A DNA stretch of 64,000 nt from Pyropia yezoensis (lineage: Eukaryota > Rhodophyta > Bangiophyceae > Bangiales > Bangiaceae): the NCBI GenBank assembly GCA_009829735.1, contig CM020618.1:36990894-37054893 (forward strand), given 5' to 3'. Positions 1-64,000 of the stretch are shown one piece after another (the first letter of the stretch is position 1; every line of letters begins with the position of its first letter). The translations under genes were made by a program, and so were the position numbers. Below the pieces are notes generated by a model. That model was not told the origin of the DNA and searched no databases. It saw only the letters and a list, made by a program, of their open reading frames with translations.

Positions 1-2499
1 TTCCCCCTTCCGTAGTCGAAGGGGTACGACCGATATTAAGAAAGCATGACGTCATGTGGACAGGCGGAGCCCTGGGTACCATTGGGGCAACCCAACATCG
101 TATTGACCTGGTACCAGGCGCACGCCCCGCCCGGTCACAACCGCATCGAGCGGGACCTATGCAACGAGAGATCGTTGATGGAGAAGTGAAAAGGATGAGT
201 GAAACGAAGGTGATGCGACCTTCGATGTCGGAGTGGGGTGCCCCAGTCGTTATCGTACCGAAGAAGGATCAAACTCCTCGGTTCTGCATCGATTATCGAC
301 GCCTCAACTTGGTTACCAAGAAGGACTCCTACCCTTTACCAAGGATGGATGAATGCATCGACTCCCTGGGGGAAGCTACGGTGTTTACCACCATCGACTG
401 CAATGCCGAATACTGGCAGATCCCGGTGGCGGACCAGGATATCCCCAAGACGGCGTTCGTCTGTCACAGTGGAGTGTACGAGTTCCTAAGGATGCCCTTC
501 GGGTTGTCCAACGCCCCCGCTACATTCCAGCGGGCTATCGACATTATACTGTCGGGGGTGAAGTGGCGTAACTGCCTAGTGTACCTCGATGACGTCATCG
601 TCTTCTCGCGTAACATGGATGACCATGTGCAACACGTTGACGAGGTACTCACCCTCTTGAGGAACGCCGGGGTAACCCTGCGTCTGAAGAAGTGCGCCTT
701 CTTCCAACAGACGGTCGAATATCTGGGCCACCAGATAACCCCTGGTAAACTAGGGGTACTCGAAGCCAATACCCGGGCACTCCGGGATGCCCGGTTCCCT
801 AACACCCAGACGCAGCTCAAGAGCTTCCTGGGAATGTGCAATGTATACCGACGGTTCGTCAAGGACTTCGCTCGGATAGCTAAACCGTTAGCGGTTCTCA
901 CGAGCAGTACCTTGCCCAAGGTACTCCAACCCCCTTCGCCTAGCGAAGAGGAGGCATTTGAGTCGCTGAAGCGAGCCCTACTGTCCCCACCCGTCCTTGC
1001 GTTACCGCATAGACGGGGGACCTTCGTCATCGATGTCGATGCATGTGATACACAAGTGGGGTGCACCCTGTTGCAGGGAGAGACGTTGATCGGTACCGAT
1101 AACGTTATCCCGGACCTACGTCCGGTAGGATACTTCAGCCGGACACTCAACCCGGCTGAGCGTAACTATAGTGCCACCGAGCGTGAATGCCTCGGAGTTA
1201 TATGGGCAGTGCAACTGCTCCGTCCATACCTGGAGGGCTCCAGGTTTATCGTGAGGTCCGACCACGAACCCCTACGATGGCTCCTCAACCTTGGTGACAA
1301 GGATTCCGATAGCCATGGGAGGCTAGCCCGATGGAGGCTGAAGGTGGCCGAGCACGACTACCGTACCGTGTATAAGGCTGGGTCAACCCACCATCTCGGA
1401 GACGCATTGTCTCGACTCGACACCCCGGGCGGGGATACCCGCCCGGTGGACGAGGACATCCCGGTGGTACCGGTCTGCATGGTGGGTAACGCTACCCAAG
1501 GTACGGTTGACCATACCATGGCACACTGAGCATGCCCACTAACCCTCGCGGACTTTCGCGAGGCACAAGCCAATGACGACGACTGTAGACGTCATCGCGC
1601 TAACCTCCTGGCCGGTACGGCCGGCATCTTCTCCGAGAACGAAGACGGACTCATATACCGGCGGGCACCCGCCGATGGACGACATCAAGTCGTGGTTCCC
1701 GTGTCCTTACGGCAAGCCGTCATGGAACGAGAACACGAGAACCCCACAGCCGAACACCAGGGGGGTTCACGTATGTTCGCAGCAATGCGAAGGTTCTTCT
1801 ACTGGCCAGCAATGGCCGTCGACGTGGTCGACCACGTAAGGGGATGCCACCCCTGTGCGCGTAACCGCATGAGTCTACATAGGCAGGCGTCTGCCATGAC
1901 GCTATTCCCACCCGATGGGCCCAACGAGCAAGTCGCTATCGACATACTCGGGCCACTTCCGGTAACGGAAGAAGGGAACAGGTACATCCTGGTCATGTCT
2001 GACCGCTTCACCAAGCTGTCACGAGCGGCAGCCATCCCGAATGATACGGCATACACGATTATGAACGCAGTGGTTGACCACTGGATCAGTGCATACGGAG
2101 TCATGAAGCAACTCCTCTCCGATAACGGAGCAAACCTTACGTCAGCATTCTGCACTAAGGTCCTGGGCATGTTCGGTATCGAACCACGTCGGGCATCCGA
2201 CTACCACCCGCAAACCAACGGGCTGGTGAAGCGGTTCAACCGCACCATCGTCAAAATGCTACAGTGCTACGTGGCCGAGCACACGAACACTTGGGACAGG
2301 CTCCTGTCCGTACTCATCCTGGCATACAATGCCAGGCCACATCGGAGCACTATCATCGCTCCGCTGGAGTGGGTCATGCCACTAGGCGTCGGTAACCTGA
2401 CGCTGCCACCAGGCAGGTGCACTCGGTATGATACACCGAAGGGCCGACCGGCCGAACGTATCCACCTAGCTTGGTTGGCCAAGCTATCGTGGATGATTC
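1..2499 (+). mobile_element. Ty3/gypsy (family F1) pol fragment
   Basis: Fossil fragment of a chromovirus-like Ty3/gypsy element. It holds the reverse transcriptase (YLDD active-site box), RNase H and integrase core, matching the pol at 12542-15586 almost base for base. It begins inside pol at the window edge and stops inside the integrase C-terminal part, where an F2 terminal repeat starts. It is broken, with a few breaks besides the two truncations. Near-identity to the other F1 copies points to a young insertion. No terminal repeat of its own lies in the window. Confidence 0.9.
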
Positions 2500-3258
2500 T
2501 GTGGTATAAAACTCGATCCTCTCAGACACGTGTCAATATCCCTCGGGGGAAAGGGACAGGTAACACAGAAAGGGGAACTACGAGAATGGTATGCCTGTTG
2601 CCTCACGTGCCTGCTCGCAGAGCAAACAGATACGCACGGTAGTGCACACGGGGAAGAGGAAAGCAAACGCGCAGTTGTCTTTTTCCTGAGGGCGCGGGCC
2701 AAGGGCGCCTCGCTGTCCCTCCTAACGTGCATCTGGGGGAGCCTCGGCACGTTGGCCAGGTAGCCCCCCCCCCCATAACCCCGAGTGGCCCCGACCCGAG
2801 TCTAACCTCGTCAGGTCGGGGGCCACTATCACTACTAATTCTATTCCCACTCACTAATCTCACACTCGAATTCTCTCAAATCAAGTCCCTCACAAGTATA
2901 CAAAAACCCATCAGAAATCCCTCTCTCACGTGTGGATAGCGTAGTCCACTGCATCCCAGTGCCGGGCACGGGCCACGGCCGCCAACCATCACCACACGGC
3001 GGGCGTCTTCTGGCACCTGGTGCCCTCTGGTTGTAGTCCCGGGTCGGCGCCAAGTCGGAGCCAGGGATGCTACATAGCTCCCTCCCTAGTCCGGCACGTC
3101 CTCGGGCCGAACCAGGTGCCACCGTGCACAGCCTCGAGCACGTCCACACCGGTGCCGAGGGCGAGCGTCTTCACCCTGGTCACGATCACCTGCTCCGGTT
3201 CTCTGCCCCCCTTCTCTCCTTCACCTTGGCCCTCTCGTTCCCCCGGAGTCTGGACGTC
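2500..3258. repeat. F2 terminal repeat and leader region (left copy)
   Basis: The outer end is shared with 25797 in the mirrored copy, at roughly 96-97% identity over the first 260 bp. A TATAAAA box lies at 2505-2511, reading towards the plus-strand ORF at 3259. A second terminal repeat for the same element is not present, so the inner LTR boundary cannot be set. Confidence 0.55.
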
Positions 3259-5376
3259 ATGTCCAGTTCCGATATCCAAGCTGGGCCCGTGGTTCCGGCG
3301 GCGAGTCTTGCGGAGGAGAACTCGGGTAGTCGCGCCCCTCTCCTGCCTCCGGTTCCTCGGGTGTCGATGTCGGCGCCGGTCGCCACGGCGGGGACGGATC
3401 AGGTTCCCCCGGCTTCTGTGATGCACCCGGTCGAGACCCCCCCGGTGGGTCTCCCGGAGATCCTTCTTGGGCAGGACCCTCTGGCGGCCCGGCGTTACTC
3501 CACGGTGGTCGGCAACGCCGGCGCGGCCCAGTGCCAGCAGGATTTCTTGGATCTCTGGCGCAAGGAACTCCAGCGCGGGGTCCTGACCGAGATGGATAAC
3601 GCTCGTCTTCACACGGCGGACCAGATGCGCCTGGCACAAGACCGCTCCCAGAGCTTCTCGGGTTCCTCTTGGGTTGCTCGTCTGGAGGATCTCCCCTTCG
3701 CGCTGGTGCTGGATCTACCCTTGACCGAGCGTCGCGTGTCTGCGTCCGTTCTCCGGTGGCCAGAGGAGGAAAGGTACGTCCACCGGGCGCTCAAGGTCTG
3801 GGACGAGGCGCTCAAGGGGTCGGGGAGCCTGAAATGCGATCCCCGTCCGAGCATGGTCGCTCTGGAGCCGCCCTTCCTGACCCGGAAGTATTCCAAGCTG
3901 TCGCCGGCGCGGGAGCAAGGCGAGCGACGCGGCCGCCAGCGTGACTTCCTCGTGAGCTGCAACCATCAGGAGTTCTGGAAGCTGGATAAGGCTAACCGGG
4001 CGGCGTACTACCCCAAGGTCATTCCGCAGCAGCAGGAAGTCGAGATCCCGGTCGGGTTTGCTCCTTCCAGCATCCCCTTCACCTGGTACTTCTTGGACGC
4101 CTTGACTCAGGCGTCGATCAAGGGCTTCTTCCACTCGATCCCGTACATGATGTACACGTCCGAGATGACAGTCTTGGCGGCCAACCACTGGCTTCACGAG
4201 GTCTTGGTGTCCAACAGGCTTTGGTTTCTCCCTGACCCCCTGATGGTCTGGATTGTCGACAAGTTGACCGTCGACTTCCTGTGCAGCCAGGACGAAGAGT
4301 ACAAGGGGCTCTTCCAGGCGATGATTGACTTCCGGCGTCTGGTGCCGGTGCATGACCGGAAATTCTTGAACGCGGTTGCCGAGCAGAACCGCCCGCGTCG
4401 GGATGGCTTCGGTTGGGCGCAGGTGGTCTACCAGTCTTCTCCGGCCAAGGTGCAGCTGGCGACGCCGCTTCCGGCGTGGCCGCAGCTAGGTAGCTTTCCT
4501 GCCCCGGCCGCCCTTGATCTTCTGCCAGTTGGGCCGCCGGTGCAGGAGTCGGGATGGGCCGCGGCGGTCGGTCAGGCGTCTGCGGCGGCTCCGCTTCCTC
4601 CTGTTGCACCTGTCGCCCCGGTGGCCTCGCCTGAACCGTCGCCGGCGCGTTCACGCCCTGTTCCGGCTGTGCCGGTACTTCAAGCTCCTCCGGCACCGCG
4701 CCTGTCTGCAGCGAGTCTGGGGGTGACCGTGCGGTCGCCTACCACTCCAGCCGCTCCGCCTCGGACGCCTTCTTCCAACGCCGGTGGCGCTGTGCCTCCG
4801 CTGGAGTTGGGTACTCCGGTTTCGGGGCCCGTTGTGGACCGTCCGGTGGTGTCATCCTCGGGGCGGTTCGAGATTCCGGCGCCGACTCTGCGCCTTACCC
4901 GCTTCCGGGTGCCTGACTGGTACCTGATCCAAGGTGGTCCGACATGCGACCAGTACGACGTCGGTATGATTGAAGACCAGCTGGGTCGTTTTCCGGTGCA
5001 GGTTGAAGGCGTTGGGTCCTCCCTGGTGCTGGGTACTTACGCCAGCGTCTTGAACAACGTGGTCGACCGGGTGTTTGCTTGCGCGGACAGCGGCCAGATG
5101 TCGAACAGCCCGGTGGTTGGCGAACTTCTGGCGACCTTGACGCGGCATGGCTTGGCCCAGCAGTGGTCAGAAACCTTCACTGGCTTCCAGGGGCGCCGAC
5201 GGGCATATCTGGATGAGCGGGAGCGCCCGGCAACTACCGGTACTACTCCGATGGCGTCATACCGGGATGCACCGCGTCCACCGCACTACGTCATCCCGTC
5301 ATCCTCCGGTTCCCGTCGTGCCGCGGAGGCAGCGCTGGAGGACACTCCCGCGGCTCAGCGTCCGCGCCGGGAGTAG
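3259..5376 (+). CDS. F2 extra ORF, antisense and convergent to pol; unrecognised
   Basis: An open frame of 705 codons from the ATG at 3259 (MSSSDIQ...). The mirrored F2 copy keeps the same start context (MSSSEIL...). I do not recognise a domain. The N-terminal 60 residues are Ala/Pro/Ser-rich. The middle (about residues 90-400) looks globular, rich in Trp and charged residues. Residues about 410-560 are a Pro/Ala linker, and a compact C-terminal part follows (about 540-650). No zinc knuckle, protease, RT or membrane segment is visible. It ends 146 bp from the convergent pol 3' end at 5522. The position fits the additional ORFs known in some plant Ty3/gypsy lineages between pol and the 3' LTR. 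It could be a structural (gag-like) protein; that is only a guess. The frame looks whole. Confidence 0.6.
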   Translation: MSSSDIQAGPVVPAASLAEENSGSRAPLLPPVPRVSMSAPVATAGTDQVPPASVMHPVETPPVGLPEILLGQDPLAARRYSTVVGNAGAAQCQQDFLDLWRKELQRGVLTEMDNARLHTADQMRLAQDRSQSFSGSSWVARLEDLPFALVLDLPLTERRVSASVLRWPEEERYVHRALKVWDEALKGSGSLKCDPRPSMVALEPPFLTRKYSKLSPAREQGERRGRQRDFLVSCNHQEFWKLDKANRAAYYPKVIPQQQEVEIPVGFAPSSIPFTWYFLDALTQASIKGFFHSIPYMMYTSEMTVLAANHWLHEVLVSNRLWFLPDPLMVWIVDKLTVDFLCSQDEEYKGLFQAMIDFRRLVPVHDRKFLNAVAEQNRPRRDGFGWAQVVYQSSPAKVQLATPLPAWPQLGSFPAPAALDLLPVGPPVQESGWAAAVGQASAAAPLPPVAPVAPVASPEPSPARSRPVPAVPVLQAPPAPRLSAASLGVTVRSPTTPAAPPRTPSSNAGGAVPPLELGTPVSGPVVDRPVVSSSGRFEIPAPTLRLTRFRVPDWYLIQGGPTCDQYDVGMIEDQLGRFPVQVEGVGSSLVLGTYASVLNNVVDRVFACADSGQMSNSPVVGELLATLTRHGLAQQWSETFTGFQGRRRAYLDERERPATTGTTPMASYRDAPRPPHYVIPSSSGSRRAAEAALEDTPAAQRPRRE

Positions 5377-5521
5377 TAGTTAGAGGCAAGGAGGGTGAGG
5401 GTCTTGGGAGAAGCGAGGAGGGAAGAGGCGGAGGGAAGGGTTGCTCGAGCGGTTGCTTGCTTTTCTTGATAGTTCCATGCTTGTATTGCGTGTTCTCCTT
5501 GATATGCCCGTTCCCTTCTTC

Positions 5522-8500
5522 TCAATCCTCTTGTTCCGCATCCGTTGCGGATGAACTCGGCTCGTCCCGACGGTCTTGGTTGGCCCCATCCTCTTGGTCC
5601 TCCTCCGAGTCCGACTCCAGAATCTTGCCGGCTCTGGCCACTGGAGTGCCCTCTATCCCGTTCCATCGCGTGTAGGCACAGACATCCGCGATGGGTAGCC
5701 GGCTTGAGGGTTCCCAGGTATCATCTGCCGGGTTAAAACCGAACCAGCGTACTCGCAGGTACAGGCGTCCGTCTCTCCAGGCATGGTCCACAAACTTGAC
5801 GTAGACATATTCCCGACCTTCTTCTTGGGATAGCCAGGGTACTGCGGCCCGCTTGCGCCGGGTCAAGTCCCGTTGGCTTGGCGGTGGAGCACGGGTGACA
5901 TGGTCGCTGCTCATGCGGTACGGGGAGCCATCCATGTCTAGAAGAAAGGTCCAACCGTCCGTACTCAGGATCTCATAAGGTCCATCCGTCTTCGAGTCCA
6001 GCTTCCCCCGGGTCTTGCTATGGTTGTCCACAAAAACCCAGTCGCCACCACCCAGTTCCTTGTTCTTTTCCCGAACGCCCTTGTCATAGCCTCGCCTGTA
6101 TCGCTCCTGGGTCTTCGAGATTGACTCCTTGACTCTTGGGAGCAGGAGCTTATGTTGTTCCAGGAACTCATCCTTTGCCTTGGGACCTGACTTCAGTGCA
6201 GGCTGGAGACCGTCTGGTATTGTTTCCAGGGAGAAGTTGGTCAGCCGCCTTGGGGTGACAAAGTCGAGTGGAGCGACCCCCGTTGTCCGGTGAACTCGGG
6301 AGTTGTAGGCTAGCGTGAGGACAGCCAGGAGCTCGTCCCAGTCTTCTTGGTGCTCCTCCACGTAGTGCCGTAGCATGTCTACTAGGGTCCGGTAGAATCG
6401 TTCCACCTGGCCGTTCGTTTGAGGGTGGTACGTCGTAGTGTACAAGTTCTTGACGCCCATTAGGTCACAGACTCCTTGGAAGAACAGGGATGCAAACTGG
6501 GGACCGTTGTCGGTCAAGACGGAGTCTGGAGGGCCGTAGGCAGCTATCCAGTACTCGCAGAAGGCTGACGTGACATCCAGAGCCGTGATGGTCCTCAGCG
6601 GGATTGCTCGAGTAAACTTGGAGAACCGGTCACATATGATGAGCAGGTATATGTTGCCACTGGATGTTTCAGGTAGGGGCCCCAGGATGTCCATGCTTAA
6701 GCTTGCAAAGGGCTCCGCCGCAGGGAATAGGCGTCGCTTGGAAGTCTTCTTCCTCTGGGACAACCGGTTCCTTGCACACGAAACACAAGCCTCCAGGTAC
6801 TTCTGGACGTCACTGGCCATGGTTTCCCAGTAATAGTGTCGTCTCATGGAACCATACATCCGATTGATACCAGGATGTCCGGCCTTGGGAGACTAGTGCT
6901 CCAGGCGTAGGATGTCAGCTCGTAGGCCCCGGGGTACGTAGACTTGAGTGGCCCCATCGAAGGGTGACACCCGTACTAGGAGTCCGTCCGTAGACTCGGA
7001 GACACGACTGTTCCGGTTCAGGTCCATTTGGTGGCGAAGCTCCAAGCATTGAGGATCCGTCAGTTGTGCCTCCAGCATCCGGTGAATGGTCACCGGTTGA
7101 TGAGCTTCAGGTGTCTCATACAGGGGGGCGTGCCAGCCACGTCCGACATTCGGGAGGATGAAGCAAGGTATTTCCTCCGGGATAGGACCGGTATCGGCTG
7201 CAGGAGTCTCCAGCCGGGACATGGTGTCGGCGCAGTGGTGCTTCCTCCCTGCTCTGGTGCACACCTTGTACTTGAACTCCGAAAGGCGTAGGCGCCACCG
7301 GGCTACCCTTCCTTGACTGCTGTCCATACATAGCAGCCACCTTAGGCTGGCGTAATCCGTCCGGATGAGGAACTCTTGTCCTTCAAGATATGGCCGTAAC
7401 AGGAAGCAAGCCCAGACGACCGCCAAGCACTCGCGCTCCGTCGTGGAATAGTTCTTCTCGGCTGGAGTCAAGACGCGACTGTAGTAGCCTATCGGGAGAA
7501 AGTGCCCATCAGGTTGCTGCTGGAGTAGTGAGCACCCCACCTGGACGCCACAGGCATCCGTCTCCAGAACAAACTGGCCCTCCCGCTTGGGTAACGCCAG
7601 TACTGGAGTGGTGGTCAGGCGCTTCTTGAGCTCTTCGAAGGCCGCGGTCTGCTTCTCGTCGAACACCGGGAGTTGTGCGGGAAGCTTCTTGCTGGTCAGC
7701 TTGGTCAGTGGCCGGGCAATCAGAGCATAGTCCCGTACGAACCGGCGATAGACGTTGCACATACCCAGGAAGCTCTTGAGTTCCGTCTGGGTTTTGGGTT
7801 GCCGTGCATGCCGGAGGGCCTTGATGTTCTTCTCATTGACTCGGAGCTCCCCCGGACTCAGCACGTGCCCCAGGTAATCCACCTCAGTCTCAAACAGGTG
7901 GCACTTCTCGGCCTTCAGGGTAACTCCAGCCTTGGACAGGAGGGCCAGGACCTCCCGAAGGTGCTCCAGGTGTTCCGCTGGGGTCTTGGAGAAAACGATA
8001 ATGTCATCCAGGTAGACCAAACATGTTCTCCACCTTAGCCCGGACAGGATGATGTCGATGGCTCTTTGGAAGGTCGCCGGAGCATTGGTGAGACCATAAG
8101 AAAGACGCTTGCACCGGAATAGTCCCAGGTGGCACGTGAAGGTGGTCTTGTCCTTGTCCTCGTCAGCCAGAGGGATCTGCCAGTAACCGGCATTACAATC
8201 CAGCGTCGAGAAGAGGGTGGCATCACCAAGAAAGTCGATACAATCATCCATCCGGGGTATCGGGTATACGTCCTTGACTGTCATCTCGTTCAGGCGCCGG
8301 TAGTCAACGCAGAAACGGAAGTGACCGCCGGTTTTCGGGACGACTACCACCGGGAAAGCCCACTCGCCATCAGACGGCTCGATAACATCCATCTTGAGCA
8401 TCTTGTTAACCTGCTTCTCAATCTCATCCCGGCGATGAGGTCCGGCCCGATATGGTTGCATGTGCACTGGCTTAGCTTCCGGCTTGAGTTGAATCCGGTG

Positions 8501-8770
8501 TAGAGTGGCGTCCATCTTGCCCAGCTCTCCCGACCACAGGTGCCGATATTCCTGGAGAAGCTTCTCCAGTGCCTCCTTCAAGTCGGGAGGGACATTTTCT
8601 TGCTTGACCTTCGGCATCCCGGGTGGTGCTTGTTCGGGTTTCGGAGTAGCGCTGCCAGCCTGCTGTAGCACAATAGGAATCCGTCGCACGTCCACTCTCA
8701 GGGAACACTCACCAAGGGGGATCGGCACCACCGTCACCGGGAGGCCAAGGTTGCTGTCCTTGGAGCGCAA
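5522..8770 (-). pseudogene. F2 pol region: RT, RNase H, integrase, chromodomain
   Basis: Reading leftward: reverse transcriptase with YLDD box, RNase H, an integrase zinc-binding segment ending CVSCARN, and an integrase core with TDNGPQF and the later YHPQTNGQVERF box. At the C-terminus is a chromodomain-like segment (YVKFVDHAW ... RVRWFGF ... TWEP), which places F2 among chromovirus-like Ty3/gypsy elements. No protease or gag is found upstream. The region is broken in at least one place but is otherwise well preserved, so it is not ancient. Confidence 0.88.
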
Positions 8771-8930
8771 GCCACGGGACCAAGATGGGAGCCCAAATGG
8801 GAGGGGTTTGTTGTTCTACCTTGGCCGGCGGTGGATTCGCCGCCGGCCCCCTCGTTATAAACCCTCGGAGACACTACTAACTACCCTCCACCCCAAGATG
8901 AAAGTCCCTCTGGTCATACGTAACTTATAG

Positions 8931-9613
8931 ATACCGTGACCAGTACGAACTATCAAATTGAAAGTTAAGGGTTAGAAGTAGCCCCCCTGATATTAGGGTC
9001 ACAATACGGACAACCATATTGCTACATATCCCCCCCTTAGATTCGACCCGTCCTCGGGTCGAGTTGCATTCGGGGTACCGAATGTAAGTGGGTCGCGTGA
9101 CCGTTTACCCGTCGGGTGGGGCTTTGCGCCCCGTCGCGACAGACACCCCTTTTCGAGGTTGTCTCAGGGGGGTGCCCCCCTTTGCGTGGTACACACACAC
9201 GATCCGTTTTCCGGACCGTTAAATTCCCGATGCGGGTTGCTGTTCACGCCCCCCCTTTCCGAGGGGTGGTGCAAGCGGATCCGCCACCAGGTGCCTGGTG
9301 GTAGGGGGGCCCCTCTCGTGTGGACGATTGAGTGGGGGGCGGGGGCTGCCCGCGTTGCGTGGGGGCGGTTGGGGGTGACCCCCCTTACTTACCCCGTGTG
9401 TGGGTGTGGCCCCGTCCCGCCCAGGTGCCTGGGTGGAGCGCGGTCGTAGCCCCGTGGGGCGCGGGTCGACCCGCGTGCCTGCGGCGCTTCTCGTGGCCGT
9501 TTGTGGTCATAAGCGCGGGTGTCCGCGCTTCCCTGGCTCGTCCCGGTTATCCCACCGTACCGGGTTGTAGCCGTCGACGGCTTGTGGGCGCGGGGGACTC
9601 CGCACCCGTTATC
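8931..9613. other. F1 terminal/leader sequence before the extra ORF (left copy)
   Basis: Non-coding GC-rich sequence between the F2 junction and the extra ORF, repeated in inverse at about 22538-23225. It should contain the F1 3' LTR if the element has one, but with no second copy inside the same element its edges cannot be drawn. The boundary with F2 near 8930 lacks any obvious target duplication. Confidence 0.4.
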
Positions 9614-12061
9614 ATGTCCTATCCCCAGGTGCTTGAAGAGGAGGAAGACCTCCTGATCGGGGAGGAGATGGAGGACGACGCGCCTGTCGGTCCCGACGCC
9701 GCGCGTTACGGGGTGAGCTCGTCTGACGACGACGGGCCTGCGGTGTCCGTCCGTCTGTCGGCCGGAGGACTGTCGTCCGTGTGCAGCGGCACGACGGTGC
9801 CGTCGGCCGGAGGTCAACCCGGTGGTCAACCGCGCGTGGCGGCTTCTACCCCCTCTCTGCCGGCTGCCCGGATGGAGCCTGGTGCCGGTGCCGGCTCACC
9901 GCAGGTACCTCAAGATGGTGCGCCCTGCGGCGGAGGTGGCGACCCACAGCGGACTCCGGCTAGTCAAGGTGGTCCGGGGGTCCGGGCGGTGACTCCTCGA
10001 GGCGGTCCCGACGTTGACGCGGGTGGTGGTGGCGGTGCGACACCCGGTGCGGTGGGTCAAGACGGTGCGGGTGTCCGCACGGCCGGGGCTCCGGCTCCGG
10101 AGGCTGTCCAAGTGCCTTCCACTTCCGAGGCGGGGGCTACGCCGACGGGTGGTGCCGGCGCCGGTACCATACCTGCGGTGCCGCGGGTGTCGAGCGGTCA
10201 AGACGCTTCTTCTCCCATGGCGGTTGACACCGGGAGTTACTCCGGGCGGGCGCCCGCCCTTCTTCTTCCTCCTCGGCCTCGTCCATCTCCGACGTCGGCC
10301 CCTCTGCCGGTGGTGCGTCCCCCGGCGCCCCCGATTCTTCCTGGTCCTGCCCGGGTTGCCCCGTTGGGTGGCGGCGTCGCCGTGGCGGCGGGTCAACCCG
10401 CCATGTCGGTGTCCGACTTGGTGGCTCGGGTTCGAGGCCTCACGGTGCAAGAGTCGATGGAGTCCGATGGGCGTATGCGGGTGGACTTCCACCTGGTGCA
10501 TCCCCGTGGAGAATCCTCCCGGCGCGTCAAGGTGGACCCGTGCTGGGAGCGGGAGTTGGTGCGGCTGGTCAACCAGCCGAACGCGGTCCGGGTGGAACAC
10601 CATTGGATCCTGAGTCAGCCGGACGACCGGCATGCGCAGCTCTGGCGCACCCGGGTGGGACGGGGTGAGGTCTACCTCGACCCCAACTTCGGGGTCTGCG
10701 ACTTGATTGCCCCCGCGTTGCCGCGGGAGATTGACTACCCGGCTAGTGCTCGGGCGATTGCGGCGGCGGCGGAGCCGGTTGCGTTTGGGGAGACGGTGAG
10801 CCGTACCGGTCGGTATCCCGACTTTGACTACTACCCGGGAAAACCCCCGTATCTGTCGTTGACGGCTCCCTACCCGCCCATGGCGGGGTTGAAGTCGGCG
10901 TCGAGTTGGCGACGTAACCATGGTGTCATGGCCGATGCGTTCCGCACGGATATAACGTGTGCGTTGCAGACCGGCAACGGTCGTGCTCCGGTATACACTC
11001 CCGTGCGCCCGCCGCTATGGCAGGAGGGGTGGGAACCCGCCCCTGCTTTCCGGTTTGACACCGGCTCCTGCCTTCGCTACTTCGGGAGTGTGTTGGCCTC
11101 GCGACCGGTCCACCCGTTGCAGGGTACCTTCACCCTTGAGGTTACCCTCGGGCAGGCTTCATCCTTCTTGCTGTCCGTCCGCCGGCAGGGTCGTCTGTTT
11201 CATCTTCCGACGGGTGTCCGTCGGCACATCGCGCAGTTGGGCGTGGATCTGATAGCCGCCAAGACCGGGTTGGCCCGGGAGTTCGAAGCCCTGCTGGCTG
11301 TTCACGATGCCGTGAACTGGGCTGGGGTGTTGGAACTTCCCCCGTACCGGGACCCGCAGGCTGGGGCTTCCCCCTTGCCTCGTCACTCGTTGCGTGTCCG
11401 GCGTACTCAGCCGGGTGAGCCCAGTTGCCATGGGTGGGCATCCACCGAGGCTGTTGCTGACCTGGGTATTCCCATGGTTATCCATGACCCTCTTCAGGTC
11501 CTTGCTCCGTGGTTCGGTAACCCGATGCCGGCGGCGGTAGGCCGTCGTCCCCGAGAGTGGGGCTCTGTGGGTGGGGAGCGTGAGGTGTCCCGTCGTCGGG
11601 CGGAGTACCGCCGTGGTTACGGTGGAGCCCCTTCGGTAGGGTCCTACCGGGCCTCGTATCAGGTGCCACCGGCTCCGGTGGTAGCCGTGTCGGCTCCTGT
11701 GGCTCCTCTGGCTGCGCCAGTGTCACCTCCCGCCCCTGTCCTACATGACGGGGGTCCCCGTCTCTGGTATGAAGGCGTTGACGCCCTTGTTACCCGCGCA
11801 ATGCGTGGGGGTCTCTCTGTTAGCTGGGGGGATATCCCCCCAGGTGCTGCGCTGGTTGGGTCAGCGCGTTGCTTCGGTGGCGTGCTGGACCGCCTCCAGA
11901 AAGCTCTGGAGGACATGGAGGCTGGCCGCAGCACCCTCGTCCAGCTATGCACCGAGGTAACTCGGGTGGTCGACCGTCGTGACGTTGCCGACCGGTGGAG
12001 CACGGAGGTCTACGCGCTTACGCGTGAGTGGCCTCCCTCGGGCAGTGGGTCTACCCACTGA
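9614..12061 (+). CDS. F1 extra ORF, antisense and convergent to pol; unrecognised
   Basis: An open frame of 815 codons from the ATG at 9614 (MSYPQVLEEEED...). The frame stays open upstream to 9332, but this ATG is followed by the acidic, protein-like start. Residues about 1-260 are acidic then Gly/Pro/Ala-rich and look disordered. Residues about 270-630 look globular, with many Trp, Arg and Tyr. The C-terminal 100 residues form a small charged domain. It shares layout, not clear sequence, with the F2 ORF at 3259-5376. No catalytic or zinc motif is recognised. The mirrored copy differs at about ten residues. The frame looks whole. A structural or nucleic-acid-binding role is speculation. Confidence 0.6.
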   Translation: MSYPQVLEEEEDLLIGEEMEDDAPVGPDAARYGVSSSDDDGPAVSVRLSAGGLSSVCSGTTVPSAGGQPGGQPRVAASTPSLPAARMEPGAGAGSPQVPQDGAPCGGGGDPQRTPASQGGPGVRAVTPRGGPDVDAGGGGGATPGAVGQDGAGVRTAGAPAPEAVQVPSTSEAGATPTGGAGAGTIPAVPRVSSGQDASSPMAVDTGSYSGRAPALLLPPRPRPSPTSAPLPVVRPPAPPILPGPARVAPLGGGVAVAAGQPAMSVSDLVARVRGLTVQESMESDGRMRVDFHLVHPRGESSRRVKVDPCWERELVRLVNQPNAVRVEHHWILSQPDDRHAQLWRTRVGRGEVYLDPNFGVCDLIAPALPREIDYPASARAIAAAAEPVAFGETVSRTGRYPDFDYYPGKPPYLSLTAPYPPMAGLKSASSWRRNHGVMADAFRTDITCALQTGNGRAPVYTPVRPPLWQEGWEPAPAFRFDTGSCLRYFGSVLASRPVHPLQGTFTLEVTLGQASSFLLSVRRQGRLFHLPTGVRRHIAQLGVDLIAAKTGLAREFEALLAVHDAVNWAGVLELPPYRDPQAGASPLPRHSLRVRRTQPGEPSCHGWASTEAVADLGIPMVIHDPLQVLAPWFGNPMPAAVGRRPREWGSVGGEREVSRRRAEYRRGYGGAPSVGSYRASYQVPPAPVVAVSAPVAPLAAPVSPPAPVLHDGGPRLWYEGVDALVTRAMRGGLSVSWGDIPPGAALVGSARCFGGVLDRLQKALEDMEAGRSTLVQLCTEVTRVVDRRDVADRWSTEVYALTREWPPSGSGSTH

Positions 12062-12541
12062 GGAGTGCTATTGTTTGTGCGGGAGAGGGCCCCGGCAACC
12101 CTTATGGTAGCCGGGTAGTAGTGAGTATAAACTCATCCCCCGCTGGGGGCATTGCTTGCCTCTGTTTGCTGCCCTGGGGAGTACCCCTTCTGGCTCAGTG
12201 GTGCCTTGCCTCCCGTCCAACTTCTTCCGGTTGGTTCATGCTTGGGGAGGTTATCCTCCCTCACTTTGTGTCTTGGCTTTGGGAGGTCATCCTCCCGTGT
12301 AAGCCTCCTAGTTACTTCGATATTATCGGAGTTAGCCTTTACCTTTAAGTTACCTTATTAAGGTTCAGGTTTTTACTTAGTTACCTAAGCTTAGCTCTAC
12401 TTAGTTACCTAAGCTTGGTTCGACTTAGAAACCTAAGTCTGATTTGACTTAGAAACCTAAGTCTGCTTTAACCATGTCACACCCTACTTAGTAGGTATAA
12501 GCCTCACCCCCCAACAGCCGAAGTCGGTGTCGGTTGGGTTG
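12062..12541. repeat. Convergent intergenic region with 4 x 24-bp hairpin repeat (F1 left)
   Basis: Between the 3' ends of the extra ORF and pol. Four exact-period 24-bp units begin at 12375, 12399, 12423 and 12447. Each contains a small stem CTTAG...CTAAG around a loop of four bases. The first two units carry GTTAC-type and the last two AAAC-type loops. The position suggests a bidirectional transcript-end or polypurine/polypyrimidine-associated structure, which is inference. The same block lies at about 19681-19776 in the mirrored copy. Confidence 0.7.
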
Positions 12542-15500
12542 TTACAGTAGGCGTCGTCGCCTCATGTAAGGCATGAGTAGTTGGCGGGGTATATTTGCCG
12601 CCTGTTCCCAGGTGGGTGAGTCGTATCCGACCCACATAACCTTGACGTACCAGGGTCCTGGTAGGTCCGGGTCGGTGTGTCCGACCACGCTCTCTACTTG
12701 GTATGGAATCCCATCCGGTCCCACCGGGTCATCTGACCGGTGGGTTGTAAGAGCTTCATGTAGCAACCCAGCCGGTACCGGCTGAGGCTGTTCCGGCATC
12801 GGAGCAGGTGTGACGTCATTCATGCTGATGCGTTGAATCTCCGTATCGGAGTGTAAGATAACAGAGTGGTTATCTCTGTGGAGGATCTGGTACGGTCCCT
12901 TGACCGGTTGCATAAGCTTGTTCCCTCGGAACTTCTGGTGTCTGATATAGACCCAGTCACCTGTTACCAGGGTTGCGTTGCGCACCCGTAGTCGGGCGTC
13001 GAAGTTCTTCTTGTATCGAAGTTGTGTTCTGTCAAGGGCACCCTTGAGCTTAGGAATCATCCACGATAGCTTGGCCAACCAAGCTAGGTGGATGCGTTCG
13101 GCGGGTCGGCCCTTCGGTGTATCATACCGAGTGCACCTGCCTGGCGGCAGCGTCAGGTTACCGACGCCTAGTGGCATGACCCATTCCAGTGGGGCGATGT
13201 TGGTACTCCGATGTGGCCTGGACTTGTATGCCAGGGTGAGTACGGACAGAAGCCTGTCCCAAGTGTTCGTGTGCTCTGCCACGTAGCACTGTAGCATCTT
13301 AACGATGGTGCGGTTGAACCGCTCCACCTGCCCGTTGGACTGCGGGTGGTAGTCGGATGCCCGACGTGGTTCGATACCGAACACGCCCAGGACTTTAGTG
13401 CAGAATGCCGACGTAAGGTTTGCTCCGTTATCGGAGAGGAGTTGCTTCATGACTCCGTATGCACTGATCCAGTGGTCAACCACTGCGTTCATAATCGTGT
13501 ATGCCGTATCATTCGGGATGGCTGCCGCTCGTGACAGCTTGGTGAATCGGTCAGACATGACCAGGATGTACCTGTTCCCTTCTTCCGTTACCGGAAGTGG
13601 CCCGAGTATGTCGATAGCGACTTGCTCGTTGGGCCCATCGGGTGGGAATAGCTTCATGGCAGACGCCTGCCTATGTAGACTCATGCGGTTACGCGCACAG
13701 GGGTGGCATCCCCTTACGTGGTCGACCACGTCGACGGCCATTGCTGGCCAGTAGAAGAACCTTCGCATTGCTGCGAACATACGTGAACCCCCCGGGTGTC
13801 CGGCTGTAGGGTTCTCATGTTCTCGTTCCATGACGGCTTGCCGTAAGGACACGGGAACCACGACTTGATGTCGTCCATCGGCGGGTGCCCGCCGGTATAT
13901 GAGTCCGTCTTCGTTCTCGGAGAAGATGCCGGCCGTACCGGCCAGGAGGTTAGCACGATGACGTCTACAGTCATCGTCGTTGGCCTGTGCCTCGCGGAAG
14001 TCCGCGAGGGTCAATGGGCACGCAAGGTGTGCCATGGTATGGTCAGCCATACCCTGGGTAGCATTACCCACCATGCACACCGGTACCACCGGGATGTCCT
14101 CGTCCACCGGGCGGGTATCCCCGCTCGGGGTGTCGAGTCGAGACAACGCGTCTCCGAGGTGGTGGGTTGACCCAGCCTTATACACCGTGCGGTAGTCGTG
14201 CTCGGCCATCTTCAGCCTCCATCGGGCTAGCCTCCCATGGCTATCGGAATCCTTGTCACCAAGGTTGAGGAGCCATCGTAGGGGTTCGTGGTCGGACCTC
14301 ACGATGAACCTGGAGCCCTCCAGGTATGGACGGAGCAGTTGCACTGCCCATATAACTCCGAGGCATTCACGCTCGGTGGCACTATAGTTCCGCTCAGCCG
14401 GGTTGAGTGTCCGGCTGAAGTACCCTACCGGACGTAGGTCCGGGATAACGTTGTCGGTACCTATCAACGTCTCTCCCTGTAACAGGGTGCATCCCACTTG
14501 TGTATCACACGCATCGACATCGATGACGAAGGTACCCCGTCTATGCGGTAACGCAAGGACGGGTGGGGACAGTAGGGCTCGCTTCAGCGACTCGAATGCC
14601 TCCTCTTCGCTAGGCGAAGGGGGTTGGAGTACCTTGGGTAAGGTACTGCTCGTAAGAACCGTTAACGGTTTAGCTATCCGAGCGAAGTCCTTGACGAACC
14701 GTCGGTATACATTGCACATTCCCAGGAAGCTCTTGAGCTGCGTCTGGGTGTTAGGGAACCGGGCATCCCGGAGTGCCCGGGTATTGGCTTCGAGTACCCC
14801 TAGTTTACCAGGGGTTATCTGGTGGCCCAGATATTCGACCGTCTGTTGGAAGAAGGCGCACTTCTTCAGACGCAGGGTTACCCCGGCGTTCCTCAAGAGG
14901 GTGAGTACCTCGTCAACATGTTGTACATGGTCATCCATGTTACGCGAGAAGACGATGACGTCATCGAGGTACACTAGGCAGTTACGCCACTTCACCCCCG
15001 ACAGTATGATGTCGATAGCCCGCTGGAATGTAGCGGGGGCGTTGGACAATCCGAAGGGCATCCTTAGGAACTCGTACACTCCACTGTGACAGACGAATGC
15101 CGTCTTGGGGATATCCTCGTCCGCCACCGGGATCTGCCAGTATCCGGCGTTGCAGTCGATGGTGGTAAACACCGTAGCCTCCCCCAGGGAGTCGATGCAT
15201 TCATCCATCCTTGGTAAAGGGTATGAGTCCTTCTTGGTAACCAAGTTGAGGCGTCGATAATCGATGCAAAACCGAGGGGTTTGATCCTTCTTCGGCACAA
15301 TAACGACTGGGGCACCCCATTCCGACATCGAAGGTCGGATCACCTTAGCTTCACTCATCCTCTTCACTTCTCCATCAACGATCTCTCGTTGCATAGGTCC
15401 CGCTCGGTGCGGTTGTGACCGGGCGGGTCGTGCGCCTGGTACCAGGTCTATACGATGTTGGGTTGCCCCAATGGTCCCCAAGGCCCCGCCTGTCCACATA

Positions 15501-16950
15501 ACGTCATGCTTTCTTAGCATCCGTCGTACCCCTTCGGCTACCGAAGGGTGAAGGTGGTCGAGGTCAGCCTCGGCCAGTGCCTTCAAGGCCCTTGGTCCTT
15601 TGGCGGCAGGTCCGCCGGCGCCGCCGATGGGTTAGGCTTCCCGTCATCGGGTTGCTGTCGCTCGGTGGTCTCGGCGACCGCCAGTACTTCAAGTGGTTCC
15701 ACTTGACCTTCCTTATCAGGGGTAAGGATATCTCCTTCGTAGAGTTCGGCAATCCCGAGGATAGTTCCCTTCGGGAGGGTGACTGCCTTACGGCGGTAGT
15801 TCGCCATCACTAGGAGGGACGACCCTCCTGCTGGGAGGTCTATGAGACCGTTGGCCATGGTCAACCCATGGCGCTTGTACGTCCGTAGGTTGGACTGGAC
15901 TCTGCAGATGCCTGCGAGGTCGCAGTTAACCGGGAGGACTGTCTCTGACAACGGCTCAAAGCGAGTCCGCTTGGCCAACCGAAGTGTCTTCGGCTCGACG
16001 CTTGCGTACACCTCAGCCACGTTAACGTGGCTTCCTTGTAGCGTCAGGTCCCTGACGATAGCCGTGTGTCCTCGCTTCGTCCCGTCGGCTTCTTGAAGCT
16101 CGACGGTCCTCCGGCCTGGCCGGATTGCATCAACGTGAACGTTGATGAAGGTGCACCCCAGTATGCAGGGCACCGATAGCGTTTCACATACCAGGAAGTC
16201 AACTTCCGTGGTGAGATCCCCGATGGTAACCTGCAGCGACATCGCTGCGGTCGTACGAATGAGTCGACCATTCGCGTCCTTGATGGTGGGTCCCCGAGTC
16301 ACTCTGACTCGTGGAAGCCACTTGTCCGGGAGGGTATCCTTCCGGATAAGGTTGGGTCCAGCCCCGGTGTCCAGTACAGGGTAGTATGATCGTGTCGACT
16401 GGGGGTCAACCCCCAGGGTGGCTGATACCTTGAAGTTCTCCAAGGTAAACAACACATGTCCTACACCGATATCCGGTGTAGCTCGGGCATCCTGAACAGG
16501 GCCCTTGTCTGGTTCAACGTGACGGGGCTTCCCGTCCTCTCCTCCCAACCTTGGAGGTTGGCCATCAATCCCCTGACGCCGTGTCGTCGGGGCCGGAAGG
16601 TGTACCCGGGGGTTGATGCGGCGTCGGCTCAACCGCGCTCTCCGTGGGGCTTTCCCCGCGGTACTCCGGGGTGGCTTGCTTGGGTAACCCCAGCGCCCCC
16701 CGGTCATCCTTCCTCTTACTCGTTTCCCGCCCTTGGTAGGGTGCTGTCCGCCGGGACATCCGGCTGAGGAGGTGCCCCCTCGACGGCCAGTACTCCACCT
16801 GGAGCTGGCTGCCTACCCGGTGCGGGTCCGGGTGCTCGGCGGGATATCCCCCAGTAGATGCCTTGCGTTGCGCCGCTGCCCGCCGAGACTCCTCGGGGAT
16901 GAGTGGGCAGGAAGACACCCAGTGCTGGGGATCCCCACACAACATACACC
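12542..16950 (-). CDS. F1 pol: zinc knuckle, protease, RT, RNase H, integrase, chromodomain
   Basis: Reading leftward: a CCHC zinc knuckle (CMLCGDPQHWVSSC, near 16945-16904) from the gag end; an aspartic protease with VLDTGAGPNLI (near 16380); RT with CLVYLDDVIVFS (near 14955); RNase H; an integrase zinc-binding segment (CHPCARN) and core with LSDNGANL and SDYHPQSNGQVERF. The C-terminal chromodomain-like end is VKVMWVGYDSPTWE. The gag-protease and RT-integrase parts lie in different, slightly overlapping frames, as Ty3/gypsy elements often use recoding between such parts. The region looks largely whole. Confidence 0.88.
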
Positions 16951-17285
16951 CGGACGTGCCGGTCCCCCTTGAGTTCGCATCGGGGTAGCCCCGTAGCTAC
17001 GGTTGCCTCCCTCGGGCGCCCGAGTGCCTGCTCCCTGGTAGGCCTTGGGTCCTTGGGTCAACCGGAACATGGATTCCCCCAACCGGTTGGGTCGGCCCGC
17101 AATCTGCGGAGGTGCCTCCGTGCGCACCGCCCATGTTGGCAAGGGTTGGTGAGGGTTACCCGTCACCGGGGGAGTACCCCGTAGTCCGCACATACGGGAC
17201 GCGCCGTCCCGTGCCTTCGTTGACCTGGAACTGGGTTCCAGCCGGGGCGATGTACGCTACCGTACCATGTTCATCAATCACCGGC

Positions 17286-17785
17286 NNNNNNNNNNNNNNN
17301 NNNNNNNNNNNNNNNNNNNNNNNNNNNNNNNNNNNNNNNNNNNNNNNNNNNNNNNNNNNNNNNNNNNNNNNNNNNNNNNNNNNNNNNNNNNNNNNNNNNN
17401 NNNNNNNNNNNNNNNNNNNNNNNNNNNNNNNNNNNNNNNNNNNNNNNNNNNNNNNNNNNNNNNNNNNNNNNNNNNNNNNNNNNNNNNNNNNNNNNNNNNN
17501 NNNNNNNNNNNNNNNNNNNNNNNNNNNNNNNNNNNNNNNNNNNNNNNNNNNNNNNNNNNNNNNNNNNNNNNNNNNNNNNNNNNNNNNNNNNNNNNNNNNN
17601 NNNNNNNNNNNNNNNNNNNNNNNNNNNNNNNNNNNNNNNNNNNNNNNNNNNNNNNNNNNNNNNNNNNNNNNNNNNNNNNNNNNNNNNNNNNNNNNNNNNN
17701 NNNNNNNNNNNNNNNNNNNNNNNNNNNNNNNNNNNNNNNNNNNNNNNNNNNNNNNNNNNNNNNNNNNNNNNNNNNNNNNNNNNNN
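17286..17785. other. Assembly gap of exactly 500 N
   Basis: Exactly 500 undetermined bases, a conventional placeholder for unknown size. Sequence on both sides is F1 retroelement in opposite orientation, so the gap sits at the axis of a large inverted repeat. The real distance, and even adjacency of the two contigs, is unproven. Confidence 0.98.
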
Positions 17786-19609
17786 GTTATATGGGCAGTG
17801 CAACTGCTCCGTCCATACCTGGAGGGCTCCAGGTTCATCGTGAGGTCCCGGAACATCTATCCGAAACCCCTACGATGGCTCCTCAACCTTGGTGACAAGG
17901 ATTCCGATAGCCATGGGAGGCTAGCCCGATGGAGGCTGAAGATGGCCGAGCACGACTACCGCACGGTGTATAAGGCTGGGTCAACCCACCACCTCGGAGA
18001 CGCGTTGTCTCGACTCGACACCCCGAGCGGGGATACCCGCCCGGTGGACGAGGACATCCCGGTGGTACCGGTGTGCATGGTGGGTAATGCTACCCAGGGT
18101 ATGGCTGACCATACCATGGCACACCTTGCGTGCCCATTGACCCTCGCGGACTTCCGCGAGGCACAGGCCAACGACGATGACTGTAGACGTCATCGTGCTA
18201 ACCTCCTGGCCGGTACGGCCGGCATCTTCTCCGAGAACGAAGACGGACTCATATACCGGCGGGCACCCGCCGATGGACGACATCAAGTCGTGGTTCCCGT
18301 GTCCTTACGGCAAGCCGTCATGGAACGAGAACATGAGAACCCTACAGCCGGACACCCGGGGGGTTCACGTATGTTCGCAGCAATGCGAAGGTTCTTCTAC
18401 TGGCCAGCAATGGCCGTCGACGTGGTCGACCACGTAAGGGGATGCCACCCCTGTGCGCGTAACCGCATGAGTCTACATAGGCAGGCGTCTGCCATGAAGC
18501 TATTCCCACCCGATGGGCCCAACGAGCAAGTCGCTATCGACATACTCGGGCCACTTCCGGTAACGGAAGAAGGGAACAGGTACATCCTGGTCATGTCTGA
18601 CCGATTCACCAAGCTGTCACGAGCGGCAGCCATCCCGAATGATACGGCATACACGATTATGAACGCAGTGGTTGACCACTGGATCAGTGCATACGGAGTC
18701 ATGAAGCAACTCCTCTCCGATAACGGAGCAAACCTTACGTCGGCATTCTGCACTAAGGTCCTGGGCATGTTCGGTATCGAACCACGTCGGGCATCCGACT
18801 ACCACCCGCAGTCCAACGGGCAGGTGGAGCGGTTCAACCGCACCATCGTCAAGATGCTACAGTGCTACGTGGCAGAGCACACGAACACTTGGGACAGGCT
18901 TCTGTCCGTACTCACCCTGGCATACAATGCCAGGCCACATCGGAGTACCAACATCGCCCCACTGGAATGGGTCATGCCACTAGGCGTCGGTAACCTGACG
19001 CTGCCGCCAGGCAGGTGCACTCGGTATGATACACCGAAGGGCCGACCCGCCGAACGCATCCACCTAGCTTGGTTGGCCAAGCTATCGTGGATGATTCCTA
19101 AGCTCAAGGGTGCCCTTGACAGAACACAACTTCGATACAAGAAGAACTTCGACGCCCGACTACGGGTGCGCAACGCAACCCTGGTAACAGGTGACTGGGT
19201 CTATATCAGACACCAGAAGTTCCGAGGGAACAAGCTTATGCAACCGGTCAAGGGACCGTACCAGATCCTCCACAGAGATAACCACTCTGTTATCTTACAC
19301 TCCGATACGGAGATTCAACGCATCAGCATGAATGACGTCACACCTGCTCCGATGCCGGAACAGCCTCAGCCGGTACCGGCTGGGTTGCTACATGAAGCTC
19401 TTACAACCCACCGGTCAGATGACCCGGTGGGACCGGATGGGATTCCATACCAAGTAGAGAGCGTGGTCGGACACACCGACCCGGACCTACCAGGACCCTG
19501 GTACGTCAAGGTTATGTGGGTCGGATACGACTCACCCACCTGGGAACAGGCGGCAAATATACCCCGCCAACTACTCATGCCTTACATGAGGCGACGACGC
19601 CTACTGTAA
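17786..19609 (+). pseudogene. F1 pol 3' half (RNase H end, integrase, chromodomain), right copy
   Basis: Begins at the gap inside RNase H and continues through the integrase and chromodomain-like C-terminus to 19609. It is near identical to 12542-14356. It is incomplete only because the gap removes its 5' half, and shows a small local difference close to the gap edge. Confidence 0.85.
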
Positions 19610-20089
19610 CAACCCAACCGACTCCGACTTCGGCTGTTGGGGGGTGAGGCTTATACCTACTAAGTAGGGTGTGACATGGTTAAAGCAGACTTAGGTTTCT
19701 AAGTCAAATCAGACTTAGGTTTCTAAGTCGAACCAAGCTTAGGTAACTAAGTAGAGCTAAGCTTAGGTAACTAAGTAAAAACCTGAACCTTAATAAGGTA
19801 ACTTAAAGGTAAAGGCTAACTCCGATAATATCGAAGTAACTAGGAGGCTTACACGGGAGGATGACCTCCCAAAGCCAAGACACAAAGTGAGGGAGGATAA
19901 CCTCCCCAAGCATGAACCAACCGGAAGAAGTTGGACGGGAGGCAAGGCACCACTGAGCCAGAAGGGGTACTCCCCAGGGCAGCAAACAGAGGCAAGCAAT
20001 GCCCCCAGCGGGGGATGAGTTTATACTCACTACTACCCGGCTACCATAAGGGTTGCCGGGGCCCTCTCCCGCACAAACAATAGCACTCC
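19610..20089. repeat. Convergent intergenic region with 4 x 24-bp hairpin repeat (F1 right)
   Basis: Inverse counterpart of 12062-12541. Hairpin units start near 19689, 19713, 19737 and 19761 with the same 24-bp period. Confidence 0.7.
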
Positions 20090-22537
20090 TCAGTGGGTAG
20101 ACCCACTGCCCGAGGGAGGCCACTCACGCGTAAGCGCGTAGACCTCCGTGCTCCACCGGTCGGCAACGTCACGACGGTCGACCACCCGAGTTACCTCGGT
20201 GCATAGCTGGACGAGGGTGCTGCGGCCAGCCTCCACGTCCTCCAGAGCTTTCTGGAGGCGGTCCAGCACGCCACCGAAGCAACGCGCTGACCCAACCAGC
20301 GCAGCACCTGGGGGGATATCCCCCCAGCTAACAGAGAGACCCCCACGCATTGCGCGGGTAACAAGGGCGTCAACGCCTTCATACCAGAGACGGGGACCCC
20401 CGTCATGTAGGACAGGGGCGGGAGGTGACACTGGCGCAGCCAGAGGAGCCACAGGAGCCGACACGGCTACCACCGGAGCCGGTGGCACCTGATACGAGGC
20501 CCGGTAGGACCCTACCGAAGGGGCTCCACCGTAACCACGGCGGTACTCCGCCCGACGACGGGACACCTCACGCTCCCCACCCACAGAGCCCCACTCTCGG
20601 GGACGACGGCCTACCGCCGCCGGCATCGGGTTACCGAACCACGGAGCAAGGACCTGAAGAGGGTCATGGATAACCATGGGAATACCCAGGTCAGCAACAG
20701 CCTCGGTGGATGCCCACCCATGGCAACTGGGCTCACCCGGCTGAGTACGCCGGACACGCAACGAGTGACGAGGCAAGGGGGAAGCCCCAGCCTGCGGGTC
20801 CCGGTACGGGGGAAGTTCCAACACCCCAGCCCAGTTCACGGCATCGTGAACAGCCAGCAGGGCTTCGAACTCCCGGGCCAACCCGGTCTTGGCGGCTATC
20901 AGATCCACGCCCAACTGCGCGATGTGCCGACGGACACCCGTCGGAAGATGAAACAGACGACCCTGCCGGCGGACGGACAGCAAGAAGGATGAAGCCTGCC
21001 CGAGGGTAACCTCAAGGGTGAAGGTACCCTGCAACGGGTGGACCGGTCGCGAGGCCAACACACTCCCGAAGTAGCGAAGGCAGGAGCCGGTGTCAAACCG
21101 GAAAGCAGGGGCGGGTTCCCACCCCTCCTGCCATAGCGGCGGGCGCACGGGAGTGTATACCGGAGCACGACCGTTGCCGGTCTGCAACGCACACGTTATA
21201 TCCGTGCGGAACGCATCGGCCATGACACCATGGTTACGTCGCCAACTCGACGCCGACTTCAACCCCGCCATGGGCGGGTAGGAAGCCGTCAACGACAGAT
21301 ACGGGGGTTCCCCCGGGTAGTAGTCAAAGTCGGGATACCGACCGGTACGGCTCACCGTCTCCCCAAACGCAACCGGCTCCGCCGCCGCCGCAATCCCCCG
21401 AGCACTAGCCGGGTAGTCAATCTCCCGCGGCAACGCGGGGGCAATCAAGTCGCAGACCCCGAAGTTGGGGTCGAGGTAGACCTCACCCCGTCCCACCCGG
21501 GTGCGCCAGAGCTGCGCATGCCGGTCGTCCGGCTGACTCAGGATCCAATGGTGTTCCACCCGGACCGCGTTCGGCTGGTTGACCAGCCGCACCATCTCCC
21601 GCTCCCAGCACGGGTCCACCTTGACGCGCCGGGAGGATTCTCCACGGGGATGCACCAGGTGGAAGTCCACCCGCATACGCCCATCGGACTCCATCGACTC
21701 TTGCACCGTGAGGCCTCGAACCCGAGCCACCAAGTCGGACACCGACATGGCGGGTTGACCCGCCGCCACGGCGACGCCGCCACCCAACGGGGCAACCCGG
21801 GCAGGACCAGGAAGAATCGGGGGCGCCGGGGGACGCACCACCGGCAGAGGGGCCGACGTCGGAGATGGACGAGGCCGAGGAGGAAGAAGAAGGGCGGGCG
21901 CCCGCCCGGAGTAACTCCCGGTGTCAACCGCCATGGGAGAAGGAGCGTCTTGACCGCTCGACACCCGCGGCACCGCAGGTATGGTACCGGCGCCGGCACC
22001 ACCCGTCGGCGTAGCCCCCGCCTCGGAAGTGGAAGGCACTTGGACAGCCTCCGGAGCCGGAGCCCCGGCCGTGCGGACACCCGCACCGTCTTGACCCACC
22101 GCACCGGGTGTCGCACCGCCACCACCACCCGCGTCAACGTCGGGACCGCCTCGAGGAGTCACCGCCCGGACCCCCGGACCACCTTGACCAGCCGGAGTCG
22201 GCTGCGGGTCGCCACCTCCGCCGCAGGGCGGACCATCTTGAGGTACCTGCGGTGAGCCGGCACCGGCACCAGGCTCCATCCGGGCAGCCGGCAGAGAGGG
22301 GGTAGAAGCCGCCACGCGCGGTTGACCACCGGGTTGACCTCCGGCCGACGGCACCGTCGTGCCGCTGCACACGGACGACAGTCCTCCGGCCGACAGACGG
22401 ACGGACACCGCAGGCCCGTCGTCGTCAGACGAGCTCACCCCGTAACGCGCGGCGTCGGGACCGACAGGCGCGTCGTCCTCCATCTCCTCCCCGATCAGGA
22501 GGTCTTCCTCCTCTTCAAGCACCTGTGGATAGGACAT
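20090..22537 (-). CDS. F1 extra ORF, right copy; unrecognised
   Basis: Inverse copy of 9614-12061, 815 codons, differing at about ten residues (for example CWERELV versus CWEREMV). The frame looks whole. Conservation of an uninterrupted 2.4-kb frame in both copies mainly reflects recency, so it is not by itself proof of selection. See the left copy for its parts. Confidence 0.6.
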   Translation of the reverse strand: MSYPQVLEEEEDLLIGEEMEDDAPVGPDAARYGVSSSDDDGPAVSVRLSAGGLSSVCSGTTVPSAGGQPGGQPRVAASTPSLPAARMEPGAGAGSPQVPQDGPPCGGGGDPQPTPAGQGGPGVRAVTPRGGPDVDAGGGGGATPGAVGQDGAGVRTAGAPAPEAVQVPSTSEAGATPTGGAGAGTIPAVPRVSSGQDAPSPMAVDTGSYSGRAPALLLPPRPRPSPTSAPLPVVRPPAPPILPGPARVAPLGGGVAVAAGQPAMSVSDLVARVRGLTVQESMESDGRMRVDFHLVHPRGESSRRVKVDPCWEREMVRLVNQPNAVRVEHHWILSQPDDRHAQLWRTRVGRGEVYLDPNFGVCDLIAPALPREIDYPASARGIAAAAEPVAFGETVSRTGRYPDFDYYPGEPPYLSLTASYPPMAGLKSASSWRRNHGVMADAFRTDITCALQTGNGRAPVYTPVRPPLWQEGWEPAPAFRFDTGSCLRYFGSVLASRPVHPLQGTFTLEVTLGQASSFLLSVRRQGRLFHLPTGVRRHIAQLGVDLIAAKTGLAREFEALLAVHDAVNWAGVLELPPYRDPQAGASPLPRHSLRVRRTQPGEPSCHGWASTEAVADLGIPMVIHDPLQVLAPWFGNPMPAAVGRRPREWGSVGGEREVSRRRAEYRRGYGGAPSVGSYRASYQVPPAPVVAVSAPVAPLAAPVSPPAPVLHDGGPRLWYEGVDALVTRAMRGGLSVSWGDIPPGAALVGSARCFGGVLDRLQKALEDVEAGRSTLVQLCTEVTRVVDRRDVADRWSTEVYALTREWPPSGSGSTH

Positions 22538-23225
22538 GATAACGGGTGCGGAGTCCCCCGCGCCCACAAGCCGTCGACGGCTACAACCCGGTACGGTGGG
22601 ATAACCGGGACGAGCCAGGGAAGCGCGGACACCCGCGCTTATGACCACAAACGGCCACGAGAAGCGCCGCAGGCACGCGGGTCGACCCGCGCCCCACGGG
22701 GCTACGACCGCGCTCCACCCAGGCACCTGGGCGGGACGGGGCCACACCCACACACGGGGTAAGTAAGGGGGGTCACCCCCAACCGCCCCCACGCAACGCG
22801 GGCAGCCCCCGCCCCCCACTCAATCGTCCACACGAGAGGGGCCCCCCTACCACCAGGCACCTGGTGGCGGATCCGCTTGCACCACCCCTCGGAAAGGGGG
22901 GGCGTGAACAGCAACCCGCATCGGGAATTTAACGGTCCGGAAAACGGATCGTGTGTGTACCACGCAACGGGGGGCACCCCCCTCAGACAACCTCGAAAAG
23001 GGGTGTCTGTCGCGACGGGGCGCAAAGCCCCACCCGACGGGTAAACGGTCACGCGACCCACTTACATTCGGTACCCCGAATGCAACTCGACCCGAGGACG
23101 GGCCGAATCTAAGGGGGGGATATGTAGCAATATGGTTGTCCGTATTGTGACCCTAATATCAGGGGGGCTACTTCTAACCCTTAACTTTCAATTTGATAGT
23201 TCGTACTGGTCACGGTATCTATAAG

Positions 23226-25797
23226 TTACGTATGACCAGAGGGACTTGCATCTTGGGGTGGAGGGTAGTTAGTAGTGTCTCCGAGGGTTTATAACGAGGG
23301 GGCCGGTGGCGAATCCACCGCCGGCCAAGGTAGAACAACAAACCCCTCCCATTTGGGCTCCCATCTTGGTCCCGTGGCTTGCGCTCCAAGGACAGCAACC
23401 TTGGCCTCCCGGTGACGTTGGTGCCGATCCCCCTTGGTGAGTGTTCCCTGAGAGTGGACGTGCGACGGATTCCTATTGTGCTACACGGAGTCCCCAACTC
23501 GAGGGTGGGCACCGAGCCACCACCAGCCGTAGAAGTTGCCCGAGGAGGAATGGCCGGAGTAGTCGGCGACCGGATGACAACGCCAAGAGCCGCAGCAGAC
23601 AAGCGAGGTGCCGGAGGAGCCTGGAGCACCGGTACAGGTAGAGCTGGGCGTACACGTGCCGGCGACCGCGAAGGCGAAGCAACCGGTGCGCCAGGCGCAA
23701 CTAGAGGAAGTTGAGCCGCTGCAGACGCCCTACCGACCGCCGCGGCCCATCCAGACTCTTGCACCGGCGGCCCAGTCGGCAGAATATCCAGAGCGGCCGG
23801 CGCAGGAAGACCTTCCAGCTGCGGCCACGCCGGCAGCTGCGTCGCCAGCTGCACCTTGGCCGGAGAAGACTGGTAGACCACCCGCACCCAACCCGAAACA
23901 TCTCGACGCGGGCTGTTCTGGTCGGCAATCATGTTCAAGAAGCTCCGGTCATGCGCCGGGAGTTGATTCCGGATGTCGATCATCGCCTGGAAGAGCTCCT
24001 TGTACTCCTCGTCCTGGCTGCACAAGAAGTCGACGGTCAGCTTGTCGACGATCCAGACCATCACGAGGTATGGGAGAAGCCAGAGCCGGTTGGACACCAA
24101 GACCTCGTGGAGCCAGTGGTTGGCGGCCAAGACCGTCATCTCGGAGGTGTACATCATATGCGGGATGGAGTGGAAGAAGCCTTTGGTCGACGCCTGGGTC
24201 AGGGCATCCAGGAAGTACCACGTAGAGGGGATGCTAGACGGAGCAAACCCGACCGGGATCTCGACTTCCTGCTGCTGCGGGATGACCTTGGGGTAGTACG
24301 CCGCCCAGTTGGCCTTGTCTAGCTTCCAGAACTCTTGGTGGTTGCAGCTCTCGATGTAGTCCCGCTGGCGCTAAAGCCGCTCGCCTTGCTCCCGCGCCGG
24401 CAGCATGGAGTACTTCCGGGTCAAGGAAGGCGGCTCCAGAGCGACCATGCTCGGACGGGGATCACAATTCAGGCTCCCCGACCCCTTGAGCGCCTCATCC
24501 CAGACCTTGAGCGCCCGGCGGACGTGACCTTCCTCCTCTGGCCACCGGAGAACGGACGAAGACACGTGGCGCTCGGTCACGGGAAGATCCAGCACCAGCG
24601 CGAAGGGGAGATCCTCCAGACGGGCAACCCAAGAGGAACCCGAAAAGCTGTGGGAGCGGTCTTTAGCCAGGCGCATCTGGTCCGCCGCGTGGAGACGCGT
24701 CTTGTCGATCTCCGTCAAGACCCCGCGCTGGAGTTCCTTGGGCCAGATGACCAGACAATCTTACTGGCACTGGGCCGCGCTGGCGTTGCCAACCACCGTG
24801 GAGTAGCGCCAGGCCGCCAGAGGATCCTGCCCAAGAAGCATCTCCGGGAGACCCGCCGGGGGGGTCTCGACCGGGAGCGACGCTGGAGCCGGGGGAACTC
24901 GATCCATCTCCGCCGTGACGACCGGCGCCGGCATCGACACCCGAGGAACCGGAGGCAGGAGAGGGGCACGGCCACCCGAGCTCTCCTCCGCAACACTCGC
25001 CGCCGGAGCCACGGGCCCAACCAGGATCTCGGAGCTGGACATGTCGTCCAGAATCCGGGGGAACGGGAAGGTCAAGGTCAAACTGAAGGAGGGGGCAAGG
25101 CTGGAGAAGGTGATCACGCTCGGGGTGAAAACGCTCGACCTCAGCACCGGTGCAGACGTGCTCGAGGCTGCGCACGGTGGCACCTGGTACGGCCCGAGGA
25201 TGTGCCGGACTAGGGAGGGAGCTATGTAGCATCCCTGGCCCCGACTTGGCGCCGACCCGGGATGGCGACGAGAGGGCACCAGGTGCCAGAACACGCCCGC
25301 CGTGTGGTGATGGTTGGCGGCCGTGGCCCGTGCCCGGCACTGGGATGCGGTGGACTACGCTATCCGCAAGTGGGAGAGGGATTTCTTATGGGTTTTTGCA
25401 TATTTGTGAGGGACTTGATTAGAGAGAATTTGAGTGTGAGATTAATGAGTGGGAATAGAATTAGTAGTGATAGTGGCCCCCGACCTGACGAGGTTAGACT
25501 CGGGTCGGGGCCACTCGGGGGTATGGGGGGGCTACCTGGCCAGAGTGCCGAGGCTCCCCCAGATGCACGTTACGAGGGACAGCGAGGCGCCCTTGGCCCG
25601 CGCCCTCAGGAGAAAGACAACTGCGCGTTTGCTTTCCTCTTCCCCGTGTGCACTATCGTGCGTATCTGTTTGCTCTGCGAGCAGGCACGTGAGGCAACAG
25701 GCATACCACTCGCGTAGTTCCCCTTTCTGTGTTACCTGTCCCTTTCCCCCGAGGGATACTGACACGTGTCTGAGAGGATCGAGTTTTATACCACGTC
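23226..25797 (+). mobile_element. Ty3/gypsy element F2, right copy, internally deleted
   Basis: Strand is that of pol. Left part (about 23226-23490) is the pol-start side and is about 99% identical to 8665-8930. The right part (about 23490-25797) holds the extra ORF and terminal repeat of a diverged F2 copy. Nearly all of pol (about 3.8 kb relative to the left copy) is absent. The outer end at 25797 is the same terminal-repeat end as at 2500, here flanked by unique host DNA. Broken. Confidence 0.8.
23490..25042 (-). pseudogene. F2 extra ORF remnant, right copy
   Basis: Starts at the ATG at 25042 (MSSSEIL...) and follows the F2 extra ORF at 3259-5376 up to the internal deletion. Roughly 80% of residues match the left copy, much lower than the 99% of the adjoining F1 arm. 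It is broken, with several breaks. Confidence 0.7.
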
Positions 25798-26617
25798 CCT
25801 CCCTGCACTTCGTGTGGATCCCATTGCTTTGACAGGGCTCCCTCCACCAGACGAGAGCATGCCACAGCCACACAAAGTCAATTGCGCGGGCGCTGCCCAG
25901 CATGATGAGCCGGGAAGCTGTTGCACAGGAGATCCACGACCAGCGATCGGAGGTCGAAGCCTCAATCTCGTGGCTCCCCGCGGCGTTGACTGTGAGCGGC
26001 ATTTCTCGATCGAGCTCTGCGAGGTTCAGTGTCACGAGACGCGAGCAGGACTTGGACCCTCGCCTATACACGTTTCTGGTCTCAGAACTGAGTCATGTCG
26101 GAAGCCCCTGTGGCGCGGGGTTCAGATCAATTTTTTTTGCTCTTGATGGCTGCTGCCTTTGCTGAGCCACTCACAGGGAGCCACGCCTCTCAGACAGTCA
26201 GTATCTCAGGCCTGCTCACGTTTTGTGTGGCAGCTCTGGCTCACGTCGGTGGCGCAGTCGGCTGATGAGGAGAGGCGAACGTGCTCATTGGCCCACGCTT
26301 GGCTTGCAGTTGATGCCACGAAGACAAACAGCTGCATGAGATATTGTGTTCCGAGATGTTCCATTTCACTTCTGAGAGTGTGTACCTCGGCGGCCTATCG
26401 GACACAAGGATCATTCATGTCCGACGTCCATTTGCGCAATCAAATTCTTGTTTGTGTCTTGTTTGCATCACGTCAAGTATGCATTTGACACAATAGCTTC
26501 ACGTTCACCATTGTGACACATCCACCTTTTGGAGGAAGCAAAATAGAGGGTTTACACCAAAGGAGTTAGGCGGAACTCGCCCCGCGGGCGTGGCCAAGCT
26601 CCCCCGCCCCCCCTCCT
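25798..26617. other. Host intergenic sequence flanking the retroelement nest
   Basis: Lower GC than the rest of the host part. Short ORFs on both strands show no recognisable product. Begins directly at the F2 terminal end. Nothing further is seen. Confidence 0.4.
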
Positions 26618-27482
26618 GCGCAGTGGGGCTTAAACCATGTACCTTACGGAAGCCACATTTTCCTGTTTGTGCCTGTAAACACGTGTTGGACGACCCTGTT
26701 CAACCCTGTTCAGACGTACATCTGGCTCCAAAGGGTGCTCCGAAAGCACGATTTTTCGTGCATCCGAGCACATTCGGTACAATCTCCCTGCATTCTCCGT
26801 GAGAAATGCAGCAGGCGCGCGGGTAATCGAGCATTTTCGCATGGACCCTGCACTGTGCCCGTACAGAAATGCAGGTTTTACGAACTGAGTCGGGCAGCGT
26901 TTTTCGCACCATGCATGAAGACGTGAGCGGGTACGCTGCGGGGGTGGTGTATATAACCCTATAGGGCACGGAGCACGTATGAGGCGAGCGAGCTGCCCAA
27001 GAAAGGCACTGCATGGCGCTTGTCATGGGCAGTGCTCCTGTTCCGTGCATGCTTCTCTGCTGCATGGCAGCTGATTGTTGCACGACTTCTGGTGCTTGAG
27101 GCTCAAAATCCAAACAGGCTGTAAGTGTTTCTGATACGTGTGGATCACGCGTCGTGGCAAACTTCACATGCACAAATGAGCGCGACTCCCGACACTTCCC
27201 AAGAGACGAAGGGCTTTAACTGGTCGGGGAGGTGTCGGCCAGCGAAACCCCTTCGTACGTACCTCGACAAGGTCGTTCTCATGCTCCTCACAAAAAATGA
27301 CGACTGGCCAGTTCCTCCCCTTCTGGGGGGAGCGTAAATGCAGAGAACCTGTAGCGCATGAACGTGAGAAGAGGCGTTCTTGAGCCCTTTCGGCCACGTT
27401 GCAGCGCATGTGCAGCGGCTGCAAAAGCCGCTGCACGTCAAATCGGCGGTCTGTAAGGTACACGGTTTAAGCCCCGCTGCGC
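26618..27482. mobile_element. Non-autonomous DNA transposon (MITE-like) with 33-bp TIRs
   Basis: Left end 26618-26650 and right end 27450-27482 are inverted repeats of 33 bp with three mismatches, all transitions. Each begins GCGCAG(T/C)GGGGCTTAAACC from the outside. The 865-bp body has no credible transposase. It contains an 11-bp perfect hairpin at 27410-27436 near its right end and a TATATAA box at about 26950. No clear target-site duplication is visible (outer bases ccctcct and tgtgacc differ), so the superfamily cannot be assigned. The mismatches suggest moderate age. Confidence 0.7.
27410..27436. repeat. Perfect 11-bp stem hairpin inside the MITE-like element
   Basis: GTGCAGCGGCT, five-base loop GCAAA, then its exact reverse complement. 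It lies 14 bp inside the right terminal inverted repeat. Confidence 0.75.
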
Positions 27483-27700
27483 TGTGACCTTCTTGTGCGT
27501 CTTTCACTCTGTCACGGATGAGCGTGCAGCGGCGGCAATCTGCCGGCCGGTGAAGGGGTCCTCACCAGTGCACAGGCGAATGGGTGACTGTGGCCACCAA
27601 TGGGAACAGCAGACTCTGGAGCTGGAGGAAGGGCGAAAGAGGGGAACAAAGAGGAGGGTGCGCACATGCTCCCCTTTTACGTGTCCCTGTTGACGCTGCG

Positions 27701-28803
27701 CTAGTCCTCGCGCATCCGAGAAAGAATCTGGAGGATGTACATGAAAAGGTTGATGAGGTCGAGCTGCGCAGTGGTGAAGAAACAGCAGAGATTGGGCAGT
27801 GCAATTGCAAGGCGTGTGCGCTTGCAGCCCGTGGACACACAATGAAAAACGGCACGAGACGAATGGCAAAGTCAGTAGTGGAACAAAGGCGCAAAGAGAC
27901 ACCGCCCACAGGAGGCAGCGACAGGGCACCGCACACGCAAGAAACAAGCAAGGGCCCCGACAGATAAGCCCCGCGCGTACCACCCCCACCACCCAGACCC
28001 AGTCTCCCTCCCCCACCCCAGCACCAACACAAGCCACGTACATAGAGGTTGACCGCAGCCAGCGCCCACTCGTCGGGTCCCAACTGGTTCATAATCACCG
28101 ACGTGTCGTAGAGAATGTAGCCGGTAAAGAGGAGGGCCCCCCCCACCGAAATGGCAAAGCCAAACGTAGAGTTCTCCGCCCCCCCCAGGCCAAACAGAAA
28201 GTTGAGCACCGACGCCCCAAGGATGATAAGGAGCCCCGCAAAGAGGAAGCCGCCCAAGAACGAAAAGTCGCGCTTGGACACGAAGCAGTAGACGGTCAAC
28301 GACACAAACACCAGCATCGTCAGGCCAAACGCCTCGAGCACCAGGTCCCCGATCCCCCGCTCCGCGTACATCGCACAGATGGTGCCGACCATGTACGACT
28401 CGGCGGCGGTAAAGCCCGCCAGCATGTACAGGTTCATGGGGTGCTGGTCCTTCGTGGCCATCAGGCCAAAGAGGAAGCCAAAGGTGGCAATCATGCCCAC
28501 AATCGTCATGGGGCCCTGGGCGGCCAGCACAAAGTGCCGCACGGGGTCCGCCAGCATAAAGAGGCCCGCCACGCCGACGGTCATGGCCAGCTGCAAAGAC
28601 AGGATGGTGTAAACCTTGCGGAGGAACTGCAGGCGCACATACTTGTCCGACGTCCCCACCGACGTACCGTACGAGAAGTCATCGTCCATGCCACTTGCCG
28701 CGCCAGCAGCACCGGGCACGGCCGCCGCAACGGGGTCATAGTGGGACTTCCCCGACGAGCCGCCGCCAGCCGAGTCAGGCCCGCGCATGTCTATCGTCGC
28801 CAT
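27701..28803 (-). CDS. TMBIM / Bax inhibitor-1 family protein (two exons)
   Basis: Exon 1 28803-28042, intron 28041-27764 (278 bp, GTACGT...GCGCAG, phase 0), exon 2 27763-27701; 274 residues. The family forms seven-helix calcium-leak channels of ER/Golgi membranes that restrain cell death. About 50 N-terminal residues are soluble (Gly/Ser/Ala, then DDDFSYG). Seven hydrophobic helices follow. The last is encoded by exon 2 after the hallmark sequence NLYLDLINLF, which is only restored by splicing. TGYILYDTSVIM precedes it, with the family's conserved acidic residue. It looks nearest to the Lifeguard/TMBIM4 branch, which is inference. The start was chosen at MATIDMRG because upstream in-frame codons lack protein character. 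Read through without splicing, the intron gives no plausible product. Confidence 0.92.
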
Positions 28804-29694
28804 GGCCGCAGGCAAAGGGGAAAGAGAGGGGGGACGAGGGGGGACGAGGGGGGGGTTCAAGGGGAAAGAGAGGCCGACAAGGGGAGCCAATAAAGAGACG
28901 ATGGGCCGAGGCGCGCACAACGGGGTTGGGGCACGGAGCACCACCAGCGGCGGTTGCTGGCCAGCCAGCCCTTCGAGCGTCACTGCTCCCTCGGTCCCAG
29001 GAAACGCGGGCGCGTCATCCCCCCCCGCGCGCAGCCTGCAGCGCGAGGAGGGGTTGGAGTCACCCAAGGAAGCAGCGTGGCATGGGCCCGTAGGCCAATC
29101 AGCGTTGGTATTGCTGGTCAGTTCCGAAGGGCGACCGAGGGCACTGTCCGCCAATTAGAGTGCGGCTTCTTGCACAGCGGCAACCTTGTCAATGCCCAAT
29201 GGTTGGTCGTCGTTGTTCCACGTTGCAGTCCCAGGGCCGAACTCTCCAAATACTTCAGAACTCGACAAGACTTATGGCGCGTTGGTCACCCAGCAGATCC
29301 TGGATCTGTTCGAGTCAACCTGCACTTCTCATTTCGTCACTTCGAGTTTGTCTTGCAGACAAGCGTGCCGCGGTGCGTGGGGGGTGCGGGCGAACATTCC
29401 ACACGCATTCCACACGCGGCGGTCGAGCCCCCGCTTGTGGAGAGAGCGCCCCCTTTACGACAGCCCGTCGCGATCGAAGCATCTCTCCACCAGCGGCTGC
29501 CGCCGCACCGCGCCAGCGTCGGTGGCATCCCCATCGGCACGGCCGCCAGTGCTCCTTAACGCCACGGGGGGGATCTCTCAGCGTGGATCCCTTCCCCCTT
29601 TCCCTCTTCATCGCCCTCCCTCCCGCGACTACCATCTGCCACCAAGTGTCGTGACCGGCTTTCCCCCCCCATTCCCCCCCCCGCCGCCGTCGCA
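28804..29694. promoter_or_regulatory. Divergent promoter region between TMBIM gene and beta-helix gene
   Basis: About 890 bp separate two divergently transcribed start codons. Long pyrimidine-rich tracts lie directly before both ATGs. No clear TATA box. A bidirectional promoter is possible but unproven. Confidence 0.35.
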
Positions 29695-31842
29695 ATGACC
29701 CCTCTTCGCTCGTGGCGGGCGGTGGCCCTCGCGGCCGCCGCCGCCGTCACCATCTCTACGTTGGCGCTGTCGGCGTCGTGGGGGCGGCCGGCGGCGGCGG
29801 CGGCGCCCGCGGCGGCGGCACTGGGCGGCGACCATGCCCCCGCCACCGCCCTGTACCGTGACCTGTGGGTGGGAATGGCGGCTGGCGGCGGCGGCGGTGG
29901 CGGCGGCTGTGGCGGCGGCGGCGGCGGGTGGGGCGCGGCGCTCTGCCGCGTCGGCCGCCGCGGCCCCGCCGCTGCCCTTCGGCGGGCGGCCGCTCGCTTG
30001 GTCGTTGGCATGTGGCGGGGCGGCGGTGGGGGCGGGGGGGTGTTTAGCGGGGAGAGGCCTCGCCGCCCCCTCCGCGTGGTGGCGGTGGATCGGCTGGTGG
30101 GGCGCCTTGGGCTGGAGGCGGCCCCCGCGGCCGGCCCCCGCGGCGCCCCTATCCGGGTGGCGTCTGCAGACGCAGCCGCAGACGCGGCAGTGGGGCCGGG
30201 CGGCGGCGGTGGCCGCGGTGGCCGCCGCCACCCCCCCCGGCGGGGCAACTTTACGCACGGCCCCGACTTTGGGGTGTACGCCATGGCACCCACCGCGGCG
30301 GCTGAGGACCGCTCCGTCCGCCGCGCCTTTCCCCGCTTTGGGGACGCCCTGGAGTGGGCGGTGCAGCTGGCCGCGACGCACCGGGTGCTCCTCGCTTTTC
30401 CGACCGTCAACGCGTCGGTCGTGGTGGGGCCCGCGGACGTGACCCCATCGGGCGGCGGCGGGTCGTCCGCCGCCGCGTCGGCGGTGGTTGCGATTGACGT
30501 TGGGGGCTTTGGCCCCGGCTGCGCGCTGGCCATCATGGGCTTTGGGGTGGGTGGTGGCCACGGGCACCCGCACGCGGACGACGACGCGGCGACAGGGGCG
30601 GGCGATGGCGTTGGCGGCAGCGGCAGCGGCCGGTACGGCGGGTCAGCGGCTGCTTCGACCTTTCACAACGTCACGTTCCTCATCACGGGGCCCCGCGGGT
30701 CGGCGGCGGCGCCCTTTTGGGACCGCCCCGGCGAGGACGGCACTGCCGGCGAGGACGGCGCGGCCGGCGGTGGCCACGACGGGGGTCACCATCATGGCGG
30801 TAGCGGCGGCCACGGCGGTAGCGGCGGCTACGGTCGCCGCCACGGCAACGGGGTGGTGCTGACGCTGGCGCGCGTGGGCCTCCTCGGCGGTGGCGTGTCG
30901 GTGCGCGGCGCGCAGGGGGTGTGGTTGGAGGAGAGTGTCCTCCACGGGGTCGCGGGCTCGCCGCCGGCGCCGATGCCCGCCGCGAAAGGCGCCACCGCGG
31001 CCGCCACCGCGGCCACCGCCGCGGCCGTGTTGCCGCCCGCGCTCCTCACCGTCACCGCGGGGGGGGTGGTGGTGGTGGACTCGTCGGCGGTGGTGGCCGC
31101 GGCGGGCGTCGGGGGCGTGGCCGTCCACGCCGCCGCCGTTGCGGTGCGGTCGTCGACGGTGAGCCACAACACCCTGGTCGCCGACGGCGGCGGTGGTGGG
31201 GGCGGCCGCACTTCGGGTGGGGGCATTGCGGTCTCCCGCGGGGCGCTCGCCCTCGTCGACGCGACGGTGATGGCGAATGGCGCGCCCGACGGGGTGGGCG
31301 GCGGCCTCGCCGCCGCCGACTGGTCGGTGCTCCTCCTCCACGGCACCGTCGCGTTTGCCAACAACACCGCCGGCCACGGCGGGGACGCGGCGGCGCTCAC
31401 CACCACCGCCGTCGTCTGTGCCGACGCTCGGGTGGCGTGGGGGGGCGGGTCGGTGCTCGCCGAGCGGTCGCTGCTGCTGGCGCGGGGGGGGTGCGGGGGG
31501 GTCGACGCCCGCATGCTGGCGGGCGCCCTCGCGGCCGACGGCGCCGCGGCGCCTGAGGGTGTGGCCGCCCTGGGGGGTGCCGCCGCCGCTGCGCCGCGTG
31601 CGGCGGGGGCCACCACCCCCGTGCGCTCTGGGGGGGCCGACGCGGGTGCCGCCCCCCCGCCCGTGGCCGCCGGCGGTGGCGGTGGCGGCGACGACGCGTC
31701 TGGCGGTGGCAGCGGCGGCGGTGGCTTTGGCACCACCGGCGCGCTGGTGGTGGTGCTCGGCGGGCTGGCGTTTGTGTCGCACCGGATGGGGCTGTGGGGG
31801 CGCTCCAACCACCGCGACGAGTACGTGCCGATCGCGGCGTGA
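29695..31842 (+). CDS. Predicted secreted/type I membrane protein with parallel beta-helix repeats
   Basis: 715 residues. An N-terminal signal peptide (about residues 1-35: basic RSWR, then an Ala/Val/Leu core) and a single C-terminal helix (about 680-697, ALVVVLGGLAFV) are visible. A short cytosolic tail, NHRDEYVPIAA, follows. The ectodomain (about 360-600) has short valine/alanine/Gly-rich strands with turns such as SGGGIAVSRG, FANNTAGHGGD and VGGVAVHAAAV. The GG[AI] and FxxN turns resemble right-handed beta-helix proteins of the polymorphic outer-membrane/pectate-lyase fold. Function is unknown; a cell-surface or wall-binding role is inference. His/Gly-rich (HHHGGSGGHGGSGG) and poly-Gly linkers interrupt the domain. 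Confidence 0.7.
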   Translation: MTPLRSWRAVALAAAAAVTISTLALSASWGRPAAAAAPAAAALGGDHAPATALYRDLWVGMAAGGGGGGGGCGGGGGGWGAALCRVGRRGPAAALRRAAARLVVGMWRGGGGGGGVFSGERPRRPLRVVAVDRLVGRLGLEAAPAAGPRGAPIRVASADAAADAAVGPGGGGGRGGRRHPPRRGNFTHGPDFGVYAMAPTAAAEDRSVRRAFPRFGDALEWAVQLAATHRVLLAFPTVNASVVVGPADVTPSGGGGSSAAASAVVAIDVGGFGPGCALAIMGFGVGGGHGHPHADDDAATGAGDGVGGSGSGRYGGSAAASTFHNVTFLITGPRGSAAAPFWDRPGEDGTAGEDGAAGGGHDGGHHHGGSGGHGGSGGYGRRHGNGVVLTLARVGLLGGGVSVRGAQGVWLEESVLHGVAGSPPAPMPAAKGATAAATAATAAAVLPPALLTVTAGGVVVVDSSAVVAAAGVGGVAVHAAAVAVRSSTVSHNTLVADGGGGGGGRTSGGGIAVSRGALALVDATVMANGAPDGVGGGLAAADWSVLLLHGTVAFANNTAGHGGDAAALTTTAVVCADARVAWGGGSVLAERSLLLARGGCGGVDARMLAGALAADGAAAPEGVAALGGAAAAAPRAAGATTPVRSGGADAGAAPPPVAAGGGGGGDDASGGGSGGGGFGTTGALVVVLGGLAFVSHRMGLWGRSNHRDEYVPIAA

Positions 31843-32528
31843 GGTGGGCAGCAGCGCAACGGCGAGGGGGGGGGGCGGGCGGTGGCGGAGGGCGGTTGCC
31901 CGTGGGGCTTTATGCGTGCGGTTTCACAAGGGAAAAAGTCAGGAAGAACATATACCAGTGACAGCACACACAAACAACAACAAAGAAACAGGAACGGGCA
32001 GCTGGCTCTGCACAGAAGTATGTACAGTAGGCACATACGTCAGCACAGTACAAAACCAACCACCCGCCGCTGCCGCCGCGGGTACGCGCGCGCGAGGGGG
32101 ACTCGGCCTGGCCGGCCGGCCGACCGCGCGGGACGCCGCGGGTGCGGTAGCGGCGGAGGGGGTGGGCGGCCGCCAAGCTGGCGGCGGCGACGGACCAGCG
32201 CGGCAGGCAGCACGCGCCGTCCCGGCGGGGGCCGGCGGGGTATGGCGGGCGCCGCGACCTGCGGGCACGCCCACAAAAACACCAACAAAAAAACAGGGCA
32301 GCGAGCACCACGGGCAGCACTCCCCACCCCCCACCCAACCCTCTCCGTCAGAGGCACAATCCGACGCCGCCAGCCTCTTCCCCCCCCCCCGCCCCACCGA
32401 CACGTCCACCCACCGCGCACACGGCACGACAACGCCTCACGGCGCGCGAACCTCCCCCCCCGCCCCCCTACATCCCCGCCTCATCCCCGCCGGCACGACC
32501 TCCCCGCCCCCCCCCAATGGAACCATTG
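31843..32528. other. Intergenic region between convergent genes, with TGTAC element
   Basis: 686 bp between the stop of the beta-helix gene and the stop of the LRR gene. AT-richer island at about 31920-32050 includes TGTACAGTAGGCACATACGT at 32021-32040, near identical to an element at 41191-41209 between another convergent pair. Probably holds both transcript ends. Confidence 0.5.
32021..32040. terminator. Candidate bidirectional 3'-end element TGTACAGTA-n3-ACATAC
   Basis: TGTACAGTAGGCACATACGT lies 179 bp past the beta-helix stop. On the other strand it lies about 490 bp past the LRR stop. It contains UGUA in both directions, the sequence bound by cleavage factor I in other eukaryotes. The role is inferred. 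Confidence 0.4.
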
Positions 32529-34171
32529 TCACCGCCCGTCCAGCCCGACCACGTGCAGCGATGGCACCTCCCGCTTCAGCCGCGACGCAAGCGCCGCCGA
32601 CACGGAACAGGCGCCGAGCGACAACGAGGTGAGGGCGGGAAAGCCGTCCGCCCCCCCCCCAATCACCGCCGCGACGAGCCCATCGCCCGCGCCCGTCGAG
32701 CAAACTGTGAGCTCGGCGAGCGCCGCGTGCGACCGCAGCATCAGAAGGCCCGCGTCGGTGAGGCCCCGGTTTTGGGACACGTTGAGGGAGACGATGCCGG
32801 GGAGGCCCACCGCGACCGCCACCATCGCCGCGTCGGTGAGGCGGCCCGAGCAGACGGTTAGGGCGGTCAGGCGGGGGAGGGCAACGAGCGACCCCATCCC
32901 AACGTCCGACACGTAGGCGCCCCAGAGGTCGATGCGGGACAGACGGGGCAGGCCCGCCAGGTGCACCAGCCCCGCGTCGGTCACGTGCGGGGCGTCCAGG
33001 TCGAGTACCTCGAGCGATGTCATCCCCGATAGGGCGGCGAGGCCCGCGTCGCCCACCCCCGTCGCCGCCACTGACAGGGCGCGGAGGCAGGGGAGGTCGG
33101 CGAGGCCCGCCAGCCCCCCCGACGACACGGCCGTGTCGTCGAGGGAGAGGGTGGCAAGCCGGCGGAGGGCGTTAAACGTCGCCACCGCCGCGTCGCCAAT
33201 GGCGGTGGCGTCGGCGTGGAGCGCGCGAAGCGCGACGAGCCCCCCGCCCGACACCGCAGCTGCCACCCCCCGGTCGCTCACCGCCGTGTAGGAAATGTCC
33301 AAGTGGGCCAGGTGGGGCAACCCCGCAAGCGCCTCGAGCACCGCGTCGCCCACGTCGGCACAGTGGCGGAGGTCGAGGGAGACGAGGCGGGAGAGCCCGC
33401 CAAAGCGGTACGCGTCGCGGTCTGACAGGGCGAGCCCCCGCAGCGCCAAGACGGCCAGGCCCGACAGCCCGCCCAGCGGCGGCAGCACCGCCTCGGCCGT
33501 CGCGGCCGTCCTCGACAGGCCCAGCACCCGCAGGCGGGGCATGGACGACAGCAGCGGCGCCACGCCCGCATCGTCAACCCGGAAGCAGTGGCGGAGGGAG
33601 AGGGCCTCGAGGCCGGTTAGGGGCGCCAGCGCCGCCACCCCCACCCCCGTCACCGCCGCGCACTCGTCGAGGGTGAGGGCGCACAGGGAGCGCAGGGCGG
33701 CGAGCGCCGCCACCCCCACGTCGCCCACCCGCTTGCAGGCGGTTAGGTCGAGGCGCTGGAGGCGGCGGAGCCCCCCCGCGAGCGTCACCACCCCGGCGTC
33801 GCCCAGGCCCGTGCAGCGGGAGAGGTCAAGGGAGAGGAGCCCCCGCAGGGACGCCACCGCCGGCATGGCCGCGTTGGTCACCGCCGCGCCGGGGAGCGCC
33901 AGGGCCTGGAGGGAGCCCGCCAGGCCAGACAGGCCCGCTGCCCACCCGTCCACCGCGCCGTCGCTCACGGGGGGGGGCGCCGCTAGGTGGAGGCGGGGGA
34001 GGCCTGCGCCGCTGAGCGTTGCCAGCGTCGGCGCGTCCAGCCGGCCGCTACGAGCGAGGTGGTCCACCAGCGCCTGCAGCAGGGGGGTGGGCAGCCGGGC
34101 GACGTCCACCAGCGACGTGTCAATCCAGCCCCCGCCCCCCGCGTCGCCACCGCAACGGCGGCCACCACCAC

Positions 34172-34205
<34 letters not shown>

Positions 34206-34664
34206 GCCCCCACCACCACCGCTGTACACCCCCGGAGCGGGCGTCGGGCACGACTCGTCCGCCCGCCGCACCGACACGCCGCGCCTGCGAGGTGACCGAC
34301 CGGGGGAGCCAGGCTGGGGCTCCACCCCCCCCACAGACGCGGGCCACCCATCGACCGCCCCGCCGCGCGGCCCGTCGTCGGCGTCGCTGTCAGCGTCGCC
34401 GCTGCAGGCGCTGGTGCTGCCGACGCTGCTGCCGCTGCTGCTGCGGCGGAGGCGGCGGGAGCCCCCGCCGCCTCCGCCGCCGCCGCTGCCGCCCGTGCCC
34501 AGCCCCCCCCCTGCCCGCCGCCCCCCCCCGCCCCACACTTTCCACACCCGCCCAGCGGTCGGCACAGCGCCTCGAGACACAGCGTGGTCAGCGGGGGCAG
34601 GGGGTCCCCCCCCCCCCCTCCCCCTCCCCCCAGTCGTCGTCTGCAGCGTCGGCGTCCGCACCAC
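32529..34664 (-). CDS. Leucine-rich-repeat protein, cysteine-containing (RNI/AMN1-like) type
   Basis: 711 residues. Residues 1-180 are low complexity: Gly/Ser-rich, with a 17-Gly run encoded by CGG/GGC triplets. From about residue 180 (LPTPLLQALVDHLARSG) the chain is ordered. About seventeen repeats of roughly 24 residues follow to the C-terminus, of the form LxxLxxLDLxxCxxVxDxGVxxLAxL. This is the cysteine-containing LRR class found in F-box partners such as SKP2, GRR1 and AMN1. No F-box is recognisable, so a free adaptor or scaffold is as likely as an E3 subunit. The start is the first in-frame ATG; later ones in the disordered part are possible. Confidence 0.82.
34128..34210 (-). repeat. 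CGG/GCC triplet tract encoding poly-Gly in the LRR gene
   Basis: On the plus strand a (CCG/CCA) triplet run; in the gene it gives 17 successive glycines with mixed codons. Likely polymorphic. Confidence 0.75.
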
Positions 34665-37209
34665 CCCCCACCCCCCCCCACCCGTCGCCGGTGAAGGGCG
34701 CCAAGGCGGTCTCTCCCCCCCACGCGCCCCCCCAGCCCCCGCCCCCCCACCCCGTCAGGCCCCACTCGGCAGCCAGCACCCCCCCCGCCGCGGCGGCCTG
34801 GCTTGGCCAGCCCCCCCCGCCGCCCGGGCCGGCGGCGGTGGCAAAGGGGGGGACGCCCTGCTGCCGCCGCCGCCCACGGGCGGTGTGGAGGATAACCTCC
34901 CCATGGGGGGGTGCCGCCCTCTTCGCGCAGCTGCTGCACGCAAGCCCCATGGGGGTGAAGGGGGGCGCGGGGGCGGGGGCGGGGGGGGGGGCGTGGGTGC
35001 CCAGCGCCTCGGCACCGACGGGGTGTGCAGGGGAGGGCGGCAGGGGCGGCTGCCTCAGCAGACGCCCTGGTGGCGGTGCCGCCGGGGGAGGGGAAGGGCT
35101 CGCCCGGCACCGGCCCGCCGGCCAGGTTCCAGCAGCGGCCGCCCAGCCGGCGGCGGGGGGAGCGTGGGGGCGACCACCACCACCCCACACAGCCAGGGCA
35201 GGCCGCTGGTCTGGCCGACAGCGACCGGCAGGCACCAGCGGCGGCAAGGCCCCGTCAGCGGGGGCGTCGCAGGGGCAGCGCGACGCGCAATGGTGGCCAG
35301 AGGGGGGGGAAGGGGCGCGGAGCCGCCACCCGGCGAGCAAAGAGGTCACAGCCGGAGAGAGAAGGTGCCAGCGGCCGCGTCAAGCAAGAGATGGCAGAAG
35401 GGAGAGAGAGGAAGACAAGGGGGAGAGAGGGGGAGGGGGCCCCGCAGCAGGGTAGCGGATGCAAAAAAAAAAAAAATACGGTAGCAGTGTCGCTGCCGCG
35501 GACGCTACCGCAGCAGCGACGCGGGTGGCGAGGGTGGCGTGGCGGCGCTCCCGCCTGTCCCCAGCACCCTCTCTCCCTGGCGGGGAGGTCGCGGCGCCAG
35601 CGCGGACCCCCCCCCCCCTCCTCACAGACGCCTCTGAGGCTGCTCGGCGCCACGCGCGTTTCGGGCGGGTGCTGGCGCGCGCAAGCGGTCGTGGTGGCGC
35701 TGCAGTCGCCGGTCTCTTTGCCCCCCGTGGCCCGGGCCAAGGCTCCAGCGCGCTTCAAGAGCTTATCCGGGGGGCCGAGCGGGATGATGCTGAAGAGTGA
35801 CACGAGTGACATGCGCAGGCCCCGAGGTGTGTCGCAAGTGGCCAATGGAAGTGCGATCTCACAGCTCCTGCAACTTGATTGGCCTGTGAAGCAATCTCCG
35901 GTGATACGAAAGACCGGAAGACAGCCTCATGACCGGATGCAGTGCCTCAGACCGAGCCGAAGAAGGATAATTCTCCGCTGCTCAGACTTTCCAAGTCTTC
36001 TCCAGTTGGAAGAGAGGACATTGGATGGACACGTGGAGGGGTTCCACGATGCCGACGCCTCGCGCGTCACCCTGCTGTTGGGCGAGGCACCCTCTACCGG
36101 GCTGATACCTGGGTGGCATTCGCACTCCCTTCGCCTGACTTGGTACAGACGGCCGCCGGGCGCCCCCTAGTTGCTGAGCGCGCCACCTTCGTCCTGGCCG
36201 ATGCCGCCCTGTTAAAGGGATAGGTATTGTCCACTTGGCACACCGCGGCCGCCGCGGGGCTCGCCATCACGTCGACGGCTGGGCCGTCTTCAACCCCACA
36301 CCGCTACCCGCCGCTGTGGCGGGCCACGGCTGCGGCTGGCCGACGCCTGCCTCGCCGTGCGCCGTGGCGCCCGTCGAGGTGGATGGTGCCCGATCCGCAG
36401 AGCTTTGACGTCCTATCCCCCGCTACAGGCCCCACCGGTGGTGGCCAATCGGCGCCCCCCCTGTTCCCCCGCAGTACAGTACTGTGGTTGCCGCTGGGCT
36501 GGCATGGTCATAAGGTGACAGGTGAGGAAAGAACAGAAAGCGGGGTTCAAGCAGGGGGGTGGAGCACGGCGTGGGCGGCATTTCCCAAAATCACCCCATC
36601 CGCCTGGTGCCGGGCGGCACTACACACACAAACGCACGCACACACCCCGCGCTTGCCCTCACCCCGCGCGAGACACGCTGGCCGCCGCCTGATCGTCCCT
36701 ACGCCCTGCACTCCTCCCGTTAGTCAGCACGGAGCACTGTATGGTGTCCTCTTTCCTGCTTTGGTCGCACCCCCCGCCATCACCCCCACTTCCATGCACA
36801 CGGAGCACGCGCACCGCGACGGTGGCCCCGCGCGAAAGCACCTAGCCTGTCTGCCCAAATAACTAAACACCTCACCAGACGAGGTGATTCTCTACGGCTC
36901 CTCAAAGACATAAAAACACCGCTGGAGAGAGGAGAGTGAGCTCAGTCCCATGATTTTTTTTTTGTCCTCTATGAGTGAGGATCTCGTAGCGCGGCCCCCA
37001 ATATGGGGCTGCCACGTGTAGTGCCCCTAAATCAACCAGCTCTGCAATGGGTACGATTCGTGTCAAGAGAATTTCCAGTACGGCTTAGTGTTTACTCTTC
37101 CCTCGCACAGTCAAACTGTTCTGCCCTACGGAAGCAATGCCAAACCCAAGCGCGTCCGCTGGCGGCGCGCACAAGCTAGGAGACGCTTTTTTGGTACTGT
37201 TTTGATTGG
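34665..37209. other. Long intergenic region, no supported gene
   Basis: GC-rich to about 35450, with long chance ORFs on both strands, then an A13 run at 35463. 35640-36870 has mixed composition. A short stretch (36080-36420) reads like worn coding sequence on the plus strand but switches frame and matches nothing I know. A T10 run lies near 36955. No RNA gene recognised. Confidence 0.4.
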
Positions 37210-37620
37210 TCACCGCACCCGCCGGTCCCTGGTGACGAGGGCTTCTCGAGCTCGATTCTCCGCGCGCTGCTTCTTCTCTGCCGCCTTGCGCGCCGCCTCC
37301 TCGAGCTTATCAGCATCCTCAGTCATGCGAGACAGACCGGGGATGGCCAACATCAACTGGAAAGCCAGGTTTTTACCAGAAAGAGAAGGAAAAAGCTCAC
37401 AGGCCCGCGCAGACGGGTCCACAGGGGGAAGCTCCCTCCCTGGCGACGACGCATGCCCCCCCCCCTCGCTGGGAGAAACCGCCTGCAGCCGCGCCGCATC
37501 AGGTCCTGATACCTCCCTTCGTCTGGTTGACCAGACGGAGGTAGGTCTACCCGCCGCCCCCCGCCTGCGCCTCACACACCCCCGCGTGCAATATCTGCCA
37601 GCGTGTCCCCTCCCGGCCAC
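37210..37620 (-). CDS. Hypothetical small protein with charged C-terminal helix
   Basis: A 136-codon frame. The C-terminal 70 residues look protein-like: ELFPSLSGKNLAFQLMLAI, then a highly charged helix, DADKLEEAARKAAEKKQRAE, ending in REALVTRDRRVR. This resembles a coiled-coil or RNA-binding tail. The N-terminal half is Arg/Gly-rich and may be noncoding or belong to an intron. It may be the last exon of a larger gene whose upstream part lies to the right. Function unknown. Confidence 0.22.
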   Translation of the reverse strand: MAGRGHAGRYCTRGCVRRRRGAAGRPTSVWSTRRREVSGPDAARLQAVSPSEGGGHASSPGRELPPVDPSARACELFPSLSGKNLAFQLMLAIPGLSRMTEDADKLEEAARKAAEKKQRAENRAREALVTRDRRVR

Positions 37621-38915
37621 TCAATCCCGCCATTGACACGGTGGCCCGCGCGTCAACCCGCCGTAGCCAACAAACGGCCAATCCCTCGCTCTGCTTCGAT
37701 ACCGCCACCGTGGCCCCCAGCCAGAGCAACCCGTCATCCAGCCAACGGCAGCCAATCAGTGGCGACGTTCGTTGGCCGCAGCGCGCGGCACGCGTGGCGG
37801 GTGCCGCATTGGTCGTACTGTACGAGAAAAATAACCAAAAAACGGATTTCGGCCCAGCGCGGGGAAAAACAAAACGCGGGGGAGAGCCACCGCAGTAGGG
37901 CCCCGCAGAGCCACGCCGTCGCAGTGAGGGGGGGGGGTGGGGGGGACGGGCTTTGGAGCGTCGACCGCCACTGACGCGTGGCGGCTGCCCCGCACCCGCT
38001 GCGCTTGCGCCGCCCGTCGGCACCCTGGGGTCTATCTTTCCGCTGTGCGGCGGCGGGAGCGCAGCCGCCGCGCTACCCGTCGGCGGCGCGCTGACGGGTT
38101 ACTGGGGGGGGGGTTGTGGCGCCGGCGGCACCGCGGTGCGCAGCGCGCCGGTGCGTGAGGAAATAGGGGCAGGGTACCGGGGTGGGGGGGTGGGGAACCG
38201 TTTGGCAGCCTGTTGCGCTGTGGGGGGGTGAGGTGCGGACGTGTACAATACTGTATGGAAGGGCGAGGGGAAGGAGAGGCGGTGGGGGGCAATGCAGCGG
38301 GTGGGTGGGGGGGGGGGCGGAAGGCGTGGGGGGGGTGCCGCCCCCGCCGCGTCGACCACGGGTGCGACGACGACGCACCCCCCAAGCGGGGGGAGGGGGG
38401 TGCGGGCGACGACCTGGACGGGGGGATGAACTGCGCAAGGTAAGAGGGGGCGGGAGGCGGGGCTGGACACCGTCGACCCCTTCGTACGGCGGCACCGACG
38501 GCCTCCCCACCTTTCCCCCAACCCCGTGGGAAGACAGAGCTCTTTCCCCCCTCTCGAGAGGGGGGAAAGATGGCACCTGCCTCGCACCGTGCCGCGGGGG
38601 GTGCCGTAGGGTGGCCAAGGCGGGTGGCCAGCCGATGGTCGGCTCACCGCCGGATGGGCAGCAGGGGAGCCCCGCGTGCCACCGCCCGTACTTTGGCCCA
38701 CCCTTGCCCGCGTTGGCACGACCGCCCGACCGGCTGGCATCCGCCCGCCGGTCAGCCCGCCATCGCCCGGCTCGGATCGCGTCTTGTACACGTTCCCCCC
38801 CCCTCCCTTCCACCGTTCCGTTCGCCAACCTGGCCGCCCCTTAGCCTTCCCGTCTCTTCCGCCAACCTCCCGTGCCTGACCGCCCGTCCCCCGCCGTCAA
38901 CCCCCCTGCCCACCC
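37621..38915. other. GC-rich intergenic region without supported gene
   Basis: Contains G- and C-runs at 37927-37945 and 38100-38400 and many overlapping chance ORFs on both strands. Nothing recognisable. The end of the stretch is the presumed promoter and leader of the proline-rich gene. Confidence 0.35.
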
Positions 38916-39839
38916 ATGGCGGGCTCCACCAACTCAGTGTGGCCGGCGTTTGGCGCCCTGACGGCGCCGCTATCCATGCCGGCGCCGCCGCTGTCGTCGC
39001 CACCACGGCCGAGCGCGCCCGTCCTCCCCTTCTACGTGTCCCTGTGGCCAATGGCGCCAACCGCACTTCCGCTGTCGCCGCTGACGCCGCCCGCAGACGC
39101 GGCGCCAAGCCCATCAAAGCCGCCGATGGGAACGCCTGCGCCGCCGCCGCCGCCGCCGCCGCCGTCCCCAACCCCAACAAAGCCGCCGATGGGAGCGCCT
39201 GTACCGCAGCCGTCGCCGTCGCCGCCCCCGCCGCCGCCGCCGCCGACGCCGTGTGTGACGCCCCCACCACCGTCACCACCATCCCCCCTGCTGCCGCCGG
39301 CGTCATGGCCGCCCGCAGCAGCGGCGGTGGCGACCGACGCGGCGGCAGCGTCGGCTGTCCCATCCAGCTCCCCGGCGACAGCAGCGACAGCAGCAGCGGC
39401 GGCGGCGGCGGCGGCACCCACCCCACCGCCGCCTTCACGGGCAGAGTGGGTGCCGCCACCCCCGCCACCCCCAACGCCCCTGCCGCCGTGTGCCGCGCCG
39501 ACACGTGCGCCACCACCACCTCTGCAGCCGCCCCCGTCATGGCCTCCCGCGGCAGCGGCCGCGGCAGTGGGTCCGGCGGCAGCGTCGGCGGTGCCGCCGT
39601 TCACCCCAGCGGCAGCAGCGGCGGCAGCGGCGCCCACCCCACCGCCGGCGGCGGTACGGGCGGCGCGGGTGCCGCCTCTGAACCTGCCGGCGTCATGGCC
39701 TCCCGCGGTATCAGCGACGGTGGTCAACCCGACGACGGCTTGGGCGGCCCCGCCCTTCACCCCGGTGGCAGCAGCAGCGGCGGCGGCGGCACCCACCCCA
39801 CCGCTGACGGCACAAGTGGCGTGGGCGACACCCCCGCCG

Positions 39840-39889
<50 letters not shown>

Positions 39890-40774
39890 GCCGCCGCCTC
39901 CGCCGCCACCACCGTCATCGCTTCCACCACCGGCGGCGGCCGTCGACCCGGCGACAGCGTCAGCGGTCCCGCCCGTCACCCCCGCGGCACTGGCGGCCGC
40001 GCCTGCGGCGGCAGCGCCACTTCCGCCCCCACCGGCCCCTTCGGGGGAGATCCTCGCAGACGCCTTTCTTACAGAAGCCCTCTGGGCCGTGGCGCCACCG
40101 GGGGCGGGCGCCCCACCCCCCCCACCCCCCCCTCCCCCTGCCGGCCCCATGGTGGGGGGAGACAAGGGGTTCGCCGCCCCCCCCCCCCCCCACCCCCCCG
40201 CGGGGGCCCTCCCCCGCCGGCCACCGCCGCCACCGCCCCCCCCCCCCCCCCCTCCCTGTGGTCGCTGCTGCTGGCAAAGGCGGCGGCAGGGTGGCTGCCG
40301 CGCCACCGCACCACCCTCCTCGTCGCCGCCGCCGCGGCCGTTTTCGGCTGGGGCATTGCCCGCGTCGGCGCGCCCGCCGCGTCGGCGGCCATGGCGGCCC
40401 GCCTGGTTGGCAGGGTCGGGGGGGTCGCGGCCGCCGCGACGGCGCTGCCGTCGCCACCGCCGGCGGCGGCGACGACCGCTCCCGCGCCGCCACCGGCGCC
40501 GCCGCGGCCACCGGCTGTCGCGCAGCCGCCCCCTTCACCGGGCACCATCACCGTCACCGTGTCGGTGGGGCCCCCCTCCCCTGTCGTTCCGCCAGCCCCG
40601 GCGCCGGTATCGCCGGGGTCGCCGCCGCCACCACGGCTGCAGGGGTCACAGCCATCACCACCACCACCACCACCACCACCACCACCACCGCCGCCGCCGC
40701 CGCCGCCGCCGCCACCGCCGCCACCGCCGCCGCCGACTCCGACACAACCACTATCGCCGACTGCTCCTCAATGA
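38916..40774 (+). CDS. Proline/alanine-rich repeat protein, probable membrane helix near C-terminus
   Basis: Start MAGSTNSVWPAF at 38916. The frame shows four imperfect repeats of about 55-60 residues, each built as (P)ASWPPA / A-rich / SAVPPFTP / A-rich / TPPP, separated by poly-Pro. Such conserved Trp and Phe inside low complexity favour this frame. After the C13 run at about 40239-40251 the protein-like frame changes by one base. It then gives LWSLLLAKAAAGWLP and a hydrophobic stretch (TTLLVAAAAAVFGWGI), a Val/Pro-rich part and a long Pro run, ending at 40774. The change most simply reflects a wrong homopolymer length. A cell-wall or formin-like proline-rich role is only a guess. An alternative is a shorter protein ending in the original frame at 40781. 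Confidence 0.45.
39840..39895. repeat. (CCG)n triplet tract
   Basis: A run of GCC/CCG triplets coding poly-Pro in the gene frame (poly-Ala in the neighbouring frame). One of three long triplet tracts in this gene; another is (CCA)n/(CCG)n at about 40655-40740. Confidence 0.7.
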
Positions 40775-41317
40775 CCCGTAGCTGGCCAACCGACGAAAGC
40801 GGCCACCCTCACCCCCGAAAGCGGTCATGCCATGCTCGACGGATCGCTACCACCTGCTCACGTGCCTCCCCCTCGCACTTCTCCCATAACTCTTATCCCC
40901 CACTCGCCACCACGCTGCGAGCGACGGCGACAACACGCAGCGACGGGAGCGCGAGCGTTTGGATAAAACAATCCCCGTTCACCCCACCCGCCACCTGGCC
41001 AGCAGACCCTCCCTCACCGCAGCGGCAAAGGGCAGCGAAAGTAGAGCCGGGACGACGCAAGGATGTGGGGATGTATGGAGGGGGCGGGGATGACGGGTGG
41101 TGAAGGGGAAGGGCGGGGCATGAAGCACTGGCCGAGCGTGAGATCAACGATGAGGACTGGCAAGGAGAATAGTGTGCAGTATGTACGCACAGTATGTATT
41201 TACTGTACAACACAAGCAAAACTGACAAACCCGAATTCGACGTACATGTGCCCCAAAGGAGCCCCGGCGGAGGGCCCATCACTGCACCCTATTGGAGACA
41301 GACGGCTCCCTCCTCCT
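40775..41317. other. Intergenic region between convergent genes, with TGTAC element
   Basis: 543 bp between the stops of the proline-rich gene and the cysteine-module gene. Contains the TGTACAGTAAATACATACT element (41191-41209, minus-strand reading). No ORF of note. Confidence 0.5.
41191..41209. terminator. Candidate bidirectional 3'-end element, second copy
   Basis: Read on the minus strand: TGTACAGTAAATACATACT, 109 bp past the stop of the minus-strand gene. A third, shorter form (GCAGTATGTACAG, 59172-59184) lies about 110 bp past the SDHAF3 stop. Confidence 0.4.
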
Positions 41318-42187
41318 CTACCCCGCCATGTCTGCAGCGGTCGTACTGCCAGGCCCGTCACACAGGCGGCAGTTGCTCAGCAGCGGCGGCCTCGTTCTCA
41401 TCGCCTGCACCTGTTTGGCCGTCTTGTTCAAACCTGGGCACGCGGGGTGGCCGTGCACTTTCTGCGCGCCATTCACCCAGTACGAGTAGCCGACTTCGTA
41501 CCCCGGCCGGGGAGGCGTACCCGCAACGACCACGTGCTCATTGCACGCCTTTCCGGGCGACATCAGCCGGCGAGCCACCGCTTCGACGGCGGCACACTTG
41601 CTGCACTGGGTGCGGCCGGCCACCTCGGTCAGCACCTCCACCTCGTCGCTGTTCACAGAAATACACGCGGCCTGCGTGTGGTACACGTGGTCGTCTCGAG
41701 GGTCACGGAACCGCGCTAGCGATGGCGAACTCAGCAGTTCTTGCTTGACCGACAGCGACACCCTCGGCACGGGATCGGGGCGGATGAGAGTGGCAGTCGG
41801 GAGAAAATCGAAGCGGGCACGCTCCTCGGCGACGAGGTGCGCACGAAGCTTGGCGACAAGACGTTCGACCACTACCCCGGCCGCGTAGTGGCCGTCGACG
41901 AGCCCCGCGCCAATACAGCAAAAGCCCAACCGCCGGCCGGCCGGCGGCGCCCCGCCAAACGCCGTGCGAACCACCTTCGTCGACGACGTCACGTGGTGGC
42001 AGTCAACGTAGTGGTAGACACGGCTGCGCGTCAGGTACGCATAGCCCTGCGACTCGACGGGGCGGACTTCCAGGCGCACCCGCATGGAAGCAACCGGGTC
42101 CGCCAACTGCGTCACCCCGACGGGACTGGGGGCAAGCGAGATGCCTTGCAGGGAGTGCGCCAGGTCCAGGATCGCTGAGGTTGCCAT
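41318..42187 (-). CDS. Protein with three putative metal-binding H-C...C-x2-C modules
   Basis: 289 residues from MATSAILDLAHSL at 42187; the frame is open 54 codons further but that part looks like leader. Three modules follow one pattern, His three to five residues before Cys, then about 25-35 residues on a CC or CxxC pair. They are VYHYVDCHHV ... GFCCIG (about 57-95), VYHTQAACISV ... CSKCAAV (about 180-215) and KVHGHPACPGL ... CRLCDG (about 250-280). The layout recalls the small zinc-site units related to the Ada metal-binding fold seen in bacterial proteins (YHxxxC ... CxxC), but I cannot name a family. Residues 28-55 and 100-170 form the ordered linkers. Function unknown; redox or zinc binding is inference. 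It is convergent with the proline-rich gene. Confidence 0.7.
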   Translation of the reverse strand: MATSAILDLAHSLQGISLAPSPVGVTQLADPVASMRVRLEVRPVESQGYAYLTRSRVYHYVDCHHVTSSTKVVRTAFGGAPPAGRRLGFCCIGAGLVDGHYAAGVVVERLVAKLRAHLVAEERARFDFLPTATLIRPDPVPRVSLSVKQELLSSPSLARFRDPRDDHVYHTQAACISVNSDEVEVLTEVAGRTQCSKCAAVEAVARRLMSPGKACNEHVVVAGTPPRPGYEVGYSYWVNGAQKVHGHPACPGLNKTAKQVQAMRTRPPLLSNCRLCDGPGSTTAADMAG

Positions 42188-43496
42188 GGTGAGGAAGAGG
42201 AGAGCGGCAGCAAGACAGAATGGGGTGTTCGAACGATGAAAACGATGGGAGGGGCGGAGGGGAGCGAGGGAGTACGGAAGCACGGCGCCAGTGAACGATC
42301 TGAGTCGCCCTGGACGCTGCACCCACCGCGGTCTGCCGCCGCGCCGCACCTTTCTTCTTATCGGTCTCCGCTGGTCAATAAATAGTCACGGATCTACAGC
42401 CGGCGGGTGCGACTCCTCGGGCTGGCTCGTGGTGGCCTGCCTCACTCATTCATGGGTGCGTTGCCGATCGTGGCAAGCCACTCCCAGCTGTGCCATGACG
42501 TGCTGCAGCGCGGACTCGCTTACTGCCCGCCCTGTGGACGAGTGAGTGGAGCACACGCAGGTGAGAGACCGGCGGCCGGTAGACCGGCGCGAAGGTCAAG
42601 CCCCCCAGGAACGTTACGCAACACCCGCTTGACGGCTGTACGTTGGTCTGTCCATCACAGCCAGCCGCCAAGCGCAAGTGCTCGGTCTGCTCTGCAGCGA
42701 AACGTCAGCGGAAGTGGACGCTGTTGCTCTACACTGATGGCATCGTTGCCCCACTGGGAGGTGGCCGCGGTTGCTCCGCCGCTTCCAGGGTCGGTCGGGC
42801 GGGGCAAGCACGCGCGGCGCACCTGTGAAACAGGTGAACCACACGATCCGTTGCGGAGCTTGTCAGGAGTCATGGCCGCTCAATCGATCTCCACATGCAT
42901 GGCAAGCGTCGCCAGGAAACTGTTGAACAGGCACGCCCTGCGCAGTAGGCTACCAAAGAGAGCGTTCCGGAAGCGTGGGCTCCGAGCCTATCTATGACAG
43001 CTGTTGGACATGACGTGGCCGGAGGCGGAGGAACAATCTCGTCCGAAGTGTGCGCGACCTCGTTGCACGTCTACACAAACACCTTGTCCTTAATCGTACT
43101 TGGTGAATGTACCCAGCTCGATGCACGGCCCGGTCGATCGATGAGACTTAAATTGTGAAGAAGGCAAGTACAGAGTGTCGGAACCAAACTGCATCGTTTT
43201 GGAAGGAGCATTGCTACCTTACAGAAGTGGTGAGCAGCGATCGCGATCGCGCGTGGCGGCTTGGCCTGTGCATCCCAAAGCTCGCCGACGTAGCACTCAT
43301 CTCCTCCACCACCTTCACGCATCCACCGTCTCCCTCCCACCCCCCTTTCGCATCCACCACCCCCCTCTCATCCCCTCATCCCCCTCTCACCGACACCACC
43401 CCTGGCTCTTGTCCTCCAATCCGCCCACGCCCCCATTCTCCTGCCTCTGATCACCTCTTCAACCTCTTTTGTCTGTTGCCCTCCCTGAGTGCGCCC
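42188..43496. promoter_or_regulatory. Intergenic region between divergent genes
   Basis: About 1.3 kb separating the minus-strand cysteine-module gene and the plus-strand exportin. An AATAAATA box at 42377-42384 lies about 190 bp upstream of the minus gene. The stretch 43320-43490 is pyrimidine-rich and leads into the minisatellite. No gene seen. Confidence 0.35.
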
Positions 43497-43666
43497 GGGG
43501 TTTTGACGGCACCGGGGTTTTGACGGCACCGGGGTTTTGACGGCACCGGGGTTTTGACGGCACCGGGGTTTTGACGGCTCCGGGGTTTTGACGGCACTGG
43601 GGTTTAGACGGCACCGGGGTTTTGACGGCACCGGGGTTTTGACGGCACCGGGGTTTTGCCCCCTGA
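43497..43666 (+). repeat. 17-bp minisatellite abutting the exportin start codon
   Basis: Nine full units of GGGGTTTTGACGGCACC plus a partial tenth, starting every 17 bp from 43497 to 43650. Three units carry single substitutions. It ends eight bases before the ATG at 43675. Confidence 0.95.
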
Positions 43667-43674
43667 CCCCCACG

Positions 43675-46600
43675 ATGTCCGACGCAGAGGCGGCGGTGGT
43701 GGCTCGCGTCCTTGGCTGGGCACGCGCCGCGATGGGCACTGACGCGACCGCCACCCCCGCCGACCGCCAGGCCGCGTCGGGCTTCCTCGAGGCTCTCAAG
43801 GCCGACACTTCCACCCCCGACCTCATCCGCATGGCGGAGCTCCTCTTTGGCGCCGCCGCCGCCTCCCCCGCCACTGACGATGCGGCGGGGGTGATGCTCG
43901 CGTTCCATCTACTCAGCCGGGTGGTCCTTGCGACAGACCGCTGGCCGGCGCTGCCACCCCCTGCCCGCGACCGGGTGCGGGCGCTGGCGCTGGCGGCCGC
44001 CGCGGGCTCGGCGGCCGCCGCCCCGTCGGCGGCCGCCGCCCACCTCCGCGCGTCCCAGGCGGCGGTGTTGTTGGCGGGCGTTGCCGTCCGCACGTGGCCC
44101 CCCGAGTGGCCGTCCTTCCTTCCCGACCTTATGGTCGGGGGGCTCCCACCAGGAGTCGTGTGCGACGCGCTCGCCGCCCTCAGTGACGACGTGCACGGCA
44201 GCGAGTTTGCTGCGGGGGGGGGGCTGACGTCTGCGCGGCGGGCGGAACTGGCGGCCGCGCTGGCAGACGCCCTCCCCACCATTCTCCCCTACGTTACGGC
44301 CGCGACCGAGGCGTTTTACGCGTCGAGGGACGCCCGAGGCATGCGCGCCGCCCTGTCTGCGCTGCGCGCCTACATGCGCTGGGCGCCCGCGACGGCGCTG
44401 CTCGCCGCCCGTGCGCCCGCTGCGTGCGTGGCGCTGCTCGCTGATGGGGAGCTGCGGGAGGCGGCGCTGGGGTGCCTGGACGCCCTCGGTGGGCGCAAAG
44501 AGCCACCGCCGTCGCCGTTTGCGGGGGATGCCCTGCTGCTGCCTCTTGCCGCTGCGGCGGGCGGCGGCGGCGGCGGCGGTGGCGACGGCAAAGTTGGTGG
44601 TGGCCCCGGCGGGGGGGGGCTGCTGGCGCCCGCCCCTGGCGGCGGGCCCGGCGGTGTTGCTGCCCACCGCTTCCGTGTGCGCTTTGCGGCGGTAGCGACG
44701 GACCTGGCCGCCGCCCACGGGGACACAACCGTGTCGCCCCGGGGGCTTGACCGGGGGGGTGTGCCCGTCGTAGGGTCGGCCCTGCGTGAGTGGGTGGGGC
44801 TGATTGCCGCCACTTCGGCGGCGCCTTCTGTCGAGCTCCGGCTGGCGGTGCTGCCGTTTTGGCGCTTCCTGTTCACGGCGACGGCCAAGGCCGCGGCCGG
44901 CGCCGCCGCGGCGTCGGGAGGGGGGGGGGGGGGCGCCGCCGCCGCCGAGAGAGCAGCGGTCGCCGCGTCACGGGCCAACCTGGCGATGACCTTTCTCCCA
45001 ACAGCGGTGGCGGCCTTCCTCCCCGCCCCTTACGCAGACCCCGACTGGTTTGCCGTCGACGATGTGCTTCGGGATGAGGCGGGGGAGGACTCGGACGACG
45101 ACGACGGCGACGACGACGACGACAGTGGCGGGGAGGGGGCCAGTGGCGCCAGTGTCGGGGCGGGGGCCAAGCTAGACCGCCGCGGCTTCCGCAGCGCCTT
45201 TACCCACCTCCGCTCCCGCTCTTCGGGCGTCCTCACCGCCGCGGCGGCGCTGGCCCCCGATGCTGCAGCGGGGTGGGTGCTGACACGGCTGGACGAGCTC
45301 CTTGCCGCCGTGTCGACCGTCACGTTCGCTACGCGTGACCGCCCCGAGCGGCTGGCCGACACCGTAGGCCCGGCCGCACCCGCCCTTGTGCCCGTCGACG
45401 CGGCGCCGCTGGCCACCACGCTGGGCGTGCCCCCGTCTGTGGCCGCGTCGTGGCGGCTGTGGCGGTTTGATGTCGGCGGCAGTCGGCCGGGCGGCGGCGG
45501 GGAGGCGGGCGGGGAGGCTCTCCTCGGCGCCCTCGACGGCCTCCTCCCGGCCGTGGAGGGCGTCCTGGCCGCCCTGCGGCCAGACGTCTGGACGCCGCCC
45601 GTCGTGGCTGCGGCGCAGTCCACCTTTGCTCGCCTGGCCGCCCTGGGCGACGGCACCGCCGCCGGTGGGCCCGCCCACCCGCGGCTGCTGGCCCGCAAAG
45701 CGGCGGGCCTCCGCGCCTTTGTGCCCCTCTATCGGTTGCCGACGGACGGCGGCCGGGCGGCGCTCGCCGCCGCCGTCCGGGCGTTGGTGGCCCAGACGAC
45801 GCTCGCGACGCCCGCGGCCGCACCCGGGGTGGCGGGGGGTGCCGCCGCTGCTCTGACGGCGGTGCGGGAGGCGCGCAACCGGGCGTGCCATGCACTCGCC
45901 GGTATTTGTCGGCGGATGACGGCCGCCGAGGCGGCGGCGGTGACGTGGACGGCGGCGGCCGCCCCCCCCCCCCCGCCCAACAACAACCTCCTGCCGCTGG
46001 TGGCGCCCCTGTGCGACCACGTGGCGTCCCTGCTGGCCACCCCCGCTGGCGACGCCCTCTACCCTGGCGACAAGTGCGTGCTGCTCGAGGCGGCGGTGCT
46101 GACGACGCGCCTGCTGATGCCGCCGGCCACCCCCCCCCCCCCCTCGGCGGGGGACACGACCCCCGCCCCCCCCCCCCCCCCCCTAACCCCCCCATCGACC
46201 GCCGAACGCGACCGGGTGCTGGAGGCCCTCCTCACCCCCGCGGTGGCGGGGGTGGCCGCCGCCGCCGCCGCTCTCCCCTCCCCTGCCGCCCTGCTCGGCC
46301 TCTCCCCTGGGGACCGCGTTGGCCTCGCGGCGGCGCTGCTCGTTGCCGACGGCGGTGTGCACGCGGCGGCGGCGGCAGTGCCGCCGCCCTCCCTCGGCGC
46401 CCCCGCTGCGGCCGCGCTGGGTGCTGCGGCGGGCCTCCTCGGCGCCACCCTCTCCCTCCCCGCCGTCGACGCGTCACTGGCGCTGCCGACCGCCCGGGAG
46501 GTGGCCTTCCTCCTCAACGCCGACGTTGGTCGCCCCTCCGCCGTGGCCGCCGCCAGCCGCCAGGGCGCTGACCGTGCAACGGCCGTGGCGGCCGACGCGC

Positions 46601-48206
46601 TGGCGCGGCTGGGCGCTTCCGCCGACGGCCTGGCCCTGCCCGGCGGCGACACGCGGCAGTGGGTCAAGGGTGTGCGGCACTCGGCGGTGGAGCTGACCCG
46701 CGGGGGCACCCTCCTCAGCCCGGGGCTGTCCCCCGCCGCCCTGTCGGCAGTGGCCACCGCGGCCGCCACCGGCGCGCCCACCGCCGAGCCGCTCGTCCTC
46801 TATTATGTCCTCCACCGGGCGCTGCTGGCGCTCCTCTCCGCCCCTGTCCTCGGCCGCGCGGCGGTCGCCGCGGGGGGGGGGCCCGCGGGGTCGGCGGCGG
46901 TGGTTGCCGCGCTGGCCGCCTCCCCGCTGCCGGCGCTGCTGTCGCGGGTGGCGGCAGAGGTGCCCCACCGGGGGGACGTGGCCGCCGACGCGCCGCCGCC
47001 GACGGTGGCGGTCGCCGGCGGCGTGGCGCCCACCGTCGAGGCCGCCGCCGCGGCGGCGGTGGCCCGGCTGATGGGCGCCGCCGCTGCGAGGGGGGGCGGG
47101 GGGGAGGCGGCGGCGGCGGCGGCGGCGCCCCCCGCGGCGGCTGTTGCGGACCTGCTGCGGGTGACGCGGGAGCACGCACGGCCGTTGCTGGGGCGGGCGG
47201 CCGCGGAAGTGCTCGCCGCGGTGCTGCCGCCCCCCACCGACGACGCGCCTGCCACTGGCGTTGGTGGCGGTGGTGGGGGAGGTGGCGGTGGCGGTGGTGG
47301 GGGTGGGGGTGGTGGTGGTGGTAGGGGTGGTGGCGGCGGCACCGCCGGCGCCACCGACGGCGCCCCCTACCTGGACCTCTATGGCGGCGGTGGTGCCCTC
47401 ACCACCGCCGTTTGGGCGGTGCTGCTGGCGTGCGTGCGCGCCGCCGACGTGGCGGCGTGCCGCGTCGCGCTGGGCGTCATCACCCGCCTGGCCGGCGCGG
47501 TGGCCACCCCCGCCCCCGGCGGCACGGCCGACGGCGGCGCCCCCCCCCCCCCCCCGACGCGCGGGTCGAGGCGGTAGCGTCCCGCCTCATCACCAGCGCC
47601 CTCCCCCCCGTCCTCCTCACCGCCGTCTCCCTCGACGGGGCCGGCCCCGAAACGGCCGCCGACGCGTCCATTGGCGCCCTCCTGGCCACCCTCCGCGCCC
47701 GCCCGCCCGCCGCCGCCGCAGCCATCGCCGCCCTCACCGCCGCCGAGCCGCCCGCCGTGGCGGCCGCGCTCGCCACCGCCGCGTCCGAGGCGGCCGCCGA
47801 CGCCGCCCGGCGGGTGCCGTCGACGAGCGGCCGCCGCGCCGCGCGGGCGGCGGTGCGGACGGCGGTGGCGGCGGTGGCGGCGGCCAAGGGGTTTGGCGTC
47901 CGCCCCCGGAGGGCGGCGGTGCAGCCGCTGACGGCGGCGGCCGAAAACCGGGCGGCGGCGCGAGCCGCCACGCGAGCCGCGCGCGGGGGGGGTAGGGGGG
48001 GAGCGGGTGCGGGAGCGGGTGCCGGTGCGGGTGGGGATGGCGGGGGGGGTGGCCGTGGGGGCGGCGGCGGCGGTGACGCAGACGGGGTGCCCCGCCATCG
48101 GCAGCGGCGGGCGTGGGATGGGGCAGACGACGCGGCGGGGGGGCGCGGGGGGGAGGGGGGGGGGGGGGGGATCTCCCCGCTCCTCGAGCGCCTGTACGAT
48201 GGGTGA
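43675..48206 (+). CDS. Exportin-5 / HASTY-like nuclear export receptor
   Basis: About 1510 residues from MSDAEAAVVARVLGWARAA. Exportin-5 is a Ran-GTP-dependent karyopherin that carries small structured RNAs and other cargo out of the nucleus. Supporting sequence: an N-terminal helical-repeat region with QAAVLLAGVAVRTWPPEWPS, matching the exportin signature (KREWPQxWP). Further helical repeats follow, for example RSRSSGVLTAAAALAPDAAA and RNRACHALAGICRRM. Poly-Gly and poly-Pro inserts make it longer than the usual 1200. At the poly-C run near 47546-47556 the helical reading moves to another frame (ARVEAVASRLITSALPPVLL...), staying open to 48206. One base of homopolymer error explains this. If real, the protein ends at 47577. 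Family assignment rests on motif recall; exportin-T or importin-beta relatives remain possible. Confidence 0.65.
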
Positions 48207-48297
48207 GCGGCCGCCGGGGGCGGGGGGGCGGCGGGCGGGGAGGGCGAAGGAGGGGCAGCGGAGTGGGGAAGGCGGCCGCCTCGCCCGCGGGTGAGCC

Positions 48298-50073
48298 ATG
48301 CGCACGCGCGCAGTCAGCGCTGCGGCCCGCGCCCGTTTCCCTTTTTTTTTTTTGATCCGTCCCAGTCAGGTGGACCACCGTCACGTCGGGCGCGCCACCC
48401 CCATCGGCGCGCCGACGTCACTTCCGGTCTCTTGGTGTATACCGCCACACCCCGCCGCGCGCGCGCGCGAGCGGGGAGGACGACCGCCGGCCCCTCGCTT
48501 GGCCAGGCCGTCACAGCTACTGCCACCCCCACCAACCCCTCCCCTTTCTTCCCCCCTTTCGTCTGTCTTTCCTTCCTGCTGCACGCCCGCCCCCCCCTCC
48601 CTCCCCGGCGAGCGGGGGCATGGCACCGCCGGCGGCGGTACCCCCCCCGCCGCCGCCGCCGGGTGCGGGGAGCCCCCCCCCCCCCCATCCGCCACGGGGA
48701 CCGCCGCCACCCCCCGCTCCCCCGCCTTGCCCCCTTCCCCCGCGTCTCGCCACCGCCCGTCGCTGTCGGAGCTCTTTGCCACCACCACCGCGGCCACGGA
48801 CCGGCTGGCCGCCTTGCGGCAGGCCGCCATGGCCGTTGTGGACGCGGCAGAGGCGGGGGGGGGGCGGTGGGGGGGGGGCGCGGCGGCTCTATCTGGTAGT
48901 TTTCCTGGAGGTGGTGGCGGTGGAAGTGGTGGTGGTGGGGGTAGTGGGGGAGTTGTGGGCGTTGCGGGCGGGGTTGACGGTGGTGGCGAGGGTGGGGTTG
49001 AGGATAGAGGTGAGCGTGGAGTTGGCGTTGGGGACGGGGGCGCGGGTGAAAGTGAAGGTGAGGAGAGTGAGGGTGGGGGGAGCAGACTGCGCAGCGGGGA
49101 CGACCATCACCCGCTGGCAGCGGTGGTGGCGGCGGCCGCCGCCGACGCGGCCGCCGCGGACGCGGCCGCATCGGCCGCCGCCGCCGCTGCCGCCGTCGGT
49201 CGCGCCGACGTGGCGGTGGCCGACGCGCGCGCCGCGGCGGCCGCGGCCGCGGTTGCCGAGGCGGCCGCCACGGCGGCGGCCGTCGCGGCAGCCGACGCAG
49301 CGGCGGCGGTTGCGGCGTCGGCGACAGCAGCAGCGGCAATGGCGGGTGCGGGTGTGGGTGCAGGTGCGGGTGCGGGTGCGGGGGTGACTGCGAGGGAGGC
49401 AGGGGGGTCCACCCGTCACATGGCGCCATCGGCGCTGGTGACGGGGGCGGCGTCGGCGACGCTCCGGGCGGAGATGTTGTCGCCGGCGGGTGCAGGCACG
49501 TACGCCCCCGTCGCTGCCACCCCCGCCGCCGCCGCCGCCCCCACCACCGCCGCCACCACCGCCGACCTCAACGCTGCCGGCGCTGCTGCCGACGGCAGCG
49601 CCGCTGCGGCTGCCGCCGCCGCCGTCACGACGACAAGAGACAGTGGTAGTGGCGGCCACCACTCCAGCAGCAGCGGCAGCGACAGCAGCGGCGGCAGGGA
49701 GCGCCTTCCGCTGCCCACCGCGGCGGCCACACCCCGCGCCCGCCCGCGGCCGCAGGCGGGGCGACGGCCCCCCCCCACCCCCGCCCCTGGCGGCAGTGGC
49801 GGCGGTGACACCCGCGGCGGCGGCAGCGCGCATGCCAGCAGCGGCGACAGCAGCGGCGACAGCGGCGGCCGCGGCGGCACGCGTGCCCACGCCAGCGGCG
49901 GTGGCGGCGGCGGCGGCAGCCGCCCGTCGCCATCGCCCGCCGACGCGCGGCGGGTGGTGGCCGCCGCCGCCGCCGCCGGGCGACGGCTGTCGCGGCGGCT
50001 CGAGGCGGGGCTGTCGCGGCCGCCGGCCGCGACCGCCGTGGCCACCCCGCCAGCGTCGCCGCGGTTGGGGTGA
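48298..50073 (+). CDS. Hypothetical Ala/Gly/Ser-rich protein
   Basis: A 591-codon frame, but only 91 bp after the exportin stop, so the true start is probably internal or preceded by an intron. The ordered signal is RPSLSELFATTTAATDRLAALRQAA (about residues 155-180), an amphipathic helix. A C-terminal helical stretch, DARRVVAAAAAAGRRLSRRL, is also visible. Between them lie Gly/Ser repeats, a 90-residue Ala/Asp-rich helix (AAADAAAADAAASAAA pattern) and a Thr/Ala region. No known domain. Low complexity makes the opposite strand open too, but codon character favours this strand. Confidence 0.38.
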   Translation: MRTRAVSAAARARFPFFFLIRPSQVDHRHVGRATPIGAPTSLPVSWCIPPHPAARARERGGRPPAPRLARPSQLLPPPPTPPLSSPLSSVFPSCCTPAPPSLPGERGHGTAGGGTPPAAAAGCGEPPPPPSATGTAATPRSPALPPSPASRHRPSLSELFATTTAATDRLAALRQAAMAVVDAAEAGGGRWGGGAAALSGSFPGGGGGGSGGGGGSGGVVGVAGGVDGGGEGGVEDRGERGVGVGDGGAGESEGEESEGGGSRLRSGDDHHPLAAVVAAAAADAAAADAAASAAAAAAAVGRADVAVADARAAAAAAAVAEAAATAAAVAAADAAAAVAASATAAAAMAGAGVGAGAGAGAGVTAREAGGSTRHMAPSALVTGAASATLRAEMLSPAGAGTYAPVAATPAAAAAPTTAATTADLNAAGAAADGSAAAAAAAAVTTTRDSGSGGHHSSSSGSDSSGGRERLPLPTAAATPRARPRPQAGRRPPPTPAPGGSGGGDTRGGGSAHASSGDSSGDSGGRGGTRAHASGGGGGGGSRPSPSPADARRVVAAAAAAGRRLSRRLEAGLSRPPAATAVATPPASPRLG

Positions 50074-50079
50074 GGCCAC

Positions 50080-50231
50080 CCCCCCCTTTTCTCTCTTGCT
50101 CCCACCTCCCCTCCGCCGCCTCTGGTTACCCCGCGCGCCCTCTTAGGCTGCGCTACCCCCCCTTTTCTCTCTTGCTCCCGCCTCCCCTCCGCCGCCTCTG
50201 GTTACCCCGCGCGCCCTCTTAGGCTGCGCTA
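50080..50231 (+). repeat. 76-bp tandem duplication in a 3' flank
   Basis: Two copies 76 bp apart, each running from a C-run with TTTTCTCTCTTGCTCCC to CTCTTAGGCTGCGCTAC, differing at one base (A/G). They begin just past the stop at 50073, so they lie in the presumed 3' UTR. Confidence 0.92.
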
Positions 50232-51803
50232 CGGTCTTTTCGGGGGGCGGCTTGTCCCTTCGTGGACAAGCTCCTCCGCCGCCCGTTGGTCGCAGCTGCC
50301 TCGTATCCCGGTCGGCGCCCTTTTGTGAGCATGCGACGTGTTGCCGCGCACCACGGTGCGCGCGCGGGCGCGCCCAGCACTGGTCGACGGGGGTGGCCGC
50401 GACGGCCCACACGCAGGGGCGGCAGCGACGCCGCGACCCCCTGTCACGGGGGTCGGACCCGTCTGTGCCGACGGCGGGGCGTGCCACCGCCTGGGGCCTT
50501 CCTCGGTGCAACGCCCGTCGCCTGCGTACAGGCGCCGACGCCGAAATAGAATGGGGCACGCGGCCCGTGCGCGCGCGCCCGCCGCCGACCAAACGTATGC
50601 ACACACGATGGCGGGAGGAGAGGCCCTGGCTCTGTTCCCCGACTGGACGGACGACGGACTGGCCGGCCAGAGACGGTGTGGTGGTCGGTGGCGGTGCAGG
50701 GCGTTGACCCACCTGTGGTGGGGTGAGGTTGGGTCGGCGGGGAGGGGGGGGGGGGGTGACGGTCTTTCTGGGGCCGGAGGGCTGCCGCCAACCGGACTCA
50801 GTGACGGCGCGGTCCCCTGCGCGCGCGGCTACAGCCGCGGCGGGTTGGCCCACCGCCCATCTCGGGGAAGCGTAAGCCTCTGGGTGGCCAGATGGCGCCT
50901 GCGGCACCTAAGGGGCACCCCCTCTCCTGCTGCACAGGTGTTCGTTTTCTTATCCTCCCAAGCGCGGATAGCCCCCTCCAGACGGGAGTGTTGGCGTCAG
51001 TGTGGGCCGAGGGAGATGTCCTCATGCCCGTTGAATGAGGAGAAAAGCACTTCCTCCACAGCCTCAAGTGGCGAGAAAAGAAACACACTACCAGTGGACC
51101 AGGCTGAAGCTCGTCCTGCAGTGACACCATCAGGCCGTGACACCCAAATTAGCACAGCAATGCAGCTGACACGTGGTGCGCTTGCGGCCGCCACCTGGCA
51201 TGCCAACAGGTTCCAGTCCCGCGGGGCACGCACCGTGGTTCGTCGGTGGAGGGGGTCTCTCACGCGGGCAAGGGTACTTGCTTTGCTCCTTCACCTCGTA
51301 GGATAGAAATCTATCTTCGCAGAGCAACAGCTCTTGCACGTGGACGTCGTCCCGAAGAGTCCCGCCGGTCAGGACCCTTTGATGGAACCCAACCCCCCTA
51401 CACTTACATCACATCCAGAGTTAAAGACCTGTGATTGGAGGGTATGGGTGGCTGTCCTGCTCCCCGTGACTACGTGGCATCAGTGATGTCTGGACATCGT
51501 GCTGTTCAGCCCCCCACCGACGGCCCAAGGAGAGGTGTCTTGTACATGAAGCTGTATGGCTATGCAGGTTCTGGCGCGGGGGGGCCTTAGCACCTGGTAA
51601 GGACTACCACCTTGCTGCGCGTGAGGGGAGCGGCTACAAGAGGGCGCCACACGGCCCGCATTCCTCTGGCTTGAGTGGTTCGACACGCTTTCCCTCTCCA
51701 TCCTCTGTAGGCGCGCTTGACCTCGGCCACCACGCACTCCCGCACGACGTTCCCCTCCCTCCATCCCTCCGCTCCCCTCGACGTCACAGACACGATCACC
51801 AAG
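50232..51803. other. Intergenic region upstream of the GST gene
   Basis: About 1.6 kb. GC-rich chance ORFs to 50900, then more balanced composition. Nothing recognisable; the right end should include the GST promoter and leader. Confidence 0.4.
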
Positions 51804-52457
51804 ATGGAGCTGGGCTATTGGAACCTCCGCGGCCTGGGCAACCCGCTGCGGCTGGCCCTTGAGGTCGCGGGCGTCGACTACACGGAGCGTCGCTTTGAGT
51901 CCATGGAGGAGTGGCACACCTTCCGCGATGGTGCGCTGGCGAAAACGGGGGTGGTGCCCTTCCCGTCGCTGCCCTACATGATTGTTGACGAAAACACGGG
52001 GGTGAGCCAGTCGCGGGTCATCCTCCGCTTCATCGCCGAGCGCCACGGCTTTGCCGGGGACGACGAGGTGGAGCGCACCGCCGCGGCCATGGTGCAAGAG
52101 GAGGCGAGCGACCTGATCATGGCGTACGTGAAGGTTGGGCAGGCAGAGGATATGGAGGCGGCGCGCAAGGAGCAAGTGGAGGGGACGGTGCGTACCCACA
52201 TGGAGCGGCTGGAGGCGTTTTTGGCGGACAAGGAGTGGATTGCGGGGGGGTCGTCGTATACCTATGCGGATCTTGCAATGTACGAGACCCTCGAATGGAT
52301 GTGGCACCTCGACGCCGAGCTGGAGGCGGACTACCCAAAGCTCCGCGACCTGCACAAGCGGGTGGGGGAGCTCCCCGCCGTGGCGGCCTACGTCAAGCGG
52401 ACAGACGGAGACAAGCCGTACATTGCCAAGCCATTCACGCCGTACAAGCTGGGCTAG
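51804..52457 (+). CDS. Glutathione S-transferase, mu/sigma-like
   Basis: 217 residues, the normal cytosolic GST length. It conjugates glutathione to electrophiles in the cytosol. The thioredoxin-like N-domain opens MELGYWNLRGLG, with the catalytic Tyr at position 5 as in mu/sigma enzymes. FPSLPYMI carries the cis-proline of the glutathione site, and SQSRVILRFIAERHG the Gln-Ser that holds the gamma-glutamyl group. The all-helical C-domain (about 85-205) follows, including SYTYADLAMYETLEW. The frame is open upstream to 51717, but MELGYWNL is the family start. It is intronless. Class assignment (mu versus sigma) is by motif only. Confidence 0.93.
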   Translation: MELGYWNLRGLGNPLRLALEVAGVDYTERRFESMEEWHTFRDGALAKTGVVPFPSLPYMIVDENTGVSQSRVILRFIAERHGFAGDDEVERTAAAMVQEEASDLIMAYVKVGQAEDMEAARKEQVEGTVRTHMERLEAFLADKEWIAGGSSYTYADLAMYETLEWMWHLDAELEADYPKLRDLHKRVGELPAVAAYVKRTDGDKPYIAKPFTPYKLG

Positions 52458-53709
52458 GCGGTGGGAGAAGTACTAATCGTTGAGAAGGATGGAAGGATGT
52501 GAGCAGGCGAGGGCAACGTCATGGCTCCATGAGTTTACGCAGATAGCAGAGAGAATCCAGCGAGTAGCTGCGTGTTCTTCTTCTGATCTCGTGCGTCCAT
52601 CGCGGCGCCTGCGACTAGCGAACGGCCGCTTGTCCCGTCGGCACGCTGCGTCTGGCAGCACACCTCAGCCCGCGTGGGGCGGAGCGCTGAGCACCATCCC
52701 AGGTAGTTGTCGCTCTGCCCACGCACAGATCAGATGGCGGCTGAGAAAGGGAGTAGCAGGAGTCCCTTCGTCTGCTGCTTCGCGTCGCGCACCACGCCCC
52801 TCACGGTACGAGTCTTAGCTCGAGCCGTCGGACTCGAGCCGTTTCACCTTCCACGGCCTCCTTCTGTCGCAACATGCACGTCCATGACCAGAATAGGCGG
52901 CAAGCCAGGGGGCGCCCTGCATTCGCTGCCACCACCACAAGTCACGTCTGGCACGTACCTCCGATGTCTGGCAAACAGACACTTGCACACCGGAACTGCA
53001 CTGAACTTGCGCATCACTTGATCCTCGTGGGCTGTCCAAGGCCTGGCCAGCAAGGCGCTGCATCGTCTGCGACAACCACCATGGCCTCTCGCGGACGATG
53101 CCGCGCCTTAGCCAACCGCGTGCCCCCGTTTCAAAAAACCAAAACCCCCGCTGCCCCCGACGCTGCCCGCCGCCCACGCCACCCACCCCCCCCACCCCGC
53201 TGCTCCGCCGCGGGGTGTCCCGCGACTCGGCGGCGCAGACGGCGGGGGCGTGCCCCGCCCCCCCCCCCCCCCCCCCCCTTTGCCGGCTGGGCGCGGCCAG
53301 CCGCGGGTGCGCCGCGCCCCCCCGCTGTCGCTTCGCGGGCGCCGGCGGTGGAGCAGCGAGTAGGCAGCCCTGCCAACGCCCGCGTCGCGCTGCTGCTGTC
53401 ACGCCGCCCAGCCTGTCGGCCCCATCCGCTCCCCCCCGCCCCCCCCTCTTGTCCTCACGCTCGCTCTTTGGCTTGGCCGCCCTGCCCCTGCGCTGCCGCG
53501 TCGGCCGTCGGGCAGCGGCGTGGCGCTCCCTCTTGCCCGCCGCCCACCCGCCCCTGCACCGCTGTGGTGACCCCGCGGCGGCGGTGCGGCTGCCTACGGA
53601 CGTTGGGCAAGCGTCCCCCCCCGCCTCCTCCGCCTCTTCACCCTCCACCCTCCCCTTCCAACCCCCCCCCCCCCCCCCCCCCCCCCCCTTTTGTCCCCTC
53701 TCCGTCGTC
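52458..53709. other. Intergenic region
   Basis: 1.25 kb between the GST stop and the next chosen start. 52480-53050 has ordinary composition. 53130-53700 is C-rich with C-runs at 53260-53277 and 53660-53690 and is open in several frames. It may belong to the next gene's leader. No other gene seen. Confidence 0.35.
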
Positions 53710-56700
53710 ATGGTATGCGGGTGGCCTCCACCGCCGTTTCCACGGCGGCCCGCACGGCGCACCCCCCTGCGGCTTGCCGTGGCGGCCGTCGTGGGGGTGG
53801 CGGTAGGGGCGGTGGTGACCGCGACAGCGACAGCGGCGGCGGCGGCGGAGGCGGCGGCGGCGGCGGTGGCGGGGACACGCGCGGCTGGGGAGGGGCTGGC
53901 GCCGCCTGCCGGGCGGCCAGCCGCGGCCGGCCACGGCGCGGCGGCGGGGGCGGGCGGACTGGGTCGGCCGGCGGCGGCGACCGACGGGGACGACTGGACG
54001 TCGTCGGCCGACAACGGTGACGGCTGGGCGTCGGCCGACGGGAACGGAGACTGGCCGTCGGCCGCCGGGGACGGCTGGCCGGCGGCCGACGCGGGCGGCT
54101 GGGCGGCCGCCGACGGGGACGGCTGGGTGCGGGGCGACGGCGTCGACTGGGCGGCTGCGGCGGCGGCCGCCGCCGACGTCGGCAGCGGCGGCGGCTTGGC
54201 ATCGGCCGAGGGGGGCGACGGGTCCCTGACGGATGGGGCCGGCTGGTCGCCGGTGGATGGGGCGGACTGGGCGCCCCCTGACGGGGGGGACTGGGCGGCC
54301 AAGGACGGTGCCGACTGGGCGGCCACGGGCCGCCTGGCCGACATGCCGGCCGCCGACAGCACCGACTGGGCGGTCAAGGACGACGCCGACTGGGCGGCCG
54401 CCGACGTGGACGGCTGGGCGACGGCCGACGTGGGGGACTGGGCACCGCCCCATGGGCGGGCGTCGCTGCCCCCTGCTGCCGCCGCCGCCGCCGCGGCCGC
54501 TCGGACCGCCGCGGCCGCCGCCGATGCCGCGACGCGGCGGGCGGCCGCCGCCGCGGCGCGGCGGCTGTTGCCCATGGCAGGCCGCCTCGCCCGTGCCGTT
54601 GATGACCTGTCGGTGGCCATGCACACCTCCTTTGATGACCTTGCCGCCGCCCCTCCGCCGCTGCCGTCGACGCCGACAGGTGAAAAGGCGGCGGCCGGCG
54701 GTGCTGTGGCCGCCGACGGCGGGCGCCCGGTGGGGGTGGCCGCCGCTGCCGCCGCGGCGGGCGGGGAGGCCGCCCGGCAGGTCCGGTCGGCGGTGGCGGC
54801 GGCGGTGGCGGCGTCACGGCTGCCACGCAACGCGCCAGCGTCTGCCGCCGTAGCGCGCACGGCCGCCGCGGCGGCCGCGTCGTCGGCAGCGTCGACGGCC
54901 CGCCGGGCGGCGGCCTCGTCCGTGCGGGCATCGTCGTCGGTCGCGGCCCGGGCGGCGGTGCGGGGCCGCCGCGCGGCGGCCGCCGCGGCGGCTGCCGCCG
55001 CGGCGGTGCGGGCGTCGCCGCTGGTCGCTGACGCCGCCACGCCGTGGCCGGCGCTCGCCGCGGGGGGCTCCCGCTCGGCGGCGGCCGCCGCCGCCGCGGC
55101 CGCCACGGCCCGCGCCTGGGCGGTCCGCGTGGCCGCCCCGGCCGCCGCCGCCGCCACGCGGTCGCGGGCGGTGGCCGCGGCGGGCACCGCCGCCGCCGCC
55201 TCCCGCGCGTGGGCGCGGCGCGTCGCCGCCCCCGCCGCCGCCGCCGCGGCTGCCGCCGCCCGGTCGCGGGCGGCGGCGGCGGGGCGGGCGGCCGCCGCGT
55301 CGCGCGCGTGGGCGGGAGGCGTCGCGGCCCCCGCCGCCGCCGCCGCGGTTGCAGACGCCCGCTCGCGGGCGGCGGCGGCGGCGGGTGCCAGCCGCCGGCG
55401 GGCGGTCGCGGTGGCCGCCGCCGTCCAGCAGCGGGCGGCGGCGGCGGCGGCGGCGCCGGTGGTGGCCGCCGCCCGGCGGGCGGCCGCCGAGCTGGCCGCC
55501 GAGGCTGGAAACGCGGCGGCGGTGACGGCGTCGGCCGCTGCGCCGGCCGTCGCGGCCGTGCGGGGCGCCGCCCTGTCGGTGCGGGTGGCGGCCGCGGCGG
55601 GCCGGGCCCGCCTGGCCGCCGCCGCCGCTGACGTGTCGGGCCGGCTGGCCGCCGACGGCGGGCTGGCGGTGGCCCTGTGGGCGGCCGACGGCGGGCGGCG
55701 GCGCGCCGCCGCGGCCGTTGGCGCGGCGGGGCGGGCGGCGGCGCGCGCGGCCGCCGCGGGCGGCGCTGCTGCGGACGTGGCGGCACGGCGTGGCGGGGTG
55801 GCGGCGCGGCGGGTGGCGGTCGCGGCGGCGCCCGCCGCGGCGGCAGCCGCCGACGCGGCGGCGGCGGCGGCGTCGTTGGCGGCCGACGCGGCAGCGGCGG
55901 CGGCCGCCGCGGCGGCCGACGCGGCGACCGCGGCGGGCGCTGGGCGGCTAATCGACGCTCTCGCTGACGCCGCGTCGCGGGCGGTGGACCTCCCCCCGCG
56001 GGTGCTGGCGGCGGTGGCCGCCGCACAGGCGGCCGCCCGCGTGTCGGCGTCGGCCGCCACGTGGGTGGCGGTGGTGGCGGCGGCGGTGGCGGCCGCGTGG
56101 GTGGCCTCGTGGGTGGCGTGGGTGCTGCGGCCGGCGGTGGCGGCGGCGGCCGTGGCGGGGCGGCTGGCGTGCACCCTCGCCTGGGCGGTGGGGTCGGTGG
56201 TGGTGGCCGCCCTGCGGGCGGGGCGGCCCGCCGACCCGCCGCCGCCCACCAACCGGCCGTCGACGCCCCACACGGCCACCACCTGGGGGAGCCCCCGCGG
56301 CGGCCGCCGCGGCCGCGGCCGCGCGTGGCGCCACGGCCCCGCCGGCGGCGTCGAGGGAGGCGACGGCAGCGACGGCGTCAACGGCAGCGACGGCGGCGGC
56401 AGCAGCGGCTTGCCGCCGCCGCGCCCGTGGTCGGCGGTGGCAGCGTCGCGGGCGGCCGCCGAGGCGGCCGCCGCGACCGTGCCCGACCCCGTCTACCCGC
56501 CCGCAGCGCCGGCGGGGGCCCCCCCGCGGCCGCCCGGCGGGCGCCGCCGGGGCCGCCCCGGCCGCCGCGTGTCGCTCGCCCGCATCGCGGCGGGGGGCTG
56601 GCCGACGCCGCCCACCGACGACGCGGCGTCCGAGGCGGGAGCCCCCGCCGGCACGCCCCGCCGCCACCGCCCCTGCGCGGCTGCCGCGGACGACGCGCCG

Positions 56701-57374
56701 TCGTCGGCGTCGGACCCCTCCCCGACGGCTGCTCCTGCTGCGTCTGCTGCCGCCGTCGCCGCGGCCGCCGCTGCCACGGCCGCTGCCGCCGACTATCGGG
56801 CAACGGCGGCCACCCGCCACTCCGCGGCGGCCGCCCACGCGGCGGCCGGCGACGGCGCCAGCGGCGGCAGCAGCAGCAGCAGCGACGGCGCAGACTCGGC
56901 GGCCGCCGCCGGCGGCAGCGCCTCGGCCTCGTCGTCGGGGGCGGGTGACGGGGGCGGCCCCGTGGCGGACGGCAGTGACGACGGGTGGGCGACCGACTCG
57001 GCGACCGACTCGGCGGCTGGGAGTGACGGGGGTGGCCCCGGCACAGACGCGAGTGCCAGCTGGGCGCCCGGCTCGGCGGAGGAAAGTACCGTCTCGGCGT
57101 CGTTTGGGGAGCGCGTCGGCGGCGGGAACAAAACGCCGTCAGACCCCCCCCCGGCATCTGTTATTGACCTGGACGCAGACAGCCCAGACAGAGGCGCAGC
57201 GTTGGTCACCAAAGCCGCCGCCGCTGCCGACGGCGTGTCCAGTGGAGAGGAGGAGGAGGAGTTGGAGGAGGAGGAGGAGGAGGAGGTGGAGGACGAGGAG
57301 GAGGTGGAGGACGAGGAGGATGAATGGGAAGGCGCTGCCGCGCCCACATCGGACGCCAATGCCAATGCCGCCGC

Positions 57375-57405
<31 letters not shown>

Positions 57406-57744
57406 GCGGCCATTGACGCGGCCACCACCGCGGACGCGGCGCTCGACGCGGTGCGCCGGCGGCTGTGCGCCGCGTCGGCGGCGGCGGCGGCGGCGCCAGG
57501 CGACGGCGGCACCGCCGACGCGGCGACCGCGGCGGCGCGCCGCTCGGCCGCCCGGGCCGCTGAGTGTGGGCGCTGGGCGGCGGCCGAGGCGGCGGCGCGC
57601 CGCAATGGCGGTGGCACCCGTGGGGGCGGCGGCGGCGGCGGCTGCGGCGGCGGCGGTGGCCACCTCGACGACGGGGCAGCTGGGCACGGGGGGGGGGCGT
57701 CCATGCCCGAGGTGATTGATGTGGACGCGCTGAGCGGGGAGTGA
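53710..57744 (+). CDS. Large Ala-rich membrane protein with D-W repeats and two SIM-like motifs
   Basis: 1344 residues from MVCGWPPPPFPRR, chosen because a signal-anchor helix follows at once (about 17-45, LRLAVAAVVGVAVGAVVTA). In order: a D-W repeat tract (about 94-245) with some fifteen Trp, mostly as GDW, ADW or DGW every 6-12 residues; then a long Ala-rich helical region with SRAWAxxVAAPAAAA repeats (about 255-780). A hydrophobic double segment rich in Trp and Val follows (about 782-838, VAVVAAAVAAAWVASWVAWVL). Next come Pro/Arg- and Ala/Ser-rich linkers, SVIDLDADS (about 1150), a Glu run (about 1179-1209) and the terminal EVIDVDALSGE. The two VID-[LV]-D motifs with acidic neighbours look like SUMO-interacting motifs. 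The frame upstream to 53098 is open but unconvincing. I know no homologous family. Confidence 0.5.
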
Positions 57745-58263
57745 TGTGGGGCGGGGGTAAGGGCGGGCGGGCACGGCTGCTGCGAGAAGCCCGCCGCTAC
57801 CGTCGCCGCGAGGAGTTGCGCGGTCGCCAATGTGTCTCCTCCGTCTTGGGGTGGTGCGTGTGGGTGAACCTTGAAGGTGAATCGGCACGCGCCCACTGTC
57901 TTCTGCCGCCGCCGTCTCTGGTCTGTCCATTCCGACGGGAGGCACTCCCTCCTCAAGCAAAATGAGTGGTCAAGTGCAATAAAAGCAAACTAGCAGCTTA
58001 CCAGAGAGTGTGTTCCTCTGGGTTTTTCTTCTTCTCCGTCCGTCCGGTGTTTCCAGTCGTTGCGTGAACGCCGGCGGAGGAGCAAATCGCCACGTGTTGC
58101 TGCTTCGTCTGGTACTTTGCCTGCATACAAAATTCCTTGATGAGGGCCACCATCCGATTGTGATGACCACATCCCTGCCACGTCCCCATCCCGCTCTTGC
58201 TTCCTGTCTGTGCGCTTGCAACACGCTCCCTCCCCGCCCCCCCTTCGCCCGGCCTCTCGAGCG
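57745..58263. promoter_or_regulatory. Intergenic region upstream of SDHAF3
   Basis: 519 bp with AT-richer patch at 57960-58160. Presumed 3' end of the previous gene and promoter of SDHAF3. No ORF supported. Confidence 0.35.
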
Positions 58264-59063
58264 ATGCCTGTCCCCCCTTCCCCTTTGGCGGCGGCCGCCT
58301 CTGCTGCCGCCGCCAAGGTCCTCGGGCCTAGCCGCCGGGATGTGCTGAACCTGTATCGCTCGCTGCTGCGTATCCACGCGGCGGTACTGCCCGCCCCGCA
58401 GCGTGCCCTGGGCGACCGTGTACGTCTCGCCTGCGCTGCTGTCCAGAAACCCCTTGCGGCAGGCAGCTACAACCCCCTCACGAGAGCTCCTGCATGAGGG
58501 TGGTAGACCGTTGTCCGCAGGGTACTGACCGCTGTTGCTTTTTCCTCCTCTCCTGTCGCTTGGCTTTTGCACCTGCTTTTGCCTCTGGCGACACAGTACG
58601 TGAGGGAAGAGTTTAAGGCGCACAAGGACGTGCCACCTGCGCAGGCAGACGCGTTTGTGAAGACGTGGCAAGAGTACTGGGTGCACCTGGCGCGGTCTCG
58701 GGTATGTCACGTGGGTCTGCGTGTGTCCTTGCGTTCCGACGAAAAGCTGCCCAGAGTCGGAGTGCTGGGTGCGATGATGAGCCCTCTCTCTGAGTGCATC
58801 GGGTTGTGACTAACGGGCGTTTGTTGTCATGGACGTTTCAACGCTGTGGCTAGGCGCTCTCTCTCGCGCGCCGTGTCATGTCCTTGCTGTCGGCTTGGCT
58901 CTTGTTGCAGGGTGGTCCCATCGGACGGGACCTCGACGAGGACACCACGCAGGCACTGTCTGAAGATCAGGTGGCCAAGCTCGATGACTTGGCCGCCGCA
59001 GCTCGGTCTGCATCTCGGGGGGGAGGGGACGACGAGACTGGTGGTCCGCTGGACAACAAGTGA
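58264..59063 (+). CDS. SDHAF3: Succinate dehydrogenase assembly factor 3 (ACN9/SDHAF3), three exons
   Basis: Exons 58264-58419, 58597-58701 and 58911-59063; introns 177 bp (GTACGT...CACAG) and 209 bp (GTATGT...TTGCAG), both phase 0. The 137-residue product is a mitochondrial-matrix LYR-family chaperone that protects the iron-sulfur subunit SDHB while complex II is built. Residues 1-20 (Ala/Pro-rich, then K and RR) fit a targeting leader. LNLYRSLLRIH carries the LYR-type motif. Splicing joins ALGDR to YVREEFKAHKD, matching the conserved LGDxYVKxEFRxHK of human SDHAF3, then FVKTWQEYW. The last exon gives IGRDLDEDTTQALSEDQVAKL, the family's C-terminal helix. The tail GGGDDETGGPLDNK is extra. Confidence 0.93.
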
Positions 59064-59535
59064 GGGTGGATGGGTCTGTACAGGTGCAATGTAAAGAGCG
59101 TCGTGGTTCTCTTCGTTTCGTAACCTGCAAGCCACCTCATCTTCGCAACAGCCATGCTTCTGATACCGTATGCAGTATGTACAGGGCGGAGAGTCGACTC
59201 CCTCGCACTGGAGGCGGTACTCGTTGAACACGCAGAAGAGCCTTGTCGCGGTGCCTATATTTAGTAAGCCGCCCCAAGTATTTATGTACGTTCCGCATGT
59301 GAGATCGAAAGAACAACTTGACAGCAATTGACGCGGGAGAGAACAGTGCGAGCCGTAGGCCCCGATAGCGCCCCCCACGACCCGAGCTGTGAGTGGACCG
59401 GTGGGGCGTGACAGGGCCTCTCACAACGCGTCTCAACCTGCAAACGGTTCGCAGTCAGTTTGATGCAATCCTCGGACACGACATGTGCATGGATTTCTAC
59501 CATGTTTGGCAAAAAGCATGCATTTTTGAGTCTCC
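59064..59535. other. SDHAF3 3' flank
   Basis: Contains the GTATGTACAG element at 59175-59184, possibly the transcript end. A TATATTTA box lies at about 59254. No gene seen. Confidence 0.35.
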
Positions 59536-59562
59536 TTTGATTAAAGCATGCTTTAATTAAAA
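59536..59562. repeat. AT-rich motif with 18-bp perfect palindrome
   Basis: ATTAAAGCATGCTTTAAT at 59540-59557 is a perfect palindrome. The wider sequence TTTGATTAA...ATGCTTTAATTAAAA recurs directly at 60358-60398, and its core ATGCTTTAAT recurs in every unit of the adjoining satellite. Confidence 0.7.
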
Positions 59563-59826
59563 TATTTTAACTTTATCAACGATGTGTCATTTTTATATAT
59601 TTTTTGACATTGAACTAAACACCTCTGGACTTGGCGCCTCCCACAATGCGCCACCTTGAATAAGCGTGGTTGGGCGCCAACCCAGCAGTCGCTGTGTAAC
59701 GTTTGAGTGCCAGTGACGTCCTCTTTGCGTGCCCTCTATCCCTCCCCCTTCCCACCGTGCCACGAGAAGAGCTTCGGGGGCCTACCGTTTTCGAGTGTCG
59801 GGTCGGCTCACGATACCCGATTTCCC

Positions 59827-60216
59827 ATGGAGGTTGACAGTGCGGCAGGGTCTTCTTCCGGCGCCGGCGTACCTAATGCGTCGGAGGACGCAGAAATAGA
59901 AGTCGCTACGGTGGGCGCTGCCGCAGCACGGGCGGGCGCTGGGGCAGCACGGGCGGGCGCTGCGGCAGCGGCGGTCTTGGCGGGCGCTAGAGACATTCCG
60001 GCACCCGCTGCCAGCAGCCGTACGACTGGCCGAAAGGCCAGTGAGACAAAGCTGGAGTTTCAGCTGCGGCCTGGCTGCGGAGCCATCCCCAACAACTGCC
60101 AGGAGGGCGCGCCATCGGCGGCCTCTGCCGGCGATCCCCGGACGGCGCCCCCACGACCCCCACTCACCTGGTGCCGCCGGGCGATGGCCGCCAGGGCGGC
60201 CAGTGCAATGCAATGA
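59827..60216 (+). CDS. Hypothetical ORF between two AT-rich repeats
   Basis: 129 codons from MEVDSAAGSSSGAGVPNA. Acidic N-terminus, AAARAGAGAARAGAAAAA repeat in the middle, then a basic/polar stretch (RTTGRKASETKLEFQLRPG) and a low-quality C-terminus. It lies between the two copies of an AT-rich motif (59536, 60358), so it may be a relic of a repeat element or a first exon. No family recognised. Confidence 0.2.
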   Translation: MEVDSAAGSSSGAGVPNASEDAEIEVATVGAAAARAGAGAARAGAAAAAVLAGARDIPAPAASSRTTGRKASETKLEFQLRPGCGAIPNNCQEGAPSAASAGDPRTAPPRPPLTWCRRAMAARAASAMQ

Positions 60217-60420
60217 GCGACAGTTGTTCTGCGCGCAGCAGCGGCAGCGGTGGGTACTCCGCGGCTTCGCACTCCAGCGAAAGAGTCCTCACTTATCTGG
60301 CTTTCGTATACTTACTAACGATAAGTGCTGTATGATTAATGCAACGGTCGGTTCCGGGGTTTGATTAATCTAGGCTTTAATCTATGCTTTAATTAAAAAA
60401 TGAAATGCATTCATTAAACT

Positions 60421-62398
60421 CGTGATTTCTACGCCACGGCCGCTCGGCGGCAGGCGTTCGTCACGCCCCGCTGCTGTCAGACACTTCGGTTGCGAGGGAA
60501 AGGGACCAGGTGGTCTGGACCGATTGTTGCTTGACCAGGTTGATGCCTACAGGAGCGCGATGCTCCCCCCTTGTCGCCACCGGGGCTGCCCGCCTCGTCA
60601 CATTAGCCAGTCGCTGCTGCCTTTGATCCGCATCGCCGTCAGCCAATGGACTTATTAATCTATGCTTTAATCTATGCTTTAATTCAAAAGATGAAATGCA
60701 TTCATTACACTCGTGATTTCTACGCCACGGCCGCTCGGCGGCAGGCGTTCGTCACGCCCCGCTGCTGTCAGACACTTCGGTTGCGAGGGAAAGGGACCAG
60801 GTGGTCTGGACCGATTGTTGCTTGACCAGGTTGATGCCTACAGGAGCGCGATGCTCCCCCCTTGTCGCCACCGGGGCTGCCCGCCTCGTCACATTAGCCA
60901 GTCGCTGCTGCCTTTGATCCGCATCGCCGTCAGCCAATGGACTTATTAATCTATGCTTTAATCTATGCTTTAATTCAAAAGATGAAATGCATTCATTACA
61001 CTCGTGATTTCTACGCCACGGCCGCTCGGCGGCAGGCGTTCGTCACGCCCCGCTGCTGTCAGACACTTCGGTTGCGAGGGAAAGGGACCAGGTGGTCTGG
61101 ACCGATTGTTGCTTGACCAGGTTGATGCCAACAGGAGCGCGATGCTCCCCCCTTGTCGCCACCGGGGCTGCCCGCCTCGTCACATTTGCCAGTCGCTGCT
61201 GCCTTTGATCCGCATCGCAGTCAGCCAATGGACTTATTAATCTATGCTTTAATCTATGCTTTAATTCAAAAAAATGAAATGCATTCATTACACTCGTGAT
61301 TTCTACGCCACGGCCGCTCGGCGGCAGGCGTTCGTCACGCCCCGCTGCTGTCAGACACTTCGGTTGCGAGGGAAAGGGACCAGGTGGTCTGGACCGATTG
61401 TTGCTTGACCAGGTTGATGCCTACAGGAGCGCGATGCTCCCCCCTTGTCGCCACCGGGGCTGCCCGCCTCGTCACATTAGCCAGTCGCTGCTGCCTTTGA
61501 TCCGCATCGCCGTCAGCCAATGGACTTATTAATCTATGCTTTAATCTATGCTTTAATTCAAAAGATGAAATGCATTCATTACACTCGTGATTTCTACGCC
61601 ACGGCCGCTCGGCGGCAGGCGTTCGTCACGCCCCGCTGCTGTCAGACACTTCGGTTGCGAGGGAAAGGGACCAGGTGGTCTGGACCGATTGTTGCTTGAC
61701 CAGGTTGATGCCTACAGGAGCGCGATGCTCCCCCCTTGTCGCCACCGGGGCTGCCCGCCTCGTCACATTAGCCAGTCGCTGCTGCCTTTGATCCGCATCG
61801 CCGTCAGCCAATGGACTTATTAATCTATGCTTTAATCTATGCTTTAATTCAAAAGATGAAATGCATTCATTACACTCGTGATTTCTACGCCACGGCCGCT
61901 CGGCGGCAGGCGTTCGTCACGCCCCGCTGCTGTCAGACACTTCGGTTGCGAGGGAAAGGGACCAGGTGGTCTGGACCGATTGTTGCTTGACCAGGTTGAT
62001 GCCAACAGGAGCGCGATGCTCCCCCCTTGTCGCCACCGGGGCTGCCCGCCTCGTCACATTTGCCAGTCGCTGCTGCCTTTGATCCGCATCGCAGTCAGCC
62101 AATGGACTTATTAATCTATGCTTTAATCTATGCTTTAATTCAAAAAAATGAAATGCATTCATTACACTCGTGATTTCTACGCCACGGCCGCTCGGCGGCA
62201 GGCGTTCGTCACGCCCCGCTGCTGTCAGACACTTCGGTTGCGAGGGAAAGGGACCAGGTGGTCTGGACCGATTGTTGCTTGACCAGGTTGGTGCCAACAG
62301 GAACGCGATGCTCCCCCCTTGTCGCCACCGGGGCTGCCCGCCTCTTCACATTTGCCAGTCACTGCTGCCTTTGATCCGCATCGCAGTCAGCCAATGGT
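60421..62398 (+). repeat. Seven-copy 291-bp satellite with 874-bp higher-order period
   Basis: Units start at 60421, 60712, 61003, 61295, 61586, 61877 and 62169 (291/292 bp). Copies 1, 2, 4 and 5 are one type (GATGCCTACAGG, CACATTAGCC). Copies 3 and 6 are another (GATGCCAACAGG, CACATTTGCC, and a longer A-run). Copy 7 is a more diverged, truncated form of the second type. So copies 1-3 are duplicated as a block as copies 4-6. A partial AT-rich tail precedes copy 1. Each unit has a GC-rich body and an AT-rich linker with two CTATGCTTTAAT. The 78-codon frame in each unit is probably incidental. Confidence 0.95.
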
Positions 62399-63294
62399 GA
62401 CAGCTGAGGCAGCGGTGGTCGATGCAACAATGACTCCGCCGAGTGCGTTTTCCGCCACGCGCGCTGGCCACCTCTTGGGACTGCGAGGCGCCCCGGGTTC
62501 GTCAGGGCCCCCTGCTGTCGTGCGTCCGATTTCCTCGGGCTGGGGAGGTGTCAAGCCCCCGCTGAGGACACACCAGGATGGGGTACAGTTGAGAAGAACG
62601 GCACCCCGGCTGTATGTATCGCCTCTGGGGGTCCCAGTCCCGTACGCACACCCACAGCAAACCCTATGAGCTACTCTGTTTGTACAGCGCAGACCTCGGT
62701 GGCGGCAGCAGGAAAATCCCACGAGCACCGCCCTGAGACCATCTGTCCAGTGCTATTGTGTAGTGCTCTGTAAAAAGTCTGCACTCACCTTGTCACCCGG
62801 TGCAGTCTGGAGTGACCCGACTCTGATCGAGCAGAGAGGCTTCCCCAGCAGCTTCATCGGGCCAGTGTTCCCCCGCCCCGCCTCATTGAGGCCGGCCGGC
62901 GAGGCGACGCACGCACGCCGCTGTTTTTTCTTTCCAGCCAGCCTCCGGCGGGGCCTCCTGTGCGCGGGCCCTTGTGGTGGTGTGGCGGGGTCCCCGACCG
63001 CCGGCAAGGGGGTGCAAGTTGCCCGCGCGTCGAGCCGTATAGCCGCGCCGCGCGCGCCCAGATCTGCTCCGTCCCTGCGCGCAAGGATCAGCGCCGTGAC
63101 TGTGAGCCCTGATCGGCTCCGGTCCCCCCCACTCGCCGCCCTCCCCCCCCCCTCACGTGCCAGTCGCCAGTTCCCGCCGCTGGTCGTGACGCCCCTTCAC
63201 CCCCCACCCCATCCCTGGAAGCGCTGGTAGCCCCAACTTTGACGTCTCAGCCGCCACCCCCGTCGGCTTACCGGGGACGCTACTCGCTGCTTCG
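62399..63294. other. Intergenic region before the last gene
   Basis: About 0.9 kb of ordinary GC-rich sequence; no supported ORF. An in-frame stop at 63187-63189 bounds the next coding region. Confidence 0.4.
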
Positions 63295-64000
63295 ATGGCG
63301 ACACTACCCGTCACGTCGGTCAGGTATGGCCTGCCGCGGACGGACCGGGTGGCCCTCCTGGGCAAGCCCTACGAGTGCCCCCCGCACTTGCCCCACCCGA
63401 TGCGCGAGCGGGGCCCGTTGGAGTTTCGGTGGTGGCCCTTTAAGCTCACCTTTCGGGTGGACGTCATGCTCATGACGCTGGGGTTTCTGGGAATCTTTGG
63501 TGGTTTGTCCATCTTGCTGTCTGGCATTGTTTACAACAACACCGGGGGTGCCATTGGCGGTATCTTTCTAACGCTGGTGGGCCTCGCGGCCATCTTTATC
63601 GGCTTCGTATGGTGGTGGAACGCGGCAGCGCGGCTGGCGGTGGCTATGACGCGGGGCAAGCGCGTCCAGGCAGCCGCCCTGTGGCCGTCGTGTACCCGGC
63701 CGTGGATCGCCAAGGACGTCTTTCATGCCGAGGCAGTAGGCTGGGGGGTGCTCTTTGTTGTCCTCCGCGACGGGTCGACCGAGGTGTGGGCGTCGGGGGT
63801 GGTGGGCGAGTTCCTGGCGTCCGAAATCGACCCAGCGGATTTGGAAGGCGGGTTGGCGGGAGACCTGGCCGGCGCCGTTGCGTCAGGGGTGGTGGTGGAC
63901 TATTCCAACTCTCCAATGGCCCACAAGCAGCACGGGGGGGAGGAGGAGGAGGCGCCGCCGCCGCCGTCACTACCGCCGCGGGCGCAGTGGATGCCAGAAC
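63295..64000 (+). CDS. Membrane protein with two N-terminal helices (partial, runs off window)
   Basis: At least 235 residues from MATLPVTSVRYGLPRTDRV, still open at the window end. Residues 1-55 are soluble and basic, with YECPPHLPHPMRERGPLEF and then RWWPFKLTFRV. Two hydrophobic helices follow at about 58-80 (MLMTLGFLGIFGGLSILLSGI) and 86-107 (GAIGGIFLTLVGLAAIFIGF), separated by a short YNNTGG turn, like a hairpin anchor. A soluble domain follows (WIAKDVFHAEAVGWGVLFVV), then an acidic/proline patch at the edge. No family is recognised. A slightly longer start is conceivable, since the frame is open back to 63190, but there is no upstream ATG. Confidence 0.6.
   Translation, partial: MATLPVTSVRYGLPRTDRVALLGKPYECPPHLPHPMRERGPLEFRWWPFKLTFRVDVMLMTLGFLGIFGGLSILLSGIVYNNTGGAIGGIFLTLVGLAAIFIGFVWWWNAAARLAVAMTRGKRVQAAALWPSCTRPWIAKDVFHAEAVGWGVLFVVLRDGSTEVWASGVVGEFLASEIDPADLEGGLAGDLAGAVASGVVVDYSNSPMAHKQHGGEEEEAPPPPSLPPRAQWMPE

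Follow-up and report, generated by a model that had tools for sequence, protein, structure and literature searches.

Antisense ORFs convergent with pol in five Ty3/gypsy families of the red alga Pyropia yezoensis: probably one old accessory gene

Introduction

Why should two retrotransposon families of one genome both carry a long reading frame on the strand opposite to pol? The question is raised by a 64,000-nucleotide stretch of the Pyropia yezoensis genome (contig CM020618.1, positions 36,990,894 to 37,054,893; hereafter the window), in which the Ty3/gypsy families F1 and F2 each contain such an open reading frame (ORF). Antisense extra ORFs have been reported from flowering plants and from a fungus, and the sources leave their origin and function unresolved (PMC7264820, PMC11963269). 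Among the best-ranked open-access literature matches we found none that describes antisense ORFs in the LTR elements of red algae. Where the layout recurs in a red alga, the regulation of transposition by antisense genes can be studied in an independent lineage. LTR retrotransposons predominate among the repeats of P. yezoensis, the one statement on them in the accessible part of the genome paper (PMC7423979), and a shared regulator would consequently bear on genome growth.

We consider it likely that the ORFs are homologous versions of a single accessory gene, which lies antisense between pol and the 3′ LTR, was acquired once and encodes a regulator acting in trans.

Results

The relevant features of the window are the following.

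2496-3074, minus strand (the element sense): F2 3′ LTR, matching that of a full-length copy at 98%
3259 (ATG) to 5374-5376 (stop), plus strand: F2 antisense ORF, 705 aa; 63 genomic copies scored
4153-4356, plus strand: part of the conserved core of F2 (YTSEMTV...RLWFLP...), from sequence and profile alignments
5522-6859, minus strand: F2 pol, integrase and chromodomain-like end, from the frame and Pfam
6893-8663, minus strand: F2 pol, RT and RNase H, truncated by F1; the frame continues to 8770 in the F1 LTR
8664-9026, minus strand: F1 3′ LTR, matching that of a full-length copy at 97%
9614 (ATG) to 12059-12061 (stop), plus strand: 815-aa antisense ORF of F1, in a frame that is open from 9332 on
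11129-11308, plus strand: part of the conserved core of F1 (FTLEVTLGQ...RLFHLP...), from sequence and profile alignments
11840-12028, plus strand: C-terminal three-helix module of F1, from the model, of which no other part is confident (block pLDDT as high as 87); weakly similar to the C-terminus of F2
12542-15586, minus strand: F1 pol, RT, RNase H and integrase, from the frame and Pfam
15583-16707, minus strand: F1 pol, protease part, from the frame and Pfam
16716-17285, minus strand: F1 gag, 3′ part, truncated by the N gap 17286-17785
17786-19609, plus strand: pol of a second, inverted F1 copy, from the frame and self-comparison of the window
20090-22537, minus strand: antisense ORF of the second F1 copy; frame open to 22819
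23486-25794, minus strand: diverged F2 copy with LTR (25225-25794) and a partial antisense ORF containing two stops, from sequence comparison

The first-pass annotation had placed both ORFs antisense to, and convergent with, pol, between its 3′ end and the terminal repeat. Coordinates and strands are as described there, and each ORF lies between the end of pol and a 3′ LTR that was mapped from full-length copies. In the window copies the gap between pol and ORF measures 145 bp in F2 and 480 bp in F1, while 184 bp and 587 bp, respectively, separate the LTR from the annotated ATG; in both families the ORF fills the interval from the end of pol to the 3′ LTR. The extent of pol had to be corrected. 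For F2, drawn as 5522-8770, strand and convergence hold, but the element ends at 8663, where copy comparison shows it interrupted by the F1 3′ LTR, and the frame 6893-8770 begins in that LTR. F1 pol, drawn as 12542-16950, does lie on the minus strand but consists here of two overlapping frames, 12542-15586 and 15583-16707, where many other copies show a single frame of 1423 aa. The F2 antisense frame has a second in-frame ATG at 3067, within the final LTR bases, and both 3067 and 3259 are possible starts. P0005 begins with MADPEV and P0003 contains MSDPQV, both counterparts of the F1 start, MSYPQV.

The complete elements were reconstructed from genomic copies (107.5 Mb searched, in 11 contigs, three of them of 43.6, 34.3 and 29.4 Mb). 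F1 measures about 10.8 kb with LTRs of about 362 bp, and F2 about 9.7 kb with LTRs of about 575 bp; the F2 gag, protease and 5′ LTR that are missing in the window were found in copies elsewhere. Direct matches of LTR length were obtained for 7 of 10 F1 and 6 of 10 F2 locus pairs; two more F2 pairs match in an inverted layout, and the remaining pairs gave longer matches or none. The sense gag has 729 codons in F1 and 627 in the F2 copy L038, whose pol has 1319. Both gags contain a CCHC motif, the zinc-knuckle Pfam matches being below cut-off, and share 29% identity over 252 columns; the RT-RNase H part of pol is 51% identical between the families. The Pfam families RVT_1, RT_RNaseH, H2C2 and rve were found in both pols, and a Pfam protease family above cut-off in F1. 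With gag first, then protease, RT, RNase H and integrase, F1 and F2 are both Ty3/gypsy elements. One copy of each family showed the LTR ends TGTAGCA...CA, the primer binding site (PBS) TGGTGGAGCAGCAGGGGA and a purine-rich tract 5′ of the 3′ LTR. The families have this PBS in common (window 9026-9050; L019 1583-1600, L020 3640-3690, L037 and L038; one copy each), as well as a block CCCGAGGACG(G/T)GCCG directly before the purine tract (again one copy each), which sits on the side of the antisense ORF distant from pol.

Because F1 and F2 copies have an ordinary sense gag and pol, the antisense ORF is an extra gene; that it could be a displaced or missing gag was rejected on the same finding. Within the best-scoring subsets, at least 63 copies of the F2 ORF and at least 55 of the F1 ORF were scored. 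All 150 scored matches to the F2 core are stop-free inside the core, and these at least 150 near-identical copies in a 107-Mb genome are material for asking about regulation of transposition.

To look beyond F1 and F2, the best 150 integrases of an rve profile search were scored, and the 3′ side of two of these, picked by open-frame length, was taken. Both additional 3′ sides hold a long antisense ORF and define families F3 and F4.

L061 1285-3132, antisense: F3 antisense ORF, 615 aa, open frame
L062 1668-4199, antisense: F4 antisense ORF, at least 843 aa, frame open at the edge of the stretch

With two families beyond F1 and F2 sampled through the 3′ side of integrases, families lacking an antisense ORF may exist. 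The F3 query gave 72 matches that range in identity from 39% to 100%. For 48 of them one of the best 150 rve matches lies within 6 kb, and all 48 place the ORF downstream of rve on the opposite strand, at a median distance of 1288 bp. Such an rve is lacking near the remaining 24, and a few of the matches are fragments of a single locus. Six F3 relatives (51-52% identity) have a 549-aa stop-free frame whose match begins at F3 residues 69-71, which suggests that the N-terminal part is dispensable or that another start is used. The F4 core retrieved 61 matches, namely 6 close ones (87-100%) and 55 distant ones (24-41% identity, best E 3.7e-15), nine of which lie in a 941-aa frame. We refer to the 55 distant matches as F5, represented by the single core L064; the integrase end next to it (C3:128507-129535) is 51% identical to that of F4. 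Judged against matches to the F4 integrase end, the layout is convergent in 6/6 F4 cases and in 40 of the 55 F5 cases, with one ORF on the same strand at 5.2 kb and 14 without an integrase-end match within 6 kb, that is, in 40 of 41 testable F5 cases.

For F1, nine of ten 3′ loci hold at least half of the ORF, antisense in all nine; the exception is L024. All ten F2 loci are convergent; pol is directly next to the ORF in nine, and in L042 it starts 5.3 kb on, beyond an apparent second ORF core. LTRs were mapped in F1 and F2, and the place of the ORF in F3 to F5 is given relative to the integrase alone. The lineage trait suggested in the first-pass annotation is supported, and more widely than it was put forward, since the convergent layout recurs in five families with proteins linked as a remote superfamily (see below), and the idea that unrelated sequence was captured just once has failed.

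The pols of four families gave chromodomain (PF00385) scores that are all below the curated cut-off of 25.1 bits (F2 22.6, F1 11.5, F3 21.8, F4 20.8 bits). The C-terminal end of the F4 pol (1673 aa), which lies at L062 1-1512 on the plus strand, contains in addition, beyond the chromodomain-like part, a DNA adenine methyltransferase domain of the Dam type (PF05869, E 3.4e-7, above cut-off).

What kind of protein do the ORFs encode? No Pfam family was found above cut-off in any antisense protein scanned; isolated weak matches to DUF6214, CRIC_ras_sig and GST_C_2 vary between proteins and were taken as chance. PF04195 (TRP28 of the Retand elements) was not among the hmmscan matches, a search in which the HMMER filters lose most weak matches, and membership in TRP28 was rejected. 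The fold models of F1 and F2 have mean pLDDT values of 32 and 35; they show helices in the core and three C-terminal helices, of which only those of F1 are confident. With models this poor, no biochemical activity can be named. A PDB profile search with the F1 profile gave three matches (E 0.5-0.65), taken as chance. The middle of both proteins had been called Trp-rich, a description that is weak at 14 Trp in 815 residues (F1) and 14 in 705 (F2). No transmembrane segment was detected in six proteins, whose highest 19-residue hydropathy ranges from 1.10 to 1.41.

These data bear on an alternative in which the protein serves the particle cycle structurally or within the cell, as a capsid accessory, chaperone, movement or env-like protein, instead of regulating transcription or silencing. 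Long disordered parts around a conserved core would suit a scaffold, and the place before the 3′ LTR is that of env, as the accessible part of PMC7264820 describes it. Against this, the antisense orientation decouples the ORF from gag-pol expression, no Pfam family passes its cut-off, and with no 19-residue window above 1.41 there is no env-like membrane anchor. An env-like gene, with an ORF that is antisense and devoid of transmembrane segments in six proteins, was rejected, and we regard a structural role in general as unlikely.

The first-pass annotation had found the F1 and F2 proteins not obviously alike. Pairwise this stands, but profiles show that they are related. F3 matches F2 by BLASTP with E 1e-14 over 339 columns; its match to F1 keeps this register and covers 168 columns with E 0.002. 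Between a profile of F2, F3 and its relative F3b and the profile of F1, 243 columns align with E 5.1e-5 and a score of 47.65 (hhalign gives a probability of 67%), compared with 18.3 for the reversed control and a maximum of 25.55 in 100 column shuffles. Likewise, F4 and F5 together match the F2/F3 profile with E 2.2e-4 and score 39.57 (probability 45%; maximum of 100 shuffles 21.56). F4 alone scored 22.5 here, against up to 25.6 in the shuffles of other comparisons, and stood out only together with F5. Between F4/F5 and F1 the score is 20.3, a value reached by 6 of 100 shuffles and not significant alone. The profile links are built from few sequences, and the link from F1 to F4/F5 passes through F2/F3. 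By eye, the shared core reads approximately [YFV]xxE...[AV]..[FWL]L......L..L.

Pairwise tests with mild masking were less clear. Shuffles reaching the observed score numbered 8 and 5 per 1000 for F1-F2, 66 and 57 for F2 against the F1 subfamily F1b, and 325 and 326 for F2 against a Pyropia vietnamensis protein, an F1-type homologue with 48% identity that is known here from its protein sequence alone. Unrelated pol sequences scored 54-55 against F1b in the same test. Given these results, we did not accept pairwise evidence alone and built the case on profiles. Split into segments, F1-F2 gave 33 and 31 of 2000 shuffles for the middle and 88 and 56 for the C-terminus, and F1b-F2 gave 2 and 2 of 2000 for the C-terminus; the F1b middle and both P. 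vietnamensis segments were not significant against F2. Two proteins from other sources are 75% and 45% identical. The protein searches scored about 8000 best word-sharing candidates, and relatives may be missed.

From these comparisons the antisense proteins of F1 to F5 appear to form one remote superfamily. Could the families instead have captured different host genes independently? The weak pairwise similarity of F1 and F2, the non-significant comparison of F1 with F4/F5 and hhalign probabilities of 67% and 45% would fit such a history. Both profile links, F1 to F2/F3 and F2/F3 to F4/F5, nevertheless beat 100 of 100 shuffles, and the layout is the same in all five families; we consider this history very unlikely. 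Taken together, the layout in five families and the linked proteins most likely go back to a single ancestor.

Long open frames are weak proof on their own at a GC content of 61-67%; selection at the codon level does prove coding. The pooled pairwise dN/dS is 0.242 for F2 (8 loci, picked by ORF score and hence biased toward intact frames) and 0.319 for F1 (11 copies, nine from loci picked by protease score, which brings no ORF bias, and two from the window). In neither F1 nor F2 did any of 1000 trinucleotide-matched placements reach the observed synonymous count. The relative N/S of the antisense ORF is 0.35 in F2 and 0.46 in F1, in the same range as the sense genes (F2 pol 0.70, F2 gag 0.55, F1 gag 0.41). 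Internal stops occur in one of the 8 F2 loci and one of the 11 F1 copies; two of the latter are partial and two have 12-14 extra bases.

The constraint extends over larger distances. Subfamily F1b (L057-L059; a fourth copy, L060, was excluded for an internal stop) has 70% protein identity to F1, and dN/dS between them is 0.27-0.28 at dS 0.72-0.73. For one pair, F1 and L058, pN is lower than pS in 10 of 10 windows across F1 residues 194-795. Among themselves the three F1b copies have dN/dS of 0.66-1.76, consistent with decay after insertion and not constraint. Between F3 and F3b, dN/dS is 0.25 at dS 1.71. We conclude that in F1, F2 and F3 purifying selection acts on the protein encoded by the antisense frame. 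The comparison of synonymous and nonsynonymous rates that had been proposed for these ORFs thus shows that the copies as a set are not drifting neutrally (F2 0.24, F1 0.32, F1-F1b 0.27-0.28). The diverged F2 copy of the window, whose partial ORF has two stops, is 88% identical at the DNA level (86% within the ORF); when it is compared with three copies, one of them itself interrupted by a stop, dN/dS is 0.26-0.29.

Selection by codon, seen as a synonymous excess in the ORF frame, also argues against a function of the antisense transcript itself, through double-stranded RNA or transcriptional interference, with the frame incidental. The convergent layout would indeed yield overlapping transcripts, and non-coding antisense RNAs are known in micropia (accessible part of PMC7264820); as homologous protein cores are kept between families, we judge such a role very unlikely. 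The mirror frame, on the opposite strand with common third positions, shows a synonymous excess too (45 and 95, versus 51 and 111 in the ORF), and in the remaining four frames the pattern is reversed, as it should be where a reading is non-coding. That the frames are spurious, mirroring a sense-strand feature in GC-rich DNA where stops are rare, has next to no probability, since the mirror signal is the weaker one and the other four frames are reversed, the 341-aa sense-strand ORF at 9896-10921 lies in a frame with a relative N/S of 1.56 over the whole F1 ORF, and the pooled dN/dS, the placement test and the F1-F1b divergence, with 0.27-0.28 even at dS 0.72, reject a chance frame.

Discussion

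We return to the single accessory gene, in the best reading old, lineage-wide and, by analogy with known systems, probably regulatory. In our proposal, the ancestor of the five families would have gained the antisense gene once. The gene would be transcribed from a putative promoter of its own, inside the LTR or between the 3′ LTR and the start codon, so that a separate plus-strand transcript would carry the ORF. Its product, predicted to have disordered Pro/Ala/Gly-rich parts flanking a mostly helical core, may act in trans as an element regulator, for example of transcription, silencing or nuclear traffic, as suggested by Retand, Grande and HBZ. Kept off the gag-pol RNA, it could be made when that RNA is not; by the logic of this proposal its level could be adjusted independently and need not vanish when gag-pol is silenced. 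We know of no homology between the algal ORFs and HBZ/APH-2.

How does the layout compare with described cases? In the accessible parts of PMC7264820 and PMC11963269, Retand, a plant non-chromovirus Ty3/gypsy lineage, likewise has an antisense ORF between pol and the 3′ LTR, whose products are putatively DNA binding. It differs in carrying TRP28 (Transposase_28, PF04195), which had no match in the algal proteins scanned, in being a non-chromovirus, where the algal pols give weak chromodomain scores below cut-off, and in being placed in eudicots and Liliopsida only, whereas the ORFs here are red-algal. Grande gene23, rice RIRE2, PvRetro13 and Boty of Botrytis (aORF-3R) agree with the algal ORFs in position and orientation, and for gene23 a promoter of its own and a product in the nucleus are described (PMC7264820). 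Set beside these by their descriptions, the alga differs in that one protein superfamily runs through five families. The HTLV genes of the HBZ/APH-2 type are antisense accessory genes read from the 3′ LTR side, a similar layout (PMC11963269 and PMC7264820). The env-like ORFs of plant LTR retrotransposons occupy the same place between pol and the 3′ LTR, but they are sense and transmembrane, in contrast to the antisense algal ORFs without a transmembrane segment. The layout as such is already known. What appears to be new is the protein, the group of its hosts and the occurrence of a common core across five families.

A broader reading is that the Bangialean Ty3/gypsy elements as a group possess an additional ancestral antisense gene for an undescribed protein superfamily, a third core gene that is perhaps a feedback regulator or serves escape from silencing, and that predates the divergence of families whose pols share only about half of their residues (F1-F2, F4-F5). 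To this we assign an even chance.

A few minor observations concern the surroundings of the elements. A 500-base N gap (17286-17785) lies between two head-to-head F1 copies, 8664-14356 being the reverse complement of 17786-23485 at 99.4%, and this gap may be a scaffolding join. Window positions 1-2499 are a third F1 fragment (pol), which adjoins the F2 LTR and has 96% identity to the reverse complement of 13054-15552. The F1 insertion at L033/L034 has a tandem array on both flanks (self-matches of about 78-84% at shifts of about 70 bases). Finally, the minus-strand frame 27562-29154 has a middle part that we take to resemble a Bax-inhibitor-1/TMBIM membrane protein.
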